From positions 2,170,001-2,234,000 of the forward strand of contig NZ_LT629797.1 of assembly GCF_900106015.1 (NCBI RefSeq): a stretch of DNA of 64,000 nt, given 5' to 3'. The notes below the pieces were generated by a model. The model was not told the origin of the DNA, did not search any database, and saw only the letters and a list, made by a program, of their open reading frames with translations. Below, piece by piece: positions 1 through 64,000 of this stretch. How positions within the stretch are numbered: the first letter of the stretch is position 1; every line of letters begins with the position of its first letter. A program made the position numbers and the translations under genes. This DNA comes from Pseudomonas sihuiensis (lineage in GTDB: Bacteria; Pseudomonadota; Gammaproteobacteria; Pseudomonadales; Pseudomonadaceae).

Positions 1-1850
1 TGCTTGTCGGAAAAACCGTTGAGCGCGAGATTACGCCGCGCCCAGTCCAGGTAAGTTTTCGACAGATCCACGCTGGTGGTGCTGCGCGCGCCACCCTTGG
101 CCGCATGCACGGTAGCCGTCGCGGTGTAACAGAACAGGTTGAGGAAGCGCTTGCCAGCGGCCTCGCGCTGCAGACGCAGGCGCAACGGACGGTGATCGAG
201 GAACAGCCCGGTGTCCAGATAGTCGGTGAGGTTGACCAGCAGTTTGACCCCGCCTTCATTCACCTCCATGAACTCGCCCTGTGCGGCCTGACGCTGATAC
301 TGCTTGGTACCCGCCTGACGCTCACGACGCTTGATCACCACGCGGCTCTGCGCCACGCCCAGCGCCTGCGGGATCGCGGCCAAGGCATCGAGCAGGCGCG
401 CCTGAGCCTTGTCCGGATCGATTGAGCGCGGCGCGGCATATTCCTGAACATGTACGTAGTCGCGGTACAGATCGACTGCCACGGCATACTCGGGCATGTC
501 GGCATCGTACAGCCGATAGCACTCGACGCCTTCGCGGCGTGCCCACTTGCCCAACTGCTTGAGGTTCTTCTGCAGGCGGTTGGCGAACATCTGCCCGCCT
601 TCGGACAAACGTGCCTGTTGCGGCGCATCCTGCGCTGGCTCTTGATCGTCCTCGCGCGCACGCCGCTCACCGGTAACGAACTGCTCGGTCTGCACCCTGA
701 TCAACAGCAGTTTGCAGGGCAGTGCGCCGTTCCAGAAGGCGTATTGCTTGTGGCTGCGCAGGCCCATGCGCTTGCCCAGTTCCGGCGCGCCGGTGAATAC
801 CGCTGCCTCCCAGCCCAGGCAGGTCTGACGCAGACGCTCACCGAGGTTCTGGTAGAGGTACAACAGGCTGGCTTCGTCGCCCAGGCGTTCGCCGTATGGC
901 GGGTTGCTGATCACCAGGCCCTTCTGATTCTGGTCCGGGCGCGGCTCGAAACTGCCCAGCTCGCCCTGATAGATCTTCACCCAGTCGGACAGGCCGGCGC
1001 GCTCGACGTTATTGCGCCCAGGCTGGATCAGGCGCGGGTCGGCTTCATAACCACGAATCCACAGCGGCGGCTTGGCCAACCCCACCGCGGCACGCTGCTC
1101 GGCCTCGGCATGCAGCTTCTTCCAGATTGCCGGCACATGGCCCAGCCAATTGGAGAAGCCCCAACGCTCACGCTTGAGGTTGGGGGCGATATCGGCAGCC
1201 ATCAGCGCTGCCTCCACCAGGAAAGTACCCACACCGCACATCGGGTCGGCCAATGCACCGCCCTCGGCAGCAATGCGCGGCCAACCGGCACGGATCAGCA
1301 CTGCCGCCGCCAGGTTCTCTTTCAGCGGCGCCGCTCCCTGCTGCAGGCGGTAACCACGCTGGTGCAGGCTGTGGCCGGAGAGGTCCAAAGAAAGCACCGC
1401 CTCACCGCGATCCAGACGCAGATGCACGCGCAGGTCCGGGTTGAGCTTGTCGATGCTGGGACGCTCGCCGCCGGCCGTACGCAACCGGTCGACAATCGCA
1501 TCCTTGACCTTGAGTGCACCGAAGTGGGTGTTGTCGATGCCCGAACCGTTGCCGCTGAATTCCACTGCCAGGCTGCCGGACGGCTCCAGATGGTCGCGCC
1601 AGTCCACTGCCTGCACGCCGTCATAAAGCTCGTCGGCGTTGTTCATGGCAAAGCGCGACAGCACCAGCAGCACGCGGTTGGCCAGGCGCGACCACAGGCA
1701 CAGTCGATAGGCCACCTCGATTTCGGCATGACCGCGAACCGCGGCCGTTTGCTCGCGCGCATCTTCCAGCCCAAGCCCCCGGGCCTCTTCCAGCAACAGG
1801 CCCTCGAGCCCCTTGGGGCAGGTCAGCACGATTTCGTAACGATCAGACAT
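1..1850 (-). CDS. rlmL: 23S rRNA (guanine) methyltransferase RlmL/RlmKL, 3' end outside window
   Basis: The minus-strand translation from the ATG at 1850 begins MSDRYEIVLTCPKGLEGLLL and stays open to the left edge, so the C-terminus is missing. An N-terminal THUMP-like region is followed by a methyltransferase domain with DPMCGVGTFLVEAAL (SAM-binding loop) and the catalytic-type motif SNPPYGERLG. A second methyltransferase part starts around base 600 (FANRLQKNLKQLGKWA, later LFLDHRPLRLR and LNLFCYTATATVHAA). This is the fused RlmK-RlmL layout of gammaproteobacteria, which makes m2G2445 and m7G2069 in 23S rRNA. It is divergent from rmf, another ribosome-related gene. The identity rests on motif content and domain order. 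Confidence 0.93.
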   Translation of the reverse strand, partial: MSDRYEIVLTCPKGLEGLLLEEARGLGLEDAREQTAAVRGHAEIEVAYRLCLWSRLANRVLLVLSRFAMNNADELYDGVQAVDWRDHLEPSGSLAVEFSGNGSGIDNTHFGALKVKDAIVDRLRTAGGERPSIDKLNPDLRVHLRLDRGEAVLSLDLSGHSLHQRGYRLQQGAAPLKENLAAAVLIRAGWPRIAAEGGALADPMCGVGTFLVEAALMAADIAPNLKRERWGFSNWLGHVPAIWKKLHAEAEQRAAVGLAKPPLWIRGYEADPRLIQPGRNNVERAGLSDWVKIYQGELGSFEPRPDQNQKGLVISNPPYGERLGDEASLLYLYQNLGERLRQTCLGWEAAVFTGAPELGKRMGLRSHKQYAFWNGALPCKLLLIRVQTEQFVTGERRAREDDQEPAQDAPQQARLSEGGQMFANRLQKNLKQLGKWARREGVECYRLYDADMPEYAVAVDLYRDYVHVQEYAAPRSIDPDKAQARLLDALAAIPQALGVAQSRVVIKRRERQAGTKQYQRQAAQGEFMEVNEGGVKLLVNLTDYLDTGLFLDHRPLRLRLQREAAGKRFLNLFCYTATATVHAAKGGARSTTSVDLSKTYLDWARRNLALNGFSDK

Positions 1851-2161
1851 GGATGTTCCACTGCCTATGGCAATCAGGGAGGTGCAGCGGCGCACCTCGA
1901 CTCAAAATAAGTGACAAAAGGTCACAACGCGACCCTTCGTCGGAATAAGCAAGCACTCTCATTTGCACTAGCAAAATGACGGTATCGGCTCGCATAGCCA
2001 GATACGACGGCGTCTGGCTGAAAGGTGCTGGACGTATCTCCAGCGTCCTTATGGCCTCACCTGCATTTAGGTTACGCCCTTATGACAAATCGATCATTCA
2101 CAGGCCCCAGTGCATTCGTTAGAACACTACTTAAGGCTTTCGCCGCAACGGCGCAGGCACA

Positions 2162-2229
2162 GAAAGTTCGCCACGCCGGCAGCGGACTTTCGTAGGCAGA
2201 AGATTTCTGCCCGGCCTTGCCACAAGGCC
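2162..2229 (+). ncRNA. structured 5' leader of rmf (rmf-motif-like RNA)
   Basis: Three consecutive hairpins lie just upstream of rmf: a 10-bp stem 2162-2171/2182-2191 (one G-U pair), a perfect 7-bp stem 2195-2201/2205-2211, and a perfect 7-bp stem 2213-2219/2223-2229. A conserved leader called the rmf RNA motif is known upstream of rmf in Pseudomonas. I infer that this is that element from position and folding, not from a covariance-model match. Confidence 0.6.
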
Positions 2230-2266
2230 AACGGGACATAACAGTCAACAGTGAGGGCAACACCCT

Positions 2267-2482
2267 ATGAGAAGACTTAAGCGTGATCCGTTAGAAAGAG
2301 CTTTTTTGCGCGGCTATCAGTACGGCATCAATGGTAAATCCCGCGAACTTTGCCCCTTTACCCTACCTTCGGTTCGTCAGGCCTGGCTCAATGGCTGGCG
2401 TGAGGGCCGTGGCGATAACTGGGATGGGCTGACCGGCACGGCCGGTATTCATCGACTCAACGAACTTCACGCTGTCGGCTGA
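2267..2482 (+). CDS. rmf: ribosome modulation factor
   Basis: A 71-residue basic protein starting MRRLKRDPLERAFLRGYQYG, with the family features GYxxGxxGKSRELCPF and QAWLNGWREGR. Rmf binds 70S ribosomes in stationary phase or stress and promotes 100S dimer formation (hibernation), protecting ribosomes from decay. The ATG follows a GAGGG Shine-Dalgarno and a hairpin-rich leader. A strong intrinsic terminator follows the gene, so it is probably monocistronic. Expression is likely controlled by growth phase and perhaps through the leader; that part is inference. Length matches Pseudomonas Rmf. Confidence 0.95.
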   Translation: MRRLKRDPLERAFLRGYQYGINGKSRELCPFTLPSVRQAWLNGWREGRGDNWDGLTGTAGIHRLNELHAVG

Positions 2483-2540
2483 TCAGGATCACACCCGACT
2501 TCACCATGCCGACCCCCTCCGGGCGGCGGGCGCAAGCCCA

Positions 2541-2569
2541 GGGGCTCCTTCGGGAGCCCTATTTATTTA
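2541..2569 (+). terminator. Rho-independent terminator after rmf
   Basis: A 7-bp GC stem (2542-2548/2553-2559) with a TTCG tetraloop is followed by an AT-rich ATTTATTT tail on the plus strand. It sits between rmf and the end of the convergent pyrD gene. The reverse direction lacks a T-tract, so it mainly serves rmf. Confidence 0.8.
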
Positions 2570-2575
2570 TGCGGC

Positions 2576-3598
2576 TTATTTACGCAGCGCGGCAATCGCA
2601 TCCACCGCCTCGCGAATCAGCGCCGGCCCCTTGTAGATGAAACCCGAATAGATCTGGACCAGGCTCGCACCCGCGGCGATCTTCTCGGCCGCATGCTTGC
2701 CCTCGGTAATACCGCCCACCGCAATGATCGGCAGACGACCCGACAGTTCACCCGCCAGCACCTTGACGATATGCGTACTCTTGTCGCGTACCGGAGCGCC
2801 CGACAAGCCGCCGGCCTCATCCCCATGGGCCAGACCTTCGACACCTTCACGGCTGAGCGTGGTATTGGTGGCGATCACCGCATCCATATCGGCGCCCAGC
2901 AGCGCTGATGCCACCAGCGCGGTTTCTTCGTCACTCATGTCCGGGGCGATCTTGATCGCCAATGGCACGCGCTTACCGTGCTCCTGAGCCAGATCCTCCT
3001 GACGACGACGCAGCGCCTCGAGCAACTCCTTCAGCGAATCGCCGAACTGCAGACTGCGCAGCCCCGGTGTATTGGGTGAGCTGACGTTGACCGTGACGTA
3101 GCTGGCGTGGGCGTATACCTTGTCCAGGCAGGCCAAGTAATCGTCTACCGCCCGCTCGACTGGCGTATCGAAGTTCTTGCCGATATTGATACCCAGCACA
3201 CCCTTGAACTTCGCTGCCTTGACCCGCTCGAGCAGGTGATCGACACCATGGTTGTTGAAACCCATGCGGTTGATCACCGCCTCGGCCTCCGGCAGACGAA
3301 ACAGGCGCGGTTTGGGGTTGCCCGGCTGCGGACGCGGGGTAACGGTGCCGATCTCGACGAAACCGAAGCCGAGCTGGGCGAAGCCATCGATGGCATCGCC
3401 GTTCTTGTCCAGCCCTGCCGCCAGACCGACCGGATTGGCGAACTGCAAACCCATCACGTTTACTGGCAGGCTGGTCGGCGCCTTGGTCAGCAAGCCATTG
3501 AGCCCCAGCCGGCCACCTGCACCGATCAGATCGATGGACAGCTCATGAGAGGTTTCCGGGGACAGTTTGAACAGCAGCTCGCGGGCCAGGGAGTACAT
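2576..3598 (-). CDS. pyrD: dihydroorotate dehydrogenase (quinone), class 2
   Basis: A 340-residue protein starting [20 protein letters not shown], a typical membrane-associating N-terminal helix of class 2 enzymes. Motifs include [19 protein letters not shown] near residue 55, [29 protein letters not shown] with the catalytic Ser region, [10 protein letters not shown], and [15 protein letters not shown] plus [13 protein letters not shown] for FMN phosphate binding. It oxidises dihydroorotate to orotate in pyrimidine synthesis, passing electrons to the quinone pool at the inner membrane. Length is normal. The ATG at 3598 is the first good start. It converges with rmf. Confidence 0.97.
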
Positions 3599-3684
3599 GA
3601 TCAGGCTCAGCTCGACAGGTAGAGGGTTGGCAGCCGGCGATTATAGCCGCGCAGGCGTCGTCGGCGCGAGGCAAGCGCGCCAGA

Positions 3685-3906
3685 TCAGTCCAAAGGGCGT
3701 AAACTCAGCAGCTCGCCGGAGTTACTGAATTCCAGTACGAAGGAACCAAAGATACCGGCGTGAGTCAGATACGGCCGCAGATGGTGGGCCGGCAAACTGA
3801 CGCGGCGCCCATCCCGGCTTTGCGCCATAATCCGGTTGGCCTGGCCACGATAGATGGCCTGCAATCGTTCGGCCGATAACGCAATATCCAGCACCAAGCT
3901 GGGCAT
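3685..3906 (-). CDS. DUF2835-like small protein
   Basis: From the ATG at 3906 a 73-residue protein is read: it begins MPSLVLDIALSAERLQAIYR and contains RIMAQSRDGRRVSLPAHHLRPYL and GIFGSFVLEFS. The pattern (PF-like strand, YRG, RVxLPAxxLRPF, GxxGxF) resembles the DUF2835 family of short gammaproteobacterial proteins of unknown function. An upstream in-frame extension to 3966 exists, but the family starts at the later ATG. It lies on the same strand as pyrD, about 86 bp upstream of the pyrD start. No function can be assigned. Confidence 0.7.
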   Translation of the reverse strand: MPSLVLDIALSAERLQAIYRGQANRIMAQSRDGRRVSLPAHHLRPYLTHAGIFGSFVLEFSNSGELLSLRPLD

Positions 3907-4050
3907 GGAGGCACCCTCGCAAATGAATGCGGCTATTTTGCCACAGACCCGCAACGCGACAGGCACTCCCGCGCCGCGCTACGCTATATGGGCAATAGCC
4001 ATCCGCGTCTGCCACACTGCAGCAGACGCTTCAGGAGCGATCTGCCGGCC

Positions 4051-4932
4051 ATGAGCCTGTCCGAATCCTCAACTCTCAGCAGCCGCCTGGCAGCCCTGGC
4101 CCAGCGCATGGGTCTGCTCGGCCGTAGCTCACGACAGATATTCGCCAGAGCCAGCGCCCTGCGCCTGCCATTCAAACCGTTGCCTACAGCGGTCGAAAGT
4201 ATTGGTTGGCATGACGGCCCGCAATTGCAGCTTCTGCTCAACCTGCCTCGCGGTGCGCTCTCCGGCCCGGTACAGGAAGACAAAGCACAGGCCCATTGCG
4301 CACTGACTCAAGTAGTGGAAGCGCAAATGCAGCAACTGCAGTCTTTCGATCTGCGCCTGATCGACGGCTTCGCCTACCCTTGCCCTGCGCCAGGCTACGT
4401 GAGCTTCGAAGACTACGCAGCAAGCGAACATTGCAAGCAGGTGCGCATCATCAGCTACAAGGATTTCGTCAAAACCATCGGCCTGGCGTTGCCGCGTTTT
4501 CTCGCTGGCGAACCGATCGAGCTGCGTCAGGCCAACTGGCGCGGCTCGCGCACCTTCTGGTCAGGGGATGTGCAAGGCGAAGCCTTCGCTGGAGCAATCG
4601 CCTATGCGCGCAGACGCGAACTGGAAGTGCTACTGCCAGCCAATCTGGCTCGCTATCGCTTGAATGAAGCGGGCCTGGACAACCTGCAAAAGCGCTATCA
4701 CGTACTGGCCATGCCAGAAGCGGCTTGGAGCGACCCCAGCTTCATGGGGCTGCTACTGGACAACGGCATACCCTATGCACGCCTGTCACTACTGAAGAAA
4801 GCCGGCACCCCAGAGTTCCTCCTCCTGCCCAAAGAGCATCAGGAAGCCACTGCGCTTGGCGAGGGACTGCGCCTGGCCGGCGCACCAGACGTGCCGAGCC
4901 ATCTACGTCAGCTGGCCGTCCAGCCAGTCTGA
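4051..4932 (+). CDS. conserved hypothetical protein (DUF6685-like)
   Basis: A 293-residue protein starting MSLSESSTLSSRLAALAQRM with an AGGAG-like site about 12 bases upstream. No signal peptide, membrane segment or catalytic motif is obvious. Recognisable stretches are SIGWHDGPQLQLLLNLPRG, ISYKDFVKTIGLALPRFL and RQANWRGSRTFWSGD. I recall similar Pseudomonas proteins near recA annotated as DUF6685; this is memory, not a search. It converges on recX with only 13 bp between stops. An in-frame start further upstream (3988) would add a poorly conserved-looking, Arg-rich leader, so I preferred 4051. Confidence 0.65.
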   Translation: MSLSESSTLSSRLAALAQRMGLLGRSSRQIFARASALRLPFKPLPTAVESIGWHDGPQLQLLLNLPRGALSGPVQEDKAQAHCALTQVVEAQMQQLQSFDLRLIDGFAYPCPAPGYVSFEDYAASEHCKQVRIISYKDFVKTIGLALPRFLAGEPIELRQANWRGSRTFWSGDVQGEAFAGAIAYARRRELEVLLPANLARYRLNEAGLDNLQKRYHVLAMPEAAWSDPSFMGLLLDNGIPYARLSLLKKAGTPEFLLLPKEHQEATALGEGLRLAGAPDVPSHLRQLAVQPV

Positions 4933-4945
4933 GCAGACTGACGAG

Positions 4946-5407
4946 CTATTCGTCGCAACCGCGCAACAGACGCCCAATCATATCCAGCGAATAGCCACGG
5001 TAGGCCAGGAACCGGCCTTGTTGAGCACGCTCACGAGCATCACCCGGAAGCCGACCGGCAAACTTGCGCTGCCAGGTTTCACGCAACTGCTCGAACCAGT
5101 CGATACCGCTTTCACGCAGAGCCTGATCAATATCACCACGCGCGAGCCCACGCTGGCCGAGTTCCTCGCGAATACGCAGCGGACCGTAACCAGCACGCGC
5201 ACGATAAGCGACGAAGCTTTCCAGATAGCGGGCCTCGGATAGCAAGCCCTCCTCTGACAGCCGCTGCAAGGCCACGTCGATCATGTCTTCGGGGGCGCCA
5301 CGCTTGCGCAACTTGCGCGTAAGCTCGACACGCCCATGCTCACGTCGCGCCAGCAGATCCATGGCCGCCCGCCTGACGGCGAGCGGGTTATCCAGTACGA
5401 CGGTCAT
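4946..5407 (-). CDS. recX: regulatory protein RecX
   Basis: A 153-residue protein starting [20 protein letters not shown], with the RecX repeats of three-helix bundles: [51 protein letters not shown] and [20 protein letters not shown]. RecX binds RecA filaments and limits their extension and recombinase activity. It lies 11 bp downstream of recA on the same strand, the usual recA-recX operon, so it should share the LexA-controlled promoter. Length is normal. Confidence 0.95.
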
Positions 5408-5418
5408 GCTCTAATAGC

Positions 5419-6462
<1,044 letters not shown>

Positions 6463-6504
6463 TACCATCCTCACGTATTAACAAGGGCCTCGAGGGCCGC
6501 CAAC

Positions 6505-6524
6505 AACTGTATAAGTAGCCAGTA
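6505..6524 (-). promoter_or_regulatory. LexA (SOS) box upstream of recA
   Basis: On the minus strand the sequence reads TACTGGCTACTTATACAGTT. It matches the gammaproteobacterial SOS box (TACTG-N-rich AT-ACAGTA) with intact CTG/CAG ends and an 8-10 bp core. It is about 43 bp upstream of the recA start, the expected place for LexA repression. Confidence 0.8.
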
Positions 6525-6549
6525 TTATTCCACAGGGCAAGTCGCCCGC

Positions 6550-7050
6550 CTACCCCACAAGCGGATTTTCCTCCGCCAACAGGCGCAGAAGCCCCGCCAG
6601 AGCGGCCTCGACCGTTTGTCGGCGCACCTCATCGCGGTTACCAGCGAACTGCTTGCGCATACTGAAAAGACGCTCGCCATCGCCCCAGGCCAACCAGACG
6701 GTACCGACCGGTTTCTCCACGGAGCCACCGTCCGGCCCTGCCACCCCACTGACAGCCACTGCATAGCGCGCCCCGCTATTGGCCTGAGCGCCACGCACCA
6801 TCGCCTCGACCACCTCTCGGCTAACGGCGCCCACACTGGTGAAAAAGTCGGCACATACAGCCAACTGCTTGGTTTTCTGGACGTTGGAGTACGTCACATA
6901 GCCAGCCTCGAACCAGGCCGAGCTGCCGGGGATACGAGTGATCGCCTCGGCGATACCGCCGCCTGTACAAGACTCTGCAGTGGTGACCTGGGCAGCTTGC
7001 GCCTGCAATGCTGCACCCAGTTGTTCGGCCAGTTGGCTGATTCTGTCCAT
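6550..7050 (-). CDS. cinA: CinA C-terminal domain protein (nicotinamide-nucleotide amidase)
   Basis: A 166-residue protein from the ATG at 7050, preceded by GAGGAG. It contains TTAESCTGGGIAEAITRIPGSSAWF, GYVTYSNVQKTKQL, AVSGVAGPDGGSVEKPVGTVWLAW and a C-terminal LLRLLAEE. This is the stand-alone C-terminal (PncC) type that deamidates nicotinamide mononucleotide to nicotinate mononucleotide in pyridine nucleotide recycling. The N-terminal MoCF domain of full CinA is absent, as is usual in Pseudomonas. It lies upstream of recA on the same strand, the classic gene order. Confidence 0.92.
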   Translation of the reverse strand: MDRISQLAEQLGAALQAQAAQVTTAESCTGGGIAEAITRIPGSSAWFEAGYVTYSNVQKTKQLAVCADFFTSVGAVSREVVEAMVRGAQANSGARYAVAVSGVAGPDGGSVEKPVGTVWLAWGDGERLFSMRKQFAGNRDEVRRQTVEAALAGLLRLLAEENPLVG

Positions 7051-7160
7051 ATCCACTCCTCACTCATCGAACGGCAAACCCTACACAGCTTGCCTGCCAG
7101 TGGAAACGGCAAAGTTCGTCTACTGTTATCACGGGCTAGGGTGCAATAGGAGGCACTGCG

Positions 7161-8465
7161 ATGTGGCTTTCACGGAACAAGGAACACAAGGACGCGCAGG
7201 ATCAGGGAGCGGCAGAGCTACAGGCCATTCGCCAATCGATGGCGATGATCGAGTTCACCCCGGACGGCATCATCCTCGACGCCAACCCAGCCTTCCTCGG
7301 CGTGGTGAATTACCGCCTGGAAGAGATCGTCGGCAAGCACCATCGTCTGTTCTGCTCCCGCAACCTGAGCGAGAGCCTCGCCTATCAACAGTTCTGGCAG
7401 CGCCTGCGCCAAGGCGAGCACTTCAGCGATCGCTTTCCAAGGCTGACGCAAGACGGCAAGGAGGTCTGGCTGGAAGCGACCTACATGCCAATCCGGGATG
7501 ATCATGGCTCGGTGACCAAGGTAATGAAGATCGCCACCGACATCACCCGCCAGGTAGCGGCCGAACATATGCACGAGAGCTACATCAAGGCCATCGACCG
7601 CTCCATGGCGGTGATCGAGTTCAACCTCGAGGGTGAGGTAGTGAGTGCCAACCAGAACTTCCTCGATCTGATGGGCTATCGCCGCGACGATGTGATCGGC
7701 CAGCATCACCGGCTCTTCTGCCTGGCCGAGGACAGCCGCAGCGATGACTACCGTCAGTTCTGGGCTCGCTTGAACAAAGGCGAGTTCATGTCCGATCGTT
7801 TTCGCCGCGTGACCAAACAAGGCCAGCAGGTCTGGCTGCGTGCCACCTACAACCCCCTTTACGACGCCAACGGCCGCGTCTATGGCGTAGTGAAATTCGC
7901 CAGCGACATCACCGCCCAGGTCGAGCGCCGCGACTCGGAGGCTGCCGCTGCCCAGCTGGCTCATGACATCGCCAAGGAGACCGATGTTTCCGCCGATCAC
8001 GGCACGCGCACAGTGGCCCAGACCGTTGCGGTGGTCGCCGATATTGCCAGTGAACTGGCTCATGTGGCCGAACAGATAGAAGGCCTTAACAAACAATCCG
8101 AGCAGATCACCAGCATCGTTCAGGTAATTCGCAGTATTGCCGACCAGACCAATCTGCTGGCACTCAACGCAGCCATCGAAGCGGCGCGTGCCGGTGAACA
8201 GGGTCGCGGCTTCGCCGTAGTGGCCGATGAAGTGCGTCAACTGGCCTCGCGAACCAGCCAGGCCACCCAGGAGATCAATGGCGTCGTTCAGCAGAACCAG
8301 AATCTTACGCGCAACGCAGTGGCCAGCATGGCAACCACGCGAGAGCGTGCACGTACCGGCGTAGACCTGGCCAACCAGGCTGGTGAAGTGATCCGCGAGA
8401 TACGCAGCGAATCGCAGCGCGTGGTCGAGGCGGTGGCTCAGTTCTCGGTGACCTTCACCGACTGA
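7161..8465 (+). CDS. soluble PAS-PAS methyl-accepting chemotaxis protein, BdlA-like
   Basis: A 434-residue protein with two similar PAS domains (residues about 20-130 and 145-255), each with the pattern MAxIEF, EEIVGxHHRLFC, FWxRLxxGEFxSDRF and VWLxATYxP. A methyl-accepting signalling domain follows, with the hairpin tip [40 protein letters not shown]. There is no transmembrane segment, so it is cytoplasmic. The layout matches BdlA, the P. aeruginosa biofilm dispersion regulator, and related energy or redox taxis receptors. PAS haem or FAD binding cannot be judged by eye. The start ATG has AGGAGG upstream (CAATAGGAGGCACTGCG). Confidence 0.88.
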
Positions 8466-9551
8466 AGAGTAATTGCGTCAGATTCGCAGCCCACGCGAGG
8501 GACGAAGTATGGGAAAATTCCCGGCTTCGTCACACCCACCGCACGTAAGGCCCGGCATGACCGATCTCTCCGCTCACACCCCGATTGTGTAATTAGATTG
8601 CTGCCATGAAACCGATAAAACACAATAAATAGCTTAAAAATCAATGAGTTAAGCAAGCCACGCCGACCTACGACATAACGCGAAGCGGGCCTGAAAAGGC
8701 GTGTTTTGGCGGGTGATTTACCCCAAATTTACCCCACGAAAACGCTTCGCAATCAGGGGCAAAGCGTGGAGTGTAATGTATTGAAGTCGTTTACCGCTGA
8801 CACCAGCAGGAGCCTGCGCGCCCCACTTGCAGGTGGCACCGGTGAGATCGGAGCAATAACGGTCTTGCTGTCTCCTCTCCCCCTATCATGCCGTTCTCGC
8901 CATTAAAGGGCTGCGCACGCTGGCGAAAAGATCGGCTATCGCTCCCTTTTTGCTGCTCTGGGGAGCACACGTGAGCAACCCCCTCGGCATGCTTCTTGAT
9001 AGCCAAGGTCACCGTTCTCCTGAATCAGATACACCAAGTCGTAGGTCTCGATCATGACGGCTGGACATGATTTTATTATTTTATTTTAAATATCAAACAC
9101 TTAAATAAAATTATCCTTGTTTTTAGCATTTTCTAGCATCAAGTGACGCACTCTCAGCCCCCCCTACAATGCTCTCTGTTTTCGATGACGTAGCAACTGT
9201 CATAGCAAACTACGGAAAACACCCGGATTGATCGATACATATCTCATCCGCTCAGCGTGTGCTGCCATAACTACTGATCGCTCCATCAAGCTCGCTCACT
9301 GGCACATAGCCCAGGGCGACAGATCGCGCTCGAGAGTTTTGTGAACCGCAGCCAGATCCAGCGCCACCAATTTGCCTTGCTCCTCGTATCAAGGTATCGT
9401 TAGTGCGCTCACAAATTGATCAAACTCTGCAAAAGAATGGCAGCGCATATATGACCAACTCCTCATTGGGCTTCACCCGAGAGCTCAGTCCCCCATAGAT
9501 CCAACTCGCACCAGGAATTCCATCCTTTGGCTTGCGAGAGGGCTCTATGCC
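8466..9551. other. gene-poor junction with probable gene remnants
   Basis: No convincing intact gene was found here. A tandem decamer ATTTACCCCA occurs at 8716-8725 and 8727-8736. A very AT-rich tract spans about 9060-9130, unlike the GC-rich neighbours. Minus-strand fragments read like broken coding sequence, for example IPGASWIYGGLSSRVKPNEE within about 9420-9546 and LAAVHKTLERDLSPWAMCQ about 9300-9380. I recognise neither. The stretch separates core DNA from the stress block, so it may be an old insertion or deletion scar. Confidence 0.4.
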
Positions 9552-11642
9552 ATGTCAATCAGCAGTAAAACCTTCAGCTTCGGTCAACTCGAAGCTTGTG
9601 CCGAAATTGGTTGGCTAGGTGACGTTGCACCCTATTCCGTTCTACTACGGCTGGGCCAAGGTAGTGCACTGGCCCGTTGTGAAGTTGCTCAGGGTGTCGA
9701 GCATCAGAGATTACAGACAACCTTCCTTAAACGATCCTACGCCCAAGGAGCTATGGCAAATCTTGCGCGTCGTGAAGATCAGCCTTCTGCAATCGACCTG
9801 GCCCATGCAGATTTTCTGCAGTCGCTTTTCGATCCAGTAGTTCGAGTATCCCCATCAACCTGCGTGAAACTCGATGTCCAAGTGCTTGAGGAGGATCCGA
9901 AGATAGATGCCAGGCTGGCGACTGCTTTGGCTGCGAGCCTTTGCCTGAGCTTGACCGGCCACGTTCAGGGGAGCCCCAAAGCGCTGGTTCAGCTCGCGAT
10001 TGCCAACGGTAGCTGCCGACTCAATCCGAGCCTGGATATGATTCCATCAGCACAGGCTAGCCTCTGGGTTTTCGGTGACACCGACCATCTGCTGCATGTC
10101 GATGGCAGCGCTCGCGAACTCGACGAGGCACTGCTGACCAAAGCGCTGGAAACTGCACACGAGTGCATCAAGAAAACCAGTCAAGTCCTGGGGGAACTTT
10201 CCAGCTTGGGAAAGCCTGACTTGGATACCCCCTCTGTGGATGCATCATCCTGTCCCGCTTTGCTCCACAAGGTTCGAGCCCTTGCGACACAGCCTCTGTT
10301 CGAGATTTTCTCCATCAAAGATGCGGAGAAACGAGACAGGAGGTGGGATGACCTACACAAAGCCGTCCAGCTCTCGCTCTGCCTGAATGACAACTATCCC
10401 GACCACCTGCAGAAAATCACGTCGTGCTTCAGGCAGGTAACCACGGACGTTGTTCGGTCTCGGATACTCGGCGGCCATCTGCGTCCCGACCAGCGTACGG
10501 CCGAGCAGCTGCGTCCCCGCAGCAAAATAGAGGTAGGCCATCACAGCAGAGCACATGGCTCGGCCAGCGTGGCGACCAACGGTTCAAGAACTCACGCCAC
10601 CGCCAGCTTGGGGCTGAATCGTTCGGCACTGGATAAAGTGCAGGGCGCAGCAGCAGAAGCATTCATCGCGCATGTTTACCTGAACTCTAAAGGCTCGCCC
10701 TCAGCGGTGAGTGCCGAAGCCACCAGCCGTTGGTTGACCAATGCGCTACGGCCGGCGATGCCTGCCGTTGAAAACTTTCCGTATGCCATCCGGCTGGACT
10801 GCGAGTACTGGGGAGACGCCTCTGCTTCGAAGCAAGTTTCACTTTGCGCCGCAACCCTTGCCTTGATGGATGCTGGCGTTCCTTTGAAAGCGCCTGTAGC
10901 GGCTGTCGAGGTTGGCCTTCTTCGTTCACCCTCACACTTCAGGGCGCTCAGTGAGCTCGATGATGTCGAACGACCAGCGTGCGACCTAACGGCCACTCTC
11001 GCGGGTACTCAGGCCGGCTTGACGGGCATCCATATACGCAGCCAAGGCGTCAAGCTTACTTCCGATATCTTGGCCGTCGTACTTCAGCAAGCTCGACAAA
11101 ATCGCTTGGAGCTGTTGCTCCGAATGGGCGATGCCTTGGCAACACCACGAACGCTCAACCCTCAGGTGCCAAGAGTACAGATCCTCAAGATATCGCCTAA
11201 TCAAACCGGTCTTCTGGTTGGGCGCGGAGGCACAACGGTTCGCGCCCTATGCGAGGACACTCGCAGCCAGATCGAAGTATTCCCAGATGGCCGCGTGCTG
11301 GTCAGTGCAGGCAATGACCTTTGTTTGCAACGCGCTGTTGCTGCCATAGAGATAACGCTTAAACCCATACGCGTAGGCCAGGTATATCAGGGAACCGTCA
11401 GCGGATTTACCGAGAGCGGCGCATTGATCACCCTGGCTCCAGGCCGTACAGGATTGCTGCCCGCGTCGGCCACCCTCAGCCCACAAGCTAGTCCCGAAAA
11501 GCAGTTCAAGGTGGGCGAGTCCGTGCGCGCCCTGTGCACGGACCTTGATAAACGTGGCCGCGCCTGGCTCTCGATCAAGGCGCTTTATGAACAAGAGGAA
11601 ATCGATGACCAACCCGACCCCAGCCCCCTCAGGCTTGCCTAA
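9552..11642 (+). CDS. divergent polynucleotide phosphorylase paralogue, predicted catalytically inactive
   Basis: A 696-residue protein with the full PNPase layout: RNase PH-like domain 1 (about 1-210), a helical linker, RNase PH-like domain 2 (about 330-530, with [20 protein letters not shown]), a KH domain (539-607, GRGG loop, [20 protein letters not shown]) and an S1 domain (608-680, [15 protein letters not shown]). In canonical PNPase the domain 2 active site is GDEDHLGDMDFK. Here the aligned stretch is [12 protein letters not shown] (471-482), so E. coli Asp486, Asp492 and Lys494 become Arg474, Thr480 and Thr482. The phosphate-site serine cluster NGSSS is changed to ASASK. RNA-binding domains look intact. 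It ends inside the region upstream of sthA. Probably an RNA-binding scaffold or regulator. Confidence 0.85.
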
Positions 11643-11715
11643 AAAACCGCCTAGAAAGCAAACGTCGAAGAAGCCACGACGCCAGACAGCTGGCGCCAAG
11701 CCAAGAGGGAAAACA

Positions 11716-13110
11716 TTGACAACCTATAACTACGATCTTGTGGTAATTGGCTCTGGCCCAGCTGGTGAAGGCGCGGCGATGAATGCGGCCAAGGCCGGGC
11801 GCAAGGTGGCCGTGGTGGACAACCGCCCGCTGGTCGGCGGCAACTGCACCCACCTTGGCACCATCCCGTCCAAGGCGCTGCGCCACTCGGTGCGGCAGAT
11901 CATGCAGTTCAACACCAACCCGATGTTCCGCCAGATTGGCGAGCCGCGCTGGTTCTCCTTTCCTGACGTGCTGAAAAGCGCCGAGAAGGTGATCGCCAAG
12001 CAGGTCACCTCGCGCACCGGTTACTACGCGCGCAACCGCATCGACACCTACTTCGGCACCGCCAGCTTCGCCGACGAGCAGACCGTGGAAGTGGTCTGCC
12101 TCAACGGTGTAGTGGAAAAGCTGGTGGCCAAGCAGGTGGTCGTCGCCACCGGCTCACGCCCCTATCGTCCGGCCGACGTCGACTTCCGTCACCCGCGCAT
12201 CTACGACAGCGACACCATCCTCAGCCTCGGCCACACCCCGCGTCGGCTGATCATCTACGGCGCCGGGGTAATCGGCTGCGAATACGCCTCGATCTTTAGC
12301 GGCCTGGGCGTGCTGGTCGACCTGATCGACAACCGCGATCAGTTGCTCAGCTTCCTCGACGACGAAATCTCCGATGCGCTGAGCTATCACCTACGCAATC
12401 AGAACGTACTGATCCGCCACAACGAGGATTACGAGCGCATCGAAGGTCTGGAGAACGGGGTGATCCTGCACCTGAAGTCGGGCAAGAAGATCAAGGCCGA
12501 CGCGCTGCTCTGGTGCAACGGCCGTGCCGGCAACACCGACCAGCTGGGTCTGGAGAACATCGGTATCCAGGCCAATGAACGTGGGCAGATCCAGGTCGAC
12601 CAGCACTACCGCACCGAGATCAGCAACATCTACGCAGCTGGCGACGTGATCGGCTGGCCGAGCCTGGCCAGCGCCGCGTTCGACCAAGGACGCTCAGCGG
12701 CCGGCAGCATTATCGACAACGGCAGCTGGCGTTTCGTTGATGACGTGCCGACTGGCATCTACACCATTCCGGAAATCAGCTCGATCGGCAAGAACGAGCG
12801 CGAGCTGACCCAGGCCAAGGTGCCCTACGAAGTGGGCAAGGCCTTCTTCAAGGGCATGGCGCGGGCGCAGATCGCGGTCGAGCCGGTGGGTATGCTGAAG
12901 ATTCTGTTCCACCGCGAGAGTCTGGAAGTGCTGGGCGTGCACTGCTTCGGCTACCAGGCTGCGGAGATCGTCCACATCGGCCAGGCGATCATGAACCAGA
13001 AGAGCGAGGCGAACAGCATCAAGTACTTCATCAACACCACCTTCAACTACCCGACCATGGCCGAGGCCTATCGGGTGGCGGCGTTCGATGGACTCAACCG
13101 ACTGTTCTGA
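11716..13110 (+). CDS. sthA: soluble pyridine nucleotide transhydrogenase
   Basis: A 464-residue FAD-dependent enzyme that equilibrates NADPH and NADH in the cytoplasm. It has the FAD motif [38 protein letters not shown] (the redox-active CxxxxC is replaced by the SthA-type CTHLGT), a second Rossmann motif [15 protein letters not shown], and [24 protein letters not shown] chose the TTG at 11716, which has AGAGGGA upstream and gives exactly the family N-terminus ([14 protein letters not shown]). An alternative ATG at 11605 with AGAGGAA would add 37 Lys/Arg/Pro-rich residues overlapping the upstream gene. The first codons are less GC-rich than the rest, hinting at a mosaic gene. Confidence 0.93.
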
Positions 13111-13140
13111 CGACTACCGCCCTAGCGCGAGGAGAAACCG

Positions 13141-13950
13141 ATGCTTAGCGAGCGATACAGGCTCAAGCAGGCAGAGATCAAAACGCGAGGCCTGCTGTCT
13201 TTCCCAAGCGATAGCACTGAGGATCTGCAGGCGGTTGCTGAACTCTCCGTAATGCTCAAGTGCCTGGAAGGAACTCGGGAATTCACTAGTCCGAGCTGTG
13301 GCTTAAAGATCGCCGTAGATCGGCATTTTTCGCCACGAATGCTCTATTACTTCCTTATAGGCGACTACGAACAGGGCGACCTGGAACTGATCCGCAAGCA
13401 TGTGCAAACCGGGGATAGAGCGCTTGAACTCGGCGGCGGCATAGGTGTAACGGGCTCGCTACTTGGGCAAGTTACCGGTCAACGCGTGACTGTCTGCGAG
13501 CCCAACCCGACTCTTGAGCCCTTGATAAGACGAACATTCAGCGCGAACGGACAACAGCTACGCCTCATACAGGCTGCTGCGGTCAAGGAGTCCGAAGGCG
13601 ATGGGCGCACGACACTGAACGTGGCTCCTGGCTACTGGTGGTCATCGCTGCTTTCGGTACATGGCGCAACCAGCCTGCAAGTTCAGTCCATTCGGCTGTC
13701 ACGCCTGCTGGAGCTCACTGAGGCGAATGTCCTACTGGTCGACATCGAAGGCTATGAGCAACACCTATTCGAGGGATGCGACCTGGCACGAGTCGACACG
13801 CTGATCATCGAAATTCACGCCCCTAGTTTGGGCGCCCCGAACAGCAGCGCCCTCCTCACCGAGCTGATTCGTCGCGAGTTCGATCTTGTCGACTTTGCCG
13901 CACAGAGCTTTGTATTCAAGAGATCACAACGCAAGGAGCAAGTGAGATGA
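13141..13950 (+). CDS. FkbM-family SAM-dependent methyltransferase
   Basis: A 269-residue protein. It has a SAM-binding region with GDRALELGGGIGVTGSLL near residue 95 and VTVCEPNPTLEPLIRR, then the FkbM hallmark LLVDIEGYEQHLFEG and LIIEIHAP. FkbM enzymes are usually O-methyltransferases acting on sugars, lipids or natural products; the substrate here is unknown. A good AGGAG site precedes the ATG. The stop overlaps the start of the following patatin-like gene by four bases (ATGA), so the two are translationally coupled. Confidence 0.8.
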   Translation: MLSERYRLKQAEIKTRGLLSFPSDSTEDLQAVAELSVMLKCLEGTREFTSPSCGLKIAVDRHFSPRMLYYFLIGDYEQGDLELIRKHVQTGDRALELGGGIGVTGSLLGQVTGQRVTVCEPNPTLEPLIRRTFSANGQQLRLIQAAAVKESEGDGRTTLNVAPGYWWSSLLSVHGATSLQVQSIRLSRLLELTEANVLLVDIEGYEQHLFEGCDLARVDTLIIEIHAPSLGAPNSSALLTELIRREFDLVDFAAQSFVFKRSQRKEQVR

Positions 13951-14798
13951 CGAAACCTTCTGCGTTGATAGTCGAAGGCGGCGCCATGCGTGGCATATTT
14001 GCCAGCGGCGTACTGGACGCCTTTCTCGAAGAGGACTATCGACCGTTCGATATGGCCATAGGCGTTTCAGCGGGCTCGACCAATCTCGTTGGCTACCTGG
14101 CCGGCAACCATGGTCGCAGCCGTCGGATTCTGACCGAATACGCGACGCGCAGAGAGTTTATCGACCCGACTCGTTTTCTGCGGGCAGGACACCTTGTCGA
14201 CGTCGGCTGGCTCTGGGAGGCGACCAAGAACACCGTGCCACTGGACGTGCAACGTTTTGCAACCTGCGGTACGCCGTTGCTCGTTGTCACCACCGAGGTT
14301 GCCACCGGGCAGGCGCATTACCTGCAAGCTACGCCGGAGAACATGGATCAGGTATTCCCCGCATCCTGCGCTCTGCCTCTGGTCTATCGGGCATTTCCGA
14401 CCTACAACGGAATTGCGATGACCGATGGTGGCATCGCCGACTCGATCCCAGTGCTGGAGGCGTACAGAAGAGGCGCCCGGGACATGACGATAATCCTCTC
14501 TCGCCCCCTGGGCTATCGAAAGAAGGCCAGCCGCATGCCCTGGCTGACTGCCAGCCTGATGCGACGCCATCCGCAACTTGCCACAGCCATGCTGGCTCGC
14601 GCCCAGCGTTACAACGAAGCGCTGACATTCATAGAGCGACCTCCAGAAGACTGCCGGGTTAGGGTGCTAGCCCCCGACTTGGAATTTCCTGTCGGCCGCT
14701 TAACCCGGGATCTGGGGCGGCTGCAGAAGGGCTATGAGCAGGGCCACCGCGCCGCCAGCAAGATGCTGCGTTGCTTGAAAAGTACTACTGCCGCATAA
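13947..14798 (+). CDS. patatin-like phospholipase (YjjU/RssA type)
   Basis: A 283-residue protein with the patatin features in order: oxyanion loop GGAMRGIFASGVLDAF, the nucleophile elbow GVSAGS (Ser near residue 43) and the catalytic DGG motif in MTDGGIADSIPV (Asp near 157). It resembles E. coli YjjU and other bacterial patatin-like esterases that cleave acyl chains from lipids. No signal peptide is seen, so it is probably cytoplasmic or membrane-peripheral. It is coupled to the FkbM gene by a four-base overlap, which suggests a common lipid-linked substrate, but that is inference. Confidence 0.82.
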   Translation: MTKPSALIVEGGAMRGIFASGVLDAFLEEDYRPFDMAIGVSAGSTNLVGYLAGNHGRSRRILTEYATRREFIDPTRFLRAGHLVDVGWLWEATKNTVPLDVQRFATCGTPLLVVTTEVATGQAHYLQATPENMDQVFPASCALPLVYRAFPTYNGIAMTDGGIADSIPVLEAYRRGARDMTIILSRPLGYRKKASRMPWLTASLMRRHPQLATAMLARAQRYNEALTFIERPPEDCRVRVLAPDLEFPVGRLTRDLGRLQKGYEQGHRAASKMLRCLKSTTAA

Positions 14799-14936
14799 CC
14801 CTGAGCTGCAGATAGCGACAGGAGGAGCGACGCCTTCAAAGCAAGTGTGTACTAGAGCTAGCGAACTGCAAACGAGAGGCCTCCCGCGGTGCTGGCTGCC
14901 TCCGACCTTCTCCTTTACCAGTAAGAGGTCCGAGCC

Positions 14937-15320
14937 ATGACAGATGATCAATTCACGCCACTGATCGATTACCTCAAAGCACGCTATGAGCTGATCGCCG
15001 CAATGATCAAGACCCTTGAAGCAGGCAAGCCGTTGATCCCACCTCAAGATGGCGAGCAACATCCCAACGGGACTCATGATCGAGAAGATTATGAACGACT
15101 ACTGCAAACCAGTCGGTCGCAACTAGGCATCGAGCTAAATCGCCTGCAGGCAGCGCTATCGCGCGTACATACCAGCAACTATGGATTGTGCTGCCGTTGC
15201 AATTTGCCAATGGAGGAGGCCCGGCTCATTCGTGATCCGGCCGCAGCACTGTGCCAAGAGTGTCTTGATGAGCTGGCCGAAGAACGTGAGCGAGCTAAAC
15301 GCCTCTTCGCCGGGCGGTAA
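14937..15320 (+). CDS. DksA/TraR-like zinc-finger protein (first of two)
   Basis: A 127-residue protein with an N-terminal helical region followed by the C4 zinc finger CCRCNLPMEEARLIRDP...CQEC. The finger is typical of DksA/TraR proteins, which enter the RNA polymerase secondary channel and modify the response to ppGpp. The coiled-coil tip does not obviously carry the DksA DxxDxA motif, so its role may differ. A GAGG site precedes the ATG. It lies directly upstream of a GroEL-like gene, matching a stress-regulation setting. Confidence 0.78.
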   Translation: MTDDQFTPLIDYLKARYELIAAMIKTLEAGKPLIPPQDGEQHPNGTHDREDYERLLQTSRSQLGIELNRLQAALSRVHTSNYGLCCRCNLPMEEARLIRDPAAALCQECLDELAEERERAKRLFAGR

Positions 15321-15393
15321 TACCGGTCACAGTACCTCTTCAACTTGGCCCGGCCAGCCGCGTTGACAATCGCCAGCTAAGCGACAGACATAA

Positions 15394-17019
<1,626 letters not shown>

Positions 17020-17032
17020 CCCCTCTGACTCT

Positions 17033-17073
17033 AGAGAACACCCTGGTGAGCATCGCTGAGCCAGGAGTTCTCT
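17033..17073 (+). other. hairpin between groEL paralogue and dgkA
   Basis: A two-part stem, AGAGAAC (17033-17039) with GTTCTCT (17067-17073) and an inner CCTGG/CCAGG pair (17042-17046/17061-17065), lies 14 bp after the chaperonin stop. It has no T-tract, so it may be an mRNA end-stabilising or attenuation structure rather than a classical terminator. Confidence 0.45.
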
Positions 17074-17189
17074 ATCTGAGAACATGTCAGACGCGCGTCC
17101 GCAATTTACTCACGCAAGCCAGTCTGCATTCTCATCTACCCCTGAAAAATCTGAGAGGGGTCAACTCAATGTATCCACAGGAACAGGCA

Positions 17190-17576
17190 ATGAGCAGCAG
17201 TAACGAGCTCGACGCAAAATCACTCAAGGGGCAAAGGGGGCTGACACGGATCTCGCGAGCAGCCGGTTACTCAATCGCAGGTCTTCGTGCCGCCTTCATC
17301 GGCGAGGCCGCCTTTCGCCAGTTGTTACTGCTCAACGCGGCGCTGATACCACTGGCATTCACGATGGACGTCAGCCGTATCGAGCGCGTCTTGCTGATAA
17401 TCGTGCCTATGATGACGCTGATCGTGGAGCTTCTGAACTCTGCAATTGAAGCCGCAATTGACCGCATCTCGACAGACCTACACCCTCTCTCGAAACAGGC
17501 CAAGGATATGGGCAGCGCCGCACAGATGTTGGCCCTGGCTGTCGTGATTGTAACCTGGGCAACCATTCTGATTTAG
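17190..17576 (+). CDS. dgkA: diacylglycerol kinase
   Basis: A 128-residue integral membrane enzyme with about three transmembrane segments. It shows the family features GLTRISRAAGYSIAGLRAAF and EAAFRQ near the N-terminus, and the active-site stretch VELLNSAIEAAIDRIS. It phosphorylates diacylglycerol to phosphatidic acid using ATP. Diacylglycerol is made when phosphoglycerol groups are taken from phospholipids, so a DgkA beside two LtaS/MdoB-fold enzymes makes biochemical sense. I chose the ATG at 17190 (AGGAACAGG upstream); longer in-frame starts at 17169 and 17046 add unconserved residues. Confidence 0.9.
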   Translation: MSSSNELDAKSLKGQRGLTRISRAAGYSIAGLRAAFIGEAAFRQLLLLNAALIPLAFTMDVSRIERVLLIIVPMMTLIVELLNSAIEAAIDRISTDLHPLSKQAKDMGSAAQMLALAVVIVTWATILI

Positions 17577-17630
17577 TTCGCACATGTAGCAGCCCACTGA
17601 CAAAATTACCCAGCGGGCCGCACGCCTCCC

Positions 17631-19508
17631 CTACTGTTGCATCCAACGATTCAACGACAGGCGCTCCTGACTCTCCTTAACGACGCGTAGCAACCGGCTC
17701 TCCATTTTCTGAATGTCTTTAGCACTGTTTCTAATATGCCAGCTATCGACTCTGTTTTTCAGGCTATGCAGCAACCAGCCCTCGGCATCAATCAGACCAA
17801 CCATTTCACCTTGGGTAATCCAAGCTTGGCCTGGATGTTCGCTGGAAAACACCGAGCGACCAAGCGCAACAAATGGACTTTTGACTCCCATTAGATGTAA
17901 CAAGGTCGGCAGCAGGTCGTACTGGGATGTAATGCCCTCGTTGCGACCTGGCGCCACGAGACCAGGAGCATATATAACCAGCGGGACGTGATAGTTGCTT
18001 CTTAGGTCTTGCCCTTCAGCACGCAGCACATGGTCAGAAGTAAAAATAAATATGGTCTCATCAAACCAATCGGACTGCCTTGCCGAGGCCATGAATTCCC
18101 CTAGCGCCCAATCGGCATACTTTAAAGTATTCAAGAAACCGTCTTCACCACCAGGATCATGGGGGCGAATATGAAACCACTCCCCTGGATCGGCAAAGGG
18201 CTCATGAGTAGTGCCGGTGAACACAAAGCCAAAAAAGGGTTTTTTATCAACCGCCTGAATTTCGAGTTGCTTATGAAAAAACATCAAAGCTTCATAATCC
18301 CAGCCAAACCTCGGCGTGGGCTGAGGGTACTCGCGCAAAAGCGGGAGATCTTCCTGGCCAAAATACTGGCCTATCCCAAGGCTCGCGGCGACTGCATCCA
18401 TCCGGAACGAACGACGTGTGGAAGATTGCACCATTACGCTGTTATAGCCCTCTTCAGCAGCCAGATTGCCGATTCTCGGCATGTCGACAAGTTCCAGCCC
18501 CTCGGAAAGCCTTGGTTGTCCGGGTAGAACGGGAACCCCCGTAAGAATGGCCTGGATTCCCTGAATACTTCTCTGTGCTGCTGCATAATGGTGATCAAAA
18601 ACAAGCGAATCTTGAATAAGTCGATCCATATTCGGTGTCGCACCATAGGCATTTCCAGCGAGTGCGTCTATGTACTGATGGCTCCAGCTTTCCAGCAATA
18701 CAAATACGATATTTTTTCCTTGGAGCGGGTGTTTCCCACATTGTTGCAGATGCGGATTGGCGCCAAGCCCACTGGAGTTCAACTCTTCACCCGATTGATC
18801 ACCAGCAAATGTGCCTCGTCCGCGGAGATTTCGCCAACTATGCAATGCAGTAAAAGCCCCGCTCAGCGCCAAGTTGGCCTGAGCCTGACCGCCCAATGCA
18901 TAGGCATCCACGATATTCAACGGTTTCCCATCTACCACCCAGCCCCTGCCAGCCAAAACTAGAACTGGAATAAGCAAGACAGACAACAACAACTTGGCTA
19001 GGAGCGAGCCTGAACGACCATCCCCTCCGTAAGCTGAGACAACCCGACACCAGCAGAACAAAACTGCAGCAGCGAATACCAAGCCAAATAAAACAAGCCC
19101 CAGACGAGAATCCAGAGCCAGATCCAACAGCAAGTAAGCGTCATCTGCCAGAAAGGCAATCTCGCCGCCAATATGGCGACCCACCTCTCCGAAATAGCCA
19201 ATACTCGCCAGACCAATCAAGATGATAGCGAGCACCGGCATCACCCCGAGATACAACCACGAGCGCTGCCAGTGAGAGCCAAACGGCAGCAGCAAGGCCA
19301 ATAGAATAGGCGAGAAAGCCAGCGTCACAAGCCCACTATCGAATCGCAGGCCATGAATTAACGCCCCCAGTGTCTGCCGCCAACTGAGTTCAGCGAAAGA
19401 CTCTGGATAGATGACTAGAAGCACTACCCTGAGCAAGACCAGGATGAAAAATGAAAAAAAGTAAACAAGCAGAAACGGCCTGAGCCGCTCTATTAAAGTG
19501 GGCAACAT
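17631..19508 (-). CDS. LTA synthase/OpgB-family sulfatase-fold membrane enzyme
   Basis: A 625-residue protein. About five N-terminal transmembrane segments (residues 10-190) are followed by a periplasmic sulfatase-like domain. The metal-site motifs are FVLLESWSHQYI (Glu), AAQRSIQGIQAIL (Ser at the position of the LtaS nucleophile Thr) and FIFTSDHVLR (Asp-His). Family members transfer phosphoglycerol or phosphoethanolamine from phospholipids to glycans or lipids. The gene is followed upstream by a second, distinct family member. A role in periplasmic glucan or surface glycan decoration is likely but the acceptor is unknown. Confidence 0.82.
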   Translation of the reverse strand: MLPTLIERLRPFLLVYFFSFFILVLLRVVLLVIYPESFAELSWRQTLGALIHGLRFDSGLVTLAFSPILLALLLPFGSHWQRSWLYLGVMPVLAIILIGLASIGYFGEVGRHIGGEIAFLADDAYLLLDLALDSRLGLVLFGLVFAAAVLFCWCRVVSAYGGDGRSGSLLAKLLLSVLLIPVLVLAGRGWVVDGKPLNIVDAYALGGQAQANLALSGAFTALHSWRNLRGRGTFAGDQSGEELNSSGLGANPHLQQCGKHPLQGKNIVFVLLESWSHQYIDALAGNAYGATPNMDRLIQDSLVFDHHYAAAQRSIQGIQAILTGVPVLPGQPRLSEGLELVDMPRIGNLAAEEGYNSVMVQSSTRRSFRMDAVAASLGIGQYFGQEDLPLLREYPQPTPRFGWDYEALMFFHKQLEIQAVDKKPFFGFVFTGTTHEPFADPGEWFHIRPHDPGGEDGFLNTLKYADWALGEFMASARQSDWFDETIFIFTSDHVLRAEGQDLRSNYHVPLVIYAPGLVAPGRNEGITSQYDLLPTLLHLMGVKSPFVALGRSVFSSEHPGQAWITQGEMVGLIDAEGWLLHSLKNRVDSWHIRNSAKDIQKMESRLLRVVKESQERLSLNRWMQQ

Positions 19509-19572
19509 AATAATTTTAAGCTGTATTGGATGATCTATCCGAGGTAGACCGGGAGTTTCTCCCGGTATTTAC

Positions 19573-21615
19573 TCAGTCCTTTCTGACGTTCTGATAGAGC
19601 ATTAGGCGCGAGGTCTCATGCAGCCCCCGGGTGAGCTCTGCCAAGCGGCGAAACTCTTCGGGGTGCTGCTCAGCGACGTTATCCAGCGGTGTCAGCGAGG
19701 CCAGATCATGCAAGGTTGGCTGGCTGCCGTCGTGTTGCATCTGTAGCAGGAAATCTTTGGTCACACCCCCGATCAACGGGAAAGTGCCTTCTCGCAGCAC
19801 CAGCGGAACCACGCGCTCCCCCTCCGGAGCTGGCTGCTGGATATCGCGCCCCATCGCACCGTTGCGAAATTCCATGCCGGCCATGCCCAGCACGCTGGGC
19901 AGCAGGTCGACCAAGCCCACAGCTTCCTCGATAACTCTCGGCTCCAGCAGTTTGGGCGCATGGATCAGCAGCGGGACGTGATTGCTTTCCAGGCCCAGCT
20001 TTTCGAATGCAGGCGGCATATGAGGAATCTGGCTGATGCGAGTGTTGTGGTCACCAAACATGACGAAGATGGTGTTGTCATACCAACCACCCTCTTGAGC
20101 AATCTCCATCAGGCGCCCGATATTGAAGTCCAGCAGGCGCACCGCGTTGTACTGGGCCAAGCTACGCGAGCCAGCGTTTTGCACGGTTTCCAGCGGCAGA
20201 TCGAGCACCTCGAAGCCATCGTTCTCCTTGGGAATGGTGAACGGTCGGTGATTGCCCGCGGTCTGGATATAGGCAAAAAAGGGTTTGCCTTCAGCCTGCT
20301 GGCGCAGGATTCGATCGCTCTCCTTGAACAGATCGAGATCCGAAATGCCCCAGACATCGACCATGGGCGAAGTCCAATGGCGCTCTTCGAACAGTTGGAC
20401 ATCGTCGATGCTTTGACGAATCAGCGCGTTCATATTGGCCCAGCCGGAGTTGCCGCCAATCATGTAGTACTTGTCGTAACCCTGCAGCGCATTGATCAGG
20501 CTGTGCTGGCGGGTGATCAGCGGGTTACGTGTGGCCGTTTCTTGACGTGAAACGTCGGGCACACCGGAAATGCTGGCCCAAACGGTTTTTGCGGTACCGG
20601 TGACCGGCACATAGAAGTTTTCGAAGAACCAACTCTGTTTGGCCAGTCGGTCGATATTTGGGGTTGGGTTCAGTGGATTGCCATAGGCACCCACGGCGCT
20701 GGTACCGAGGGATTCGAGCATGACGAACACAACATTAGGCGGCTGACTACCGGCAATGGCATAGGATTGCGATGCTTGTTCACGGCTGAAATTCAGGCTC
20801 TGCGCATCCGGCTGGTCCACCCCCAGATAGCGACTGACAACATCGTAATGCTCAGCAACCTGCTCCCGATCATAGGGCTGACTGGGGACCTTCAGGGTGT
20901 CGTAGAGGAAGATCACCGGGTTCAGGCCGAGCGCCGAGATCTGGTTGTCCCCCGAAAAGAATGCGTCACTCCAGCGCAACGGCACCGGGTTTTCCAGGTT
21001 GATGTTGTCGACGCGGCCGAGAATGCCGAGAAAGACCGCCACAACCATCAGCGCGCTGCCCCAAGTCAGCGAAAGGCGGCTGATCGGCTTTTCCGGACGT
21101 TCGAGGGTTACCCGCTCCAGGCGCAGCAGCAGCCACCAAACCAGGGCGGTTGCGGCAGCCCAGCCAAGGCTGATCCACACAACCGGATAGGTTTGCCAGA
21201 CCATGTCGGTGGAGATTTGCGCGTCTTCGAGGAAGCGCAGCACGGTGGCATTGATACGCACACCCAGGTAGGCGTAGTGGCCAAAGTCGATGATATAAAC
21301 CAGCAGCACCGCGCCGAGCGCCAACGCCAGATACAGCCGCGCTAGCCAGCGCAGCACTCGCGAAGTGATGAGATTCCACACCGGCAGCCAGGCCAGCAAA
21401 GCGACTGGCAACATCAGCAAGATGGCCAAGCGAAGGTCGAATCGCAGCCCTATCCCCAGGGTTTGCGATACCGCCTCGACTTCACCGAGCGCGCTGGCCT
21501 CAAACCCCGAGAACCCCACGAAGAACAGTCCCCGCAATGCCGCGAGCACCAAGAACAGGATCGTTACCGCGCCAAACCAGTAGTGCAGGCGCCGCGAGTG
21601 AAGCCAACCCATCAT
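19573..21615 (-). CDS. second LTA synthase-family sulfatase-fold membrane enzyme
   Basis: A protein of about 680 residues, starting at ATG 21615 (a TTG four codons earlier is possible). Five N-terminal membrane segments are followed by a periplasmic catalytic domain with VFVMLESLGTSAVGAYG (metal Glu), VTGTAKTVWASISG (candidate nucleophile Thr), YIQTAGNHRPFTIP and FVMFGDHNTRI (Asp-His). It resembles the large LtaS-like sulfatases of gammaproteobacteria. It lies 64 bp upstream of the other family member, reading the same way. The catalytic domains differ enough to suggest different acceptors. Confidence 0.83.
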   Translation of the reverse strand: MMGWLHSRRLHYWFGAVTILFLVLAALRGLFFVGFSGFEASALGEVEAVSQTLGIGLRFDLRLAILLMLPVALLAWLPVWNLITSRVLRWLARLYLALALGAVLLVYIIDFGHYAYLGVRINATVLRFLEDAQISTDMVWQTYPVVWISLGWAAATALVWWLLLRLERVTLERPEKPISRLSLTWGSALMVVAVFLGILGRVDNINLENPVPLRWSDAFFSGDNQISALGLNPVIFLYDTLKVPSQPYDREQVAEHYDVVSRYLGVDQPDAQSLNFSREQASQSYAIAGSQPPNVVFVMLESLGTSAVGAYGNPLNPTPNIDRLAKQSWFFENFYVPVTGTAKTVWASISGVPDVSRQETATRNPLITRQHSLINALQGYDKYYMIGGNSGWANMNALIRQSIDDVQLFEERHWTSPMVDVWGISDLDLFKESDRILRQQAEGKPFFAYIQTAGNHRPFTIPKENDGFEVLDLPLETVQNAGSRSLAQYNAVRLLDFNIGRLMEIAQEGGWYDNTIFVMFGDHNTRISQIPHMPPAFEKLGLESNHVPLLIHAPKLLEPRVIEEAVGLVDLLPSVLGMAGMEFRNGAMGRDIQQPAPEGERVVPLVLREGTFPLIGGVTKDFLLQMQHDGSQPTLHDLASLTPLDNVAEQHPEEFRRLAELTRGLHETSRLMLYQNVRKD

Positions 21616-21664
21616 GCCAAACCTCAAATTTATAGAATCGTCAAAATAGTGCGGCGCCCCGCCA

Positions 21665-22279
21665 TCAAGGGCGTATCGGCAGCCTCAGCTCTTTAGGTGC
21701 GTTCGACCGGCTCACGAGCAACTTAATCGCGTAGCCAAGCAAGGCTCCCCAGCAGTACAGAGCAATAAACGGATCGAGCAGATAGTCCCAATAATTCGGA
21801 GAGGGCTTAAGGCCCAGGCTGAATGCCAAAGTCGCAAATCCCAGCATGCAGGCCCCCAACCAGTTCCTCAGCATCAACAGCCCTAAGGTCAGCAGGCCTA
21901 TGATCAGGATCAATGGCCGCGGGTTGTAGCCCAGCCGATAGGGGTCAAAGTAGGACAGCCCCATCGTGGCGGGATAGAGAAATAGCGCCAAAGCCGCTAT
22001 CAGGACCAACACCTGCAAGCGGATAGTGCGATCCAGTTGCTCCACCAGTCCCATTTTTACCGCTGCAACGAACGTCAGTGCCACCAACGTGGTGATGGCC
22101 ACGTCATCCGTGAAACTGCGCATATAAGCCGCCAGCGAAAGTCCGTCCACGGGAATGAAACTGATCCCCAGCAGCACGACCAGACGGACAAACTGCAGGG
22201 CCGGGCTGAAGCCAAGCCTCGGAATAATGGCGAATGCCAGTAGCGCAAAAGTCAAATGTGCTTGCCAAAGTTCAAGCAT
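21665..22279 (-). CDS. small polytopic membrane protein, sialidase partner
   Basis: A 204-residue protein with about six to seven hydrophobic segments and a short basic end (KELRLPIRP). No catalytic motif is recognised. Its ATG at 22279 shares one base with the stop codon of the sialidase-like gene (TGATG), so they are translationally coupled. The tight pairing suggests a membrane partner for the BNR-repeat protein, perhaps anchoring or transport of a sugar. Function is unknown. Confidence 0.65.
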   Translation of the reverse strand: MLELWQAHLTFALLAFAIIPRLGFSPALQFVRLVVLLGISFIPVDGLSLAAYMRSFTDDVAITTLVALTFVAAVKMGLVEQLDRTIRLQVLVLIAALALFLYPATMGLSYFDPYRLGYNPRPLILIIGLLTLGLLMLRNWLGACMLGFATLAFSLGLKPSPNYWDYLLDPFIALYCWGALLGYAIKLLVSRSNAPKELRLPIRP

Positions 22280-23577
22280 CAGAGCTGCTCCTCAAGCCAG
22301 GCGTCATTGAAACTGACGTGTTTGATGAAGGTGTTGTTCCAGGAATAGACAAGGTGATAGAGCCCATCGCCGCTCTTGATGAAGTACGGGTATTCATATT
22401 CGAAGTCGCAGCCGTGATCCTTGCACACCCGCTGGTCTAGATTTGCCAGAAACTCATCGACAAGGCTCTCTCTGCGCGGTCCGCTGGAACGGAGGAACTT
22501 GTCGCCGATAATTTCTCGATAAACCTCAAGACTGAATGGATTGCCATCCGGATCGGGAGACTCGTCCAGATCAATCACTGGCTTCCACAAATCGAGACCG
22601 GAATCGGTTCCCATCAGCCGCAGTCGAAAACGTCCATCTTCAAGATCATTCAGAGCAACCAGCAATCCGTGATCAGGCGTAGCCACTGCTGCAAGCGAGG
22701 AATTTGGGTTGGCGGGATCGACAGGATAAGGCTCACTCCAGGTTTGCCCCGCGTCCTCGGTTCGACTGGCAAGGACCTTGTGATGAGTGTCACCCGCATA
22801 GCGCAACATCGCCACGGCATTGTGCTCGTCCATCGGTACTATCGTGGGTTGCAGGGAGTGCTTGCCCCTGCTGATACGGGTTTTATCGACAACGACGCCG
22901 GCCGGACTGATGTACAGGTACTCGGCAAACTTGCCCAGAAATTCGTGATAGACCGGCAGTCCGATGGTGCCGTCACGATGGAACACTGGCGCGTTGCGTA
23001 CGAGCGTGCTGATGTTCAAGAAAGGGGTAGTGATCAATTGCTTGGGTGCCGACCAGTTTTCGCCAAGGTCATCCGAGTACATGGCATTGATGGCGCTGCC
23101 AGCCCAGCCACCAATGGACACAGAGACGTAGAAAAGCCACAGCCGGTTGTCGGGAGCCAGCGCGATAACAGGGTTGCCCAGCTTGCGTATGTGTTTCTGG
23201 GTCGCTCTCTCGGTAGATTCCCGCGTAGCAAGAACCACCTCCTCTCCCCACTCGGCTTCTTGGGCGTCGTAACGCGAGCCGCGAACCTGAACATCTGCGG
23301 CGCCCTCTCTGGAGCCGGCAAACCAGACCGCCATAAGTCCGCCATCAGGCAGAGATGCGACTGAGGATGCATGAACGAACTCGTCAAGATCCGAAGAGGC
23401 GAAACGGCTGCTGTAGAAAGGAGTCTGGGTGACGCCAATTAGCTCAACGGGCCGTTCCGCCATGGCAAAACCGGGCACGTGGCGATCAGGGTGGAGCCAC
23501 CAGGCGCAAGCAAATACAGCAAAGAGGGAGACAACAGCCAAGCACGAGGGCAGAAAACCGAACTTCTGAGGACGCAT
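22279..23577 (-). CDS. BNR-repeat exo-sialidase-like protein, membrane anchored
   Basis: A protein of about 432 residues. It starts MRPQKFGFLPSCLAVVSLFA, a signal anchor or signal peptide ending near residue 30. The body reads as a six-bladed sialidase fold with at least two Asp boxes: YSDDLGENWSAPK and SRTEDAGQTWSEPY. An early Arg-containing motif FYSSRFASSDLDEFVHASS and the VWFAGSREGAADVQVRG stretch (R-I-P-like Arg, catalytic Asp region) support the family of predicted neuraminidases. It would act in the periplasm or on the outer surface. The substrate could be sialic, pseudaminic or another nonulosonic acid. In-frame starts upstream (23589, 23607) are less likely. Confidence 0.78.
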   Translation of the reverse strand: MRPQKFGFLPSCLAVVSLFAVFACAWWLHPDRHVPGFAMAERPVELIGVTQTPFYSSRFASSDLDEFVHASSVASLPDGGLMAVWFAGSREGAADVQVRGSRYDAQEAEWGEEVVLATRESTERATQKHIRKLGNPVIALAPDNRLWLFYVSVSIGGWAGSAINAMYSDDLGENWSAPKQLITTPFLNISTLVRNAPVFHRDGTIGLPVYHEFLGKFAEYLYISPAGVVVDKTRISRGKHSLQPTIVPMDEHNAVAMLRYAGDTHHKVLASRTEDAGQTWSEPYPVDPANPNSSLAAVATPDHGLLVALNDLEDGRFRLRLMGTDSGLDLWKPVIDLDESPDPDGNPFSLEVYREIIGDKFLRSSGPRRESLVDEFLANLDQRVCKDHGCDFEYEYPYFIKSGDGLYHLVYSWNNTFIKHVSFNDAWLEEQL

Positions 23578-24064
23578 TGAAAAAACCATAGTTGCACAAA
23601 CACGCAAAACTTCCTGCGGATGGCGGGAAGCGACCAGAGACCAGCCTCAGGGACAAAGGCATGGTAGAGGGAGTGTTTGGCTGATTCTTACAAGGGTCTG
23701 ACTCGACTGCGTAAATAGACGGGGACTGGCCAATTGGCATGCAACGGCAGCCGAGGATCTTGGAGTAGTGAGTTCGCGGATGCAACCTCGAACGCTAATG
23801 CTCGCCCAGCGGAAGACTATGCTCGCCCCGACCTCACTCAACTGAACCCCTTATAAAACCTGGGCTCCAGGCGATACCCACGGATTCATAAATGGACAAC
23901 AACGCAACATTTGGTCAAAAAAAGCCCACAACAAGGCAGTTGCTGCTATCATGATGCCCCGTCCAACGACCCGATACCTAAAAATATCTCGTAGCGATGA
24001 TGAATTTCTGCTCCCTCCCGGCTGTTACGCCGCCATAAGTTACCCGCCCGCTTTTTAGCGCTAC

Positions 24065-24196
24065 TGCCTGCTGCCGTTTCACTGCAGGCAATTGGTGTGC
24101 GCCGTCGACCACGCACGACGGTTCTTCTTACTCCTTACCGCCAGCCCTGCTGAATTTCGGCCAGACCGTATTCGTTCGCCTGTATTTCCAGGGCTG
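24065..24196 (+). promoter_or_regulatory. hairpin-rich 5' leader of nhaB
   Basis: The long region before nhaB folds locally into three stems: a perfect 7-bp stem 24065-24071/24084-24090, a 6-bp stem 24102-24107/24116-24121, and an 8-bp stem 24142-24149/24189-24196 that closes just upstream of the start region. Ion-responsive RNA elements are known upstream of some cation antiporter genes; I cannot match this one to a named class. Confidence 0.4.
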
Positions 24197-24240
24197 TGGT
24201 GTTGCGCCGATTTCATTCGCAACGACTAGAAGAGGCTTCC

Positions 24241-25746
24241 ATGCCCCCAACGACAACCGCTGCCTTTGCGCACAACTTCCTTGGCCATGCGCCAACTTGG
24301 TACAAGCAGGTGATTGTCGCCTTCCTGCTGCTCAATCCGTTCTGCTTGTGGCTACTCGGCCCGCAGGTCACCGGCTGGCTGTTGATTGCCGAGTTCATTT
24401 TCACCCTGGCCATGGCTCTCAAGTGCTACCCGCTGCTACCTGGCGGGTTGTTGGCAGTGGAGGCCTTGTTGCTTGGAATGACGACTCCTGAAGCGTTGTA
24501 TGCCGAGGTGACCACCAATCTTCCGGTCATTCTGCTGCTGATGTTCATGGTCGCCGGCATCTACTTCATGAAGAACCTGTTGCTGGTGACCTTCACGCAG
24601 ATCCTGGTCGGGGTGCGCTCCAAATACTTGCTGGCTCTGCTGTTCAGCATGACTGCGGCACTGCTATCGGCATTTCTCGATGCACTGACGGTCACGGCCG
24701 TCATTATCAGCGTGGCGGTGGGGTTCTTTTCCGTCTACCACAAGGTCGCCTCAGGCAAGGGCTACCATCACGGCGAACACAACCATAACTCCGACAAAGA
24801 GGTCATCGAGCTGCATCGAGAGGACCTCGAAGGGTTCCGTGCCTTTCTGCGCAGCCTTCTAATGCATGCTGCAGTTGGTACAGCTCTTGGCGGCGTATGC
24901 ACTCTGGTGGGCGAACCACAGAACCTACTGATCGCGAAGACCGCAGGCTGGGACTTCAAGGATTTCTTCACCCTGATGGCACCAGTGTCCATGCCAGTAC
25001 TGGCCGCCGGCCTGTTAACTTGTGTTGCCTTGGAAAAACTGCAGTGGTTTGGCTATGGCGCCAAGTTGCCCAAGCCCGTACGCCATGTGTTGGAGGAATT
25101 TGCCGCCAGTGAGAAATCCAGGCGCGGCCCCAGCCAGCGAGCCGCGCTGATAATCCAAGCCATCGCCGCACTGGTGCTTGTGCTGGGCCTCGCCCTTCAC
25201 ATTGCCGAGGTAGGCCTGATCGGCCTACTGGTAATCATCCTGATCGCATCGTTCAACGGCGTGACCGACGAACACCAGATCGGCAAGGCCTTTCAGGAGG
25301 CCCTGCCATTCACCTCGCTGCTGGTGGTGTTTTTTGCCATCGTCGCAGTGATTCACGAGCAACACTTGTTCAGCCCGATCATCACCGCAGTGCTGGCTCT
25401 ACCGATTGAACAGCAACCGGGGATGTTCTTCCTCGCCAACGGCGTACTGTCGATGATCAGCGACAACGTGTTCGTTGCAACCGTCTACATCAGCGAAATC
25501 AAGCAAGCGCTGGATGCCGGCACCATAGACCGGACGCACTTCGAGCGCTTGGCCATCGCCATCAACACCGGCACCAACCTGCCCAGCGTGGCTACGCCCA
25601 ATGGCCAGGCTGCCTTCCTCTTCCTGCTAACGTCTGCCATCGCACCGCTGGTGCGTCTGTCCTACGGACGCATGGTGGTAATGGCATTGCCCTATACCTT
25701 GGTAATGGGCGGCGTCGGCCTGTTGGCAGTGATTTTTCTCGTTTAA
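24241..25746 (+). CDS. nhaB: Na+/H+ antiporter NhaB
   Basis: A 501-residue polytopic protein with about 11-12 transmembrane segments. Recognisable NhaB stretches are [21 protein letters not shown] at the start, [71 protein letters not shown] and [23 protein letters not shown]. It exchanges external protons for internal sodium at the inner membrane. I chose the ATG at 24241 (AGAAGAGG upstream) because it gives the family start; an upstream in-frame start at 24196 is not needed. It stands before a SulP carrier, possibly coupling sodium export and sodium-driven bicarbonate import. Confidence 0.95.
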
Positions 25747-25807
25747 CCCGACTTGGCAGCCCTATTGCTAGGCACCCGGTCATAACCTTCAACCTACGGA
25801 CTTATAC

Positions 25808-27295
25808 ATGCTTCAGAAACTCAAGCAAGACTGGTTCTCAAACATACGCGGCGATTTGCTCGCCGGCATCGTCGTTGCTCTGGCCCTCATCCCCGAGGCC
25901 ATCGCCTTCTCCATCATCGCCGGCGTCGACCCCAAAGTGGGTCTGTACGCCTCGTTCTGCATTTCTGTAGTAATCGCCTTTGTTGGTGGTCGCCCCGGAA
26001 TGATTACAGCAGCAACGGGCGCCATGGCGTTGTTGATGATCACACTGGTGAAGAACCATGGCCTGGAATACTTGCTCGCGGCCACGTTGCTCACAGGTGT
26101 ACTGCAGATCGTCGCGGGCTACCTCAGACTAGGCTCACTCATGCGATTCGTTTCGCGGTCAGTGGTTACCGGCTTCGTCAATGCGCTAGCCATTCTGATT
26201 TTCATGGCCCAGTTGCCTGAACTGACCAATGTCACCTGGCATGTGTACGCCATGACCGCCGCCGGTCTGGGCATTATTTATCTGTTTCCCTATGTACCAC
26301 TGGTAGGCAAGGCCATTCCCTCGCCGCTGGTTTGCATCGTGGTGCTGACGGCCATCGCCATGTATTTCGGCATGGATATCCGCAATGTCGGCGATATGGG
26401 CCAGTTGCCGGACACCCTGCCCATCTTCCTCTGGCCGGACGTACCGCTGACCTTCGAGACCCTGGCGATCATCTTCCCCTATGCCGCCGCCCTGGCAGTG
26501 GTCGGCCTGCTGGAATCGATGATGACCGCAACGATCGTCGATGACCTGACCGACACCAACAGCGACAAGAACCGCGAGTGCAAGGGCCAGGGTGTGGCCA
26601 ATATCGCCTCCGGCCTGCTCGGCGGCATGGCCGGGTGCGCCATGATCGGGCAGTCGATCATCAACATCAAATCCGGCGGCCGCACTCGCCTTTCAACGCT
26701 GTCGGCAGGTGTTTTCCTGCTGCTGATGGTGGTTTTCCTGGCCGAATGGCTGACTAAAATCCCGATGGCTGCTCTGGTCGCGGTAATGATCATGGTCGCC
26801 ATCGGTACCTTTAGCTGGGATTCGCTGCGCAACCTGAAGAAACACCCGCTGTCGACCAATATCGTCATGGTGGTAACCGTCATCGTCGTCGTGGCCACGC
26901 ACAACCTGGCATACGGTGTGCTGGCTGGCGTGCTGCTGGCGGCCATGTTCTTCGCCAATAAGGTCGGCCATTACATGCACATCGGTTCCTCGGTTGACAA
27001 CGATGGCATAAGCCGCACTTACAACGTCACTGGCCAGGTGTTTTTCAGCTCGGCGGACAAGTTCGTAGCCGCATTTGATTTCAAGGAAGCCCTGGAAAAG
27101 GTCACCATCGACCTTACTCATGCACATTTCTGGGACATCACTGCAGTGGCAGCGCTGGACAAGGTAGTCGTCAAGTTCCGCCGCGAAGGTACTGAGGTCG
27201 AAGTGCTCGGCCTGAACGAGGCCAGCGCCACCATCGTCGACCGCTTTGGCGTACATGACAAACCAGACGCCGTAGACAAACTGATGTCCCACTAA
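25808..27295 (+). CDS. SulP-family anion transporter with STAS domain, BicA-like
   Basis: A 495-residue protein with about 10-12 membrane segments. It opens with [30 protein letters not shown], the SulP signature region, and has [25 protein letters not shown] in the core. A C-terminal STAS domain spans about residues 390-490 ([35 protein letters not shown]). The sequence character resembles sodium-dependent bicarbonate carriers (BicA) more than sulfate permeases, but substrate cannot be fixed by eye. It follows nhaB by 61 bp on the same strand. A strong hairpin (27316-27323/27329-27336) lies after the stop. Confidence 0.85.
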
Positions 27296-27385
27296 GTCTT
27301 CATTAAGTCCGGATAGCCGCTCCCACAAGGAGCGGCACCTACCACTCACGTTCTCCATTCCCAATGGAGGCAACGAGGAATTCCC

Positions 27386-28234
27386 ATGACAGCTGTCATT
27401 TCCTGTATTGACGGATCGCCGTCTTCAGCCGCCGTATGCGACTACTCCGCATGGGCCAGCGTGCGCCTCGCCGCCCCCCTGACCCTGGTTCATATCCTGG
27501 AAGAAACACCGAAAGCCCCTACCGACTTTACCGGCAGCATTGGCCTGGGTAGCCGCGAGCATTTGCTGCAAGAGCTCGCGGAGCTTGACGAGAAACGTGG
27601 TCGCTTGGCGCGCGAACACGGTCAGCACCTGCTGGAAGCTGCCAAGCATCGCCTCGACCAACTTGGCATCATGCATCCCAAAGCGGTACAGCGGCATGGC
27701 AACCTGGTCGACAGCCTGAAGAAGATGGAAGACGACATCCGCCTGCTGGTCATCGGCCGCCAGGGCGAGCACAGCGAAAATCTTTTCGAGCACATAGGTG
27801 GTCACGTCGAGAACGTCATACGCACGCTGCACCGCCCAGTCCTCGTGGTTCCGACCGACTTCGTGATGCCGCAGTGCTTTCTGGTCGCTTTCGATGGCAG
27901 TGCCAACGGCCGTCGCGTGGTTGAGCGTCTGGTTCAGAGTCCACTGCTCAAGGGCCTCGACTGCCACGTGCTGATGGTCGGCGAGCCATCAACCGAACAT
28001 CAGGCGCAACTCGACTGGGCAACTGGCCAATTGCAGCAGGCCGGCTATACCACCTACTCGAAAACCTGCCAGGGTGATGTCGAGGATGCGCTGGAAAGCT
28101 ATTGCCAGGACCAATTCATCAGCCTTCTGGTCATGGGGGCTTACGGTCACTCGCGGATTCGTCAGTTCCTGGTCGGCAGCACCACCACCAACATGCTGCG
28201 CCGGGCCAAGCTGCCCCTGCTGATGTTGCACTGA
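27386..28234 (+). CDS. tandem-domain universal stress protein (first of two)
   Basis: A 282-residue protein made of two UspA-type domains. It begins TAVISCIDGSPSSAAVCDYSAWAS (domain 1). Domain 2 carries the nucleotide-binding signature MGAYGHSRIRQFLVGSTTTNML (G-x2-G-x9-G-S). The equivalent in domain 1 (IGRQGEHSENLFEHIGGHVENVI) is degenerate. Such proteins support survival under starvation, anaerobiosis or envelope stress in Pseudomonas, usually by unknown means. The ATG has GAGGAA upstream. It is a clear paralogue of the gene at 29655. Confidence 0.9.
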   Translation: MTAVISCIDGSPSSAAVCDYSAWASVRLAAPLTLVHILEETPKAPTDFTGSIGLGSREHLLQELAELDEKRGRLAREHGQHLLEAAKHRLDQLGIMHPKAVQRHGNLVDSLKKMEDDIRLLVIGRQGEHSENLFEHIGGHVENVIRTLHRPVLVVPTDFVMPQCFLVAFDGSANGRRVVERLVQSPLLKGLDCHVLMVGEPSTEHQAQLDWATGQLQQAGYTTYSKTCQGDVEDALESYCQDQFISLLVMGAYGHSRIRQFLVGSTTTNMLRRAKLPLLMLH

Positions 28235-28369
28235 CCCCCACCCAAACCGGCGGGTCACAACAACGAGGGGCCCGCCACAACGGGCGTCTCTGCGGTACTA
28301 CGCACTACCGATGCGGCGCTTTTCGTTCCAGCAGCCTCGACCTGCGAGGCTCGAAAGAGGAATTCATGC

Positions 28370-29530
28370 ATGCCCGAGGCACCTATATCGCCAAGCATCA
28401 ACTATCTCCGCAACGACTCCAGCCTGCATCGCCTGATGTTGGAACTGCTGGAAAAAGCCGATATCCGCATAGGTGGAGATCGCCCCTGGGATCTGCAGCT
28501 CAATGGCCCTGGCCTGCCCGAACGCGTATTCGCCCAAGGCAATCTGGGACTTGGCGAGGCCTACATGGAGGGCCTTTGGGACGCTCCGCAGCTCGATGAG
28601 TTCTTCCATCGACTGCTCGCAGCCCACCTCGACCAACACGTACAGCCTTTGCGGCTGATCTTCCATGGACTGCGCACGCGCCTAGTCAACCTGCAAAGCT
28701 TCAGACGCGCCTGGCAGGTGGGCGAAGCTCACTACGATCTGGGCAACGACTTCTATGCAGCCATGCTCGACCCGCGCATGACCTACACCTGCGGTTACTG
28801 GAATAAAGCGGCGACCCTGGCCGAGGCGCAAGAGGCCAAGCTGGATATGATCTGTCGCAAGCTCAAACTGGAGCCCGGTATGCGCCTGCTCGATATCGGC
28901 TGTGGCTGGGGCAGCCTGATGGGGTTTGCCGCCGAGCATTACGGGGTCGAGTGCATAGGCGTGACCATCTCCAAGGAGCAGGCCGCCTGGGCCAAACAGC
29001 GCTATGCGGGTCTGCCGCTGGAGTTTCGCCTGCAAGATTACCGTGAAGTCGAAGGCCAGTTTGATCGGATTGCCAGCGTGGGCATGTTCGAACACGTGGG
29101 GCGCAAGAATCACCGCACCTTCATGGAGGTTGCACATCGCTGCCTTGCCGACGATGGCTTGTTTCTGCTGCACACTATCGGCAAGAACATGCGCCACAGC
29201 ACACCGGACCCCTGGATCGACAGGTACATCTTCCCCAACGGGGATCTGCCGTCAGCTGGCCAGATCGGTGATGCCGCGGACAATCTTTTCGTAGTCGAGG
29301 ATCTGCATAACTTCGGTGCCGACTATGACCGCACGCTCATGGCCTGGTACGAAAATTTCGAACTATCCTGGCCCAGGTTCTCTGACGAACTCGGCGAGCG
29401 TTTCTATCGCATGTGGCGTTATTACCTGCTGTCGTGCGCTGGAGCCTTTCGCGCGCGCGATATCCAGCTTTGGCAGTGGGTGATGAGCAAAGAGGGTGTC
29501 CCAGGAGGCTACTCACGGGTTGTGATGTAG
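28370..29530 (+). CDS. cfa: cyclopropane-fatty-acyl-phospholipid synthase
   Basis: A 386-residue protein that adds a methylene group from SAM to unsaturated acyl chains of membrane phospholipids. It has EAHYDLGNDFYAAMLDPRMTYTCGYW, the SAM motif LLDIGCGWGSLMGFAA, GVTISKEQAAWAKQR, DYREVEGQFDRIASVGMFEHVG and the C-terminal YYLLSCAGAFRARDIQLWQWV. Length matches Cfa. The ATG at 28370 has AAAGAGGAA upstream. It is flanked by two universal stress genes, which fits acid, salt or stationary-phase membrane protection. Confidence 0.95.
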   Translation: MPEAPISPSINYLRNDSSLHRLMLELLEKADIRIGGDRPWDLQLNGPGLPERVFAQGNLGLGEAYMEGLWDAPQLDEFFHRLLAAHLDQHVQPLRLIFHGLRTRLVNLQSFRRAWQVGEAHYDLGNDFYAAMLDPRMTYTCGYWNKAATLAEAQEAKLDMICRKLKLEPGMRLLDIGCGWGSLMGFAAEHYGVECIGVTISKEQAAWAKQRYAGLPLEFRLQDYREVEGQFDRIASVGMFEHVGRKNHRTFMEVAHRCLADDGLFLLHTIGKNMRHSTPDPWIDRYIFPNGDLPSAGQIGDAADNLFVVEDLHNFGADYDRTLMAWYENFELSWPRFSDELGERFYRMWRYYLLSCAGAFRARDIQLWQWVMSKEGVPGGYSRVVM

Positions 29531-29654
29531 CACCGCGATTGCGGGGTGCGATTACCCGGCACCTCTGGTAGGTTTGCTGCATGGGGCTGCCAATTCCGTG
29601 CGTTTCCTATCCGCACTTCCCCATGACGCAATGCACCAATACAAGGAAAACGTT

Positions 29655-30503
29655 ATGACCTATGTGATGGCTTGCATCGACGGCTCTCCTTCTGCCACCG
29701 CAGTATGCGACTACGCGGCCTGGGCTAGCCTGCGACTCGATTGTCCCCTGGCATTCCTGCATGTTCTCGATGAGAACCGCTACCCAACCAACAGTAACCT
29801 CAGCGGCAACATCGGCCTGGGCAGCCGCGAGCATCTGTTGGAAGAACTGGCCGAACTCGATGCCCGGCGCAGCAAACTCGCTCTCGAAGAAGGCAGGATC
29901 ATGCTGGAGGCTGCGAAACAACGGGCGCAGCAAGACGGTATCAGCAGTCCGCTGGTCAAGCAGCGTCATGGCGACTTGGCTGAAACCTTGGTGGAGCTGC
30001 AAGAAGAAATCCGCCTCGCAATCATCGGTAAGCAAGGCGATCACACCAGTGCCGGCGCACAGGTCGGCAGTCACCTGGAAAGTGTATTGCGTACACTCAG
30101 CCGTCCGGTGCTGGTGACCCCCACCGCCTTCAAACAGCCTGAAAGCGTGATGCTCGCCTATGACGGCCGGCCGACCATGGATAAGGCCGTCCAACTGATT
30201 GCGGGCAGCCCATTGTTCAAAGGCTTGCCCATCCATCTCGTGCTGGTCGGCGCGGATACCAACGACGCCTGGGAGCAACTCAAGTCCGCGAAAGAGAAAC
30301 TCAAGGCTGCGGGCTTCGATGCCCAGATAGCCATCCGTGCTGGCGAAGTGGAACCTACCCTGCACGCTTACCAGAACGAGCATGCCATCGATATGATCGT
30401 GATGGGTGCGTACAGCCGCTCCCGTATCCGTGAGTTCCTGGTCGGCAGTACTACTACCAAGATGCTCAGCACCTCCCGCACCCCTCTTCTGCTGTTGCAT
30501 TGA
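29655..30503 (+). CDS. tandem-domain universal stress protein (second of two)
   Basis: From the ATG at 29655 (AAGGAAAACGTT upstream) a 282-residue protein is read, starting MTYVMACIDGSPSATAVCDY. Domain 2 has MGAYSRSRIREFLVGSTTTKML, the ATP-type signature. It is the same length as and strongly similar along its length to the protein at 27386, indicating tandem duplication with cfa between the copies. An earlier in-frame start (29574) would add an unconserved leader. The next gene, a DksA-like protein, starts 12 bp after the stop. Confidence 0.9.
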   Translation: MTYVMACIDGSPSATAVCDYAAWASLRLDCPLAFLHVLDENRYPTNSNLSGNIGLGSREHLLEELAELDARRSKLALEEGRIMLEAAKQRAQQDGISSPLVKQRHGDLAETLVELQEEIRLAIIGKQGDHTSAGAQVGSHLESVLRTLSRPVLVTPTAFKQPESVMLAYDGRPTMDKAVQLIAGSPLFKGLPIHLVLVGADTNDAWEQLKSAKEKLKAAGFDAQIAIRAGEVEPTLHAYQNEHAIDMIVMGAYSRSRIREFLVGSTTTKMLSTSRTPLLLLH

Positions 30504-30515
30504 AGGGAAGCGGCC

Positions 30516-30866
30516 ATGAGCGATGAGATCGACCTGGAGCACTTCCGCGACTTGCTACAGGCCCGCTTGGCGGAACTGGACAGCCTTGAATCCGCAGCGC
30601 AATCGCGGGACTCCATCGAGTTGGATCAGAGCAAGGTAGGTCGACTCTCGCGCATGGATGCCCTCCAGCAACAAGCCATGCTGGATGCCAACCGGTTCCG
30701 TGGCAGACGGGAGCGCCTGCGCATTGAGGCAGCGTTTCGACGCATTGCCGAAGGCGATTATGGCTACTGCGCCCAGTGCGATGAACCTATAGCCCTTGGC
30801 AGGCTGAACTTCGACCCGGCAACGCCGCTATGCATCGCGTGCGCGAACAAAGCCGACGATAATTAG
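30516..30866 (+). CDS. DksA/TraR-like zinc-finger protein (second of two)
   Basis: A 116-residue protein with an N-terminal coiled-coil region (FRDLLQARLAELDSLESAAQ), SRMDALQQQAMLDANRFRGRR, and the zinc finger YCAQCDEPIALGRLNFDP...CIACA. This is the short TraR/DksA type with four cysteines. It is 12 bp behind the second universal stress gene, so it is probably co-transcribed. It differs from the protein at 14937 and probably acts on RNA polymerase under stress; no target can be named. Confidence 0.82.
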   Translation: MSDEIDLEHFRDLLQARLAELDSLESAAQSRDSIELDQSKVGRLSRMDALQQQAMLDANRFRGRRERLRIEAAFRRIAEGDYGYCAQCDEPIALGRLNFDPATPLCIACANKADDN

Positions 30867-30937
30867 TCATCTCATTACCACCCAGAAATGCCTAGCGATG
30901 AACCCCGCGACGCCTAACCCATTTGATTTAAACCTCT

Positions 30938-31465
30938 ATGCAACTGATTACTGAATTGATTCACCCCCAACTCAAATCCAGGCAAGGCAGAGTATTTCGT
31001 CGCCACGCCGCCCGCGGTATTGTTCTGCGAGAAGAGCAAATTCTGTTGCTCTTCACAGAACGATACAACGACTTCAGCTTCCCCGGCGGCGGCCTCGATA
31101 CTGACGAGGACATCATCGAGGGGCTTGTACGCGAGCTCGAGGAAGAGACTGGCGCTCGCGACATACAAGTACTCCAGAACTTCGGCTACATCGAAGAGTA
31201 CCGACCTTACTGGAAGCCGCAGTACGATCTGATGCACATGACCTCGCACTTCTACGTGTGCGATATAGCGCAACAGCTGCAGCCGGTCAGAATGGAAAGT
31301 CACGAGATCGCCAACGGTATGCGTCCCATCTGGGTCGATCTGCATGAAGCCATTGCGCATAACGAGGCAGTGATGCGTCGCCAGGAATCCTCAATGGGTC
31401 AATCAATCCAGCGAGAGACCTTCATGCTACGAAGAGTGGCTACCCAACTCCTGACGACCTGCTGA
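30938..31465 (+). CDS. NUDIX hydrolase
   Basis: A 175-residue protein with an intact Nudix box, GGGLDTDEDIIEGLVRELEEETGA (pattern Gx5Ex7REUxEExGU, near residues 50-73), preceded by FSFP. NUDIX enzymes hydrolyse nucleoside diphosphates linked to another group; the substrate is not predictable here. No SD as strong as in the neighbours is visible. The stop is 16 bp before the first copy of the 164-bp repeat. Confidence 0.85.
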   Translation: MQLITELIHPQLKSRQGRVFRRHAARGIVLREEQILLLFTERYNDFSFPGGGLDTDEDIIEGLVRELEEETGARDIQVLQNFGYIEEYRPYWKPQYDLMHMTSHFYVCDIAQQLQPVRMESHEIANGMRPIWVDLHEAIAHNEAVMRRQESSMGQSIQRETFMLRRVATQLLTTC

Positions 31466-31480
31466 GCACTATGAAGAGCG

Positions 31481-31644
31481 GGGCTGACCTGAACCATGGC
31501 AGATGCCAATGAAGTAGCCAGTTAAAACTGGCCAGCAAGGAGAGCTCTGGCTAATGAAGTACATCGGGTCGGCATCCTGCCGGTTCGCACTTCATTAACC
31601 CAGCGTTCGGAGAACATTTCGTTAGCGGCCACCTGCCAACCTTT
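31481..31644. repeat. 164-bp diverged repeat, copy 1
   Basis: The sequence from GGGCTGACCTGAACCATGGC onward matches the copy at 33065-33227 across its whole length with scattered substitutions, in the same orientation. It folds into a 6-bp hairpin with TAAA loop (31517-31532) and a long stem 31552-31560/31589-31597. The right 23 bp overlap the 3' end of the minus-strand gene at 31622. Differences between copies keep the pairing, which suggests a conserved RNA or DNA structure. Confidence 0.85.
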
Positions 31645-31939
31645 CAAGCTCGGCAGTCTCCGCTTCTCGGTGCACTCGAACCGATGAAATGTCCAGCTTC
31701 TCTACCAGCACTTCCTGATCCCGCTGTCCGGTTAGCTGGCCGACCAGCTCCCACTGCAGATCCAGCTCTTCATTGATAGCCTGCATGCGCTCGATCATGC
31801 GCTTGGCTGAACTCTGCAGTGCTGCATCCTGGCTTCGCAGCTGTTCGAAGGCCATTGCGGTTATGGATGCGGTCATGTGGGTCATGCCGCGAGCCATGAG
31901 GCCCAGCAACTGGATCAACTGCTCTTCCTTGGCAGACAT
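31622..31939 (-). CDS. small hypothetical helical protein
   Basis: A 105-residue protein from the ATG at 31939 (GGAGGAGTACGCC upstream): MSAKEEQLIQLLGLMARGMT, then SSAKRMIERMQAINEELDLQ and VRVHREAETAELERLAGGR. It looks almost wholly helical with charged heptads and no membrane segment or catalytic motif. I do not recognise a family. Its last codons lie in the 164-bp repeat; the second repeat copy carries the same codons with the stop changed, so a truncated paralogous tail remains there. Confidence 0.6.
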   Translation of the reverse strand: MSAKEEQLIQLLGLMARGMTHMTASITAMAFEQLRSQDAALQSSAKRMIERMQAINEELDLQWELVGQLTGQRDQEVLVEKLDISSVRVHREAETAELERLAGGR

Positions 31940-32163
31940 GGCGTACTCCTCCAGAGGCTGATTACAGCGTAGCTGATGAGTTCGCTGATTACGGAGGCAA
32001 GGCTGTAAGCCAATAGCCATATCTGGAGTGAGACCTCTGCCCTCCTACCCCGTAAGCCACGAGATTGACTGGCCCACCTCTCAACCAACTACGCCACAGT
32101 AGGTTGCCATCCTGAAACCCTCGGGCTAGAGTGCGCCCGTCGTGGTAAATCCCACGGCCGGGT

Positions 32164-32335
32164 GTAGCAACCTAGGAAACCAAGATGCGGCAGCGTCATA
32201 GCGCATAGCCAGTGCCCCGGCACTGCGTTATCGCGTCTCTATGGCGGGCCGTACGGGGCAGGCTTTTGCCTGGCCGGTTCCCTTGGTTCCCGGTTTGCTA
32301 CCCCCGTGCGGTCCGCCTCCATATTGTGTAGCAAC
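32164..32335 (+). ncRNA. strongly structured leader with competing or pseudoknotted stems
   Basis: Two long pairings are visible. Stem A pairs 32164-32172 and 32175-32184 with 32282-32290 and 32292-32301. Stem B pairs 32243-32258 with 32302-32317 over 16 bp with only two G-U pairs. They interleave, so they form a pseudoknot or two alternative folds. An inner hairpin CAGGC-TTTT-GCCTG lies at 32259-32272. GTGTAGCAAC occurs at both 32162-32171 and 32326-32335. It precedes the two-gene cassette at 32458. Confidence 0.6.
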
Positions 32336-32457
32336 GATTGGTGGCGGCTCCTTAATCGAACCAAGGAGCATAAGGAAAATGCGCTACCCCTTTTTTACCC
32401 GAGAGCTCCGCCTTGGGCTTCAGGTCTTGCTGTTCACCTCTGATCCGGAGGTGCGCC

Positions 32458-32727
32458 ATGGCTGAGTTCGAATCCTGCGTTGTACCTTTCCCGCTGCAGC
32501 GAAGCCCGTTGCATGAATCCGAACGCTCTCCCCTACCCTCTGAAGCTGCAGCTGAACTGCGTGGCGTCATGCTCGGCAATCTGCTCGATCAACTGGCTGA
32601 ACCTGAAGGCTTGCAGCCTGCGGATCTGCGCGTGCGCATCGCTGCTTACTCTGCGCTGGCTCTGCTCGATGAAATGGTCGTGCTCTATCGCCGCGCCCTC
32701 TCCGAAGTGCGAGGAGGTGCCAGATGA
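32458..32727 (+). CDS. small hypothetical protein, cassette gene 1
   Basis: An 89-residue protein from an ATG with GGAGGTGCGCC upstream. It starts MAEFESCVVPFPLQRSPLHE and has a helical core LGNLLDQLAEPEGLQPADLR and ALALLDEMVVLYRRALSEV. No known domain is recognised, although small helical proteins behind such leaders are common in Pseudomonas genomes. The stop overlaps the start of the QslA-like gene by four bases, so they form one operon under the structured leader. Confidence 0.65.
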   Translation: MAEFESCVVPFPLQRSPLHESERSPLPSEAAAELRGVMLGNLLDQLAEPEGLQPADLRVRIAAYSALALLDEMVVLYRRALSEVRGGAR

Positions 32728-33071
32728 ACAAGGGTGTGATGACCTACCTTCCACCTCACGACGGCCATCCAGGCCTGGAAATAGCCTGGGCGGCCGACTG
32801 CAGAGAAGCATTCAACCAGGGCGTGAGGCTGGCCCAGACCTGGCTCGATAACGCCCGCAGCGGATGGCTCTGGGCAGTGATGATCGCCGAGCGCGATCTG
32901 CTGCACTGCGCTATTGAGAGGCGAGCTTTTGAGGTGGGTTTTATGAGCCGTATCCACCAGCGCATGTGCTCGTACCAAGGCTGCGGTGAGCGCGCCAAGA
33001 CCTGTACTACTGGTGACTACTTCGGGCACAGAAAGACCCTGACGCTCGCCGAAGCGAGGTGTCAGGGCTGA
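32724..33071 (+). CDS. QslA-like small regulator candidate
   Basis: A 115-residue protein starting MNKGVMTYLPPHDGHPGLEI. The core IAWAADCREAFNQGVRLAQ, GWLWAVMIAERDLLHCAIERRAFEVGF and SRIHQRM resembles proteins annotated with the LasR-specific antiactivator QslA domain. QslA itself binds and disables the quorum-sensing activator LasR in P. aeruginosa. No LasR is in this window, so the partner is unknown. This call is from memory of the sequence pattern. The gene ends inside the start of repeat copy 2. Confidence 0.55.
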   Translation: MNKGVMTYLPPHDGHPGLEIAWAADCREAFNQGVRLAQTWLDNARSGWLWAVMIAERDLLHCAIERRAFEVGFMSRIHQRMCSYQGCGERAKTCTTGDYFGHRKTLTLAEARCQG

Positions 33072-33227
33072 CCTGAGCCATGGCAAATGCCAATGAAGTA
33101 GCCTGTTAAAACAGGCGAAGAAGGAAGGTTCTGAGCTAACGGAGTGCATGGGGTCAGCATCCTGCCTGTTCGCACTTCGTTAGCCCAGAGAACGGAGAAT
33201 ATTTCGGTAGCGGCCACTTGCCAACCC
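33065..33227. repeat. 164-bp diverged repeat, copy 2
   Basis: Same orientation as copy 1 at 31481-31644. The hairpin with TAAA loop is at 33101-33116 (GCCTGT/ACAGGC, where copy 1 has GCCAGT/ACTGGC). The long stem pairs 33135-33147 with 33172-33184 over 13 bp with one G-U. The loop segment GGTC-GCATCCTGCC-GTTCGCAC is nearly unchanged between the copies. Together the copies flank the leader plus two-gene cassette. Confidence 0.85.
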
Positions 33228-33459
33228 TGCTGGGTGACCATTGATCACATAGCGAGAACTTGTTTCCTGCCCCTCTACCAGAGCAGGGGTTCTTGCCCCC
33301 TCAAAATCAAGAAAAATAGACGGTTTCCACCCGGCCGCTGCGCTGGGTGGAGCCTCCGCGATTTTTCCTGATTTTTTCACGACCGCCTTAGTCGCCCTAG
33401 TCGGCAGGGGTTCATGCGCAGCGCAAGCGCAGAACCCTGAAGACGAAGGAGCGAAATCC

Positions 33460-33972
33460 ATGAGCGAATACATCAGGATCTACGTTGCCGACCTGGCCGC
33501 CTACAACGCCGGTCACCTGCATGGCGTCTGGATCGATGCCACCCTGGGGCTGGACGACATTCAGGCGCAGGTCAGTGCCATGCTGGCAGCCTCACCGGTC
33601 GAGAGTGCGGAGGAATACGCCATCCTCGACTTCGAGGGCTTCGACGGCTACCGCCTCGGCGAGTATGAGGGCCTCGAAAGCGCCCACGAGGTCGCCTGCT
33701 TCATCGAAGATTACCCCGAGTTTGGCGGCGCCCTGCTCGCTCACATCAACGACCTGGAGCAGGCGCGCAAGGCAGCCGAGGAAGATTACTGTGGCTGCTA
33801 CAGCTCGCTGTCTGACTACGCGCAGGAACTGACCGAGGAAACCACCAGCATTCCACAACACCTGGCTATGTATATCGACTACCGCGCCATGGCCCGCGAC
33901 ATGGAATACAGCGGCGACGTGTTCACTTTGGAGGCCGGCTTCGAGCAGGTGCATGTGTTCTGGAATCGCTAA
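33460..33972 (+). CDS. ardA: antirestriction protein ArdA
   Basis: A 170-residue, strongly acidic protein starting MSEYIRIYVADLAAYNAGHL, with GVWIDATLGLDDIQAQV, YAILDFEGFDGYRLGEYEGL and IDYRAMARDMEYSGDVF, the ArdA pattern. ArdA mimics DNA and blocks type I restriction enzymes, protecting incoming mobile DNA. AAGGAG lies upstream. It is the first recognisable gene of the conjugative-element backbone that continues to the relaxase. Length is normal. Confidence 0.9.
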   Translation: MSEYIRIYVADLAAYNAGHLHGVWIDATLGLDDIQAQVSAMLAASPVESAEEYAILDFEGFDGYRLGEYEGLESAHEVACFIEDYPEFGGALLAHINDLEQARKAAEEDYCGCYSSLSDYAQELTEETTSIPQHLAMYIDYRAMARDMEYSGDVFTLEAGFEQVHVFWNR

Positions 33973-34117
33973 CCCAGCGGAAGGCACCGGGGCGACCCGG
34001 TGCCTTGTTTTTTGCGCCCCTGTCCTGCCGGCCACCCGCGCGCCCCACCCGGAAGACTGATGCACGGGGACGCGCCCCCGTCGATCAGCCTGGAGCAACC
34101 ACATTATGCTGCCAGTT

Positions 34118-34270
34118 GATTGAGACCGTTACGGTCTTACGGTTTTGCCCAAATCCGTCGATCCGTAACCACGGATTTACGGATTTGTGGGGAAGCGGAT
34201 TTACGTTTTTACGGATTTACAGAAATCCGCCGTTGCGGTTTTCCGGTTTTGTGGAAAGCCGCAGATCCGT
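34118..34270. repeat. cluster of short direct and inverted ACGGATTT repeats
   Basis: The octamer ACGGATTT occurs in tandem at 34171-34178 and 34179-34186 and again at 34211-34218, with a near copy at 34196-34202. Inverted copies AAATCCGT lie at 34151-34158 and 34223-34229 (7 of 8). The tract is more AT-rich than its surroundings and lies 210-360 bp upstream of the HTH-repA operon. It could be protein-binding sites for replication or transcription control. Confidence 0.6.
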
Positions 34271-34478
34271 ATACCCGCGGGGCTACGTGGGCGGAGCTTG
34301 GCGTGCTTGGGCACCATGGCCGGTGACGCGCGTAGATGGGCGTACTCGGTCAGCGTCCAGACCTTCCCGGTATCAATCCTCGCCCCTCCTGCCTGCGCAT
34401 TCGCCCAGACCCAACCCGGCATGATCGAGCGCGATGGCTGCCGCACGGTGCACCTCCCACGTCAACGGAGGACACACC

Positions 34479-34850
34479 ATGTCGCAGTCAACCAATCTTT
34501 CCCATCACTCGCGTCGCATCGATCTCGATGCCCCGCTGCATCGCAAGGCCGGGCCAACGGCGCATGCCATGCGGCCTGTGGAGGGCGCTGACGAGGCCCA
34601 AGCACCACAGACCTGCCCTGCCCCTCGCTACCTCACCAACAACGAAGCCGCGGCCTTCCTGCGGCTGTCGCCGCGCACGCTGGAGAAGCAGCGGGTGATC
34701 GGCGGCGGGCCGCGCTTCCACAAGTTCGGTCGGCGAGTGATGTACGCGCTCGCCGATCTCGAGACCTGGGCCGGTGAGCGCAGCTTCGAGACCACCTTCG
34801 ATCCCGAATACATCGACCGCCACCCGGGAGCGCAGCGTGATGATCAGTGA
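34479..34850 (+). CDS. AlpA/excisionase-type helix-turn-helix protein
   Basis: A 123-residue protein starting at an ATG with CGGAGG upstream. The C-terminal half holds the winged-helix pattern RYLTNNEAAAFLRLSPRTLE, then QRVIGGGPRFHKFGRRVMYALADLETW, typical of MerR-like HTH_17 domains (AlpA, excisionases). The N-terminal part is unconserved. In ICE backbones such a gene is placed just before repA and may control it or excision. Its stop overlaps the GTG start of repA (GTGA). Confidence 0.82.
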   Translation: MSQSTNLSHHSRRIDLDAPLHRKAGPTAHAMRPVEGADEAQAPQTCPAPRYLTNNEAAAFLRLSPRTLEKQRVIGGGPRFHKFGRRVMYALADLETWAGERSFETTFDPEYIDRHPGAQRDDQ

Positions 34851-35689
34851 AACCTTCGCTCATGAGTCGTCAGCACCTCGATTCGGCTCCGCAGATCAAG
34901 CAACTGGATCTTTTCCGCGCCCTGCCGGGAGATATGGCGCCACGAGATGCCCAGGATCTGATGGCGCATCCGTTCTTCTCGCTGGCCAAGTCGCGGCGCA
35001 CCGTACCCATCGACTTTCGCTCGGGCGAGGTGACGGTGCGCGTGGAGGGCACGCGGGAGCATGGCATCGCCACGATCTGGGATGCCGACATCCTGATCTG
35101 GGCGGCCAGCCAGCTTGTCGAGGCGCGCGATGCGGGCATCCCCACTTCGCGACTGATGCGTGCAACGCCTTTCCAGATCCTGCGCTTCATCGGCCGCGGC
35201 ACCTCGCTGCGCGACTACCAGCGCCTGAAGGCGGCACTGGATCGGCTGCAGTCGACCAGCGTGGCCACCTCGATCCGAAAGACCACTGGCCGACGCTTGC
35301 ACCGTTTCTCCTGGATCAACGAGTGGAAGGAGCTGGCCGCAGCGGATGGCCGGCCACTGGGTATCGAGTTGATCCTGCCGGACTGGTTCTACAGCGGTGT
35401 ACTGGATCAGGCGTTGGTGCTGACCATCGACCCGGCCTACTTCCGCCTCACCGGCGGCATCGAGCGCTGGCTGTACCGCCTGGTGCGAAAGCACGGCGGC
35501 AAGCAGGAGGACGGCTGGCAGTTCGACTTTCGCCACCTGTACCGCAAATCCGGCAGCTCTGCGCGCTATTCGGACTTTGCTTTGGATGTGCGTGCTCTGG
35601 TCGCCCGGCAGCCACTTCCAGGGTATCGCCTGGAGGTCGTTCACCTGCCCCCATCGACCGAGCTGCTCGCCTTCCGGCGCGTGCCGTAA
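34847..35689 (+). CDS. repA: replication initiator protein A
   Basis: A 280-residue protein. The start is GTG 34847, coupled to the HTH gene, or ATG 34862. Features are QIKQLDLFRALPGDMAPRDA, HPFFSLAKSRRTVPIDFR, TSLRDYQRLKAALDRLQSTSV and a C-terminal WLYRLVRKHGGKQ...FDFRHLYRKSGS, matching the plasmid/ICE RepA_C-type replication initiators next to parA in Tn4371-like elements. It would bind iterons; three 17-bp repeats lie 40-104 bp after its stop. Such elements may replicate transiently after excision. Confidence 0.88.
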   Translation: MKPSLMSRQHLDSAPQIKQLDLFRALPGDMAPRDAQDLMAHPFFSLAKSRRTVPIDFRSGEVTVRVEGTREHGIATIWDADILIWAASQLVEARDAGIPTSRLMRATPFQILRFIGRGTSLRDYQRLKAALDRLQSTSVATSIRKTTGRRLHRFSWINEWKELAAADGRPLGIELILPDWFYSGVLDQALVLTIDPAYFRLTGGIERWLYRLVRKHGGKQEDGWQFDFRHLYRKSGSSARYSDFALDVRALVARQPLPGYRLEVVHLPPSTELLAFRRVP

Positions 35690-35728
35690 ACGGCACGGGG
35701 ATAACTTGCGGAAAAGCTGTGAATGCAG

Positions 35729-35792
35729 TCGTGCTATCAGGCGCAACCGGGCTCGTGCTATCAGGCGCATCCCCATCGTGCTATCAGGCGCA
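35729..35792 (+). repeat. three 17-bp iterons downstream of repA
   Basis: The 17-mer TCGTGCTATCAGGCGCA is repeated exactly at 35729-35745, 35753-35769 and 35776-35792. Start-to-start distances are 24 and 23 bp, about two helix turns, so bound protein would sit on one face. The position beside repA and before an AT-rich stretch (35830-35875) suggests a replication origin. Confidence 0.85.
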
Positions 35793-35933
35793 CGGACTCC
35801 GCTACAGGCCACGACTGGCGCGGCTTTCAGCTCCCCTTAACTTAACTAACTTAAAAGCTCTAACTTGTTATTGGGGCAGCGCCTATGTGTGGACAGGTGC
35901 TGATCAGGGCAGTCTGGCCGGGGAGATCCGGCC

Positions 35934-36572
35934 ATGATCGTCGCCCTTCTCAACCAGAAAGGCGGGGTGGGCAAGACCACCCTCGCCACCCATATCGCCG
36001 GCGAACTGGCCCTGCGTGGAAAGAACGTCATCCTGTTCGATGCCGACCCACAGGGCTCGGCACTGGACTGGACACAACGGCGCAGCCAGCAAGGTTTGCC
36101 GAGATTGTTCAGCGCCGTCGGCCTGGCGCGCGAAACGCTGCACCAGGAAGCACCGGAGCTGGCTCGTCGCGCCGATCACGTGATCATCGACGGACCACCG
36201 CGCATCGCCGCCCTCGCCCGCTCGGCGCTGCTGGCAGCGGATCGCGTGTTGATCCCGGTGCAGCCTAGCCCCTACGACCTGTGGGCCAGCGCGGAGATGG
36301 TCAACCTGATCCGCGAGGCGCAGGTGTTCAGGCCGACGCTGCGCGCGGCGTTCGCCATCAACCGCCGCGTCAGCACCACGGTGATCGGCCGCGAAGCGCG
36401 CGGCGCCTTGGCCGAGCAACCGCTACCGGCGATGCAGGCCGAGGTACGCCAGCGCATCGTCTTTGCCGAAAGCGTGGCAGCCGGTCGCCTGGCACGTGAA
36501 CTGGCGCCGGACAGCGCCGCCGCGCGCGAGGTCAGCAGCCTGGTCGACGAGTTGCTGAGGTGGTCGACATGA
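35934..36572 (+). CDS. parA: ParA-family partition ATPase
   Basis: A 212-residue protein starting MIVALLNQKGGVGKTTLATH, the deviant Walker A with signature Lys, then VILFDADPQGSALDWTQRR (Walker A') and HVIIDGPPRI (Walker B). Short ParA ATPases of this kind position plasmids or excised ICEs. GGGGAG precedes the ATG. The stop overlaps the start of the next gene by four bases, forming an operon parA-RHH-traF. Confidence 0.93.
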   Translation: MIVALLNQKGGVGKTTLATHIAGELALRGKNVILFDADPQGSALDWTQRRSQQGLPRLFSAVGLARETLHQEAPELARRADHVIIDGPPRIAALARSALLAADRVLIPVQPSPYDLWASAEMVNLIREAQVFRPTLRAAFAINRRVSTTVIGREARGALAEQPLPAMQAEVRQRIVFAESVAAGRLARELAPDSAAAREVSSLVDELLRWST

Positions 36573-36811
36573 GCGGCAAGCGCATCGGTATCGGTGCACG
36601 CCCGTTGGCCGATCCGCAGGCCGAAGCCTGGATACGTCAGGGCGCCACCGTCGACAACGGCAAGGTCGAGCGCTATAGCGCCCGCCTGACATTGGATGTC
36701 ACGCCAGCACTGCGTACGCGCATCAAGCTGGCGGCCTTCGACCGTGGCGTAACCATGGCAGAGATGCTGCGCGAAGTGCTGGAGCGGCAGTTCCCGGAGG
36801 CTACGTCATGA
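36569..36811 (+). CDS. ribbon-helix-helix partner protein (ParB/ParG-like)
   Basis: An 80-residue protein. The C-terminal part VERYSARLTLDVTPALRTRI, then AAFDRGVTMAEMLREVLERQF reads as a ribbon-helix-helix fold: a strand then two helices. The N-terminus is short and flexible (GIGARPLADPQAEAWIRQG). Small RHH proteins after a short ParA usually act as centromere-binding partner and autorepressor. It overlaps both neighbours by four bases. Confidence 0.75.
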   Translation: MSGKRIGIGARPLADPQAEAWIRQGATVDNGKVERYSARLTLDVTPALRTRIKLAAFDRGVTMAEMLREVLERQFPEATS

Positions 36812-37335
36812 CGTTTGGTGCTTGCGGCGTGCGGTGGCCACTGGCGCTGCTCGCAGGCAGCCTGGCTGCCCTGGGTTGGGCGGCGCTCACAACGTCGCCA
36901 CCGCGGCTGGTCTACAACGCGTCCGACAGCGTGCCCGTCGGTTGGTATCGCATTTCGCCAGCCAACTCGTTGGCACCGGGCGATATGGTGCTGGTTCATC
37001 TGCCGCCGGAGGTTAGGTCGCTGGCAGCGCAACGCGGCTACCTGCCGGCGAACGTGCCGTTGCTGAAGACCTTGGCGGCAGTGGCGCCGCAGCGGGTGTG
37101 CATGCAAGGCAGTCAGGTGCGTATCGATGGCGTGCTTATGGCCAGGCGTTTGAGGTGGGATCGACAGGGTCGCGCGCTGCCAATCTGGCAGGCCTGTCGG
37201 CGCCTGGTTGGCGATGAGCTGTTCCTGCTCAGCAGCAGCAACCCAGCGTCGTTCGACAGCCGCTACTTCGGTCCGATATCCACCGACGCGGTGATCGGTC
37301 GGGCGCAGCCCTTGTGGCTGGAGTCGCGTCGATGA
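36808..37335 (+). CDS. traF: TraF-like S26 signal peptidase of conjugation
   Basis: A 175-residue protein with an N-terminal membrane segment (LALLAGSLAALGWAAL). The catalytic Ser motif is SDSVPVGWYRI near residue 40, the Lys motif is VPLLKTLAAVAPQ near residue 90, and SFDSRYFGPISTDAVIGRA lies near the end. TraF peptidases mature or cyclise the conjugative pilin and are inner-membrane proteins facing the periplasm. It lies in the normal parA-traF-relaxase order of Tn4371-like elements. Confidence 0.9.
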   Translation: MTFGACGVRWPLALLAGSLAALGWAALTTSPPRLVYNASDSVPVGWYRISPANSLAPGDMVLVHLPPEVRSLAAQRGYLPANVPLLKTLAAVAPQRVCMQGSQVRIDGVLMARRLRWDRQGRALPIWQACRRLVGDELFLLSSSNPASFDSRYFGPISTDAVIGRAQPLWLESRR

Positions 37336-37684
37336 GCAGGTCTTCTGCGTGTCGATCCGCCTGCCGACTGCATGCGCCCGGTGTGTGCGATAGAGGGCCG
37401 CCTGGCTGCAGATACCTCTGCCCTCACCTGCCGACCAGGAGCTTTGGAAGTCACCGTCCCGCCTCTCCTGATTACCCAACTCAGCAGCGCCAAGGCACGG
37501 AAAAAGCGGAGGGCAAGATAAAAGGGGGCGGCACTTCGTTGGCCCGAAGAGCAGTCTGCACGGGGGTTGGTGGCAACACAGAGCCTACGTCGCTAGGTGC
37601 CGAAATCGTGTTCGCCCCACAGCGACACTGGCTTAGAAGCGTGCCTGACACGCCGTACTGCGATCAGCTTGGAGGAGTCTAAAC
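37336..37684. other. intergenic region before the relaxase, candidate oriT
   Basis: No protein with recognisable features was found here, although one frame stays open. Origins of transfer commonly lie next to relaxase genes, and this is the only sizeable gap beside it. I saw no clear nick-site consensus or long inverted repeat, so oriT is only a positional guess. Confidence 0.3.
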
Positions 37685-39634
37685 ATGACCAAGGGAAGCC
37701 GTCCGGACGACGAATTACGCTTTCGCCCGCAGCCAGGCAAGCCGCAGCAACGCGGCCAACCCTTCGTCAACCAGGTGCTGCGCCAGGCCAACAAGGCCGG
37801 TACCGGCAAGCCGCGCAAGGCAGGCCACCAGCCCGGTGCCCGCCTCGGCCGCGGGCATGTCGCCGCCCGTTTCAGCGCGCAGCAACTGCCGTCCAACGCC
37901 CGTCGCGTCACCATCAAGACGCGCCTGGTGAACCTGTGCCAGGCCGGCAAGCGCTCGACGCTCAGCCACCTGCGCTACATCGAGCGCGACGGCGTCAGTC
38001 GTGAGGGCGATCCGGGCCAGGCCTACGGGCCGCTGACCGACCAGGCCGACATTAATGCGTTCGAGGAGCGCGGCCGGGACGACCGCCACCAGTTTCGCTT
38101 AATCGTCTCGCCCGAGGATGCCGAGCTGCTCGATGACCTACGCACCTACACCCGCCACCTGATGAGCCGGGTGGAGGCCGACCTCGGCACCCGCCTCGAC
38201 TGGGTGGCGGTCGACCATTGGAATACCGACAACCCGCACACCCATATCGTCCTGCGTGGCAAGGACGACACCGGCAAGGACCTGGTGATCGCCCGCGACT
38301 ACATCGCCGAGGGCATGCGCAACCGCGCCTCGGAGCTGGCCACCGAATGGCTCGGTCCGCGTACCGAACTGGAGATCCAACAGAGCCTGCAGCGAGAGGT
38401 GCAGCAGGAGCGTTTCACCAGCCTGGATCGCACCCTGCTGCGCGAACACCAGACCGGCGTGCTCAGCCTGAAATCGCTCGCCAACCATCCGCGCCGGCAG
38501 TTGCTGATCGGCCGCCTGCAGCAATTGCAGAAGCTTGAACTCGCACATGAAGTTCGGCCAGGACAATGGATCCTGCGTGACGACGCCGAGGCCACTCTGC
38601 GTACCATGGGCGAGCGCGGCGATATCGTGCGTACGATGCAGCGGGCCATGGGTAGCCTGCAGCGCGAGCTGGCGGTCTTCGAGCCGGGCAAGGATGGTTC
38701 TGTTGTGGTCGGTCGGATCATGGCCAAGGGCCTGGCCGACGAGCTAAACGACCGTGGCTATCTGGTGGTCGATGGACTCGACGGCAAGGCCCACTACCTG
38801 AGACTGCATGCCCGCGCTGAGCTGGCCGACTACCCCATTGGCGGCCTGGTGGAAACACGCAGTCCGAGCGAACCACGTGCGGTGGATCGGTCGATTGCTT
38901 CGCTGGCTGCGGGCGGCCTTTATCGCACCGATCACCACCTGGCCCTGGCACGCTCGCAGTCGAGCGACGGGCATGACACCGAGGCATTGGTCGAGCGCCA
39001 TGTACGGCGTCTGGAAGCCCTGCGCCGGGCCGGTATCGTCGAGCGGTTGGCCGAGGGTGTCTGGCGGGTGCCGGCCGACCTGCCCGAGCAAGGCCGGCAG
39101 CATGATGCTCGCCGCCTGGGCGATGTCGCCGTCCAGCTGCGCACGCCGCTGCCCCTCGAGCAGCAGGTGCGCGCCGTCGGTGCGACCTGGCTGGACCAAC
39201 AGCTGATCGGCGGCAGCCGAGAGCTGGTCGACACGGGCTTCGGCAAGGAGGTGCGCGAAGCGTTGCGGCAGCGCGCCGACTTCCTGGTGGTACAGGGACT
39301 GGCCCAACGCCAGGGCCAACGCGTGGTGCTCGCACGCAACCTGCTGGCCACCTTGCGCGGAAGGGAGCTGACCGCGGTAGCGCGCGAGATCTCGGCGCAG
39401 ACGGGCCTGCAGTACCGCCCGGCAGTCGATGGCCAGCGCGTCAATGGGATCTACCGACGTAGCGTGCAGTTGACCAGCGGCCGTTTTGCCCTGCTCGACG
39501 ATGGCATCGGCTTCAGCCTGGTGCCGTGGAAGCCGGTGATCGAGCAGAGGCTCGGGCAGAGCGTGTCGGCGCTAATCCAGGGCAACAGCGTCTCCTGGCA
39601 ACTGGGTCGCCAGCGCGGGCCGTCGATTGGTTGA
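37685..39634 (+). CDS. VirD2-type relaxase/mobilization nuclease
   Basis: A 649-residue protein. The N-terminus is basic (residues 1-60), followed by a relaxase domain with SHLRYIERDGVSREG, DRHQFRLIVSPEDAELLDDL and the metal-binding HxH motif NPHTHIVLRGKDDTG near residue 185. A long C-terminal region with DUF3363-like stretches (GGLYRTDHHLALARSQ, LSLKSLANHP) completes it. It would nick oriT and lead the strand in transfer. GGAGGAG precedes the ATG. The expected coupling protein gene traG/virD4 does not follow; after 18 bp a regulator on the opposite strand begins the cargo. Confidence 0.9.
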   Translation: MTKGSRPDDELRFRPQPGKPQQRGQPFVNQVLRQANKAGTGKPRKAGHQPGARLGRGHVAARFSAQQLPSNARRVTIKTRLVNLCQAGKRSTLSHLRYIERDGVSREGDPGQAYGPLTDQADINAFEERGRDDRHQFRLIVSPEDAELLDDLRTYTRHLMSRVEADLGTRLDWVAVDHWNTDNPHTHIVLRGKDDTGKDLVIARDYIAEGMRNRASELATEWLGPRTELEIQQSLQREVQQERFTSLDRTLLREHQTGVLSLKSLANHPRRQLLIGRLQQLQKLELAHEVRPGQWILRDDAEATLRTMGERGDIVRTMQRAMGSLQRELAVFEPGKDGSVVVGRIMAKGLADELNDRGYLVVDGLDGKAHYLRLHARAELADYPIGGLVETRSPSEPRAVDRSIASLAAGGLYRTDHHLALARSQSSDGHDTEALVERHVRRLEALRRAGIVERLAEGVWRVPADLPEQGRQHDARRLGDVAVQLRTPLPLEQQVRAVGATWLDQQLIGGSRELVDTGFGKEVREALRQRADFLVVQGLAQRQGQRVVLARNLLATLRGRELTAVAREISAQTGLQYRPAVDGQRVNGIYRRSVQLTSGRFALLDDGIGFSLVPWKPVIEQRLGQSVSALIQGNSVSWQLGRQRGPSIG

Positions 39635-39651
39635 GCAACAGGCAGCGGGGC

Positions 39652-40506
39652 CTACACCAGCGACGGCTCCTGCTGCAGCCACTGCTCGAAGGATTGGCTG
39701 TGCGGCTTACCCTCCTTGGCCGCATAGTAGACCAGGCGCAGGTGGCGGTCCTCGTCGATGGTCAGCGTGGTGTGTTCGAACACCACCTGGCCAACTGCTT
39801 CGATGTACAGGTGACGGATCCCCTGGCACGGGCCGTGGATGTCCTGCTGTCGCCACCATTCTCTGAAGTCCGGCGAGGCCTTCTCCAGATCCTTCACCAG
39901 CGCGGCGATATCCGGATCCTGGGTCGCCCGCACGAAGTCACGGCGGAAACTGGAGAGGATCTGCAGCGCCTGCTCATCCCAAGGGTTGAAGAGCTCGCGC
40001 ATGGCCGGGCTGGTGAACAGCATCCACAACAGGTTGCGGCGGTCCGCCGGCAGCGCGGAGAAACCGAACACCCGATCTGCAGCGGCGTTCCAGGCCAGCA
40101 CATCCCAACGCAGGTTAAGCACGTAGGCCGGACGTGACGTCAGATCCCCCATGAGGCGATGAATCAGCGCCGGCACCGTGCACCAGGTCTTCCCTGGCTC
40201 TGGCGGGAGGCGCTGGTGAGCGAGCAGGAACAGGTGACGACGCTCGGTGGCATCCAGCTTGAGCGTGCGCGAAAGGTTGTCGAGGAAGGTCGCGGAAACG
40301 CTGATATCCCGGCCCTGCTCAAGCCAGGTGTACCAGGACAAACCCACCCCGGCCAGGGCCGCGACCTCCTCGCGACGCAGCCCCGGCGTGCGCCGTCGAC
40401 TGCCGGCGGGCAGACCCACCTCCTCCGGCGAAATTCGTTCGCGGCGACTACGCAGGAATTCGGCCAGCTCTACCCGAGTGCGTTCGGCTGTGCGAGGCGC
40501 GCTCAT
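39652..40506 (-). CDS. XRE-type regulator with MmyB-like ligand domain
   Basis: A 284-residue protein from the ATG at 40506. An N-terminal Cro/C1-type HTH (GLRREEVAALAGVGLSWYTWLEQGRD) is followed by the MmyB-like domain with WDVLAWNAAADRVFGF, NLLWMLF and HLYIEAVGQVVFEHTTLTI. Such regulators often bind fatty-acid-like ligands and control a neighbouring divergent operon. It is transcribed away from the 5-aminolevulinate synthase gene with a 156-bp shared intergenic region, so it probably controls that operon. Confidence 0.88.
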   Translation of the reverse strand: MSAPRTAERTRVELAEFLRSRRERISPEEVGLPAGSRRRTPGLRREEVAALAGVGLSWYTWLEQGRDISVSATFLDNLSRTLKLDATERRHLFLLAHQRLPPEPGKTWCTVPALIHRLMGDLTSRPAYVLNLRWDVLAWNAAADRVFGFSALPADRRNLLWMLFTSPAMRELFNPWDEQALQILSSFRRDFVRATQDPDIAALVKDLEKASPDFREWWRQQDIHGPCQGIRHLYIEAVGQVVFEHTTLTIDEDRHLRLVYYAAKEGKPHSQSFEQWLQQEPSLV

Positions 40507-40662
40507 CCGGTTACCTCCAGTACTAGGATAAACAGTCAAATTGTAACCCCTATAAATCCCGAGAAGAATAGCCCGACCTGGCCGCAATTACCCGTGCCAG
40601 GGCTCTCGCTTGATGAGGAACCACACAGAGACGTGTCATCAACTCGCTAAGGAGATAAACGG

Positions 40663-41895
40663 ATGTACCAAGCACTTCTTCGGGAACAACTGGAGACATT
40701 GAAGTCCTCCAACCAGTACCGCACCTTCACCACCCTCAGCCGCATCTGCGGCCAGTACCCGCTGGCCAAACTGGATGGCCGTGAGCAAGAACCGGTGGTG
40801 GTCTGGTGCAGCAATGACTACCTCGGGATGTCGCAACATCCTGCAGTGCGCGAACAGATGCACGATGCGTTGGAGACCTACGGAGCGGGCTCCGGCGGAT
40901 CGCGCAATATCGGCGGCTCGCACGAGGTGTATTCCAGTCTGGAAGCTAGCCTGGCCGACTGGCACGGCAAGGAGGCGGCGCTGGTTTTCCCCACCGGCTT
41001 TGGCTCCAATGATGCCACCCTCCAGTGCCTGCTGCGGCGCATCCCCGACTGCGTGGTGATCAGCGATGAGCTGAACCACGCCTCCATCGTCAACGGCATT
41101 CGCTCCACGCCCAACGAGCGCAAGATCTTCCGCCACAACGATGTTGCGCACCTCGAGCAGATCCTCGCCAGCTACCCGCTGGGTCAGCCGAAGATCGTGG
41201 TGTTCGAGTCGATCTACTCGATGGACGGGGATATTGCCCCAATCGCTGAAATCGTTGCGATCGCCAAGCGCTACAACGCCCTCACCTACCTCGACGAGGT
41301 GCATGCGGTGGGCATGTACGGCCCACGTGGCGCCGGTATCGCCGCCGAGCTGGGTGTAGCTGATCAGGTGGACATCATCCAGGGCACCATGGCCAAGGCC
41401 ATCGGTGTAATCGGCGGCTATATCGCCTCGACCCAGGTGATCGTCGATGCGGTGCGCTCCTTCGCCACAGGTTTCATCTTCACCACCTCACTGCCGCCGG
41501 CAATCACCGCAGGCTGCCTGGCCAGCGTCGAGCACCTCAAGGCCAGCAGTACCGAGCGCGATCGCCTGCATGCCCAGACCGCCAAGCTGCGCGAGCGGCT
41601 CAAGCACCATGACGTGCCGGTGATGCCCTGCTCGCAGACCCACGTGCTACCGGTGCGGGTAGGTGAAGCCAAGCGCTGCAAGGCAGCGGCCGAACGCCTG
41701 CTGCATAACTATGGTGTGTACCTGCAGCCGATCAACTATCCATCCGTGCCGGTAGGGACGGAGCGCTTCCGCGTCAACGCCACGCCGAACCACAGCGACG
41801 CGCAGATCGAGCACCTGGCGGTGTCGCTGAGGGAGACCTTCGACCACTTCAGCATCCCGCTGGCGTCCGAGGTGTTTGCTGCGGAGGTGGCCTGA
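40663..41895 (+). CDS. 5-aminolevulinate synthase (accessory, biosynthetic)
   Basis: A 410-residue PLP enzyme of the alpha-oxoamine synthase family. Motifs include [81 protein letters not shown] and [13 protein letters not shown] with the PLP Lys. SRNIGG corresponds to the ALAS TRNISG segment that recognises succinyl-CoA, and IYSMDGD is typical of ALAS. Pseudomonads make haem through the glutamyl-tRNA (C5) route, so an ALAS here points to secondary metabolism. AAGGAGA precedes the ATG. It heads a tight operon with a GNAT gene one base after the stop. Confidence 0.88.
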
Positions 41896-41896
41896 G

Positions 41897-42400
41897 ATGG
41901 ACCAGTCCTTCCTCACCGTGCGCCCGGCGACCCAGGCCGACCTGGCCAGTTTGGTGGAACTGCGTGCGTATCTGCTGGACGGCACCAACGCCAGCTATTC
42001 GAGCAAGACACCGGAGGACGCGGCGCGCTGGCGGGCGGCCTACCGCACCTGGCTGAACAGCCGCCTGAACGACAGTGACTGCGTGCAAATCCTCGCCGCC
42101 GAGCACAGGGAGTCCGGCCAGGTGCTGGGCTGCGCGACGGCCATCATCGACCAGCGCGCGCCGGCGCCGGGCTGCCTCAACGGCCTATCCGGCTGGGTGC
42201 AATCGGTGGTGGTGGAGCCGCAGTGGCGCGGCCGCGGCATCGCCAAGCAACTGATGCAGCACCTGCTGCGCTGGTTCGCCAACCGCGGCGTCGGCTGCGT
42301 GGTGCTGCAGAGCACCGAGGCCGCCGGCACGCTGTACCAGGCCCTGGGCTTCACCGCCAGCGACGAGCGCCTGCTGATCCGTCAGGAGGCCTCGGCATGA
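41897..42400 (+). CDS. GNAT-family N-acetyltransferase
   Basis: A 167-residue protein starting MDQSFLTVRPATQADLASLV, with VQSVVVEPQWRGRGIAKQLMQHLL (acetyl-CoA-binding Q/RxxGxG/A pattern) and AGTLYQALGFTAS. GNATs acetylate amines; the free amine of 5-aminolevulinate or a derivative is an obvious candidate, or it could be self-protection. It begins one base after the ALAS stop and overlaps the next gene by four bases (ATGA), so it is part of one operon. Confidence 0.88.
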   Translation: MDQSFLTVRPATQADLASLVELRAYLLDGTNASYSSKTPEDAARWRAAYRTWLNSRLNDSDCVQILAAEHRESGQVLGCATAIIDQRAPAPGCLNGLSGWVQSVVVEPQWRGRGIAKQLMQHLLRWFANRGVGCVVLQSTEAAGTLYQALGFTASDERLLIRQEASA

Positions 42401-43467
42401 AGATCCTGATCATCGGCCTGGGCTACGCCGGCAACCGTTACCGCCGGGCCTTCGAACATATCGCCACGAGCACCGGCCTGCCGCTGTCGCTAGCCTATGT
42501 CGGGCGCCGGCGGAAGGCGACTGAGCTGCCCTACTTCGACAGCGTCCCCCGCGCGCTGGAAGTCTTTGCGCCGGACATCGTGGTGGTCAGCGTCAACGAC
42601 CACAGCCATGCGCCCGTGCTCAAGCAACTGGCCGGCTACCGTGGCTTCGTGCTCTGCGAGAAGCCGCTGGTCACGCCGGGCGACGACCTGGACGAGCTGC
42701 TCGGTGCATTGGATCAGGTCGGCGGCTTTGCCCTGGATCTGGTGGAGCGCTACTCGGACGCAACCCAGCAGTTGCGCGACTGGGTCGGGCGTCACGACTG
42801 GCAACTGGTGCGGGCCAGCTTCCACTGGGGCAAGGACCGCATCAACGACTACCGCCCGACCTGCGGTGTGACCAGCGAGGTGATCCATGCCCTGGATCTG
42901 GTCGGCTGGATCTGCCCGCGCGCCGGCCAGCTCCAGCTCGGTGGCGTACTCGGCGTGCGTTCGGACTTCTCCATCTCCGGCGCAGAGGTACTCGACACCG
43001 TGCAACTCACCGCCAGCATGGGCGAAGCACGGGTCACCGGTTACGCCAGCTTCGTCAACATCGTGCGCCAGCGCACCCTGGACTACAGCTTCGTCGACCA
43101 CGATGCCCGGCTGATCCATGCGCGCCTGGTGTTCGACACGCCGCGCTGGGATCAAGACCAGTTGCGGATCTGGACGCGCGGCGCCGACGGCGCCGAGGAG
43201 CTGTTGCACGAGTTCGCCACCGCCCCCGACGAGCCAGGCCTGGACACCCTGCACAAGCTCTCGCGGCTGTGCCGGCAGGTGGTGCGCGCCGTGGCGCTCA
43301 AGGAGCCACCCCGTCAGCCCTTCGCCGGCCTCGACACCGCAGTGACATTGCAGCGCCTGCTCAACGAGCTTGAAACCCATGCCCAAACCCCAGCACCGGC
43401 GCGCTACGTCCTTGGTGAGACGCGCGTGCTGCTGGCCGAGGACAGCGACCTGGAAAGCCTCGGATAA
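42397..43467 (+). CDS. Gfo/Idh/MocA-family oxidoreductase
   Basis: A 356-residue protein beginning MKILIIGLGYAGNRYRRAFE, a Rossmann NAD(P) motif, with IVVVSVNDHSHAPVL and the family EKP motif in FVLCEKPLVTPGDD. Members usually oxidise or reduce sugar or imine/keto groups. In this operon it could reduce the ketone or an imine of a 5-aminolevulinate-derived compound; that is inference. It overlaps the GNAT gene and lies 23 bp before the AsnB gene. Confidence 0.83.
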   Translation: MKILIIGLGYAGNRYRRAFEHIATSTGLPLSLAYVGRRRKATELPYFDSVPRALEVFAPDIVVVSVNDHSHAPVLKQLAGYRGFVLCEKPLVTPGDDLDELLGALDQVGGFALDLVERYSDATQQLRDWVGRHDWQLVRASFHWGKDRINDYRPTCGVTSEVIHALDLVGWICPRAGQLQLGGVLGVRSDFSISGAEVLDTVQLTASMGEARVTGYASFVNIVRQRTLDYSFVDHDARLIHARLVFDTPRWDQDQLRIWTRGADGAEELLHEFATAPDEPGLDTLHKLSRLCRQVVRAVALKEPPRQPFAGLDTAVTLQRLLNELETHAQTPAPARYVLGETRVLLAEDSDLESLG

Positions 43468-43490
43468 AACACGTTCACAAGGAGAAGACT

Positions 43491-45344
43491 ATGTGTGGAA
43501 TCGCTGGATGGCTGTCCTACAGCCAGAACATGGACGCGCAACGTGACACCCTGCAGCGCATGACCGACACCATGGCCCTGCGCGGTCCCGATGCCGGCGG
43601 GCTGTGGATCGACGGGCCGGTCGGGCTGGGCCATCGCCGGCTGTCGATCATCGACCTCGAAGGCGGTCGTCAGCCAATGACGGCAATGCATGGCGGCCTG
43701 CGTGAGGTCGCCGCCATCACCTACAGCGGCGAGGTCTACAACTTCCGCGAACTGCGTACCGAACTGCAACGGCGCGGGCACCACTTCGAAACCCGCAGCG
43801 ACACCGAGGTGGTGCTGCGTGCCTATGTGGAATGGGGCGAGGGCTTCGTCGAGCGGCTCAACGGCATGTATGCCTTTGCCCTCTGGGACCTGCGCACGCA
43901 AGAGTTGCTGCTGATCCGCGACCGCATGGGCGTCAAGCCGCTGTACTACTACCCCACCGCGGACGGCGTGGTGTTCGGCTCCGAGCCCAAGGCGCTGCTG
44001 GCCAATCCGCTGGTGCCACGCAAGGTGCGCGCCGATGGCTTGCGCGAGATCCTGGAGATGGTGAAGACGCCAGGACATGCCGTATTCGCCGGCATGCGCG
44101 AGGTGATGCCGGGCGAGATCGTGCGGATCAATCGGCAAGGTCTCTTCCGCCGCCACTACTGGAAGCTGGAGGCGCGCGAGCACACCCATTCCCTGGACGA
44201 GACCATCCGCCATACCCGCGACCTGCTGGAGGACATCGTCGACCGCCAGATCGTCGCCGACGTGCCGCTATGCAGCCTGCTCTCCGGTGGCCTCGACTCC
44301 TCGATCATCACCGCACTGGCCTCGAAGAAGCTGCTCGCCGCCGGCAAGGAGAATATCCGCTCCTTCTCCGTCGACTTCGTCGACCACGGCAGTGGCTTCA
44401 CCGGCGATGCGGTACGCGGCACGCCGGATGCGCCCTTCGTGCGCGACCTGGTGGAGAAGATCCGTTCCAGCCACCAGGAGATCGTTCTCGACAGCCGCGA
44501 GCTGGCTGATCCGGTGTTGCGCGCGCAGATCGTCCGCGCCCTTGACCTGCCGCCCGCCTTCTGGGGCGACATGTGGCCATCGCTCTATCGCCTGTTCCAG
44601 GAGGTACGCAAACACTCGACCGTAGCCCTGTCCGGCGAGAGCGCGGACGAGGTGTTCGGTGGCTACCGCTGGTTCCACGACCCTGAGGCGATCCAGGCCG
44701 ACACCTTCCCCTGGCTGACCTCGGTCACCGGCAAGTACTTCGACGGCAAGCCCCTGTTCGACCCGGGCCTGCTGGCTCAACTGGATATGCAGGGATTCCT
44801 GCACGACAGCTACGCCCAGGCCATCGCCGAGGCGCCGGTACTGCCGGGCGAAAGTGCGGTGGACCGGCGCATGCGGCAAATGAGCTACGTCAACCTGACC
44901 CGTTTCGTACAGACCCTGCTGGATCGCAAGGACCGCATGAGCATGGCCGTGGGCCTCGAGGTGCGCGTGCCTTTCTGCGATCACCGCCTGGTCGAGTACG
45001 CCTTCAACATCCCCTGGGCGCTGAAGGCCTTCGACGGGCGGGAGAAAAGCATCCTGCGCGCGGCGACCCGCGACCTACTGCCGGAGTCGATCAGCGAGCG
45101 GGTCAAGAGCCCCTACCCCTCGACTCAGGACCCGGCTTACGAGCAGGCGCTGCGTGAGGCGCTGGCCGCCATCCAGGCTGATCGGAACGCGCCGGTGACG
45201 CCGCTGCTCGACAACGACCGAATCCAGCAAACCCTGGCCAGGCCGCTTGGCAGCGTCTCGCCCATGTACGAGCGCATGGGCATGGAGCTGGTGGTCGGCC
45301 TCAACACCTGGCTGGGCGAATACGACGTCAGCCTCGAACTCTAG
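43491..45344 (+). CDS. AsnB-type glutamine-dependent amidotransferase
   Basis: A 617-residue protein starting MCGIAGWLSYS, with Cys2 as the glutaminase nucleophile. Glutamine-site motifs are GHRRLSIIDLEGG, YSGEVYNFRELR and RSDTEVVLRAY. The synthetase half has the PP-loop LLSGGLDSSIITALA, VALSGESADEVFGGYRWF and RKDRMSMAVGLEVRVPFCDH. It makes an amide from a carboxylate via an acyl-adenylate. The operon context suggests a non-aspartate substrate, as in natural-product pathways. It is longer than E. coli AsnB (554) with an insertion between the PP-loop and GESADE. Confidence 0.9.
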   Translation: MCGIAGWLSYSQNMDAQRDTLQRMTDTMALRGPDAGGLWIDGPVGLGHRRLSIIDLEGGRQPMTAMHGGLREVAAITYSGEVYNFRELRTELQRRGHHFETRSDTEVVLRAYVEWGEGFVERLNGMYAFALWDLRTQELLLIRDRMGVKPLYYYPTADGVVFGSEPKALLANPLVPRKVRADGLREILEMVKTPGHAVFAGMREVMPGEIVRINRQGLFRRHYWKLEAREHTHSLDETIRHTRDLLEDIVDRQIVADVPLCSLLSGGLDSSIITALASKKLLAAGKENIRSFSVDFVDHGSGFTGDAVRGTPDAPFVRDLVEKIRSSHQEIVLDSRELADPVLRAQIVRALDLPPAFWGDMWPSLYRLFQEVRKHSTVALSGESADEVFGGYRWFHDPEAIQADTFPWLTSVTGKYFDGKPLFDPGLLAQLDMQGFLHDSYAQAIAEAPVLPGESAVDRRMRQMSYVNLTRFVQTLLDRKDRMSMAVGLEVRVPFCDHRLVEYAFNIPWALKAFDGREKSILRAATRDLLPESISERVKSPYPSTQDPAYEQALREALAAIQADRNAPVTPLLDNDRIQQTLARPLGSVSPMYERMGMELVVGLNTWLGEYDVSLEL

Positions 45345-45432
45345 TCCCCAACCGGATGCGGCCCCGGTTCGGGGCTGCATCCCTCGGTTCATCCACCCAC
45401 GCAACTCCAATGGAGCGCAAGCGAGCCTGAGC

Positions 45433-46632
45433 ATGCACACACCCAACCAATCCCCCATCTACTTGATAGCGCTGGGGGCCTTCGCCCTCGGCATGGCCTC
45501 CTATGTCACCGCCGGCCTGATCCCGATGATCGAGGCCTCCTTCGTGGTGTCCGTCGCGGTGGCCGCCCAGTTGGTCACCGCCTTCACCCTGGCCTATGGG
45601 CTGGGGTCACCGATCTTCGTCGCCCTCACCCCGGCCCATCGCCAGCGCGCCGGCCTGCTGCTGGCCCTGGGCCTGTTCGTCATCGCCAACGCGGCCAGTG
45701 CGCTGGCCGAGAGCTTTACCACGCTGATGGTTTGGCGCGCGATCGCCGGCATTGGCGCCGGCGTCTACCTGGCCATGGGCATTGGTGCCTCGGCCGCCGT
45801 ATCGGCGCCGGAGCGCCGCGGCAAGGCCATCGCCATCATCATGGGTGGCATGGCCAGCGGCGTGGTGCTGGGCGTGCCGCTCAGCCTGCTGATCGCCGAG
45901 CAGATGGGCTGGCAAGCCGCCCTGTGGCTGGTCACGGTGCTCGGTCTGGTGGCCTTCTTCGGCCTGCTGCTCAAGCTCCCGGCATTGCCGGCGGCCACCG
46001 CCACCACCCTGGGCCAGAAGCTGGCGATCCTCGGCGACGGTCATGTGCTGGTGATCCTGCTGGTGTCCCTGCTCGCCGCCATCGCCAGTCTCGGCATGTA
46101 CACCTTCATCGCCCCGCTGCTGGCTGACCCGGCCTATGGCGCGGTGCGTTCGGTGACGCCCTATCTCTGGGTCTGGGGCATCGGTGGTGTGCTGGGTAGC
46201 TTCCTGATTGGCCCGCTAGTGGATCGCATCAAGGGCCCGGTGCTGACCTTCGCCATCATGCTGATCCTCGCCGTTTCGCTGTTTGCGCTGCCGCTGACGG
46301 CCGCACTCAGCACCTGGCTGGTGATGCTGCCCATCGCGGTCTGGGGCGCTGTTGGCTGGGCCCTGCAAGTGCCACAGAACAACGAGCTGATCCTGGCGCG
46401 CCAGGCCCAGGGCGACGGCAACCTCGCCATCGCCCTGAATGAGTCGGCGCTCTACCTGGGCAGTGCCATCGGTGCTGCAGCAGGTGGTTTCGTGCTGCTG
46501 TTGCAAATGCCCACCTGGACCCTGGCCGCCTTCGCTGGCGGTGTCGCTGTGCTGGGCGCCCTGCTGCAGATCGTCAACCTGCGTCGCCAACCGCGCTGGA
46601 CCGGCAGGGTTCAAGCCGAACCCTACAACTGA
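45433..46632 (+). CDS. MFS transporter, probable product exporter (DHA1-like)
   Basis: A 399-residue protein with about 12 transmembrane segments from the ATG at 45433. The DHA1 drug-export pattern GAFALGMASYVTAGLIPMIE opens helix 1. Motif A-like APERRGKAIAIIMGG and motif C-like GMASGVVLGVPLSLLI follow. It is last in the ALAS operon, so export of and resistance to the operon's product is the most reasonable role. GAGC lies upstream; the SD is weaker than for the other operon genes. Confidence 0.88.
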   Translation: MHTPNQSPIYLIALGAFALGMASYVTAGLIPMIEASFVVSVAVAAQLVTAFTLAYGLGSPIFVALTPAHRQRAGLLLALGLFVIANAASALAESFTTLMVWRAIAGIGAGVYLAMGIGASAAVSAPERRGKAIAIIMGGMASGVVLGVPLSLLIAEQMGWQAALWLVTVLGLVAFFGLLLKLPALPAATATTLGQKLAILGDGHVLVILLVSLLAAIASLGMYTFIAPLLADPAYGAVRSVTPYLWVWGIGGVLGSFLIGPLVDRIKGPVLTFAIMLILAVSLFALPLTAALSTWLVMLPIAVWGAVGWALQVPQNNELILARQAQGDGNLAIALNESALYLGSAIGAAAGGFVLLLQMPTWTLAAFAGGVAVLGALLQIVNLRRQPRWTGRVQAEPYN

Positions 46633-46654
46633 GCCATAAGAAGGAGGAAGGGCT

Positions 46655-47581
46655 GTGGAACTGCGCCACCTTCGCTGTTTCATCGCCGTTGCAGAAGAAC
46701 TGCACTTTGCGCGCGCGGCCGCGCGCCTGCACATCGAACAGTCGCCCCTCTCACGGATCATCAAGGAACTGGAGTACCGCCTGGGCGTCCAGTTGTTCGA
46801 GCGCACGACGCGCCGCACGCGCCTGACCTGGGCGGGCAAGGTGTTGCTGGAGGAAGCCCGCCGCGTGCTGGCGGTCGTCGACCAGGCCAAGGCCAGCGTG
46901 AAGAGCGCGGCGGCTGGGTATCGCGGACGCATCCGCGTGGCCCTGTCGGACGGCATCCCCCAGGCACGCCTGGCCGCCCTGCTCGCCCAATGTCGCGAGG
47001 AAGAGCCGGAGATCGAGATCTGCCTGTCGGACGTCACCTTCAGCGAACAGGTCCGAGGTTTGAATGACGACCTGTTCGATATTGGCCTGGCTCAGTCGGA
47101 TGAGGTCGGTGATGGGCTGATGGCCGAGCCGGTCTGGTTCGATCCGCTGGTGGTGGCAGTGCCGACCCGTCATCCCCTGCTGAGCTATCGACGCGTGCCA
47201 CTCGAGGAGGTCGTGCGCTACCCGCTGGTGCTCTGCGATCCGAAGGTCTGCGAAGGGTTCTGGCAGCAATTGCAGCGTGTGCTGGGCGCCGTGGATACGC
47301 GCCTGACCATCGCCGACCGTGTCCCCACCCTGGACCTGATGATGGCGCTGGTGGCGGCAGGTTACGGGCTGGGATTCTCCAGCCTGGCGCGCATCACCGA
47401 ACTCAACAATCCGGACGTCGTGGCCCGGCCGCTGGCCGGCTGTCCCGCGATGCTGACCACCTACCTGATACGGCGACACGGTGAACCGGCCGAGCAGTTG
47501 GCGCGGTTTATCGGGAGGGTGAGTCCGGAAGCAAACCAGGCGTTGCTGCCTGATCACGCATCACAGAAGGAGATTGCTTGA
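46655..47581 (+). CDS. LysR-family regulator of the conjugative element (TraR-like)
   Basis: A 308-residue protein starting at GTG (AGGAGGAAGG upstream): MELRHLRCFIAVAEELHFAR, HTH with LHIEQSPLSRIIKELEYRLGVQLFERTTRRT, then a LysR substrate domain with SLARITELNN. In Tn4371-like ICEs a LysR gene sits between the cargo and traG/trb. Its one-base overlap with the eexN gene downstream supports a backbone rather than biosynthetic role, though it also directly follows the MFS gene and may influence it. Confidence 0.82.
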   Translation: MELRHLRCFIAVAEELHFARAAARLHIEQSPLSRIIKELEYRLGVQLFERTTRRTRLTWAGKVLLEEARRVLAVVDQAKASVKSAAAGYRGRIRVALSDGIPQARLAALLAQCREEEPEIEICLSDVTFSEQVRGLNDDLFDIGLAQSDEVGDGLMAEPVWFDPLVVAVPTRHPLLSYRRVPLEEVVRYPLVLCDPKVCEGFWQQLQRVLGAVDTRLTIADRVPTLDLMMALVAAGYGLGFSSLARITELNNPDVVARPLAGCPAMLTTYLIRRHGEPAEQLARFIGRVSPEANQALLPDHASQKEIA

Positions 47582-47847
47582 TGAAGAAGATGTCGTTGCT
47601 GCTGACCGCCATGGTGTTGGGCGCATGCGAAAAACCGATGCCGGTTGAATCGGCTGAAACGCTTGCCGAGAATCCCAAGCGCCTCGATGAGTTGCGACTG
47701 CAGTGTCGAGATGATCAAGCGAAGCTGGGTGAGGCCCAATGCAATGCGGTTGGCCACGCCCAACGCATACGCTTTATGGGCAAAGGCACGCCTTACACTC
47801 CATACCCCGTCAAGCTCTTCCACTCTGGCGCCGAAGATGGACGCTAG
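47581..47847 (+). CDS. EexN-family entry exclusion lipoprotein
   Basis: An 88-residue protein with signal peptide MKKMSLLLTAMVLGAC; the lipobox LGAC gives a lipidated Cys. The mature part (ESAETLAENPKRLDELRLQC...AQCNAVGHAQRIRFMGKG) and the PYTPYPVK end match the EexN/TrbK-type family. Such lipoproteins block redundant uptake of the same element at the recipient inner membrane. It overlaps the LysR stop by one base. The next backbone gene, traG, is missing. Confidence 0.82.
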   Translation: MKKMSLLLTAMVLGACEKPMPVESAETLAENPKRLDELRLQCRDDQAKLGEAQCNAVGHAQRIRFMGKGTPYTPYPVKLFHSGAEDGR

Positions 47848-47891
47848 CCCAGACATCCTCGTGACCGCCGCCCGTATCTACAGATTCAAAT

Positions 47892-48554
47892 ATGTCAAAT
47901 CTGCCTCGACATAGAATCGAGGGGCTCTCCCTGACGGCAGCAGCAATCCAAGCTCAGGACCTTTCGAAAAGCCAATGCACAGCCGACCTGCCTGCAGCAC
48001 TGAATATCCTGGACAAGTGGAAGGTCTCCTGCGAGCAGGCTTGCCAGGTACTGCGGATTTCCCGCAGCACCTATAACCGTGCCAGCCAGAAGCATTCAGC
48101 CCCGGCAGTGAGCCTGGACGCCGATCAGATGCAGCGCATCAGCCTTGTGCTGAATATTCACGCGGTCCTGCGTTTGGTGTTCGACGACCCCGACAACGAC
48201 TACGGCTTCCCCTCGATGGAGAACCGCAACGAGTTCTTCAATGGGCGTACGCCGCTCGAAATCATGGTGCAGGGCGACATGGTCACGCTGTACGAGCCGT
48301 TCCGGCAGATTGATGCGCAATGGAGTACCCAGGGTGATGCTGAGCGATCTCCCCATCTTGGAAGGTGGAAGCCCGCAGGCCTACTGCTTGGCCAATTCCA
48401 CGCGTTCCCACCGACGAAGACCACGAACTGCTATCCACAACAGGCAAAAACCGGCCATATACGGACACTCAATTGTCTACTTACAATCAGGCTGGCGAAG
48501 CAGGCTGGAAGTGAGCACCTGTTTGAAGACTGCCAACAGCTTTACCTCCGATAA
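47892..48554 (+). CDS. MbcA/ParS/Xre antitoxin-like protein with aberrant C-terminus
   Basis: The middle part (residues about 25-145) has a Xre-like HTH (ALNILDKWKVSCEQACQVLR then ISRSTYNRA) and the MbcA/ParS domain (RISLVLNIHAVLRLVFDDPD, NEFFNGRTPLEIMVQGDMV, LYEPFRQID). This family is the antitoxin partner of RES-domain toxins. After QIDAQW the frame runs on for about 70 unfamiliar residues, where such antitoxins normally stop, so a frameshift may have removed the native stop. The real start is uncertain. It sits at the right edge of the ICE remnant. Confidence 0.68.
   Translation: MSNLPRHRIEGLSLTAAAIQAQDLSKSQCTADLPAALNILDKWKVSCEQACQVLRISRSTYNRASQKHSAPAVSLDADQMQRISLVLNIHAVLRLVFDDPDNDYGFPSMENRNEFFNGRTPLEIMVQGDMVTLYEPFRQIDAQWSTQGDAERSPHLGRWKPAGLLLGQFHAFPPTKTTNCYPQQAKTGHIRTLNCLLTIRLAKQAGSEHLFEDCQQLYLR
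48337..48541 (+). pseudogene. possible remnant of a RES-type toxin gene
   Basis: In the place where the toxin should start, an ATG at 48337 opens MLSDLPILEGGSPQAYCLAN, which resembles the beginning of some RES toxins (xAYRLVNS then FPP). The continuation appears to be split between frames and no RES core follows before the convergent LysR gene. This is a weak, by-eye call. Confidence 0.3.
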
Positions 48555-49429
48555 CGCAGGGCTTCTACCAACAAGGCAAAGGCGGGAGAGGCCTGTCGGC
48601 GGTTCGGGTAGTAGAGGTGATAACCGCCAAAGTTTGGTGCCCACTCGACCAGCACAGCCTGCAGACACCCATCGTCGAGATGCGGCTGGACCATAGACTC
48701 AGGCAGATACGCCAGGCCACAGCCTGCCAGCGCCGCGTCGAGAATAGGCAAGATACTGCTGAACACCACCTGCCCCTCTACTCGTACGCTGATTTCACGC
48801 CCCCCCTTCGTGAATCGCCAGGGGAAAATGCCTCCCGGTAAGCGCAAATTGATGCAGTTGTGGCTGGTAAGGTCTTGGGGTTTGCGTGGCCTGGAATGAA
48901 CGGTGAAGTACTCGACCGAGCCAACAACAAACATGCGGATATCCGGGCTGATCGGCATGGCAATCATGTCTTTGGCAATCAGCCCACCACGGCGTACACC
49001 GGCATCGAAACGCTCACCAACAATCTCGTTGAGGCCGTAGTCGGTATTCAGTTCCACGCGGATGTCGGGGTACTCGGCGAGAAATGGCTTGATGGCAGGC
49101 CAAAGTACCGTTCCGACAGCGAACTCGTCGGCAGTGATACGGACAGTGCCGGCCGGCTTGTCACGCAACTCACTGAGGGTCTCCAGCCCGGCTTCGATGT
49201 CTTCCAGGGCCGGGCCGATGACGGCCAGCAAACGCTCACCCGCCTCGGTCGGTGCAACGTTGCGGGTGGTGCGGGTCAGCAGGCGGATGCCGAGACGTGC
49301 CTCCAGCGCGCGAATGGTTTGGCTCAGGGCGGATTGCGATACGCCCAGTTCGCCCGCCGCCCGAGTGAAACTGCGAGCACGAGCGACTGCCATGAAGGCA
49401 TTCAGGTCATTCAGGTTTTCGGAAGTCAT
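48542..49429 (-). CDS. LysR-family transcriptional regulator
   Basis: A 295-residue protein starting MTSENLNDLNAFMAVARARS, with an HTH (AAGELGVSQSALSQTIRALEARLGIRLLTRTTRNV) and a substrate domain (DIRVELNTDYGLNEIVGERFDAGVRRG). It is divergent from the alpha/beta hydrolase gene at 49532. A 17-bp inverted repeat with LysR-type ATTAG/CTAAT arms lies immediately before its start, so it probably controls itself and the hydrolase operon. Confidence 0.92.
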   Translation of the reverse strand: MTSENLNDLNAFMAVARARSFTRAAGELGVSQSALSQTIRALEARLGIRLLTRTTRNVAPTEAGERLLAVIGPALEDIEAGLETLSELRDKPAGTVRITADEFAVGTVLWPAIKPFLAEYPDIRVELNTDYGLNEIVGERFDAGVRRGGLIAKDMIAMPISPDIRMFVVGSVEYFTVHSRPRKPQDLTSHNCINLRLPGGIFPWRFTKGGREISVRVEGQVVFSSILPILDAALAGCGLAYLPESMVQPHLDDGCLQAVLVEWAPNFGGYHLYYPNRRQASPAFALLVEALRYRR

Positions 49430-49430
49430 T

Positions 49431-49447
49431 CATTAGCACGTCTAATG
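49431..49447. promoter_or_regulatory. candidate LysR operator
   Basis: CATTAG-CACGT-CTAATG is a perfect 6-bp inverted repeat around a 5-bp spacer in the 102-bp gap between the divergent LysR and hydrolase genes. The arms fit the symmetric LysR-type pattern. Confidence 0.6.
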
Positions 49448-49531
49448 TGTTCGTTCGGATTTTAGCGACTAATCAACAGAACGCTCCATCTATAGCCTGT
49501 GCGTCATGTCCAACCCACCAGGGAAACGCCC

Positions 49532-50455
49532 ATGAAACAGGCCATCACCTTCAAGAACCGCCAACTGGAAGTCGCCGCCGATCTCTACCTGCCCGCGGAC
49601 TTCGATCCGCAGAAACGCTACGCGGCCATCATCTGCGCGCACCCCATCAGCAGTTGCAAAGAGCAGACATCCGGCCTTTACGCCAGCAAACTTGCCGAGC
49701 TGGGTTATGTGGCCCTGGCATTCGATGCGTCTTTCCAGGGCGCCAGTGACGGCGAACCGAGCTACCTGGAAGACCCTGCCACCCGCATCGAGGATTTCCG
49801 CTGTGCGGTGGACCACCTGGTTACCCTGCCCTATGTGGACGAAAACCGTATCGGCGCCCTGGGTATCTGTGGCGGAGGCGGTTACGCGGCCAGTGCAACC
49901 ATGACGGAACGCCGTATCAAGGCACTGGGAACCGTGGTGCCGGCCAACTATGGCCGCCTCATGCGCGAGGGCGATCACAGTTCGGACGCGGCGCTGAGAA
50001 CGCTGGACGCCATCGCCCAGCTGCGTACCGCCGAAGCTCGTGGCGCAGAGCCTTTTATCACCACTTACATCCCCGACTCGGTGGAGGCGCGTCTCCAGGC
50101 CGGCATCACCGACATCGACATCGTTCAGGCCGTCGAGTACTACCGCACACCACGGGGACAGCATGGTCACTCCCCCAATCGCCTGCTTCTGTCCGGCTGC
50201 GCCCCGGCCGTTGGCTTCGATGCCTTCCACCTGGCCGAGCAACTGCTGACCCAGCCGCTGCAGGTGATTGTCGGCAGCGTGCCCGGTGGCTTCGGCTCCT
50301 ATCGCGATGGTTTCGAGCTGTTCAATCGCGCGCGCTCGGCGCACAAGCATATTCGGGTGGTCGAGGGAGCCAGCCACTACGACCTCTACGATCAGCCGGA
50401 CGCGGTCGCCCAGGCCATCGAGCAGTTGCAGAGCTTCTACCGGGACAACCTCTGA
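49532..50455 (+). CDS. alpha/beta hydrolase (dienelactone hydrolase-like)
   Basis: A 307-residue protein from the ATG at 49532 (CCAGGGAAACGCC upstream). It has FDPQKRYAAIICAHPISSCKEQ (oxyanion region) and the nucleophile elbow LGICGGGGYAAS, where a Cys takes the usual Ser place as in dienelactone hydrolases, and ends with EGASHYDLYDQP carrying the catalytic His. Substrate unknown. It is controlled most likely by the divergent LysR gene and followed by an NmrA-type reductase. Confidence 0.83.
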   Translation: MKQAITFKNRQLEVAADLYLPADFDPQKRYAAIICAHPISSCKEQTSGLYASKLAELGYVALAFDASFQGASDGEPSYLEDPATRIEDFRCAVDHLVTLPYVDENRIGALGICGGGGYAASATMTERRIKALGTVVPANYGRLMREGDHSSDAALRTLDAIAQLRTAEARGAEPFITTYIPDSVEARLQAGITDIDIVQAVEYYRTPRGQHGHSPNRLLLSGCAPAVGFDAFHLAEQLLTQPLQVIVGSVPGGFGSYRDGFELFNRARSAHKHIRVVEGASHYDLYDQPDAVAQAIEQLQSFYRDNL

Positions 50456-50479
50456 GTCCCGGTTTACAGCACCTCCCCC

Positions 50480-50507
50480 CACATTCCCCCCGGCTGAGGG
50501 GGATGTG
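50480..50507 (+). other. GC-rich hairpin after the hydrolase gene
   Basis: CACATTCCCCC (50480-50490) pairs with GGGGGATGTG (50498-50507) with one bulged base. There is no T-tract, so it may be a weak terminator or an mRNA stability element. Confidence 0.35.
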
Positions 50508-50585
50508 ATTGGCGCCGGTTTCCCTACCCTTGGAGTGCGCGCAATCAGGTTTGCTTCGTTTGATGCCACCCCAAGGATCTTCTCC

Positions 50586-51533
50586 ATGACAAGAAAAACA
50601 GTAACGGTCTTTTCGGCTACAGGCGTGGCGGGTAGCGCCTGCGTCGAGGAGCTTCTGGCACAGGATCTGTTCAACGTTCGCGTACTGCTTCGCGAAGGCA
50701 ATCTCCGCGAAAAGTCCTCGTCCGGTCTCATGCTGACCACCGAGGAGAAGCAGAAGAAGTGGGCGGATTGGCAGGAGCGTGGAGTCGAGTTGCGCTCAGC
50801 GGATATCAACAACGTCGAAGAACTGGTTCCGGCGCTGGAAGGAACCGACTACCTCGTTTCCTGCGTGCCGCTTTATGCAACCGAATCCCAGTACCCGCTG
50901 ATCTACGCTGCACGAGCAGCTGGCGTGGAGCGTTTCGTACCCTCCGAATTCGGTTTCATCTATGAGTGGGAGTCCCGCCAACCCACGCTCACCGTGCATA
51001 GCCGGATCGCTCGCCAGAAGGTTTTCATCCAGAGGATGATCGAGATGGCAGGCCTGGATTACACCATCATTCCCGCCGGGCTCTGGCCCGAGTACTACAT
51101 GCAGGAACCCGTGGGGATCATGGGTGACGGCGACCAGAAATTCTCCTGGTCCACGGGCAAGGATGTCGGCCGGATCATTCCCCATGTACTGGCCCATCCC
51201 GCTTCACGTAATGCTATCTGCCCCGTGGCCGCTACCGCCTATTGCTCCTGGAACGAGCTGCTCGATGTTCGCGAGCGCGTACTGGGCCGCGCAGTCGAGC
51301 GCAAGTACATGAATGGCGCTGAATGGAAGGCAGCCTACAACGCCGCTCCTGACGGCCCCATGAAAACCATCCTCGGCATTGGCGTCGCCGCGACCGAGCA
51401 GCCTGAGGGCATGCCGCTCTGGGCCAACTGGAACGGACTGTACCTGCCGGAGTTCAAGGGCACGCCCCTGGAGGAGCTTTTCGTGGACTACATCGAGCCC
51501 TTCACCGCCGCCCTGCAGTCGTCGGCGAACTGA
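50586..51533 (+). CDS. NmrA/isoflavone-reductase-like NAD(P)-dependent reductase
   Basis: A 315-residue protein from the ATG at 50586. It has the NmrA-type Rossmann motif VTVFSATGVAGSACVEELLA, RVLLREG, LEGTDYLVSCVPL, AAGVERFVPSEFGFIYEW and GLDYTIIPAGLWPEYYM. This atypical short-chain dehydrogenase group contains aromatic alcohol, quinone or isoflavone reductases as well as regulators. Substrate unknown. It is on the same strand as the hydrolase 130 bp upstream. Confidence 0.82.
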   Translation: MTRKTVTVFSATGVAGSACVEELLAQDLFNVRVLLREGNLREKSSSGLMLTTEEKQKKWADWQERGVELRSADINNVEELVPALEGTDYLVSCVPLYATESQYPLIYAARAAGVERFVPSEFGFIYEWESRQPTLTVHSRIARQKVFIQRMIEMAGLDYTIIPAGLWPEYYMQEPVGIMGDGDQKFSWSTGKDVGRIIPHVLAHPASRNAICPVAATAYCSWNELLDVRERVLGRAVERKYMNGAEWKAAYNAAPDGPMKTILGIGVAATEQPEGMPLWANWNGLYLPEFKGTPLEELFVDYIEPFTAALQSSAN

Positions 51534-51693
51534 TCTGGCCGGAAAGTCGGAGGTCGGGGCTGCCCTATGGTCGTGTCCAGTCAGCCCCGGACACCGCTGA
51601 TGCCTTCCGGGCCAATCGGCAACATTGACAACAAGAGCACGCCCGCCGTATCGCCCGGACCGTGCCTTCTTCTTACCGTCGGGAATTCCCAGA

Positions 51694-52065
51694 ATGATCA
51701 CCCATGCTCGCTGGCTCATGGGCACTGCCGCCCTCTTCAACTGGTCCGTCGTACTTGGTTTTCTGTTCCTGAACACCCAACTCGGCGTGCTGCTCCATCT
51801 TGATAGCTCCAGCGGCAGCAACCTGGCGATGCGCGACCTCGCGCTTGCACTCGTCGCGACCTTCGGGATCGCATACTTCTTCGCCGCAATCAATCCCGTA
51901 CGCGGCCGGCCGTACATCGTCCTCGGCGCAGTTGGCAAAGCCTTCGCCTCGCTGACGATCTTCATCCACTGGCTGGCCGGGAACATCGGCTGGCAACTGC
52001 CAGTGCTACTGCTTGGCGACGTGCTCTACAGCCTGCTATTCATCCACTTTCTGCGCCGCTACTGA
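51694..52065 (+). CDS. small four-helix membrane protein
   Basis: A 123-residue protein starting MITHARWLMGTAALFNWSVV, with four hydrophobic segments and little polar sequence (LALALVATFGIAYFFAAI, FIHWLAGNIGWQLPVLLLGD). I do not recognise the family. Genes around it handle acyl or aromatic compounds, so it may be an accessory membrane component. An upstream in-frame start is possible but AGA/ATG at 51694 gives a normal membrane-protein start. Confidence 0.6.
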   Translation: MITHARWLMGTAALFNWSVVLGFLFLNTQLGVLLHLDSSSGSNLAMRDLALALVATFGIAYFFAAINPVRGRPYIVLGAVGKAFASLTIFIHWLAGNIGWQLPVLLLGDVLYSLLFIHFLRRY

Positions 52066-52134
52066 GTATCCAGGGCAGGTGGCCAAAGGCCTCTCCCGGA
52101 ATCCTGCCCCCACCCCCAGCCAGGAACATCGACG

Positions 52135-53319
52135 ATGAACAGTCCCGAGATATTCGTTGCCAGCGCAGTTCGCACCGCCATCGGCACCTTCGGCGGAACC
52201 CTGAAGGACACGCCACCCGCTCGCCTCGCCACGCTGGTCGCCCAGGCGGCCCTGTCGCGCGCGGGCTGCGACCCGCAGTGGGTGGAGCACGTGGTGTTCG
52301 GCAACGTCATCCCCACCTGCCCCGCGGATGCCTACATAAGCCGTGTAGCGGCCCTGCAGGCCGGCATTCCCAAAGAAACGCCGGCCTTCATGGTCAACCG
52401 CCTGTGCGGCTCCGGCCTGCAGGCCATCGTCAGCGCCGCCCAGGGTCTGTTGCTGGGTGATGGGCGGATCGCCATCGCCGGTGGCGCCGAGTCCATGAGT
52501 CAGGCGCCCTACCTGGTACCGGGCGCACGTTGGGGCGCGCGCATGGGGGACACGCCGATGTTGGACTTCATGCTCGGCGTACTTCATGACCCGCTGCACC
52601 GCATCCACATGGGAATCACGGCGGAGAATGTGGCCAGACTGTACGGCATCACTCGGGAAGATCAGGACGAACTTGCCCTGCAAAGCCAGCGGCGAGCCGC
52701 TCGGGCCATTGCCGAAGGGCGCTTCGACAGCCAGATAGTTCCTGTGGAACTCCAGACCCGCAGAGGCGTAACCCAATTCGACGTGGACGAGCATGTACGC
52801 GCGGAGGTGACCCTGGAACAGCTCGCGAAGATGAAACCGGCTTTCTCCGAGGGTGGCACGGTCACCGCCGGCAATGCCTCGGGACTCAATGACGGTGCCA
52901 GCGCCCTGCTCCTGGCCACCGGCGATGCGGTGAAGGATCTGAATCTGCGTCCCTTGGCCAGGCTCGTGACGTACGCCCACGCGGGTGTCGAACCGACACT
53001 GATGGGACTCGGCCCCATTCCGGCAACGCGTCTGGCGCTCCAGCGCGCTGGCCTGAGGGTGGATGATATCGATGTCATCGAATCCAACGAAGCCTTTGCC
53101 GCCCAGGCCTGCGCAGTTGCCAGGGAACTGGGGTTCGATCCGGACAAGGTGAATCCCAATGGCTCAGGCATTTCCCTGGGTCATCCGGTAGGCGCGTCCG
53201 GCGCCATCATCGCCACCAAGGCAGTCCATGAACTTCAGCGGATCAAGGGCCGATTTGCCTTGGCCACCATGTGCATCGGCGGCGGACAAGGGATCGCCGT
53301 CATCTTCGAACGCGTCTGA
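52135..53319 (+). CDS. acetyl-CoA acetyltransferase (thiolase)
   Basis: A 394-residue thiolase. The acyl-accepting Cys lies in NRLCGSGLQAIVSAAQ near residue 88, GGAESMSQAPY follows, then NPNGSGISLGHPVGASGA (catalytic His) and MCIGGGQGIAV (second Cys). Length and motifs are those of degradative or biosynthetic acetyl-CoA C-acetyltransferases; in this catabolic setting thiolytic cleavage is likely. A 66-nt inverted repeat follows the stop at once. Confidence 0.93.
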   Translation: MNSPEIFVASAVRTAIGTFGGTLKDTPPARLATLVAQAALSRAGCDPQWVEHVVFGNVIPTCPADAYISRVAALQAGIPKETPAFMVNRLCGSGLQAIVSAAQGLLLGDGRIAIAGGAESMSQAPYLVPGARWGARMGDTPMLDFMLGVLHDPLHRIHMGITAENVARLYGITREDQDELALQSQRRAARAIAEGRFDSQIVPVELQTRRGVTQFDVDEHVRAEVTLEQLAKMKPAFSEGGTVTAGNASGLNDGASALLLATGDAVKDLNLRPLARLVTYAHAGVEPTLMGLGPIPATRLALQRAGLRVDDIDVIESNEAFAAQACAVARELGFDPDKVNPNGSGISLGHPVGASGAIIATKAVHELQRIKGRFALATMCIGGGQGIAVIFERV

Positions 53320-53320
53320 T

Positions 53321-53386
53321 GGAGCCGGTCAGGGAGTTCGCCGAGATTCAGCCCACGACACGAATCTCGAGCTCCCTGACGGCTCC
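53321..53386 (+). terminator. long imperfect inverted repeat after thiolase
   Basis: The arm beginning GGAGCCGGTCAGGGAG (53321) pairs with the arm ending CTCCCTGACGGCTCC (53386), and the inner GAGATTC pairs with GAATCTC, with small bulges between. It starts two bases after the thiolase stop. There is a short TT only, so it is either a weak terminator or a stability or processing structure before the TetR gene. Confidence 0.5.
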
Positions 53387-53456
53387 TTCGGCGCGTCTCG
53401 CCTGCGCATCAGCGTCACCCGGCCTGGACCAGGCCCGCATCAAAGGTGCCTGAAAC

Positions 53457-54053
53457 ATGAGCACAGCCAAGTGCATGGAACCCACCTCGACACCCACCGG
53501 CTCGCGCTTCGCACGCAACCGGCCAAAAGCCCTCCAGCTGTTCGCCGAACGCGGCTTCGCCCAGGTCAGCCTGCGCGAACTGGCCAGCCACCTCGAACTC
53601 ACCGCCGGCTCGCTCTACAACCACTGTTCGAGCAAGGAAGAGCTGCTGCTGGAGTTCATCGAAGAGCATTACATGGCAATGCTGTCGTTGTTCGACCGCC
53701 GCTATCGCCGGGAATCCCCCGCTGCCACCCTGCAGGTGGTAGTCCAGGGGTTGGTCTCGCTTCACCAGTCGCATCCCCTGCACTTCCAATTGGCGACCCG
53801 CGAAACCGGATGCCTGAAACCAAACCAGCGACTCGCCATCGATCGACTCCGCCAGCAACTTCGGCAACAGCTCAATTCCCTGCTGTGCGCCGCGGGACTC
53901 GCAGCCCCCGGGCAAGTCGATGCTCCGGCGCTGGAGCTTTTCGAGCATCTGCCGCTCTGGTTGGCGAGTTATCCGCTGGATGAACGGCAACGCTGCGCGG
54001 CACTCATGCGCCATCTGACTGCCACCCAACCCACCTTTGAGACAAGGCGATGA
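53457..54053 (+). CDS. TetR-family transcriptional regulator
   Basis: A 198-residue protein. The N-terminal HTH is KALQLFAERGFAQVSLRELA, then SHLELTAGSLYNHCSSKEELLLEFIEE. The ligand domain is typical in length, with LLCAAGLAAPG. It is coupled to the acyl-CoA dehydrogenase gene by a four-base overlap (ATGA), so it probably controls the thiolase-dehydrogenase genes in response to an acyl-CoA. Confidence 0.92.
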   Translation: MSTAKCMEPTSTPTGSRFARNRPKALQLFAERGFAQVSLRELASHLELTAGSLYNHCSSKEELLLEFIEEHYMAMLSLFDRRYRRESPAATLQVVVQGLVSLHQSHPLHFQLATRETGCLKPNQRLAIDRLRQQLRQQLNSLLCAAGLAAPGQVDAPALELFEHLPLWLASYPLDERQRCAALMRHLTATQPTFETRR

Positions 54054-55822
54054 ACAGCTACAAAGCTCCTTTACGCGACATCAACTTCCTCCTCACCGAT
54101 GTCTTCAACGCGGGCGCCCTCTGGGCAAGTTTCCCGAAACTGGAAGGTTCGCTGGACGAGGCCATCGCCGGCGCGGTGCTGGAAGAGGCCGGCAAGCTGG
54201 CCGGCGAAGTGCTCGCCCCTCTCAACCGCAGTGGTGACGAGGAAGGCGCGCAGTGGCGCGACGGCGTGGTGACAACCCCTTCCGGCTTTCGCGAGGCGTT
54301 CGCCACCTATGCCGACGGTGGCTGGATCGGTTTCACCGGTAATCCAGCCTTCGGCGGCCTGGGCATGCCCAAGATGCTCGCGGTGCATGTCGAGGAAATG
54401 CTCCATGGGTCCAACTCCAGCTTCGCCCTGTACTCGGTGCTGAGCAGTGGTGCCTCCCTGGCCATCGACGCCCATGCCTGTGAAGAACTGAAGACAAAGT
54501 ACCTGCCGAACATCTATGCAGGCGTCTGGGCCGCCTCCATGTGCCTGACCGAACCCCACGCCGGCACAGACCTCGGCCTTATCCGCACCCGGGCCGAATC
54601 CCAGGCCGATGGCAGCTACAGGATAAGCGGCACCAAGATCTTCATCACCGGCGGTGAGCACGACCTGACCGAAAACATCATCCACCTGGTACTGGCCAAG
54701 CTGCCGGACGCTCCTGCGGGCCCGAAAGGCATCTCCCTGTTTCTGGTGCCCAAGGTGATGGTCGCGGCCGACGGCTCCCTGGGCGAGCGGAACGCCCTGT
54801 CCTGCGGTTCCATCGAGCACAAGATGGGCATCAAGGCCTCGGCCACCTGCGTGATGAACTTCGACGGTGCCACCGGCTGGCTGGTTGGCGAGGCGAACAA
54901 AGGCCTGGCGGCCATGTTCACCATGATGAACTACGAACGCCTGACCGTCGGTATCCAGGGAGTCGGCTGCGCCCATGCGTCCTATCAGACTGCCGTGGCC
55001 TATGCGAAGGAGCGCCTCCAGAGCCGCTCCCCCAGTGGCGCGATTGCCGTGGACAAAGTCGCCGACCCGATCATCCATCACCCCGATGTGCGCCGCATGC
55101 TGCTGACCATGAAAGCCCTGACTGAGGGCGGCCGGGCTCTGGCTACCTACGTTGGAGCCCAACTGGACATCGCCAAGCATGGCGTCACTAGAGAGCAGCG
55201 CGCAGAAGCAGACACCCGCGTGGCACTGCTCACACCAGTGACCAAGGCATTTCTTACCGACACCGGCCTGGAGAGCTGCGTGCATGGCCAACAAATATTC
55301 GGCGGCCACGGCTACATTCGCGAATGGGGCCAGGAGCAACGGGTGCGTGACGTGCGCATTGCGCAGATCTACGAAGGCACCAATGGCATCCAGGCCCTTG
55401 ACCTCCTAGGCCGCAAGGTCCTCGGCGATGGTGGCAAGGCGGTGGATGGTTTCCTGAGCGAGATCCGCCGGCACGCAGCTGAGCCCCACGTGGAGCATCG
55501 CGATGCGCTGCTGGCGGCTGTAAATGAACTGGAGGATGTCAGCCGCTGGATAGCTGACCGGGCCGCGGCTGACCCGCGCCAGGTCGGCGCGGCGTCGGTG
55601 GAATACTTGCACCTGTTCGGTTACGTGACCTACGCCTACCTCTGGTCGAAGATGGCCAGCGCCGCCCAGGCCAATCTTGCCGCTGACCCTGACTTCTACT
55701 CGGCCAAGCTGGCCACCGCCAACTTCTACTTCGAGCGCCTGCTGCCGCGCATCGAAGGGCTGAGCGCCTGTCTGCGCGGTGGTGCGGCCTGCCTTTACGA
55801 ACTCGCTACCGAACAGTTCTAG
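54050..55822 (+). CDS. acyl-CoA dehydrogenase (DmdC/long form with C-terminal extension)
   Basis: A 590-residue flavoprotein. Order: N-terminal helical region, CLTEPHAGTDLGLIRTRAE (FAD and substrate loop), ISGTKIFITGGEHDL, MNYERLTVGIQGVGCAHASY, GGHGYIREWGQEQRVRDVRIAQIYEGTNGIQALDL with the catalytic Glu in YEGTNG, and a C-terminal acetyl-dehydrogenase extension. The 590-residue form is that of 3-methylmercaptopropionyl-CoA dehydrogenase-like enzymes, which act on various acyl-CoAs. It oxidises acyl-CoA to enoyl-CoA. The start overlaps the TetR stop. Confidence 0.92.
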   Translation: MNSYKAPLRDINFLLTDVFNAGALWASFPKLEGSLDEAIAGAVLEEAGKLAGEVLAPLNRSGDEEGAQWRDGVVTTPSGFREAFATYADGGWIGFTGNPAFGGLGMPKMLAVHVEEMLHGSNSSFALYSVLSSGASLAIDAHACEELKTKYLPNIYAGVWAASMCLTEPHAGTDLGLIRTRAESQADGSYRISGTKIFITGGEHDLTENIIHLVLAKLPDAPAGPKGISLFLVPKVMVAADGSLGERNALSCGSIEHKMGIKASATCVMNFDGATGWLVGEANKGLAAMFTMMNYERLTVGIQGVGCAHASYQTAVAYAKERLQSRSPSGAIAVDKVADPIIHHPDVRRMLLTMKALTEGGRALATYVGAQLDIAKHGVTREQRAEADTRVALLTPVTKAFLTDTGLESCVHGQQIFGGHGYIREWGQEQRVRDVRIAQIYEGTNGIQALDLLGRKVLGDGGKAVDGFLSEIRRHAAEPHVEHRDALLAAVNELEDVSRWIADRAAADPRQVGAASVEYLHLFGYVTYAYLWSKMASAAQANLAADPDFYSAKLATANFYFERLLPRIEGLSACLRGGAACLYELATEQF

Positions 55823-55912
55823 CGCTACCTGTGCTCGCTCCAGAGCTTGCGTTAAAGTGGTTGGCGCACTTTGCTGCACCAACCACAACAAGAATAAGCA
55901 GGCCCCCAATCC

Positions 55913-58696
55913 GTGTTGATCACCAAGCTCCTGCCCCCGCGTTACCACCAAGCCCCACTGCTGCGCGAGCGTCTGCTCGATCGTCTGAACAACGTGGCCT
56001 ACCAACGCCTGATCCATCTTCGAGCACCCGGAGGCTTCGGCAAGACCACCCTGCTGACGCAATGGCGAAAGGTCCTGATCGAGCAGGGGCACAAGGTCGG
56101 CTGGATCAACCTGGACGAAAGCGACAGTGAAGAAAGCCAGTTCCTCGGCTATTGGGTCGCGGCCCTGAAGCAGGCCGACTGCCCGGTCCCGCAGCAACTG
56201 ATGGACACCTATGAGCGCGGGCGTCCGGAGTCCCTGGACAACTTCCTGACCGTGCTGGTCAACGTGCTCGCGGAGTTCGAGCACGAGCTCTACCTGATCC
56301 TCGACGACTACCATTGCATAGACAATCCGCGCATTCATGAACTGCTTGGCCGCATGGTGAAATACGCGCCCGCCAACTTCCACCTGGTCATCACCTCCCG
56401 CACCGAACTGCCCGCGTGCCTGGAGGAGCCGCGCCAGAAGAGCCGTGGCAACGAGCTCAATGTCCGCAGCCTGCGTTTCTCCGAAAGCGAAACCCAGGCC
56501 TTCCTCGCCGAGCGCATGGCGATCCCGGTGAGCGCCGAATCCTGCCGGGCCCTGTTCGAGGCCACCGAAGGCTGGATCGCCGGTATCCAGATGTTGGCGA
56601 TGTCCAACGAGCTGAAGGATCCGGACCTGGCGGACTGGAACAAAGGCCTCTATCCCCTGGCGGAAACCATCCTGGAGAGCACCCTGAGCAACCTGCCCCG
56701 GGACACCCAGGACCTGCTGCTGCGGCTTTCCGTGCTGGATCGGTTCAACGTGGAACTCTGCGAGGAGGTGCTGGGCGTCAGGAATGCCCAGCACATGCTC
56801 GAAAGCCTGGCTGCAGATGGCCTGTTGCTGGTGCCGCTGGACCACGACGAACAGTGGTATCGCTTCCACGCCCTGTTCAGCGAGCACCTCCGGCAACGTC
56901 TCGCCAAGCGCGTGGTGGCAAGCCTTGGCGACCTGCACCAGCGGGCGCAGCGTTGGCTGGACACGGAAAGCGCCCAGACCCGCCCCAGCCTTTCGTCCTT
57001 CCTGCGCGAGTGCAAGAGCGAGCTCAACGCCATCGACCTGCCTTCCTTCCACTACCGCGCCAGCCTGTGGTTCGAACGCAAAGGCCATCTCGTCGAGGCC
57101 GTACAACATGCCCTGGCCTCCGAGGGTGAAGAGCGTGCCTATGACCTAATCGACCGCTGCGTCATGAACGTGCTGGCAACCGGCGACCTCAACACCATCC
57201 TGGCCTGGACCGACAAAGTGCCTGCAGCAGAGCTCGCCCGCCGTTGGCATCTGCGCGTTGCGCGCTTCTGGGCCATGGTACTGGGCGGGCTCCACCTCCA
57301 GAATGCACGCCAGGAATTGCACGAGCTGAATCAGGCCGTTGGCATCGTGGGTGGTATCAGTGCCTTCGAGTACCAGGTCTGCCTGCGCACCTTCGACGCA
57401 CTCAGCGGCGACAGCCTGTCCACCCTCGAACTACTCAACCACTGGCCGCCCAGTGGCGACATCTACCACAACGGCGTCGCCTGCAACGCGCTGATCTACG
57501 CCCTGGCCACCGCCTCGCGCTTCGACGACGTGCCCAACATCCTGGTCCACCACCCCGAACCACCGCCCAGCGCCACGCGCGGCTTCACCTACGCCTACCG
57601 GCAATCCATCATCGGCTGGGTCCAGTTCCTTAAGGGCAACCTCGCCAAGGCGAGCAGTAGCCTCAGCGAAGCACTGCAGCGGTTGGACGAGAGTTTTGGC
57701 AGGCGCTCCGCCCCCTCCTGCGTGGTGTCGGGTTACCTGGCCGAATCGCTTTACGAAAGCAACGACCTGGGCGCCCTGAAGGCCCTGCTCAGTGGCCGAC
57801 TGGAGGTCATGAACGAACGGGTATTCTTCGAGAGCTATATCCGCTCCCTCCTGGCCGGGGCGCGCCTGCAACACCTGCAAGGCAACGACGATGCCGCCCA
57901 CGAACTGCTGGAGCGCCTGCGCCTCTTTGGCCAGAGCACGGACCTGCACCGGCCTGTCGCCGCCGCCTTGGCCGAACGCATCCGCCTGCTGTTGCTGGCC
58001 GGCGATCCGCAGGGAGCGAGGCGATTGCAGACCCAGCTGGAGCAGTTGGCGGCCTCGTATGACGCACCGCTGACGCCGGCAGCGATGGGGAGCACCTTCG
58101 ACATTCCCGTCCTCGCCCTCCTCGCGCGCGCCCGCTGTGCGCTGAACGAAGGGGATGCCCCGGAAGCCCTGGACCAGCTGGATCGACTCTCAGGCCTGAC
58201 AGCGGAGCTGCGCCTGGACTACTTCATCAAGGTGCGCCTGCTGCGTTGCCTGGCGCTATACCAGTTGGACGATCCCGATTGGCCCGACGCGCTGAGGCAA
58301 CTCCTGGAGGTCAGCGCGCGCTGCCAGATGATCCGCAGCGTCTGCGACGAGGGGTTGCAATCGCAGCAGATGCTGCAAGCGATGGCGGGCAAGCTGTCCA
58401 CCCCAGCCCTGGAAGAGCATCTGGCCAACATCCTCGGGGGATTCCAGCAGGCTCGTCAGGCACAACCCTCCCGGCAGCACACCGAGTACAACCTCAGTGG
58501 CCGCGAACAGGACATCCTCGAGCTACTGGTGCAGGGCATGCCGAACAAGCGCATCGCCCAGGCCCTGAATATCTCGGCGGAAACCGTGAAGTGGTACCTC
58601 AAGAAGCTCTTCGCCAAGCTGAATGTGAGCGACCGGGTGCATGCCATTGACAAGGCCCGCCGCGAAAAGCTCGTCTGCGACAAGGGCTCGGGCTGA
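55913..58696 (+). CDS. MalT/AlkS-type large LuxR transcriptional activator
   Basis: A 927-residue protein, start GTG 55913 or TTG 55916. It has an NTPase module with Walker A RAPGGFGKTTLLTQWRK near residue 45 and LYLILDDYHCI (Walker B), a long helical-repeat region (about 350-840), and a C-terminal LuxR HTH (YNLSGREQDILELLVQGMPNKRIAQALNISAETVKWYLKKLF). STAND activators of this type (MalT, AlkS, AcoK) switch on catabolic genes after inducer and ATP binding. It lies between the two catabolic gene groups and could activate the convergent minus-strand operon. Confidence 0.93.
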   Translation: MLITKLLPPRYHQAPLLRERLLDRLNNVAYQRLIHLRAPGGFGKTTLLTQWRKVLIEQGHKVGWINLDESDSEESQFLGYWVAALKQADCPVPQQLMDTYERGRPESLDNFLTVLVNVLAEFEHELYLILDDYHCIDNPRIHELLGRMVKYAPANFHLVITSRTELPACLEEPRQKSRGNELNVRSLRFSESETQAFLAERMAIPVSAESCRALFEATEGWIAGIQMLAMSNELKDPDLADWNKGLYPLAETILESTLSNLPRDTQDLLLRLSVLDRFNVELCEEVLGVRNAQHMLESLAADGLLLVPLDHDEQWYRFHALFSEHLRQRLAKRVVASLGDLHQRAQRWLDTESAQTRPSLSSFLRECKSELNAIDLPSFHYRASLWFERKGHLVEAVQHALASEGEERAYDLIDRCVMNVLATGDLNTILAWTDKVPAAELARRWHLRVARFWAMVLGGLHLQNARQELHELNQAVGIVGGISAFEYQVCLRTFDALSGDSLSTLELLNHWPPSGDIYHNGVACNALIYALATASRFDDVPNILVHHPEPPPSATRGFTYAYRQSIIGWVQFLKGNLAKASSSLSEALQRLDESFGRRSAPSCVVSGYLAESLYESNDLGALKALLSGRLEVMNERVFFESYIRSLLAGARLQHLQGNDDAAHELLERLRLFGQSTDLHRPVAAALAERIRLLLLAGDPQGARRLQTQLEQLAASYDAPLTPAAMGSTFDIPVLALLARARCALNEGDAPEALDQLDRLSGLTAELRLDYFIKVRLLRCLALYQLDDPDWPDALRQLLEVSARCQMIRSVCDEGLQSQQMLQAMAGKLSTPALEEHLANILGGFQQARQAQPSRQHTEYNLSGREQDILELLVQGMPNKRIAQALNISAETVKWYLKKLFAKLNVSDRVHAIDKARREKLVCDKGSG

Positions 58697-58829
58697 GCCA
58701 TCAGCCGCAAAATTTCCTGGAAATCTCCTGCAGGGTGGAATCACCGCCCGCAGGAGCATGCTTTGCGCGCCAGCCCAATGACGCGTTCGCTACCACCATT
58801 CAAAAGAATCGTCCTGCGCGAATGACCAG

Positions 58830-58866
58830 CAAAAAAAACGGCGTGAGCGGGTTCACTCACGCCGCA
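58830..58866 (-). terminator. Rho-independent terminator of the minus-strand catabolic operon
   Basis: On the minus strand a 9-bp GC stem (CGGCGTGAG/CTCACGCCG) with an eight-base loop is followed by eight T residues. It lies just after the stop of the saccharopine-dehydrogenase-like gene at 58881. Confidence 0.9.
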
Positions 58867-58880
58867 AAAGTCCAAAGCGA

Positions 58881-59993
58881 TCAGTGGCGCACGATCACCT
58901 TGGCCAAACCGTCACGCTCCATGGCTGCCAGCAGATAGCGCGCACCAAAGGCCTTCGCCGGGCTGACGAAGCCGGCCGCGGTCAAGTCCCCGGACAGAAT
59001 GCGCTCGATCCCGGCAACGGCCACCGACCCCGCCTGCTCGTAGCCGCAGTTGCCCTGGAGGATGACCGTCGACTGGCTTATCGGCCCGCTACCGTGGCAG
59101 GAAATCACTGCACGGCAGAGGTCCGGGTTCTCGCGAGGGGGCTCACTGGGTGTCCACTCATGGCCCCAGCCGTTGGTGACGGCTTCCTGCTCCTCCGGCG
59201 ACTTGTGCTTGTGTACATCGTTGAACTCGCGCGCCAGCTTCAACACATTGCTCATCACCTGCGGATTGCCGAAGTTCACCAGCATGCTGCAGTTGCGCAC
59301 GCGCGGATCGTCGACGTACCACACCGGCTCACCGCCGCCGCTCCACGGCAGGCAATCGAGCACCTGGTGGAAGGTCGGTGCCACCGCCTGGTACGCAGTC
59401 GCCGGCTCCCAGGGCACCAGCTGCTTCTGCGCCAGGTGGTACTGCGGCTGGCAGCACATGCGCAGGAAGGACAGGGTCGAGCTCACCGAAGGCAGAGAAC
59501 CGCGCGTCACATAGACAAGGTCCAGGGTATCGATTCCCGGGGTTTCCAGACAGACTTCCGCCGCCAGGTGGCCGGAAGCCCACATGAAGGCCAGGGCCGG
59601 TATCAGCAACAGTCCGCGCTCGGCGTACGCCGAGGCATAACGCTCGCGCAGGAACAGCATCCAGTCCTGCTCGCCGGTGCTGTCCAGGTAATGGCAGCCG
59701 GCCTCCAGGGCCGCCTGGACTACCGGCTCGGCCAACTGCATGAACGGGCCGACGGTGTTGTAGATCACACTCTTGCCTTCCAGGAAGGCGCTCAGCGCCT
59801 CCTTCTCGTTCGCTACCTCGGCTACCTCGTAGCGAGCGTCTTTGAGCTCCGGCAGCGTAGCGAGCTGCTCACGGATCTTCGCCGCGCTGCGCCCAGCCGC
59901 AATGAAGGGGATGTTGCGCCCGGCCAGATGGCGGGAAATCAGCTTCCCGGTGTAACCACTGGCGCCATACACCACGACTTTGATATCGGACAT
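58881..59993 (-). CDS. saccharopine dehydrogenase-like NAD(P)-binding reductase (DUF5938-like)
   Basis: A 370-residue protein from the ATG at 59993. It begins MSDIKVVVYGASGYTGKLIS, a Rossmann motif, followed by FIAAGRSAAKIREQL, VIYNTVGPFMQLAEPVVQAAL and GCHYLDSTGEQDWM. These match the trans-acting enoyl reductase/saccharopine dehydrogenase-like superfamily, and the C-terminal part resembles proteins labelled DUF5938. A dehydrogenation or reduction of a CoA ester intermediate is probable. It is the last gene of the four-gene minus-strand operon, ending in a terminator. Confidence 0.8.
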   Translation of the reverse strand: MSDIKVVVYGASGYTGKLISRHLAGRNIPFIAAGRSAAKIREQLATLPELKDARYEVAEVANEKEALSAFLEGKSVIYNTVGPFMQLAEPVVQAALEAGCHYLDSTGEQDWMLFLRERYASAYAERGLLLIPALAFMWASGHLAAEVCLETPGIDTLDLVYVTRGSLPSVSSTLSFLRMCCQPQYHLAQKQLVPWEPATAYQAVAPTFHQVLDCLPWSGGGEPVWYVDDPRVRNCSMLVNFGNPQVMSNVLKLAREFNDVHKHKSPEEQEAVTNGWGHEWTPSEPPRENPDLCRAVISCHGSGPISQSTVILQGNCGYEQAGSVAVAGIERILSGDLTAAGFVSPAKAFGARYLLAAMERDGLAKVIVRH

Positions 59994-60009
59994 TTCTTGT
60001 TCTCCGGTT

Positions 60010-61647
60010 TCACGCTTGTTGTTGTGATCTGCTGGAAAAGACCGCCTGCGCCGCCAGTTCGCATTCGAGCTGCTCGCGCAGCACGCGCTCGAGGGGCTTC
60101 TCCGAAGCGGTCTTGGGAATTTCATCGACCCGCTGCACGTGGCTGGGGATCAGGTTGCGCGGCAGGTGGCGGGCGCAATGCGCCAGCAGCTGGCGAATGT
60201 CCAGGGCGCGACCTGGCGCCTGGACCACGGCGGCGACGATTTCCTTTTCGCCTGGCGCACACGCCGGCGTGCCGCGGCCGTAGACGAACACGTCGGCGAC
60301 CTCATCGGCTTCGGCGATCACCTTCTCGATCTGCGCCGGGTCGATGAATTCGCCGTTACGGCGGATGCCACTGCCGTCGCGGTAGTCGAAGTACACCCAG
60401 CCCTGCTCGTCCTTGTGTCCGATGTCGCCAGAGTGGAACCAGCCACCACAGGTTTTCGCTGCGGAAGCCTCCGGGTTGTTCAGGTAGGCCACGGGGGGAT
60501 GGTCGTCGCCCGATGCTGCACGGAAGCAGATTTCCCCGCGCAGGCCCGCTGGCAGCTCCTGCCCCTCCTCATCCAGGATTGCGCAGCTGAGATGGGACGG
60601 CGGCTTGCCGATCGAGCCCATGGGACCAGCGCCTGGGGGATTGAGAGTCAGGCCCCCTTCCGCCGTTCCGTAGAACTCGAAAATCTCGACGTTGAAGCGC
60701 GCCGCGAAATCCTTCCAGATACTGGCCGGCATGCCCGCGCTGAACACGTAGCGAACCGGGTTGTCGGCGTCGTCCGGGCGCGGCGGCTCGGAATAGACGG
60801 CGGTAGTCATGCCACCCAGCAAGTTGAAGACCGTGCATTGGTGACGACGCAGGATCTCCCACAGACGAGACTTGGTGAACTGCCGGCTGATTACCGCGCG
60901 CAACCCCAGGTACAGCGCATTGCCCAAGGTGATGCACTGGGCATTGGCGTGAGTCAGGCTCAGCCCTGTGTAGGGTCGGTCGCCAGGGCGCAATCCCACC
61001 TGTTCGCCTAGCCCGGCGATGGCCGCGAAGCGCGCATAGGGGGCCACGATGGCCTTGGGATTCCCGGTAGTGCCGGAGGTGAACAGCAACTGCATCGGTT
61101 GCCGCAGATCCGTTGCCCGAACGGCAAGATCCGGGACACGATCTTCCAGCACATCCTGCAGGGCGCGTACGCGCACCTTCGGATGCGCACGCAACTCGTG
61201 AGCGTCTCCACCAGTGTCCAGCACCCAGAGCCACTGCAACTGCGGCAGGGCATCCACCAGCTCGAGGACAGCCGACAGCGCATGGTCGGCGACTATGGCA
61301 CCGCGACAGCCGGAGAAGGACAGCAGGTACTGCAGCTTGTCGCCACTCGCACGGGCATCGATGGGAACGAAGACCGTGTTGGCGATGGACGAACCCACCA
61401 TGGCCTCGACGAACTCGGGGTGGTTGAACATGATCAGGGCGAATGCCTCGCCCTGGGCCATGCCCTCGTCGTCCAGGCCGGCGGCGATGCGCTGGCCGTT
61501 CTCCCAGAGCTGGCGATAACTGCGGGTGCAGTCACGCAACTGTTGATCAGCATCGACATGGACGAAGGTCAGCACATCCAGATCGGGGGTTTCTTCGACC
61601 TTGCGACGGATCACGTTCGCCAGGATCAGTGAAGCGTTGTTCTGCAT
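60010..61647 (-). CDS. acyl-CoA synthetase (class I adenylate-forming enzyme)
   Basis: A 545-residue AMP-binding enzyme. Core motifs are LLFTSGTTGNPKAIVAP, EIFEFYGTAEGGLTLNPPG, GWFHSGDIGHKDEQGWVYFDYRDG and the C-terminal lysine region IPKTASEKPLERVL. It activates a carboxylic acid to its CoA thioester using ATP. It probably begins the pathway whose beta-oxidation steps are encoded by the neighbouring dehydrogenase and thiolase genes. Substrate class cannot be told by eye. It starts 9 bp after the thiolase stop and its own stop lies 16 bp before the reductase gene. Confidence 0.92.
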   Translation of the reverse strand: MQNNASLILANVIRRKVEETPDLDVLTFVHVDADQQLRDCTRSYRQLWENGQRIAAGLDDEGMAQGEAFALIMFNHPEFVEAMVGSSIANTVFVPIDARASGDKLQYLLSFSGCRGAIVADHALSAVLELVDALPQLQWLWVLDTGGDAHELRAHPKVRVRALQDVLEDRVPDLAVRATDLRQPMQLLFTSGTTGNPKAIVAPYARFAAIAGLGEQVGLRPGDRPYTGLSLTHANAQCITLGNALYLGLRAVISRQFTKSRLWEILRRHQCTVFNLLGGMTTAVYSEPPRPDDADNPVRYVFSAGMPASIWKDFAARFNVEIFEFYGTAEGGLTLNPPGAGPMGSIGKPPSHLSCAILDEEGQELPAGLRGEICFRAASGDDHPPVAYLNNPEASAAKTCGGWFHSGDIGHKDEQGWVYFDYRDGSGIRRNGEFIDPAQIEKVIAEADEVADVFVYGRGTPACAPGEKEIVAAVVQAPGRALDIRQLLAHCARHLPRNLIPSHVQRVDEIPKTASEKPLERVLREQLECELAAQAVFSSRSQQQA

Positions 61648-61656
61648 GGGGTCCTC

Positions 61657-62940
61657 CTAGCGGGTCAGTACGGTCATGCTCATCACCGCGGCATCCGCGC
61701 CGATGAATCCACCGCCGTTTTCAGCCAACCCGACGCGGGCCCCCTCGACCTGGCGCGCACCGCAATTGCCACGCAACTGCTCGACCAGCTCGAAGACCTG
61801 GCCCAGACCAGTCGCGCCGATGGGGTGCCCCTTGCGGTTGAGGCCGCCCGACACGCTAACCGGGATGCGTCCACCCAACTCGGTCGCGCCGGATTCCAGC
61901 AGGGCCACGCCTTGGCCACGTCCGCAGAGGCCCAGGCTCTCGTAGTACATGAGCTCGGACGCGGAGGAAGCATCGTGCAGCTCCACCAGGCTGAGATCAC
62001 GCGGGCCTACTCCGGCCGCCTGGTACGCCAGGTCGGCGGCCCAACGGGCCACTTCCGGCATGTCCTCATCGACGTAGTCGTAGCCGCTGACGATCATCGA
62101 TGCGGCGACCCGGATGGGTTGCCGTGCCACGAGGCGCTTCAACGCCGCCTCGGAGACGATCACTGCCGCCGCCGCGCCATCGCCGATGGGCGAACACATC
62201 GGCAGGGTCAGCGGATCAGCGATCTTGCGCGCGGCGAGAATCTGCTCGACCGTCAGCACATCCTGGAACTGGGCGCGTGGATTGAGCGCGCCATGCCGGG
62301 AGTTCTTCGCCGTGACCATCGCCAGATGGCGTGGTTCGCCACCGGCCATGGCCAGGTAGTCGCGTGCCCAGGTGGCATAGATATCCATGAACAGCGATCG
62401 GTCCTTGCCAGCCTGGGCGAGGTCGACCTGAGCCCCGGAGCGACGGATGCCCTCCCGCAGGAAGCCGAGCACGGCGTCCTGCTCATCCACGTCCACGCAG
62501 CCATCGAACACGGAGAAAGTGCGCACCTTGTCGTCGTGATAGAGCTTCTCGAAGCCGGCCGCGAGCACGATGTCGTAAAGCCCGTGGGTCACCATGGTGC
62601 AGGCCTGCTGGAAGGCCGTGGAGGCCGTCGCGCAGGCGTTTTCCACATTGACCACCGGAATGCGCCCTACCCCCAGCCCGCGCAGCACCGCCTCGCCGGC
62701 GATGCACACCTGCCCGGTGATGACCGGCGCGGCGCCGGTGCCCATCCAGGCGGCGTTGAGCTGGCCGGCTTCGATGCCGGCATCGTCCAGTGCCTGCTTG
62801 ATTGCCTCGCGCGCCAGGCTGTTCAGGCTACGGCCCAGGTGCTTGCCGAAGCGGGTCATGCCAACGCCGATCACGTAGGCGTTCTGCCGGGCATTGCGGA
62901 CCAGTTGCCGGTCCAGTTCCACGTTCACGCTCCAGCTCAT
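61657..62940 (-). CDS. SCP2-type thiolase/lipid-transfer thiolase
   Basis: A protein of about 427 residues; the ATG at 62940 shares one base with the upstream stop (TGATG). GTG 62949 is possible but less likely. It has VENACATASTAFQQACTMV (nucleophile Cys), SLVELHDASSASELMYYESLGLCG, and SGGLNRKGHPIGATGLGQVFELV (catalytic His). These are features of the non-classical SCP-x/SCP2 thiolases that often cleave steroid-side-chain, branched or aromatic beta-keto-CoA substrates. The operon position after an acyl-CoA dehydrogenase supports that. Confidence 0.9.
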   Translation of the reverse strand: MSWSVNVELDRQLVRNARQNAYVIGVGMTRFGKHLGRSLNSLAREAIKQALDDAGIEAGQLNAAWMGTGAAPVITGQVCIAGEAVLRGLGVGRIPVVNVENACATASTAFQQACTMVTHGLYDIVLAAGFEKLYHDDKVRTFSVFDGCVDVDEQDAVLGFLREGIRRSGAQVDLAQAGKDRSLFMDIYATWARDYLAMAGGEPRHLAMVTAKNSRHGALNPRAQFQDVLTVEQILAARKIADPLTLPMCSPIGDGAAAAVIVSEAALKRLVARQPIRVAASMIVSGYDYVDEDMPEVARWAADLAYQAAGVGPRDLSLVELHDASSASELMYYESLGLCGRGQGVALLESGATELGGRIPVSVSGGLNRKGHPIGATGLGQVFELVEQLRGNCGARQVEGARVGLAENGGGFIGADAAVMSMTVLTR

Positions 62941-64000
62941 CACAGCCACTCCGGGTTGATCAGGTTGTAGCCGCCCTTGATCGCCAGCACCTGGTTGCAG
63001 CCGTCCTCGATCATCGAGGCCCGGGCATCGCGGAAGATCTTCTCAACCGGGTACTCGCAGGTCAGGCCATTGCCACCGAACATCTGGATCGCATCGCTGG
63101 CGACCTCGAAGGCGTGCTCGGTAGCGGTGACCTTGGCCAGCATGGCGGCCTGCAAGGCAGGCACCGGCTCGAAGGCATTGAAACGGGCGACACGGCGGGT
63201 CAATGCCTGGGCAGACTCGACCTTGCGCAGCATGTGGAACAGACGTCGTGCCACGTCCTGGTGGCGAATGATCGGCAGGCCGCCCTGCTTACGCTCGTGG
63301 GCATAGGCCAGGGCATGGTCATAGGCAGAGCGCGCCACGCCACTGAAAGTTGCGCCCATCAGCAGGTTGGCATCGGTATGGATGGCGTAGACCGCGCGCT
63401 TGAAATCCTCCGGCCCGGCCAGCAGGTGGTCGATGCTGACCTTGACGTTGTCGAAATACAGCTCGCCCTGCGGCAGTGCGCGCTGGCCGATCTTTTCCAG
63501 CGGCTTGCCACGGGAAACCCCGGGCAGGTGGGTCGGTACCACCACGCAGAAGCCGTGCTGCGGATCAGGGCCATTCGCGGTCTCGGCAGCGCAATAGAGC
63601 ACGCAGAGGTCGGCGATGCTGCCATTGGAGACCCAGGCGGCCTTTTGACCATTGATGACGATATGGCCGTCGCTGACCCGCGCCGTGCAATTGGGGCGGC
63701 CGTAACGACCCTGGGAATGGAACAGTTGCTGGCTGACGTCCAGCGAGTCCGTGCCGTGGTCCGGCTCGGTAATTCCCCAGCAGCCGATCAACTGCTCGGA
63801 GTACTCCTTGAGCACGAACTGGTTACCCATCTTCGCCGCCATGTAGAAGGGCAGCATGCGCGCTGCGGCCGCAATAGCCAGCCCCGCATCTCCCCAACCA
63901 AGCTCTTCGAAGAGGATCGGGAACATCACTGCACGTTGTTCATCGCTGAGGCTGAACAGCAGTTCCAGGCTGATACCCAGCTTGTCGTACTGACTGAAGA
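62940..64000 (-). CDS. acyl-CoA dehydrogenase, 5' end outside window
   Basis: The frame is open through the right edge: before the internal Met at 63929 it reads QYDKLGISLELLFSLSDEQR, so the N-terminus lies beyond 64000. It has GCWGITEPDHGTDSLD, HIVINGQKAAWVSNGSIADL, FSGVARSAYDHALAYAHERKQGG and IQMFGGNGLTCEYPVEKIFRDARASMIEDGCNQVLAI. The catalytic-region Glu is present in MIEDGCNQ rather than the common YEGTNQ, so substrate or family branch is unusual. It is the first visible gene of the minus-strand operon. Confidence 0.92.
   Translation of the reverse strand, partial: FSQYDKLGISLELLFSLSDEQRAVMFPILFEELGWGDAGLAIAAAARMLPFYMAAKMGNQFVLKEYSEQLIGCWGITEPDHGTDSLDVSQQLFHSQGRYGRPNCTARVSDGHIVINGQKAAWVSNGSIADLCVLYCAAETANGPDPQHGFCVVVPTHLPGVSRGKPLEKIGQRALPQGELYFDNVKVSIDHLLAGPEDFKRAVYAIHTDANLLMGATFSGVARSAYDHALAYAHERKQGGLPIIRHQDVARRLFHMLRKVESAQALTRRVARFNAFEPVPALQAAMLAKVTATEHAFEVASDAIQMFGGNGLTCEYPVEKIFRDARASMIEDGCNQVLAIKGGYNLINPEWL

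Follow-up and report, generated by a model that had tools for sequence, protein, structure and literature searches.

An island-borne PNPase paralogue without its catalytic residues in Pseudomonas sihuiensis

Polynucleotide phosphorylase (PNPase) is usually seen as an enzyme that now and then protects RNA instead of degrading it. What, then, is the role of a full-length PNPase-like protein that lacks the catalytic residues and is encoded beside an ordinary pnp? The question is raised by a stretch of 64,000 nucleotides from Pseudomonas sihuiensis (hereafter the window; G000:C1:2170001-2234000, in a genome of 5.48 Mb). The recA of this genome is nearest to Pseudomonas sequences, which make up 119 of 121 matching records in a plasmid collection (84.6-85.3% identity in the records listed). 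The gene, which we call pnp-like (9552..11642 of the window, forward strand), encodes 696 amino acids in an intact reading frame with no internal stop, and its ATG at 9552 is preceded by a Shine-Dalgarno-like GAGAGG, as read by eye. Upstream, we found no cis-regulatory RNA between 8400 and 9650, and two promoter-like sites between 8400 and 9700, where 1.2 are expected. Pfam and a structure model agree with the first-pass annotation, made from the letters of the DNA, that the full PNPase domain order is present: PH1 (codons ~7-140) and its C-terminal part (~141-205), a helical domain (237-315), PH2 (~321-533), KH (~541-603) and S1 (607-676), where the approximate bounds were judged from the alignment and the structure model. 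The Pfam cut-offs are exceeded by KH, S1, the helical domain and RNase_PH, the last of these twice, and RNase_PH_C scores below its own. The protein also misses the NCBIfam models of PNPase, with 305.7 bits for a cut-off of 471 (NF008805) and 299.1 for a cut-off of 525 (TIGR03591). The canonical pnp of the same genome (C1:2937156-2939237) encodes a protein with 28% identity to the pnp-like one, and a further RNase PH match is found at C1:3840509-3840901.

In E. coli PNPase, D486, D492 and K494 bind the catalytic metal and the substitution D492G abolishes activity, whereas the FFRR aperture stacks RNA bases (PMC2723993). We aligned the paralogue family with E. coli Pnp, the Pnp of the same genome and 113 database PNPases, which gives 115 canonical rows; nine family rows cover the metal site, one of them being a piece of an interrupted copy in genome G1246. 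The three residues are all present in 115/115 canonical rows and in 0/9 family rows. In the window protein the dead metal site spans codons 474-482 (10971..10997, forward strand), and R474, T480 and T482 stand in the places of D486, D492 and K494, exactly the correspondence that had been proposed from the DNA. Across the family, D486 is replaced by arginine in eight rows and by lysine in the ninth (from genome G108), D492 by V, T or I, and K494 by T, V or I. That the active site might have moved elsewhere in the second domain was ruled out, as the multiple alignments concur and the site contains no other Asp/Asp/Lys set.

The losses extend to the residues around the metal. S439, R398 and H403 are gone in all nine family rows covering each, and R399 is retained in the G108 protein alone; we take R398, R399 and H403 to be phosphate-site residues of PNPase. 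The phosphate-binding serines had been described as altered, which stands for S439, but five of the nine rows still have a serine aligned with S438. At the aperture, F77 and F78 are lost in 9/9 rows, while R79 is retained in 4/9 and R80 in 8/9, and R93, R97 and R100, invariant in the canonical rows, are replaced in the family. The family also has invariant PH2 residues of its own, including L406W, L412R, V428D and F493A. Given the losses in the triad, the phosphate site and the aperture, phosphorolysis is very unlikely and normal RNA threading is doubtful. Judging from these sequences, we regard it as nearly certain that the protein is a pseudoenzyme without phosphorolytic activity.

The window protein belongs to a small but well-delimited family. 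A profile search of the protein database, with 8000 candidates scored and 120 listed, separated family members (1181-1259 bits) from the next match (445 bits). It gave at least seven clusters at 1181 bits or more, including the window's own, a lower bound because the protein of G108 is not among the matches listed. The six other clusters are 72, 71, 46, 40, 39 and 38% identical to the window protein, after which identity drops to 30% or less, the level of canonical PNPases. With these full-length relatives and an intact reading frame, a sequencing error or a pseudogene was ruled out. Genome searches added the member in G108, a genome of the same genus (730.6 bits, versus at most 394 for canonical proteins), and one in G1246, from another genus of the same taxonomic family. 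The full-length proteins are thus eight, from about four lineages that are 34-50% identical. In a tree of 44 rows (IQ-TREE), they make up one side of a single branch that has 100/100 support and recurs in 200 of 200 bootstrap trees, although the order within the clade is not resolved and long branches and deviant composition were flagged. Since the triad is absent throughout this single clade, the active site was probably lost once, and a long divergence followed.

The family is extremely rare in genomes. Carriers amount to 1 of 57 genomes of relatives (G000 alone), 2 of 398 in the genus sample (G000 and G108), 1 of 369 in the class sample (G000), and, at E<=1e-150, 1 of 398 in the phylum sample (G000), 2 of 398 in the family-rank sample (G000 and G1246) and 1 of 56 within the genus of G1246 (G1246 itself); these samples overlap, all counts except the last include the window's genome, and at E<=1e-150 members more divergent than that of G108 (1.5e-219) may escape detection. 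An ordinary genus-wide duplicate was ruled out by this rarity. Three carriers of pnp-like are thus known across these samples, and all three have a canonical pnp. The first-pass annotation had asked whether a normal pnp always accompanies the paralogue and whether the residue losses are fixed, and the answer is yes to both (the latter in 9/9 rows covering the metal site). Elsewhere, the sole match in a scan of genome contigs came from Clostridium and covered the KH/S1 end, at 28% identity, and no member was confirmed in viral contigs. Plasmids and phages gave PNPases at 25-28% identity (best 20 of 44 records) and 23-30% identity (best 20 of 22 records), respectively, none of them reaching 60%.

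Has a gene without catalysis been maintained by selection? The members form one clade, and apart from the interrupted G1246 copy their frames are intact and show purifying selection; 8 of the 9 sequences have full-length reading frames. Between the window gene and that of G108, 110 of 130 fourfold sites differ, i.e. synonymous sites are saturated, and 40% of second codon positions differ. None of 1000 neutral replicates of this divergence was free of stops.

The domains have not diverged alike. KH is the most conserved domain of the family, and PH1 is the most diverged and the fastest-changing part of the core. We computed pairwise KH identity minus PH-core identity for the 28 family pairs and for 8,256 pairs from 129 canonical PNPases. 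The difference ranges from +17.0 to +39.2 points (mean 24.8) in the 22 family pairs below 55% identity, which stem from about four lineages and are not independent, and its minimum over all 28 pairs is +7.5. Canonical pairs reach at most +13.0 and average -10.8; the closest control band, at 45-55% identity, has 380 pairs with values from -23.6 to +10.0, and a single canonical pair lies below 45%. Columns that are near-invariant in canonical PNPases are retained in all eight members for 5/11 positions in KH and 8/22 in S1, versus 5/49 in PH1 and 14/60 in PH2, and the mean retained fraction is 0.63 in S1 and 0.62 in KH. The KH domain has 27 of 58 columns invariant across the eight members, 12 of which bear residues that are rare in canonical PNPases, and its net charge is 0 to +5, versus 0 in E. 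coli and -2 in the canonical Pnp of G000. An intact KH loop had been noted in the DNA and is indeed present in the window protein as VGRGG (11217..11231, forward strand; codons 556-560), where the GxxG motif is retained as GRGG; across the family the loop reads GRGG or GRAG. K571, an RNA-contacting KH residue of E. coli PNPase (PMC8294330), is replaced by arginine and so remains basic in 9/9 rows, and K566 is replaced by glycine in all nine.

The conservation of KH, the saturated synonymous sites and the lack of stop-free neutral replicates thus indicate that the gene is maintained, with constraint centred on KH. As far as sequence comparison can tell, constraint is shifted from the PH core to the KH domain. 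These results also bear out the earlier description of a long-lived pseudoenzyme, whose losses are fixed in nine of nine rows and whose full-length members form a single clade.

The S1 domain gives a less favourable picture of RNA binding. F635 and H650, presumably RNA contacts of S1 according to the 1997 structure of the domain, are F and H in 115/115 canonical rows and are replaced in 9/9 family rows, H650 always by proline. At F638 the family has L, V or I, and isoleucine is also found in 33 of the 115 canonical rows. We searched for the S1 contacts of the Hfq carrier complex (R681, Q682, R684, R686, K657 and R658) and the family does not keep the set: R658 and R686 are gone in 9/9 rows and R684 is retained in P0001, P0003 and P0004 only, while K657, R681 and Q682 also vary among the 115 canonical rows and are little informative. 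The S1 fold itself is probably kept, given the near-invariant S1 columns found in all eight members. RNA binding, as suggested in the first-pass annotation, therefore finds partial support: it would be mediated mainly by KH, whereas the S1 contacts F635 and H650 and the carrier contacts K566, R658 and R686 are missing from every row.

The pnp-like gene sits on an island that has spread horizontally and is made up of duplicated genes for stress and the cell envelope, a setting that the first-pass annotation of the gene did not mention. On the forward strand, pnp-like is followed by a second sthA (Si-specific NAD(P) transhydrogenase; 11716..13110), with a likely TTG start after AAGAGGG. A longer sthA reading frame from 11545 is probably over-extended, and a basic extension at the N terminus of this SthA was ruled out, the likely start being the TTG at 11716. 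Next come, on the same strand, an FkbM-type methyltransferase (13141..13950; Pfam), a patatin-like phospholipase (13947..14798; Pfam), a DksA-like protein that scores below the NCBIfam cut-off (14937..15320), an island GroEL (15394..17019) and a DgkA-type diacylglycerol kinase (17046..17576; Pfam). The reverse strand encodes two membrane sulfatase-fold proteins (17631..21627, the genes spanning 17631-19508 and 19573-21627), whose best NCBIfam match is of LtaS type and far below cut-off, as well as a 204-aa protein and a BNR_2 protein (together 21665..23607). BNR_2 was ruled out as an island marker, because it is widespread (present in 84 of 298 genomes). The forward strand resumes with an NhaB Na+/H+ antiporter (24196..25746; Pfam), a SulP anion transporter (25808..27295) with a 90% identical protein on plasmid pGRT1, a universal stress protein (27386..28234; Pfam), a Cfa-type cyclopropane fatty acid synthase (28370..29530; Pfam), a second universal stress protein (29574..30503; Pfam), a TraR/DksA zinc-finger protein (30516..30866; Pfam) and a Nudix protein (30938..31465) close to the end of the lower-GC island. 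GC content in 2-kb steps is 0.52-0.61 at about 9-32 kb, versus mostly 0.60-0.63 before and 0.59-0.68 after 33 kb, a modest contrast, and we found no direct repeats joining both island ends.

The islands of G108 and G1246 share much of this organization. The position of pnp-like beside sthA, noted earlier in the window, is kept in 3/3 loci, always with pnp-like directly upstream. In both other genomes sthA is followed by a DksA/S1-type gene, and the same stretch has sulP, usp, cfa and the block of sulfatase, 204-aa and BNR_2 genes; nhaB and dgkA are seen, of these two, in the G1246 island only. Between the window and these islands, SthA, SulP, Cfa and the second sulfatase are 72-92% identical, BNR_2 65-83%, and Usp, the 204-aa protein, DgkA and the DksA-like protein about 49-79% at best match. 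The full-length identity of pnp-like to its G108 counterpart (36%) is the lowest among the island genes compared, and the two pieces of the G1246 copy are 53% (over 287 aa) and 29% (over 384 aa) identical to the window protein. This copy is interrupted by an IS-type sequence: it is split across two contig ends, and the outer sequence corresponds, by eye, to an IS3-type transposase. Frameshifts in relatives had been named as a sign against the pseudoenzyme reading. This sign is half present: frames elsewhere are full-length, but one genome copy of three is broken, by the insertion and not by a frameshift. The rarity of the family, the interrupted G1246 copy and the low identity of pnp-like relative to its island neighbours would also fit weak selection.

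Common descent of all island genes is unsupported for sthA. In a comparison of five of six sequences that left out the housekeeping copy of G1246, the SthA encoded on the window's island shares 94% identity with the housekeeping SthA of its own genome and 81-83% with the other island copies; this sthA was therefore replaced or captured anew. Another part of the island, SulP-Usp-DksA, is found on the conjugative plasmid pGRT1 next to recombinases. The SulP, Usp and DksA-like proteins of the window share 56-90% identity with their pGRT1 counterparts and belong with the modules known from pGRT1 and the Tn6603 family, where an anion transporter and UspA have been listed among transposon cargo, the cargo of Tn6603 being described as without demonstrated function (PMC7765201). 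The 19.5-kb stretch of pGRT1 that we saw differs in having no pnp-like gene, and the window island adds pnp-like, sthA, groEL, dgkA, cfa, nhaB and the sulfatases. The pnp-like family also shows that RNA-decay machinery can be carried as cargo beside stress-type genes.

What could such a protein do? The explanation that we find best overall, though we put it at slightly less than an even chance, is that of an island-borne PNPase-family pseudoenzyme that holds RNA through its KH domain and does not degrade it. Devoid of the metal triad, most phosphate residues and the aperture phenylalanines, the protein would perform neither phosphorolysis nor polymerisation. It would still fold as a PNPase protomer and would probably self-assemble, displaying several KH domains that could grip single-stranded RNA and keep it outside the channel instead of threading and shortening it. 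The outcome would be an RNA-holding or shielding factor, equivalent to a permanent protective mode, or a rival of the host PNPase for RNA ends. Within this scheme, RNA binding by the KH domain seems likely, while a main role in holding or shielding RNA is plausible but somewhat less likely than not. The accompanying island genes (the DksA-like, Usp, GroEL, Cfa, SulP, NhaB and SthA copies) suggest action under stress. In its widest form, which we put forward tentatively and think rather more likely wrong than right, the proposal is an undescribed family of island-borne pseudo-PNPases that would act as a KH-driven RNA shield or decoy and reprogram host RNA decay under stress, against or beside the host PNPase and degradosome.

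Studies of known PNPases offer precedents on both sides. Non-destructive holding of sRNAs by PNPase has been described (PMC4748814; PMC8294330), and in the PNPase-Hfq-RNA carrier KH and S1 keep the RNA off the active site (PMC8294330). E. coli PNPase with the catalytic mutation S438A still pulled down mRNA fragments (PMC7145675), and a KH-S1 fragment of the P. aeruginosa protein was enough to bind RsmY/Z (PMC4773659). However, S438A did not restore the stability of CyaR and RyhB, catalysis being the main stabiliser in E. coli (PMC7145675). This lack of sRNA rescue by a dead PNPase speaks partly against RNA holding. RsmY/Z became more stable after deletion of KH-S1 in P. aeruginosa, where these domains serve decay (PMC4773659), and the S1 basic loop outweighed the KH residues in the E. 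coli carrier complex (PMC8294330). In the family, R684 of this loop is found in three rows and F635 and H650 in none, which likewise goes against RNA holding.

Other explanations take the conserved architecture, and not KH, as the starting point. As in the mixed trimer suggested in the first-pass annotation, with its possible role as a brake or decoy, the pnp-like protein could enter the ring of the host PNPase and lower or redirect its activity in a dominant-negative manner, in line with the canonical pnp of all three carriers and with the PNPase fold retained in the structure model. A surface that fits the host PNPase should be conserved, however, and PH1 is the part of the core that changes fastest; because it has lost most of its near-invariant columns we consider such mixed trimers unlikely, even if the few columns retained in PH1 and PH2 make a weak argument on their own. 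The retained domain order could instead provide an inert, exosome-like scaffold that passes RNA on to a separate nuclease or helicase, or that competes with PNPase for RNase E. Animal and yeast Exo9 rings, which lack phosphorolysis, indeed depend on associated nucleases (PMC5735172), and RNase E binding by E. coli PNPase involves backbone contacts at residues 327-331 (PMC2723993), on which sequence cannot decide. Yet F77/F78 and R93/R97/R100 of the aperture region are lost, so that PNPase-like threading is doubtful, and besides pnp-like we recognised no nuclease or helicase among the 19 Pfam-scanned ORFs of the island stretch, which leaves this scaffold improbable.

The remaining readings concern the meaning of the divergence itself. 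The residues that are invariant in the family at PH2, together with the arginine or lysine at 486, might form a pocket (basic 486, W406, R412) that binds another ligand or runs another reaction, but the PH cores diverge faster than KH and contain no recognisable set of metal ligands, and we regard new chemistry as highly improbable. The gene could also be a decaying relic, i.e. selfish or hitch-hiking cargo of the island with weak or no function. Its rarity, its fast divergence and the IS-interrupted copy would all fit such cargo, whereas saturated synonymous sites in intact frames, the absence of stop-free neutral replicates and a family-specific signature concentrated in KH, unlike the outcome of drift, make this unlikely.

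How does a KH-centred RNA holder compare with known systems? Bacterial Pnp has the same domain order, length and fold; pnp-like differs from it in the loss of the metal triad, the aperture phenylalanines and the S1 contacts, in missing the NCBIfam cut-off, and in its pattern of conservation, since it is KH and not the PH core that is the conserved part. The PNPase-Hfq-sRNA carrier of E. coli resembles the role proposed here, as a non-degrading RNA holder acting through KH and S1 (PMC8294330; PMC4748814), but there the PNPase can still degrade and it is Hfq that keeps the RNA away, whereas the pnp-like site is dead and K566, R658 and R686 are missing in 9/9 rows. Together with R684 being kept in three rows only, this suggests that pnp-like is not simply an Hfq carrier. 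In the eukaryotic exosome, the Exo9 ring likewise has the RNase PH fold and no longer carries out phosphorolysis (PMC5735172); pnp-like differs from it as a bacterial protein with a single-chain PNPase architecture that includes KH and S1, encoded beside an active PNPase and with no known partner nuclease. The pseudonucleases of the Dis3/RNase II group in fungi are also inactive members of an exoribonuclease family that bind RNA (PMC8097288), in another family and in eukaryotes. RNase II is a hydrolytic enzyme with a fold different from that of PNPase.

Dead PH rings, dead fungal RNase II members and a protective mode of PNPase were already known, and what seems new here is a bacterial family of pseudo-PNPases. 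Among the matches listed in the open-licence PMC literature (titles and starts of abstracts), we found no bacterial PNPase pseudoenzyme, and no paper on the pnp-like island in the same literature. In a natural family that lost the catalytic site and kept the RNA-gripping part, the two roles of PNPase have come apart during evolution, and such a family makes it possible to test cleanly whether a PNPase scaffold that holds RNA is useful alone. Meanwhile, automatic annotation gives these pseudo-PNPases the name of the enzyme: three of the six relatives are called polyribonucleotide nucleotidyltransferase in their source records.

The island's sthA gene (window 11716-13110) matches the housekeeping copy of its host at 94% identity, and the island sthA copies share 79-83% identity among themselves. 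Gene conversion or a new capture may lie behind the copy in the window. In the two other genomes where the catalytic-residue-lacking PNPase paralogue directly precedes sthA, we also considered the third gene of the row. The protein encoded in G1246, a genome from another genus of the family (L070:12665-13252, minus strand), has a DksA-like part followed by what we judged by eye to be an S1-like part, and it had no match when searched among plasmids. Its counterpart in G108, a genome of the same genus (L066:13650-14234, plus strand), carries an S1 domain, and its N-terminal part has no DksA match.

Between the chemoreceptor gene and the PNPase paralogue lies a stretch of about 1.1 kb with lower GC (window 8466-9551), in which we found no ORF of at least 90 amino acids, no Rfam match, and no clear promoter. 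This stretch is a possible edge of the island. Further inside, the island GroEL (window 15394-17019) ends in LSKTGML and is devoid of the Gly-Gly-Met tail that is usual for GroEL. Sulfatase-fold, 204-aa, and BNR_2 genes make up a block (window 17631-23607). Relatives of the second sulfatase, the 204-aa protein, and BNR_2 are also grouped on a 13-kb contig of the genome G208 (L100), without other island genes.

The canonical pnp of G034, a genome of the same genus, looks frameshifted or mis-sequenced because the only PNPase match of this genome (G034:C1:1868452-1870514) is divided over two reading frames, covering residues 6-435 and 435-678.

Elsewhere in the window, we identified an rmf RNA motif (2115-2249; Rfam RF01755, 124.9 bits) and a C4 antisense RNA (32237-32323). 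The latter is located where an apparent prophage or tailocin begins, and a pair of 69-nt direct repeats (31481-31549 and 33065-33133; 86%) flanks this RNA, with one copy to each side.
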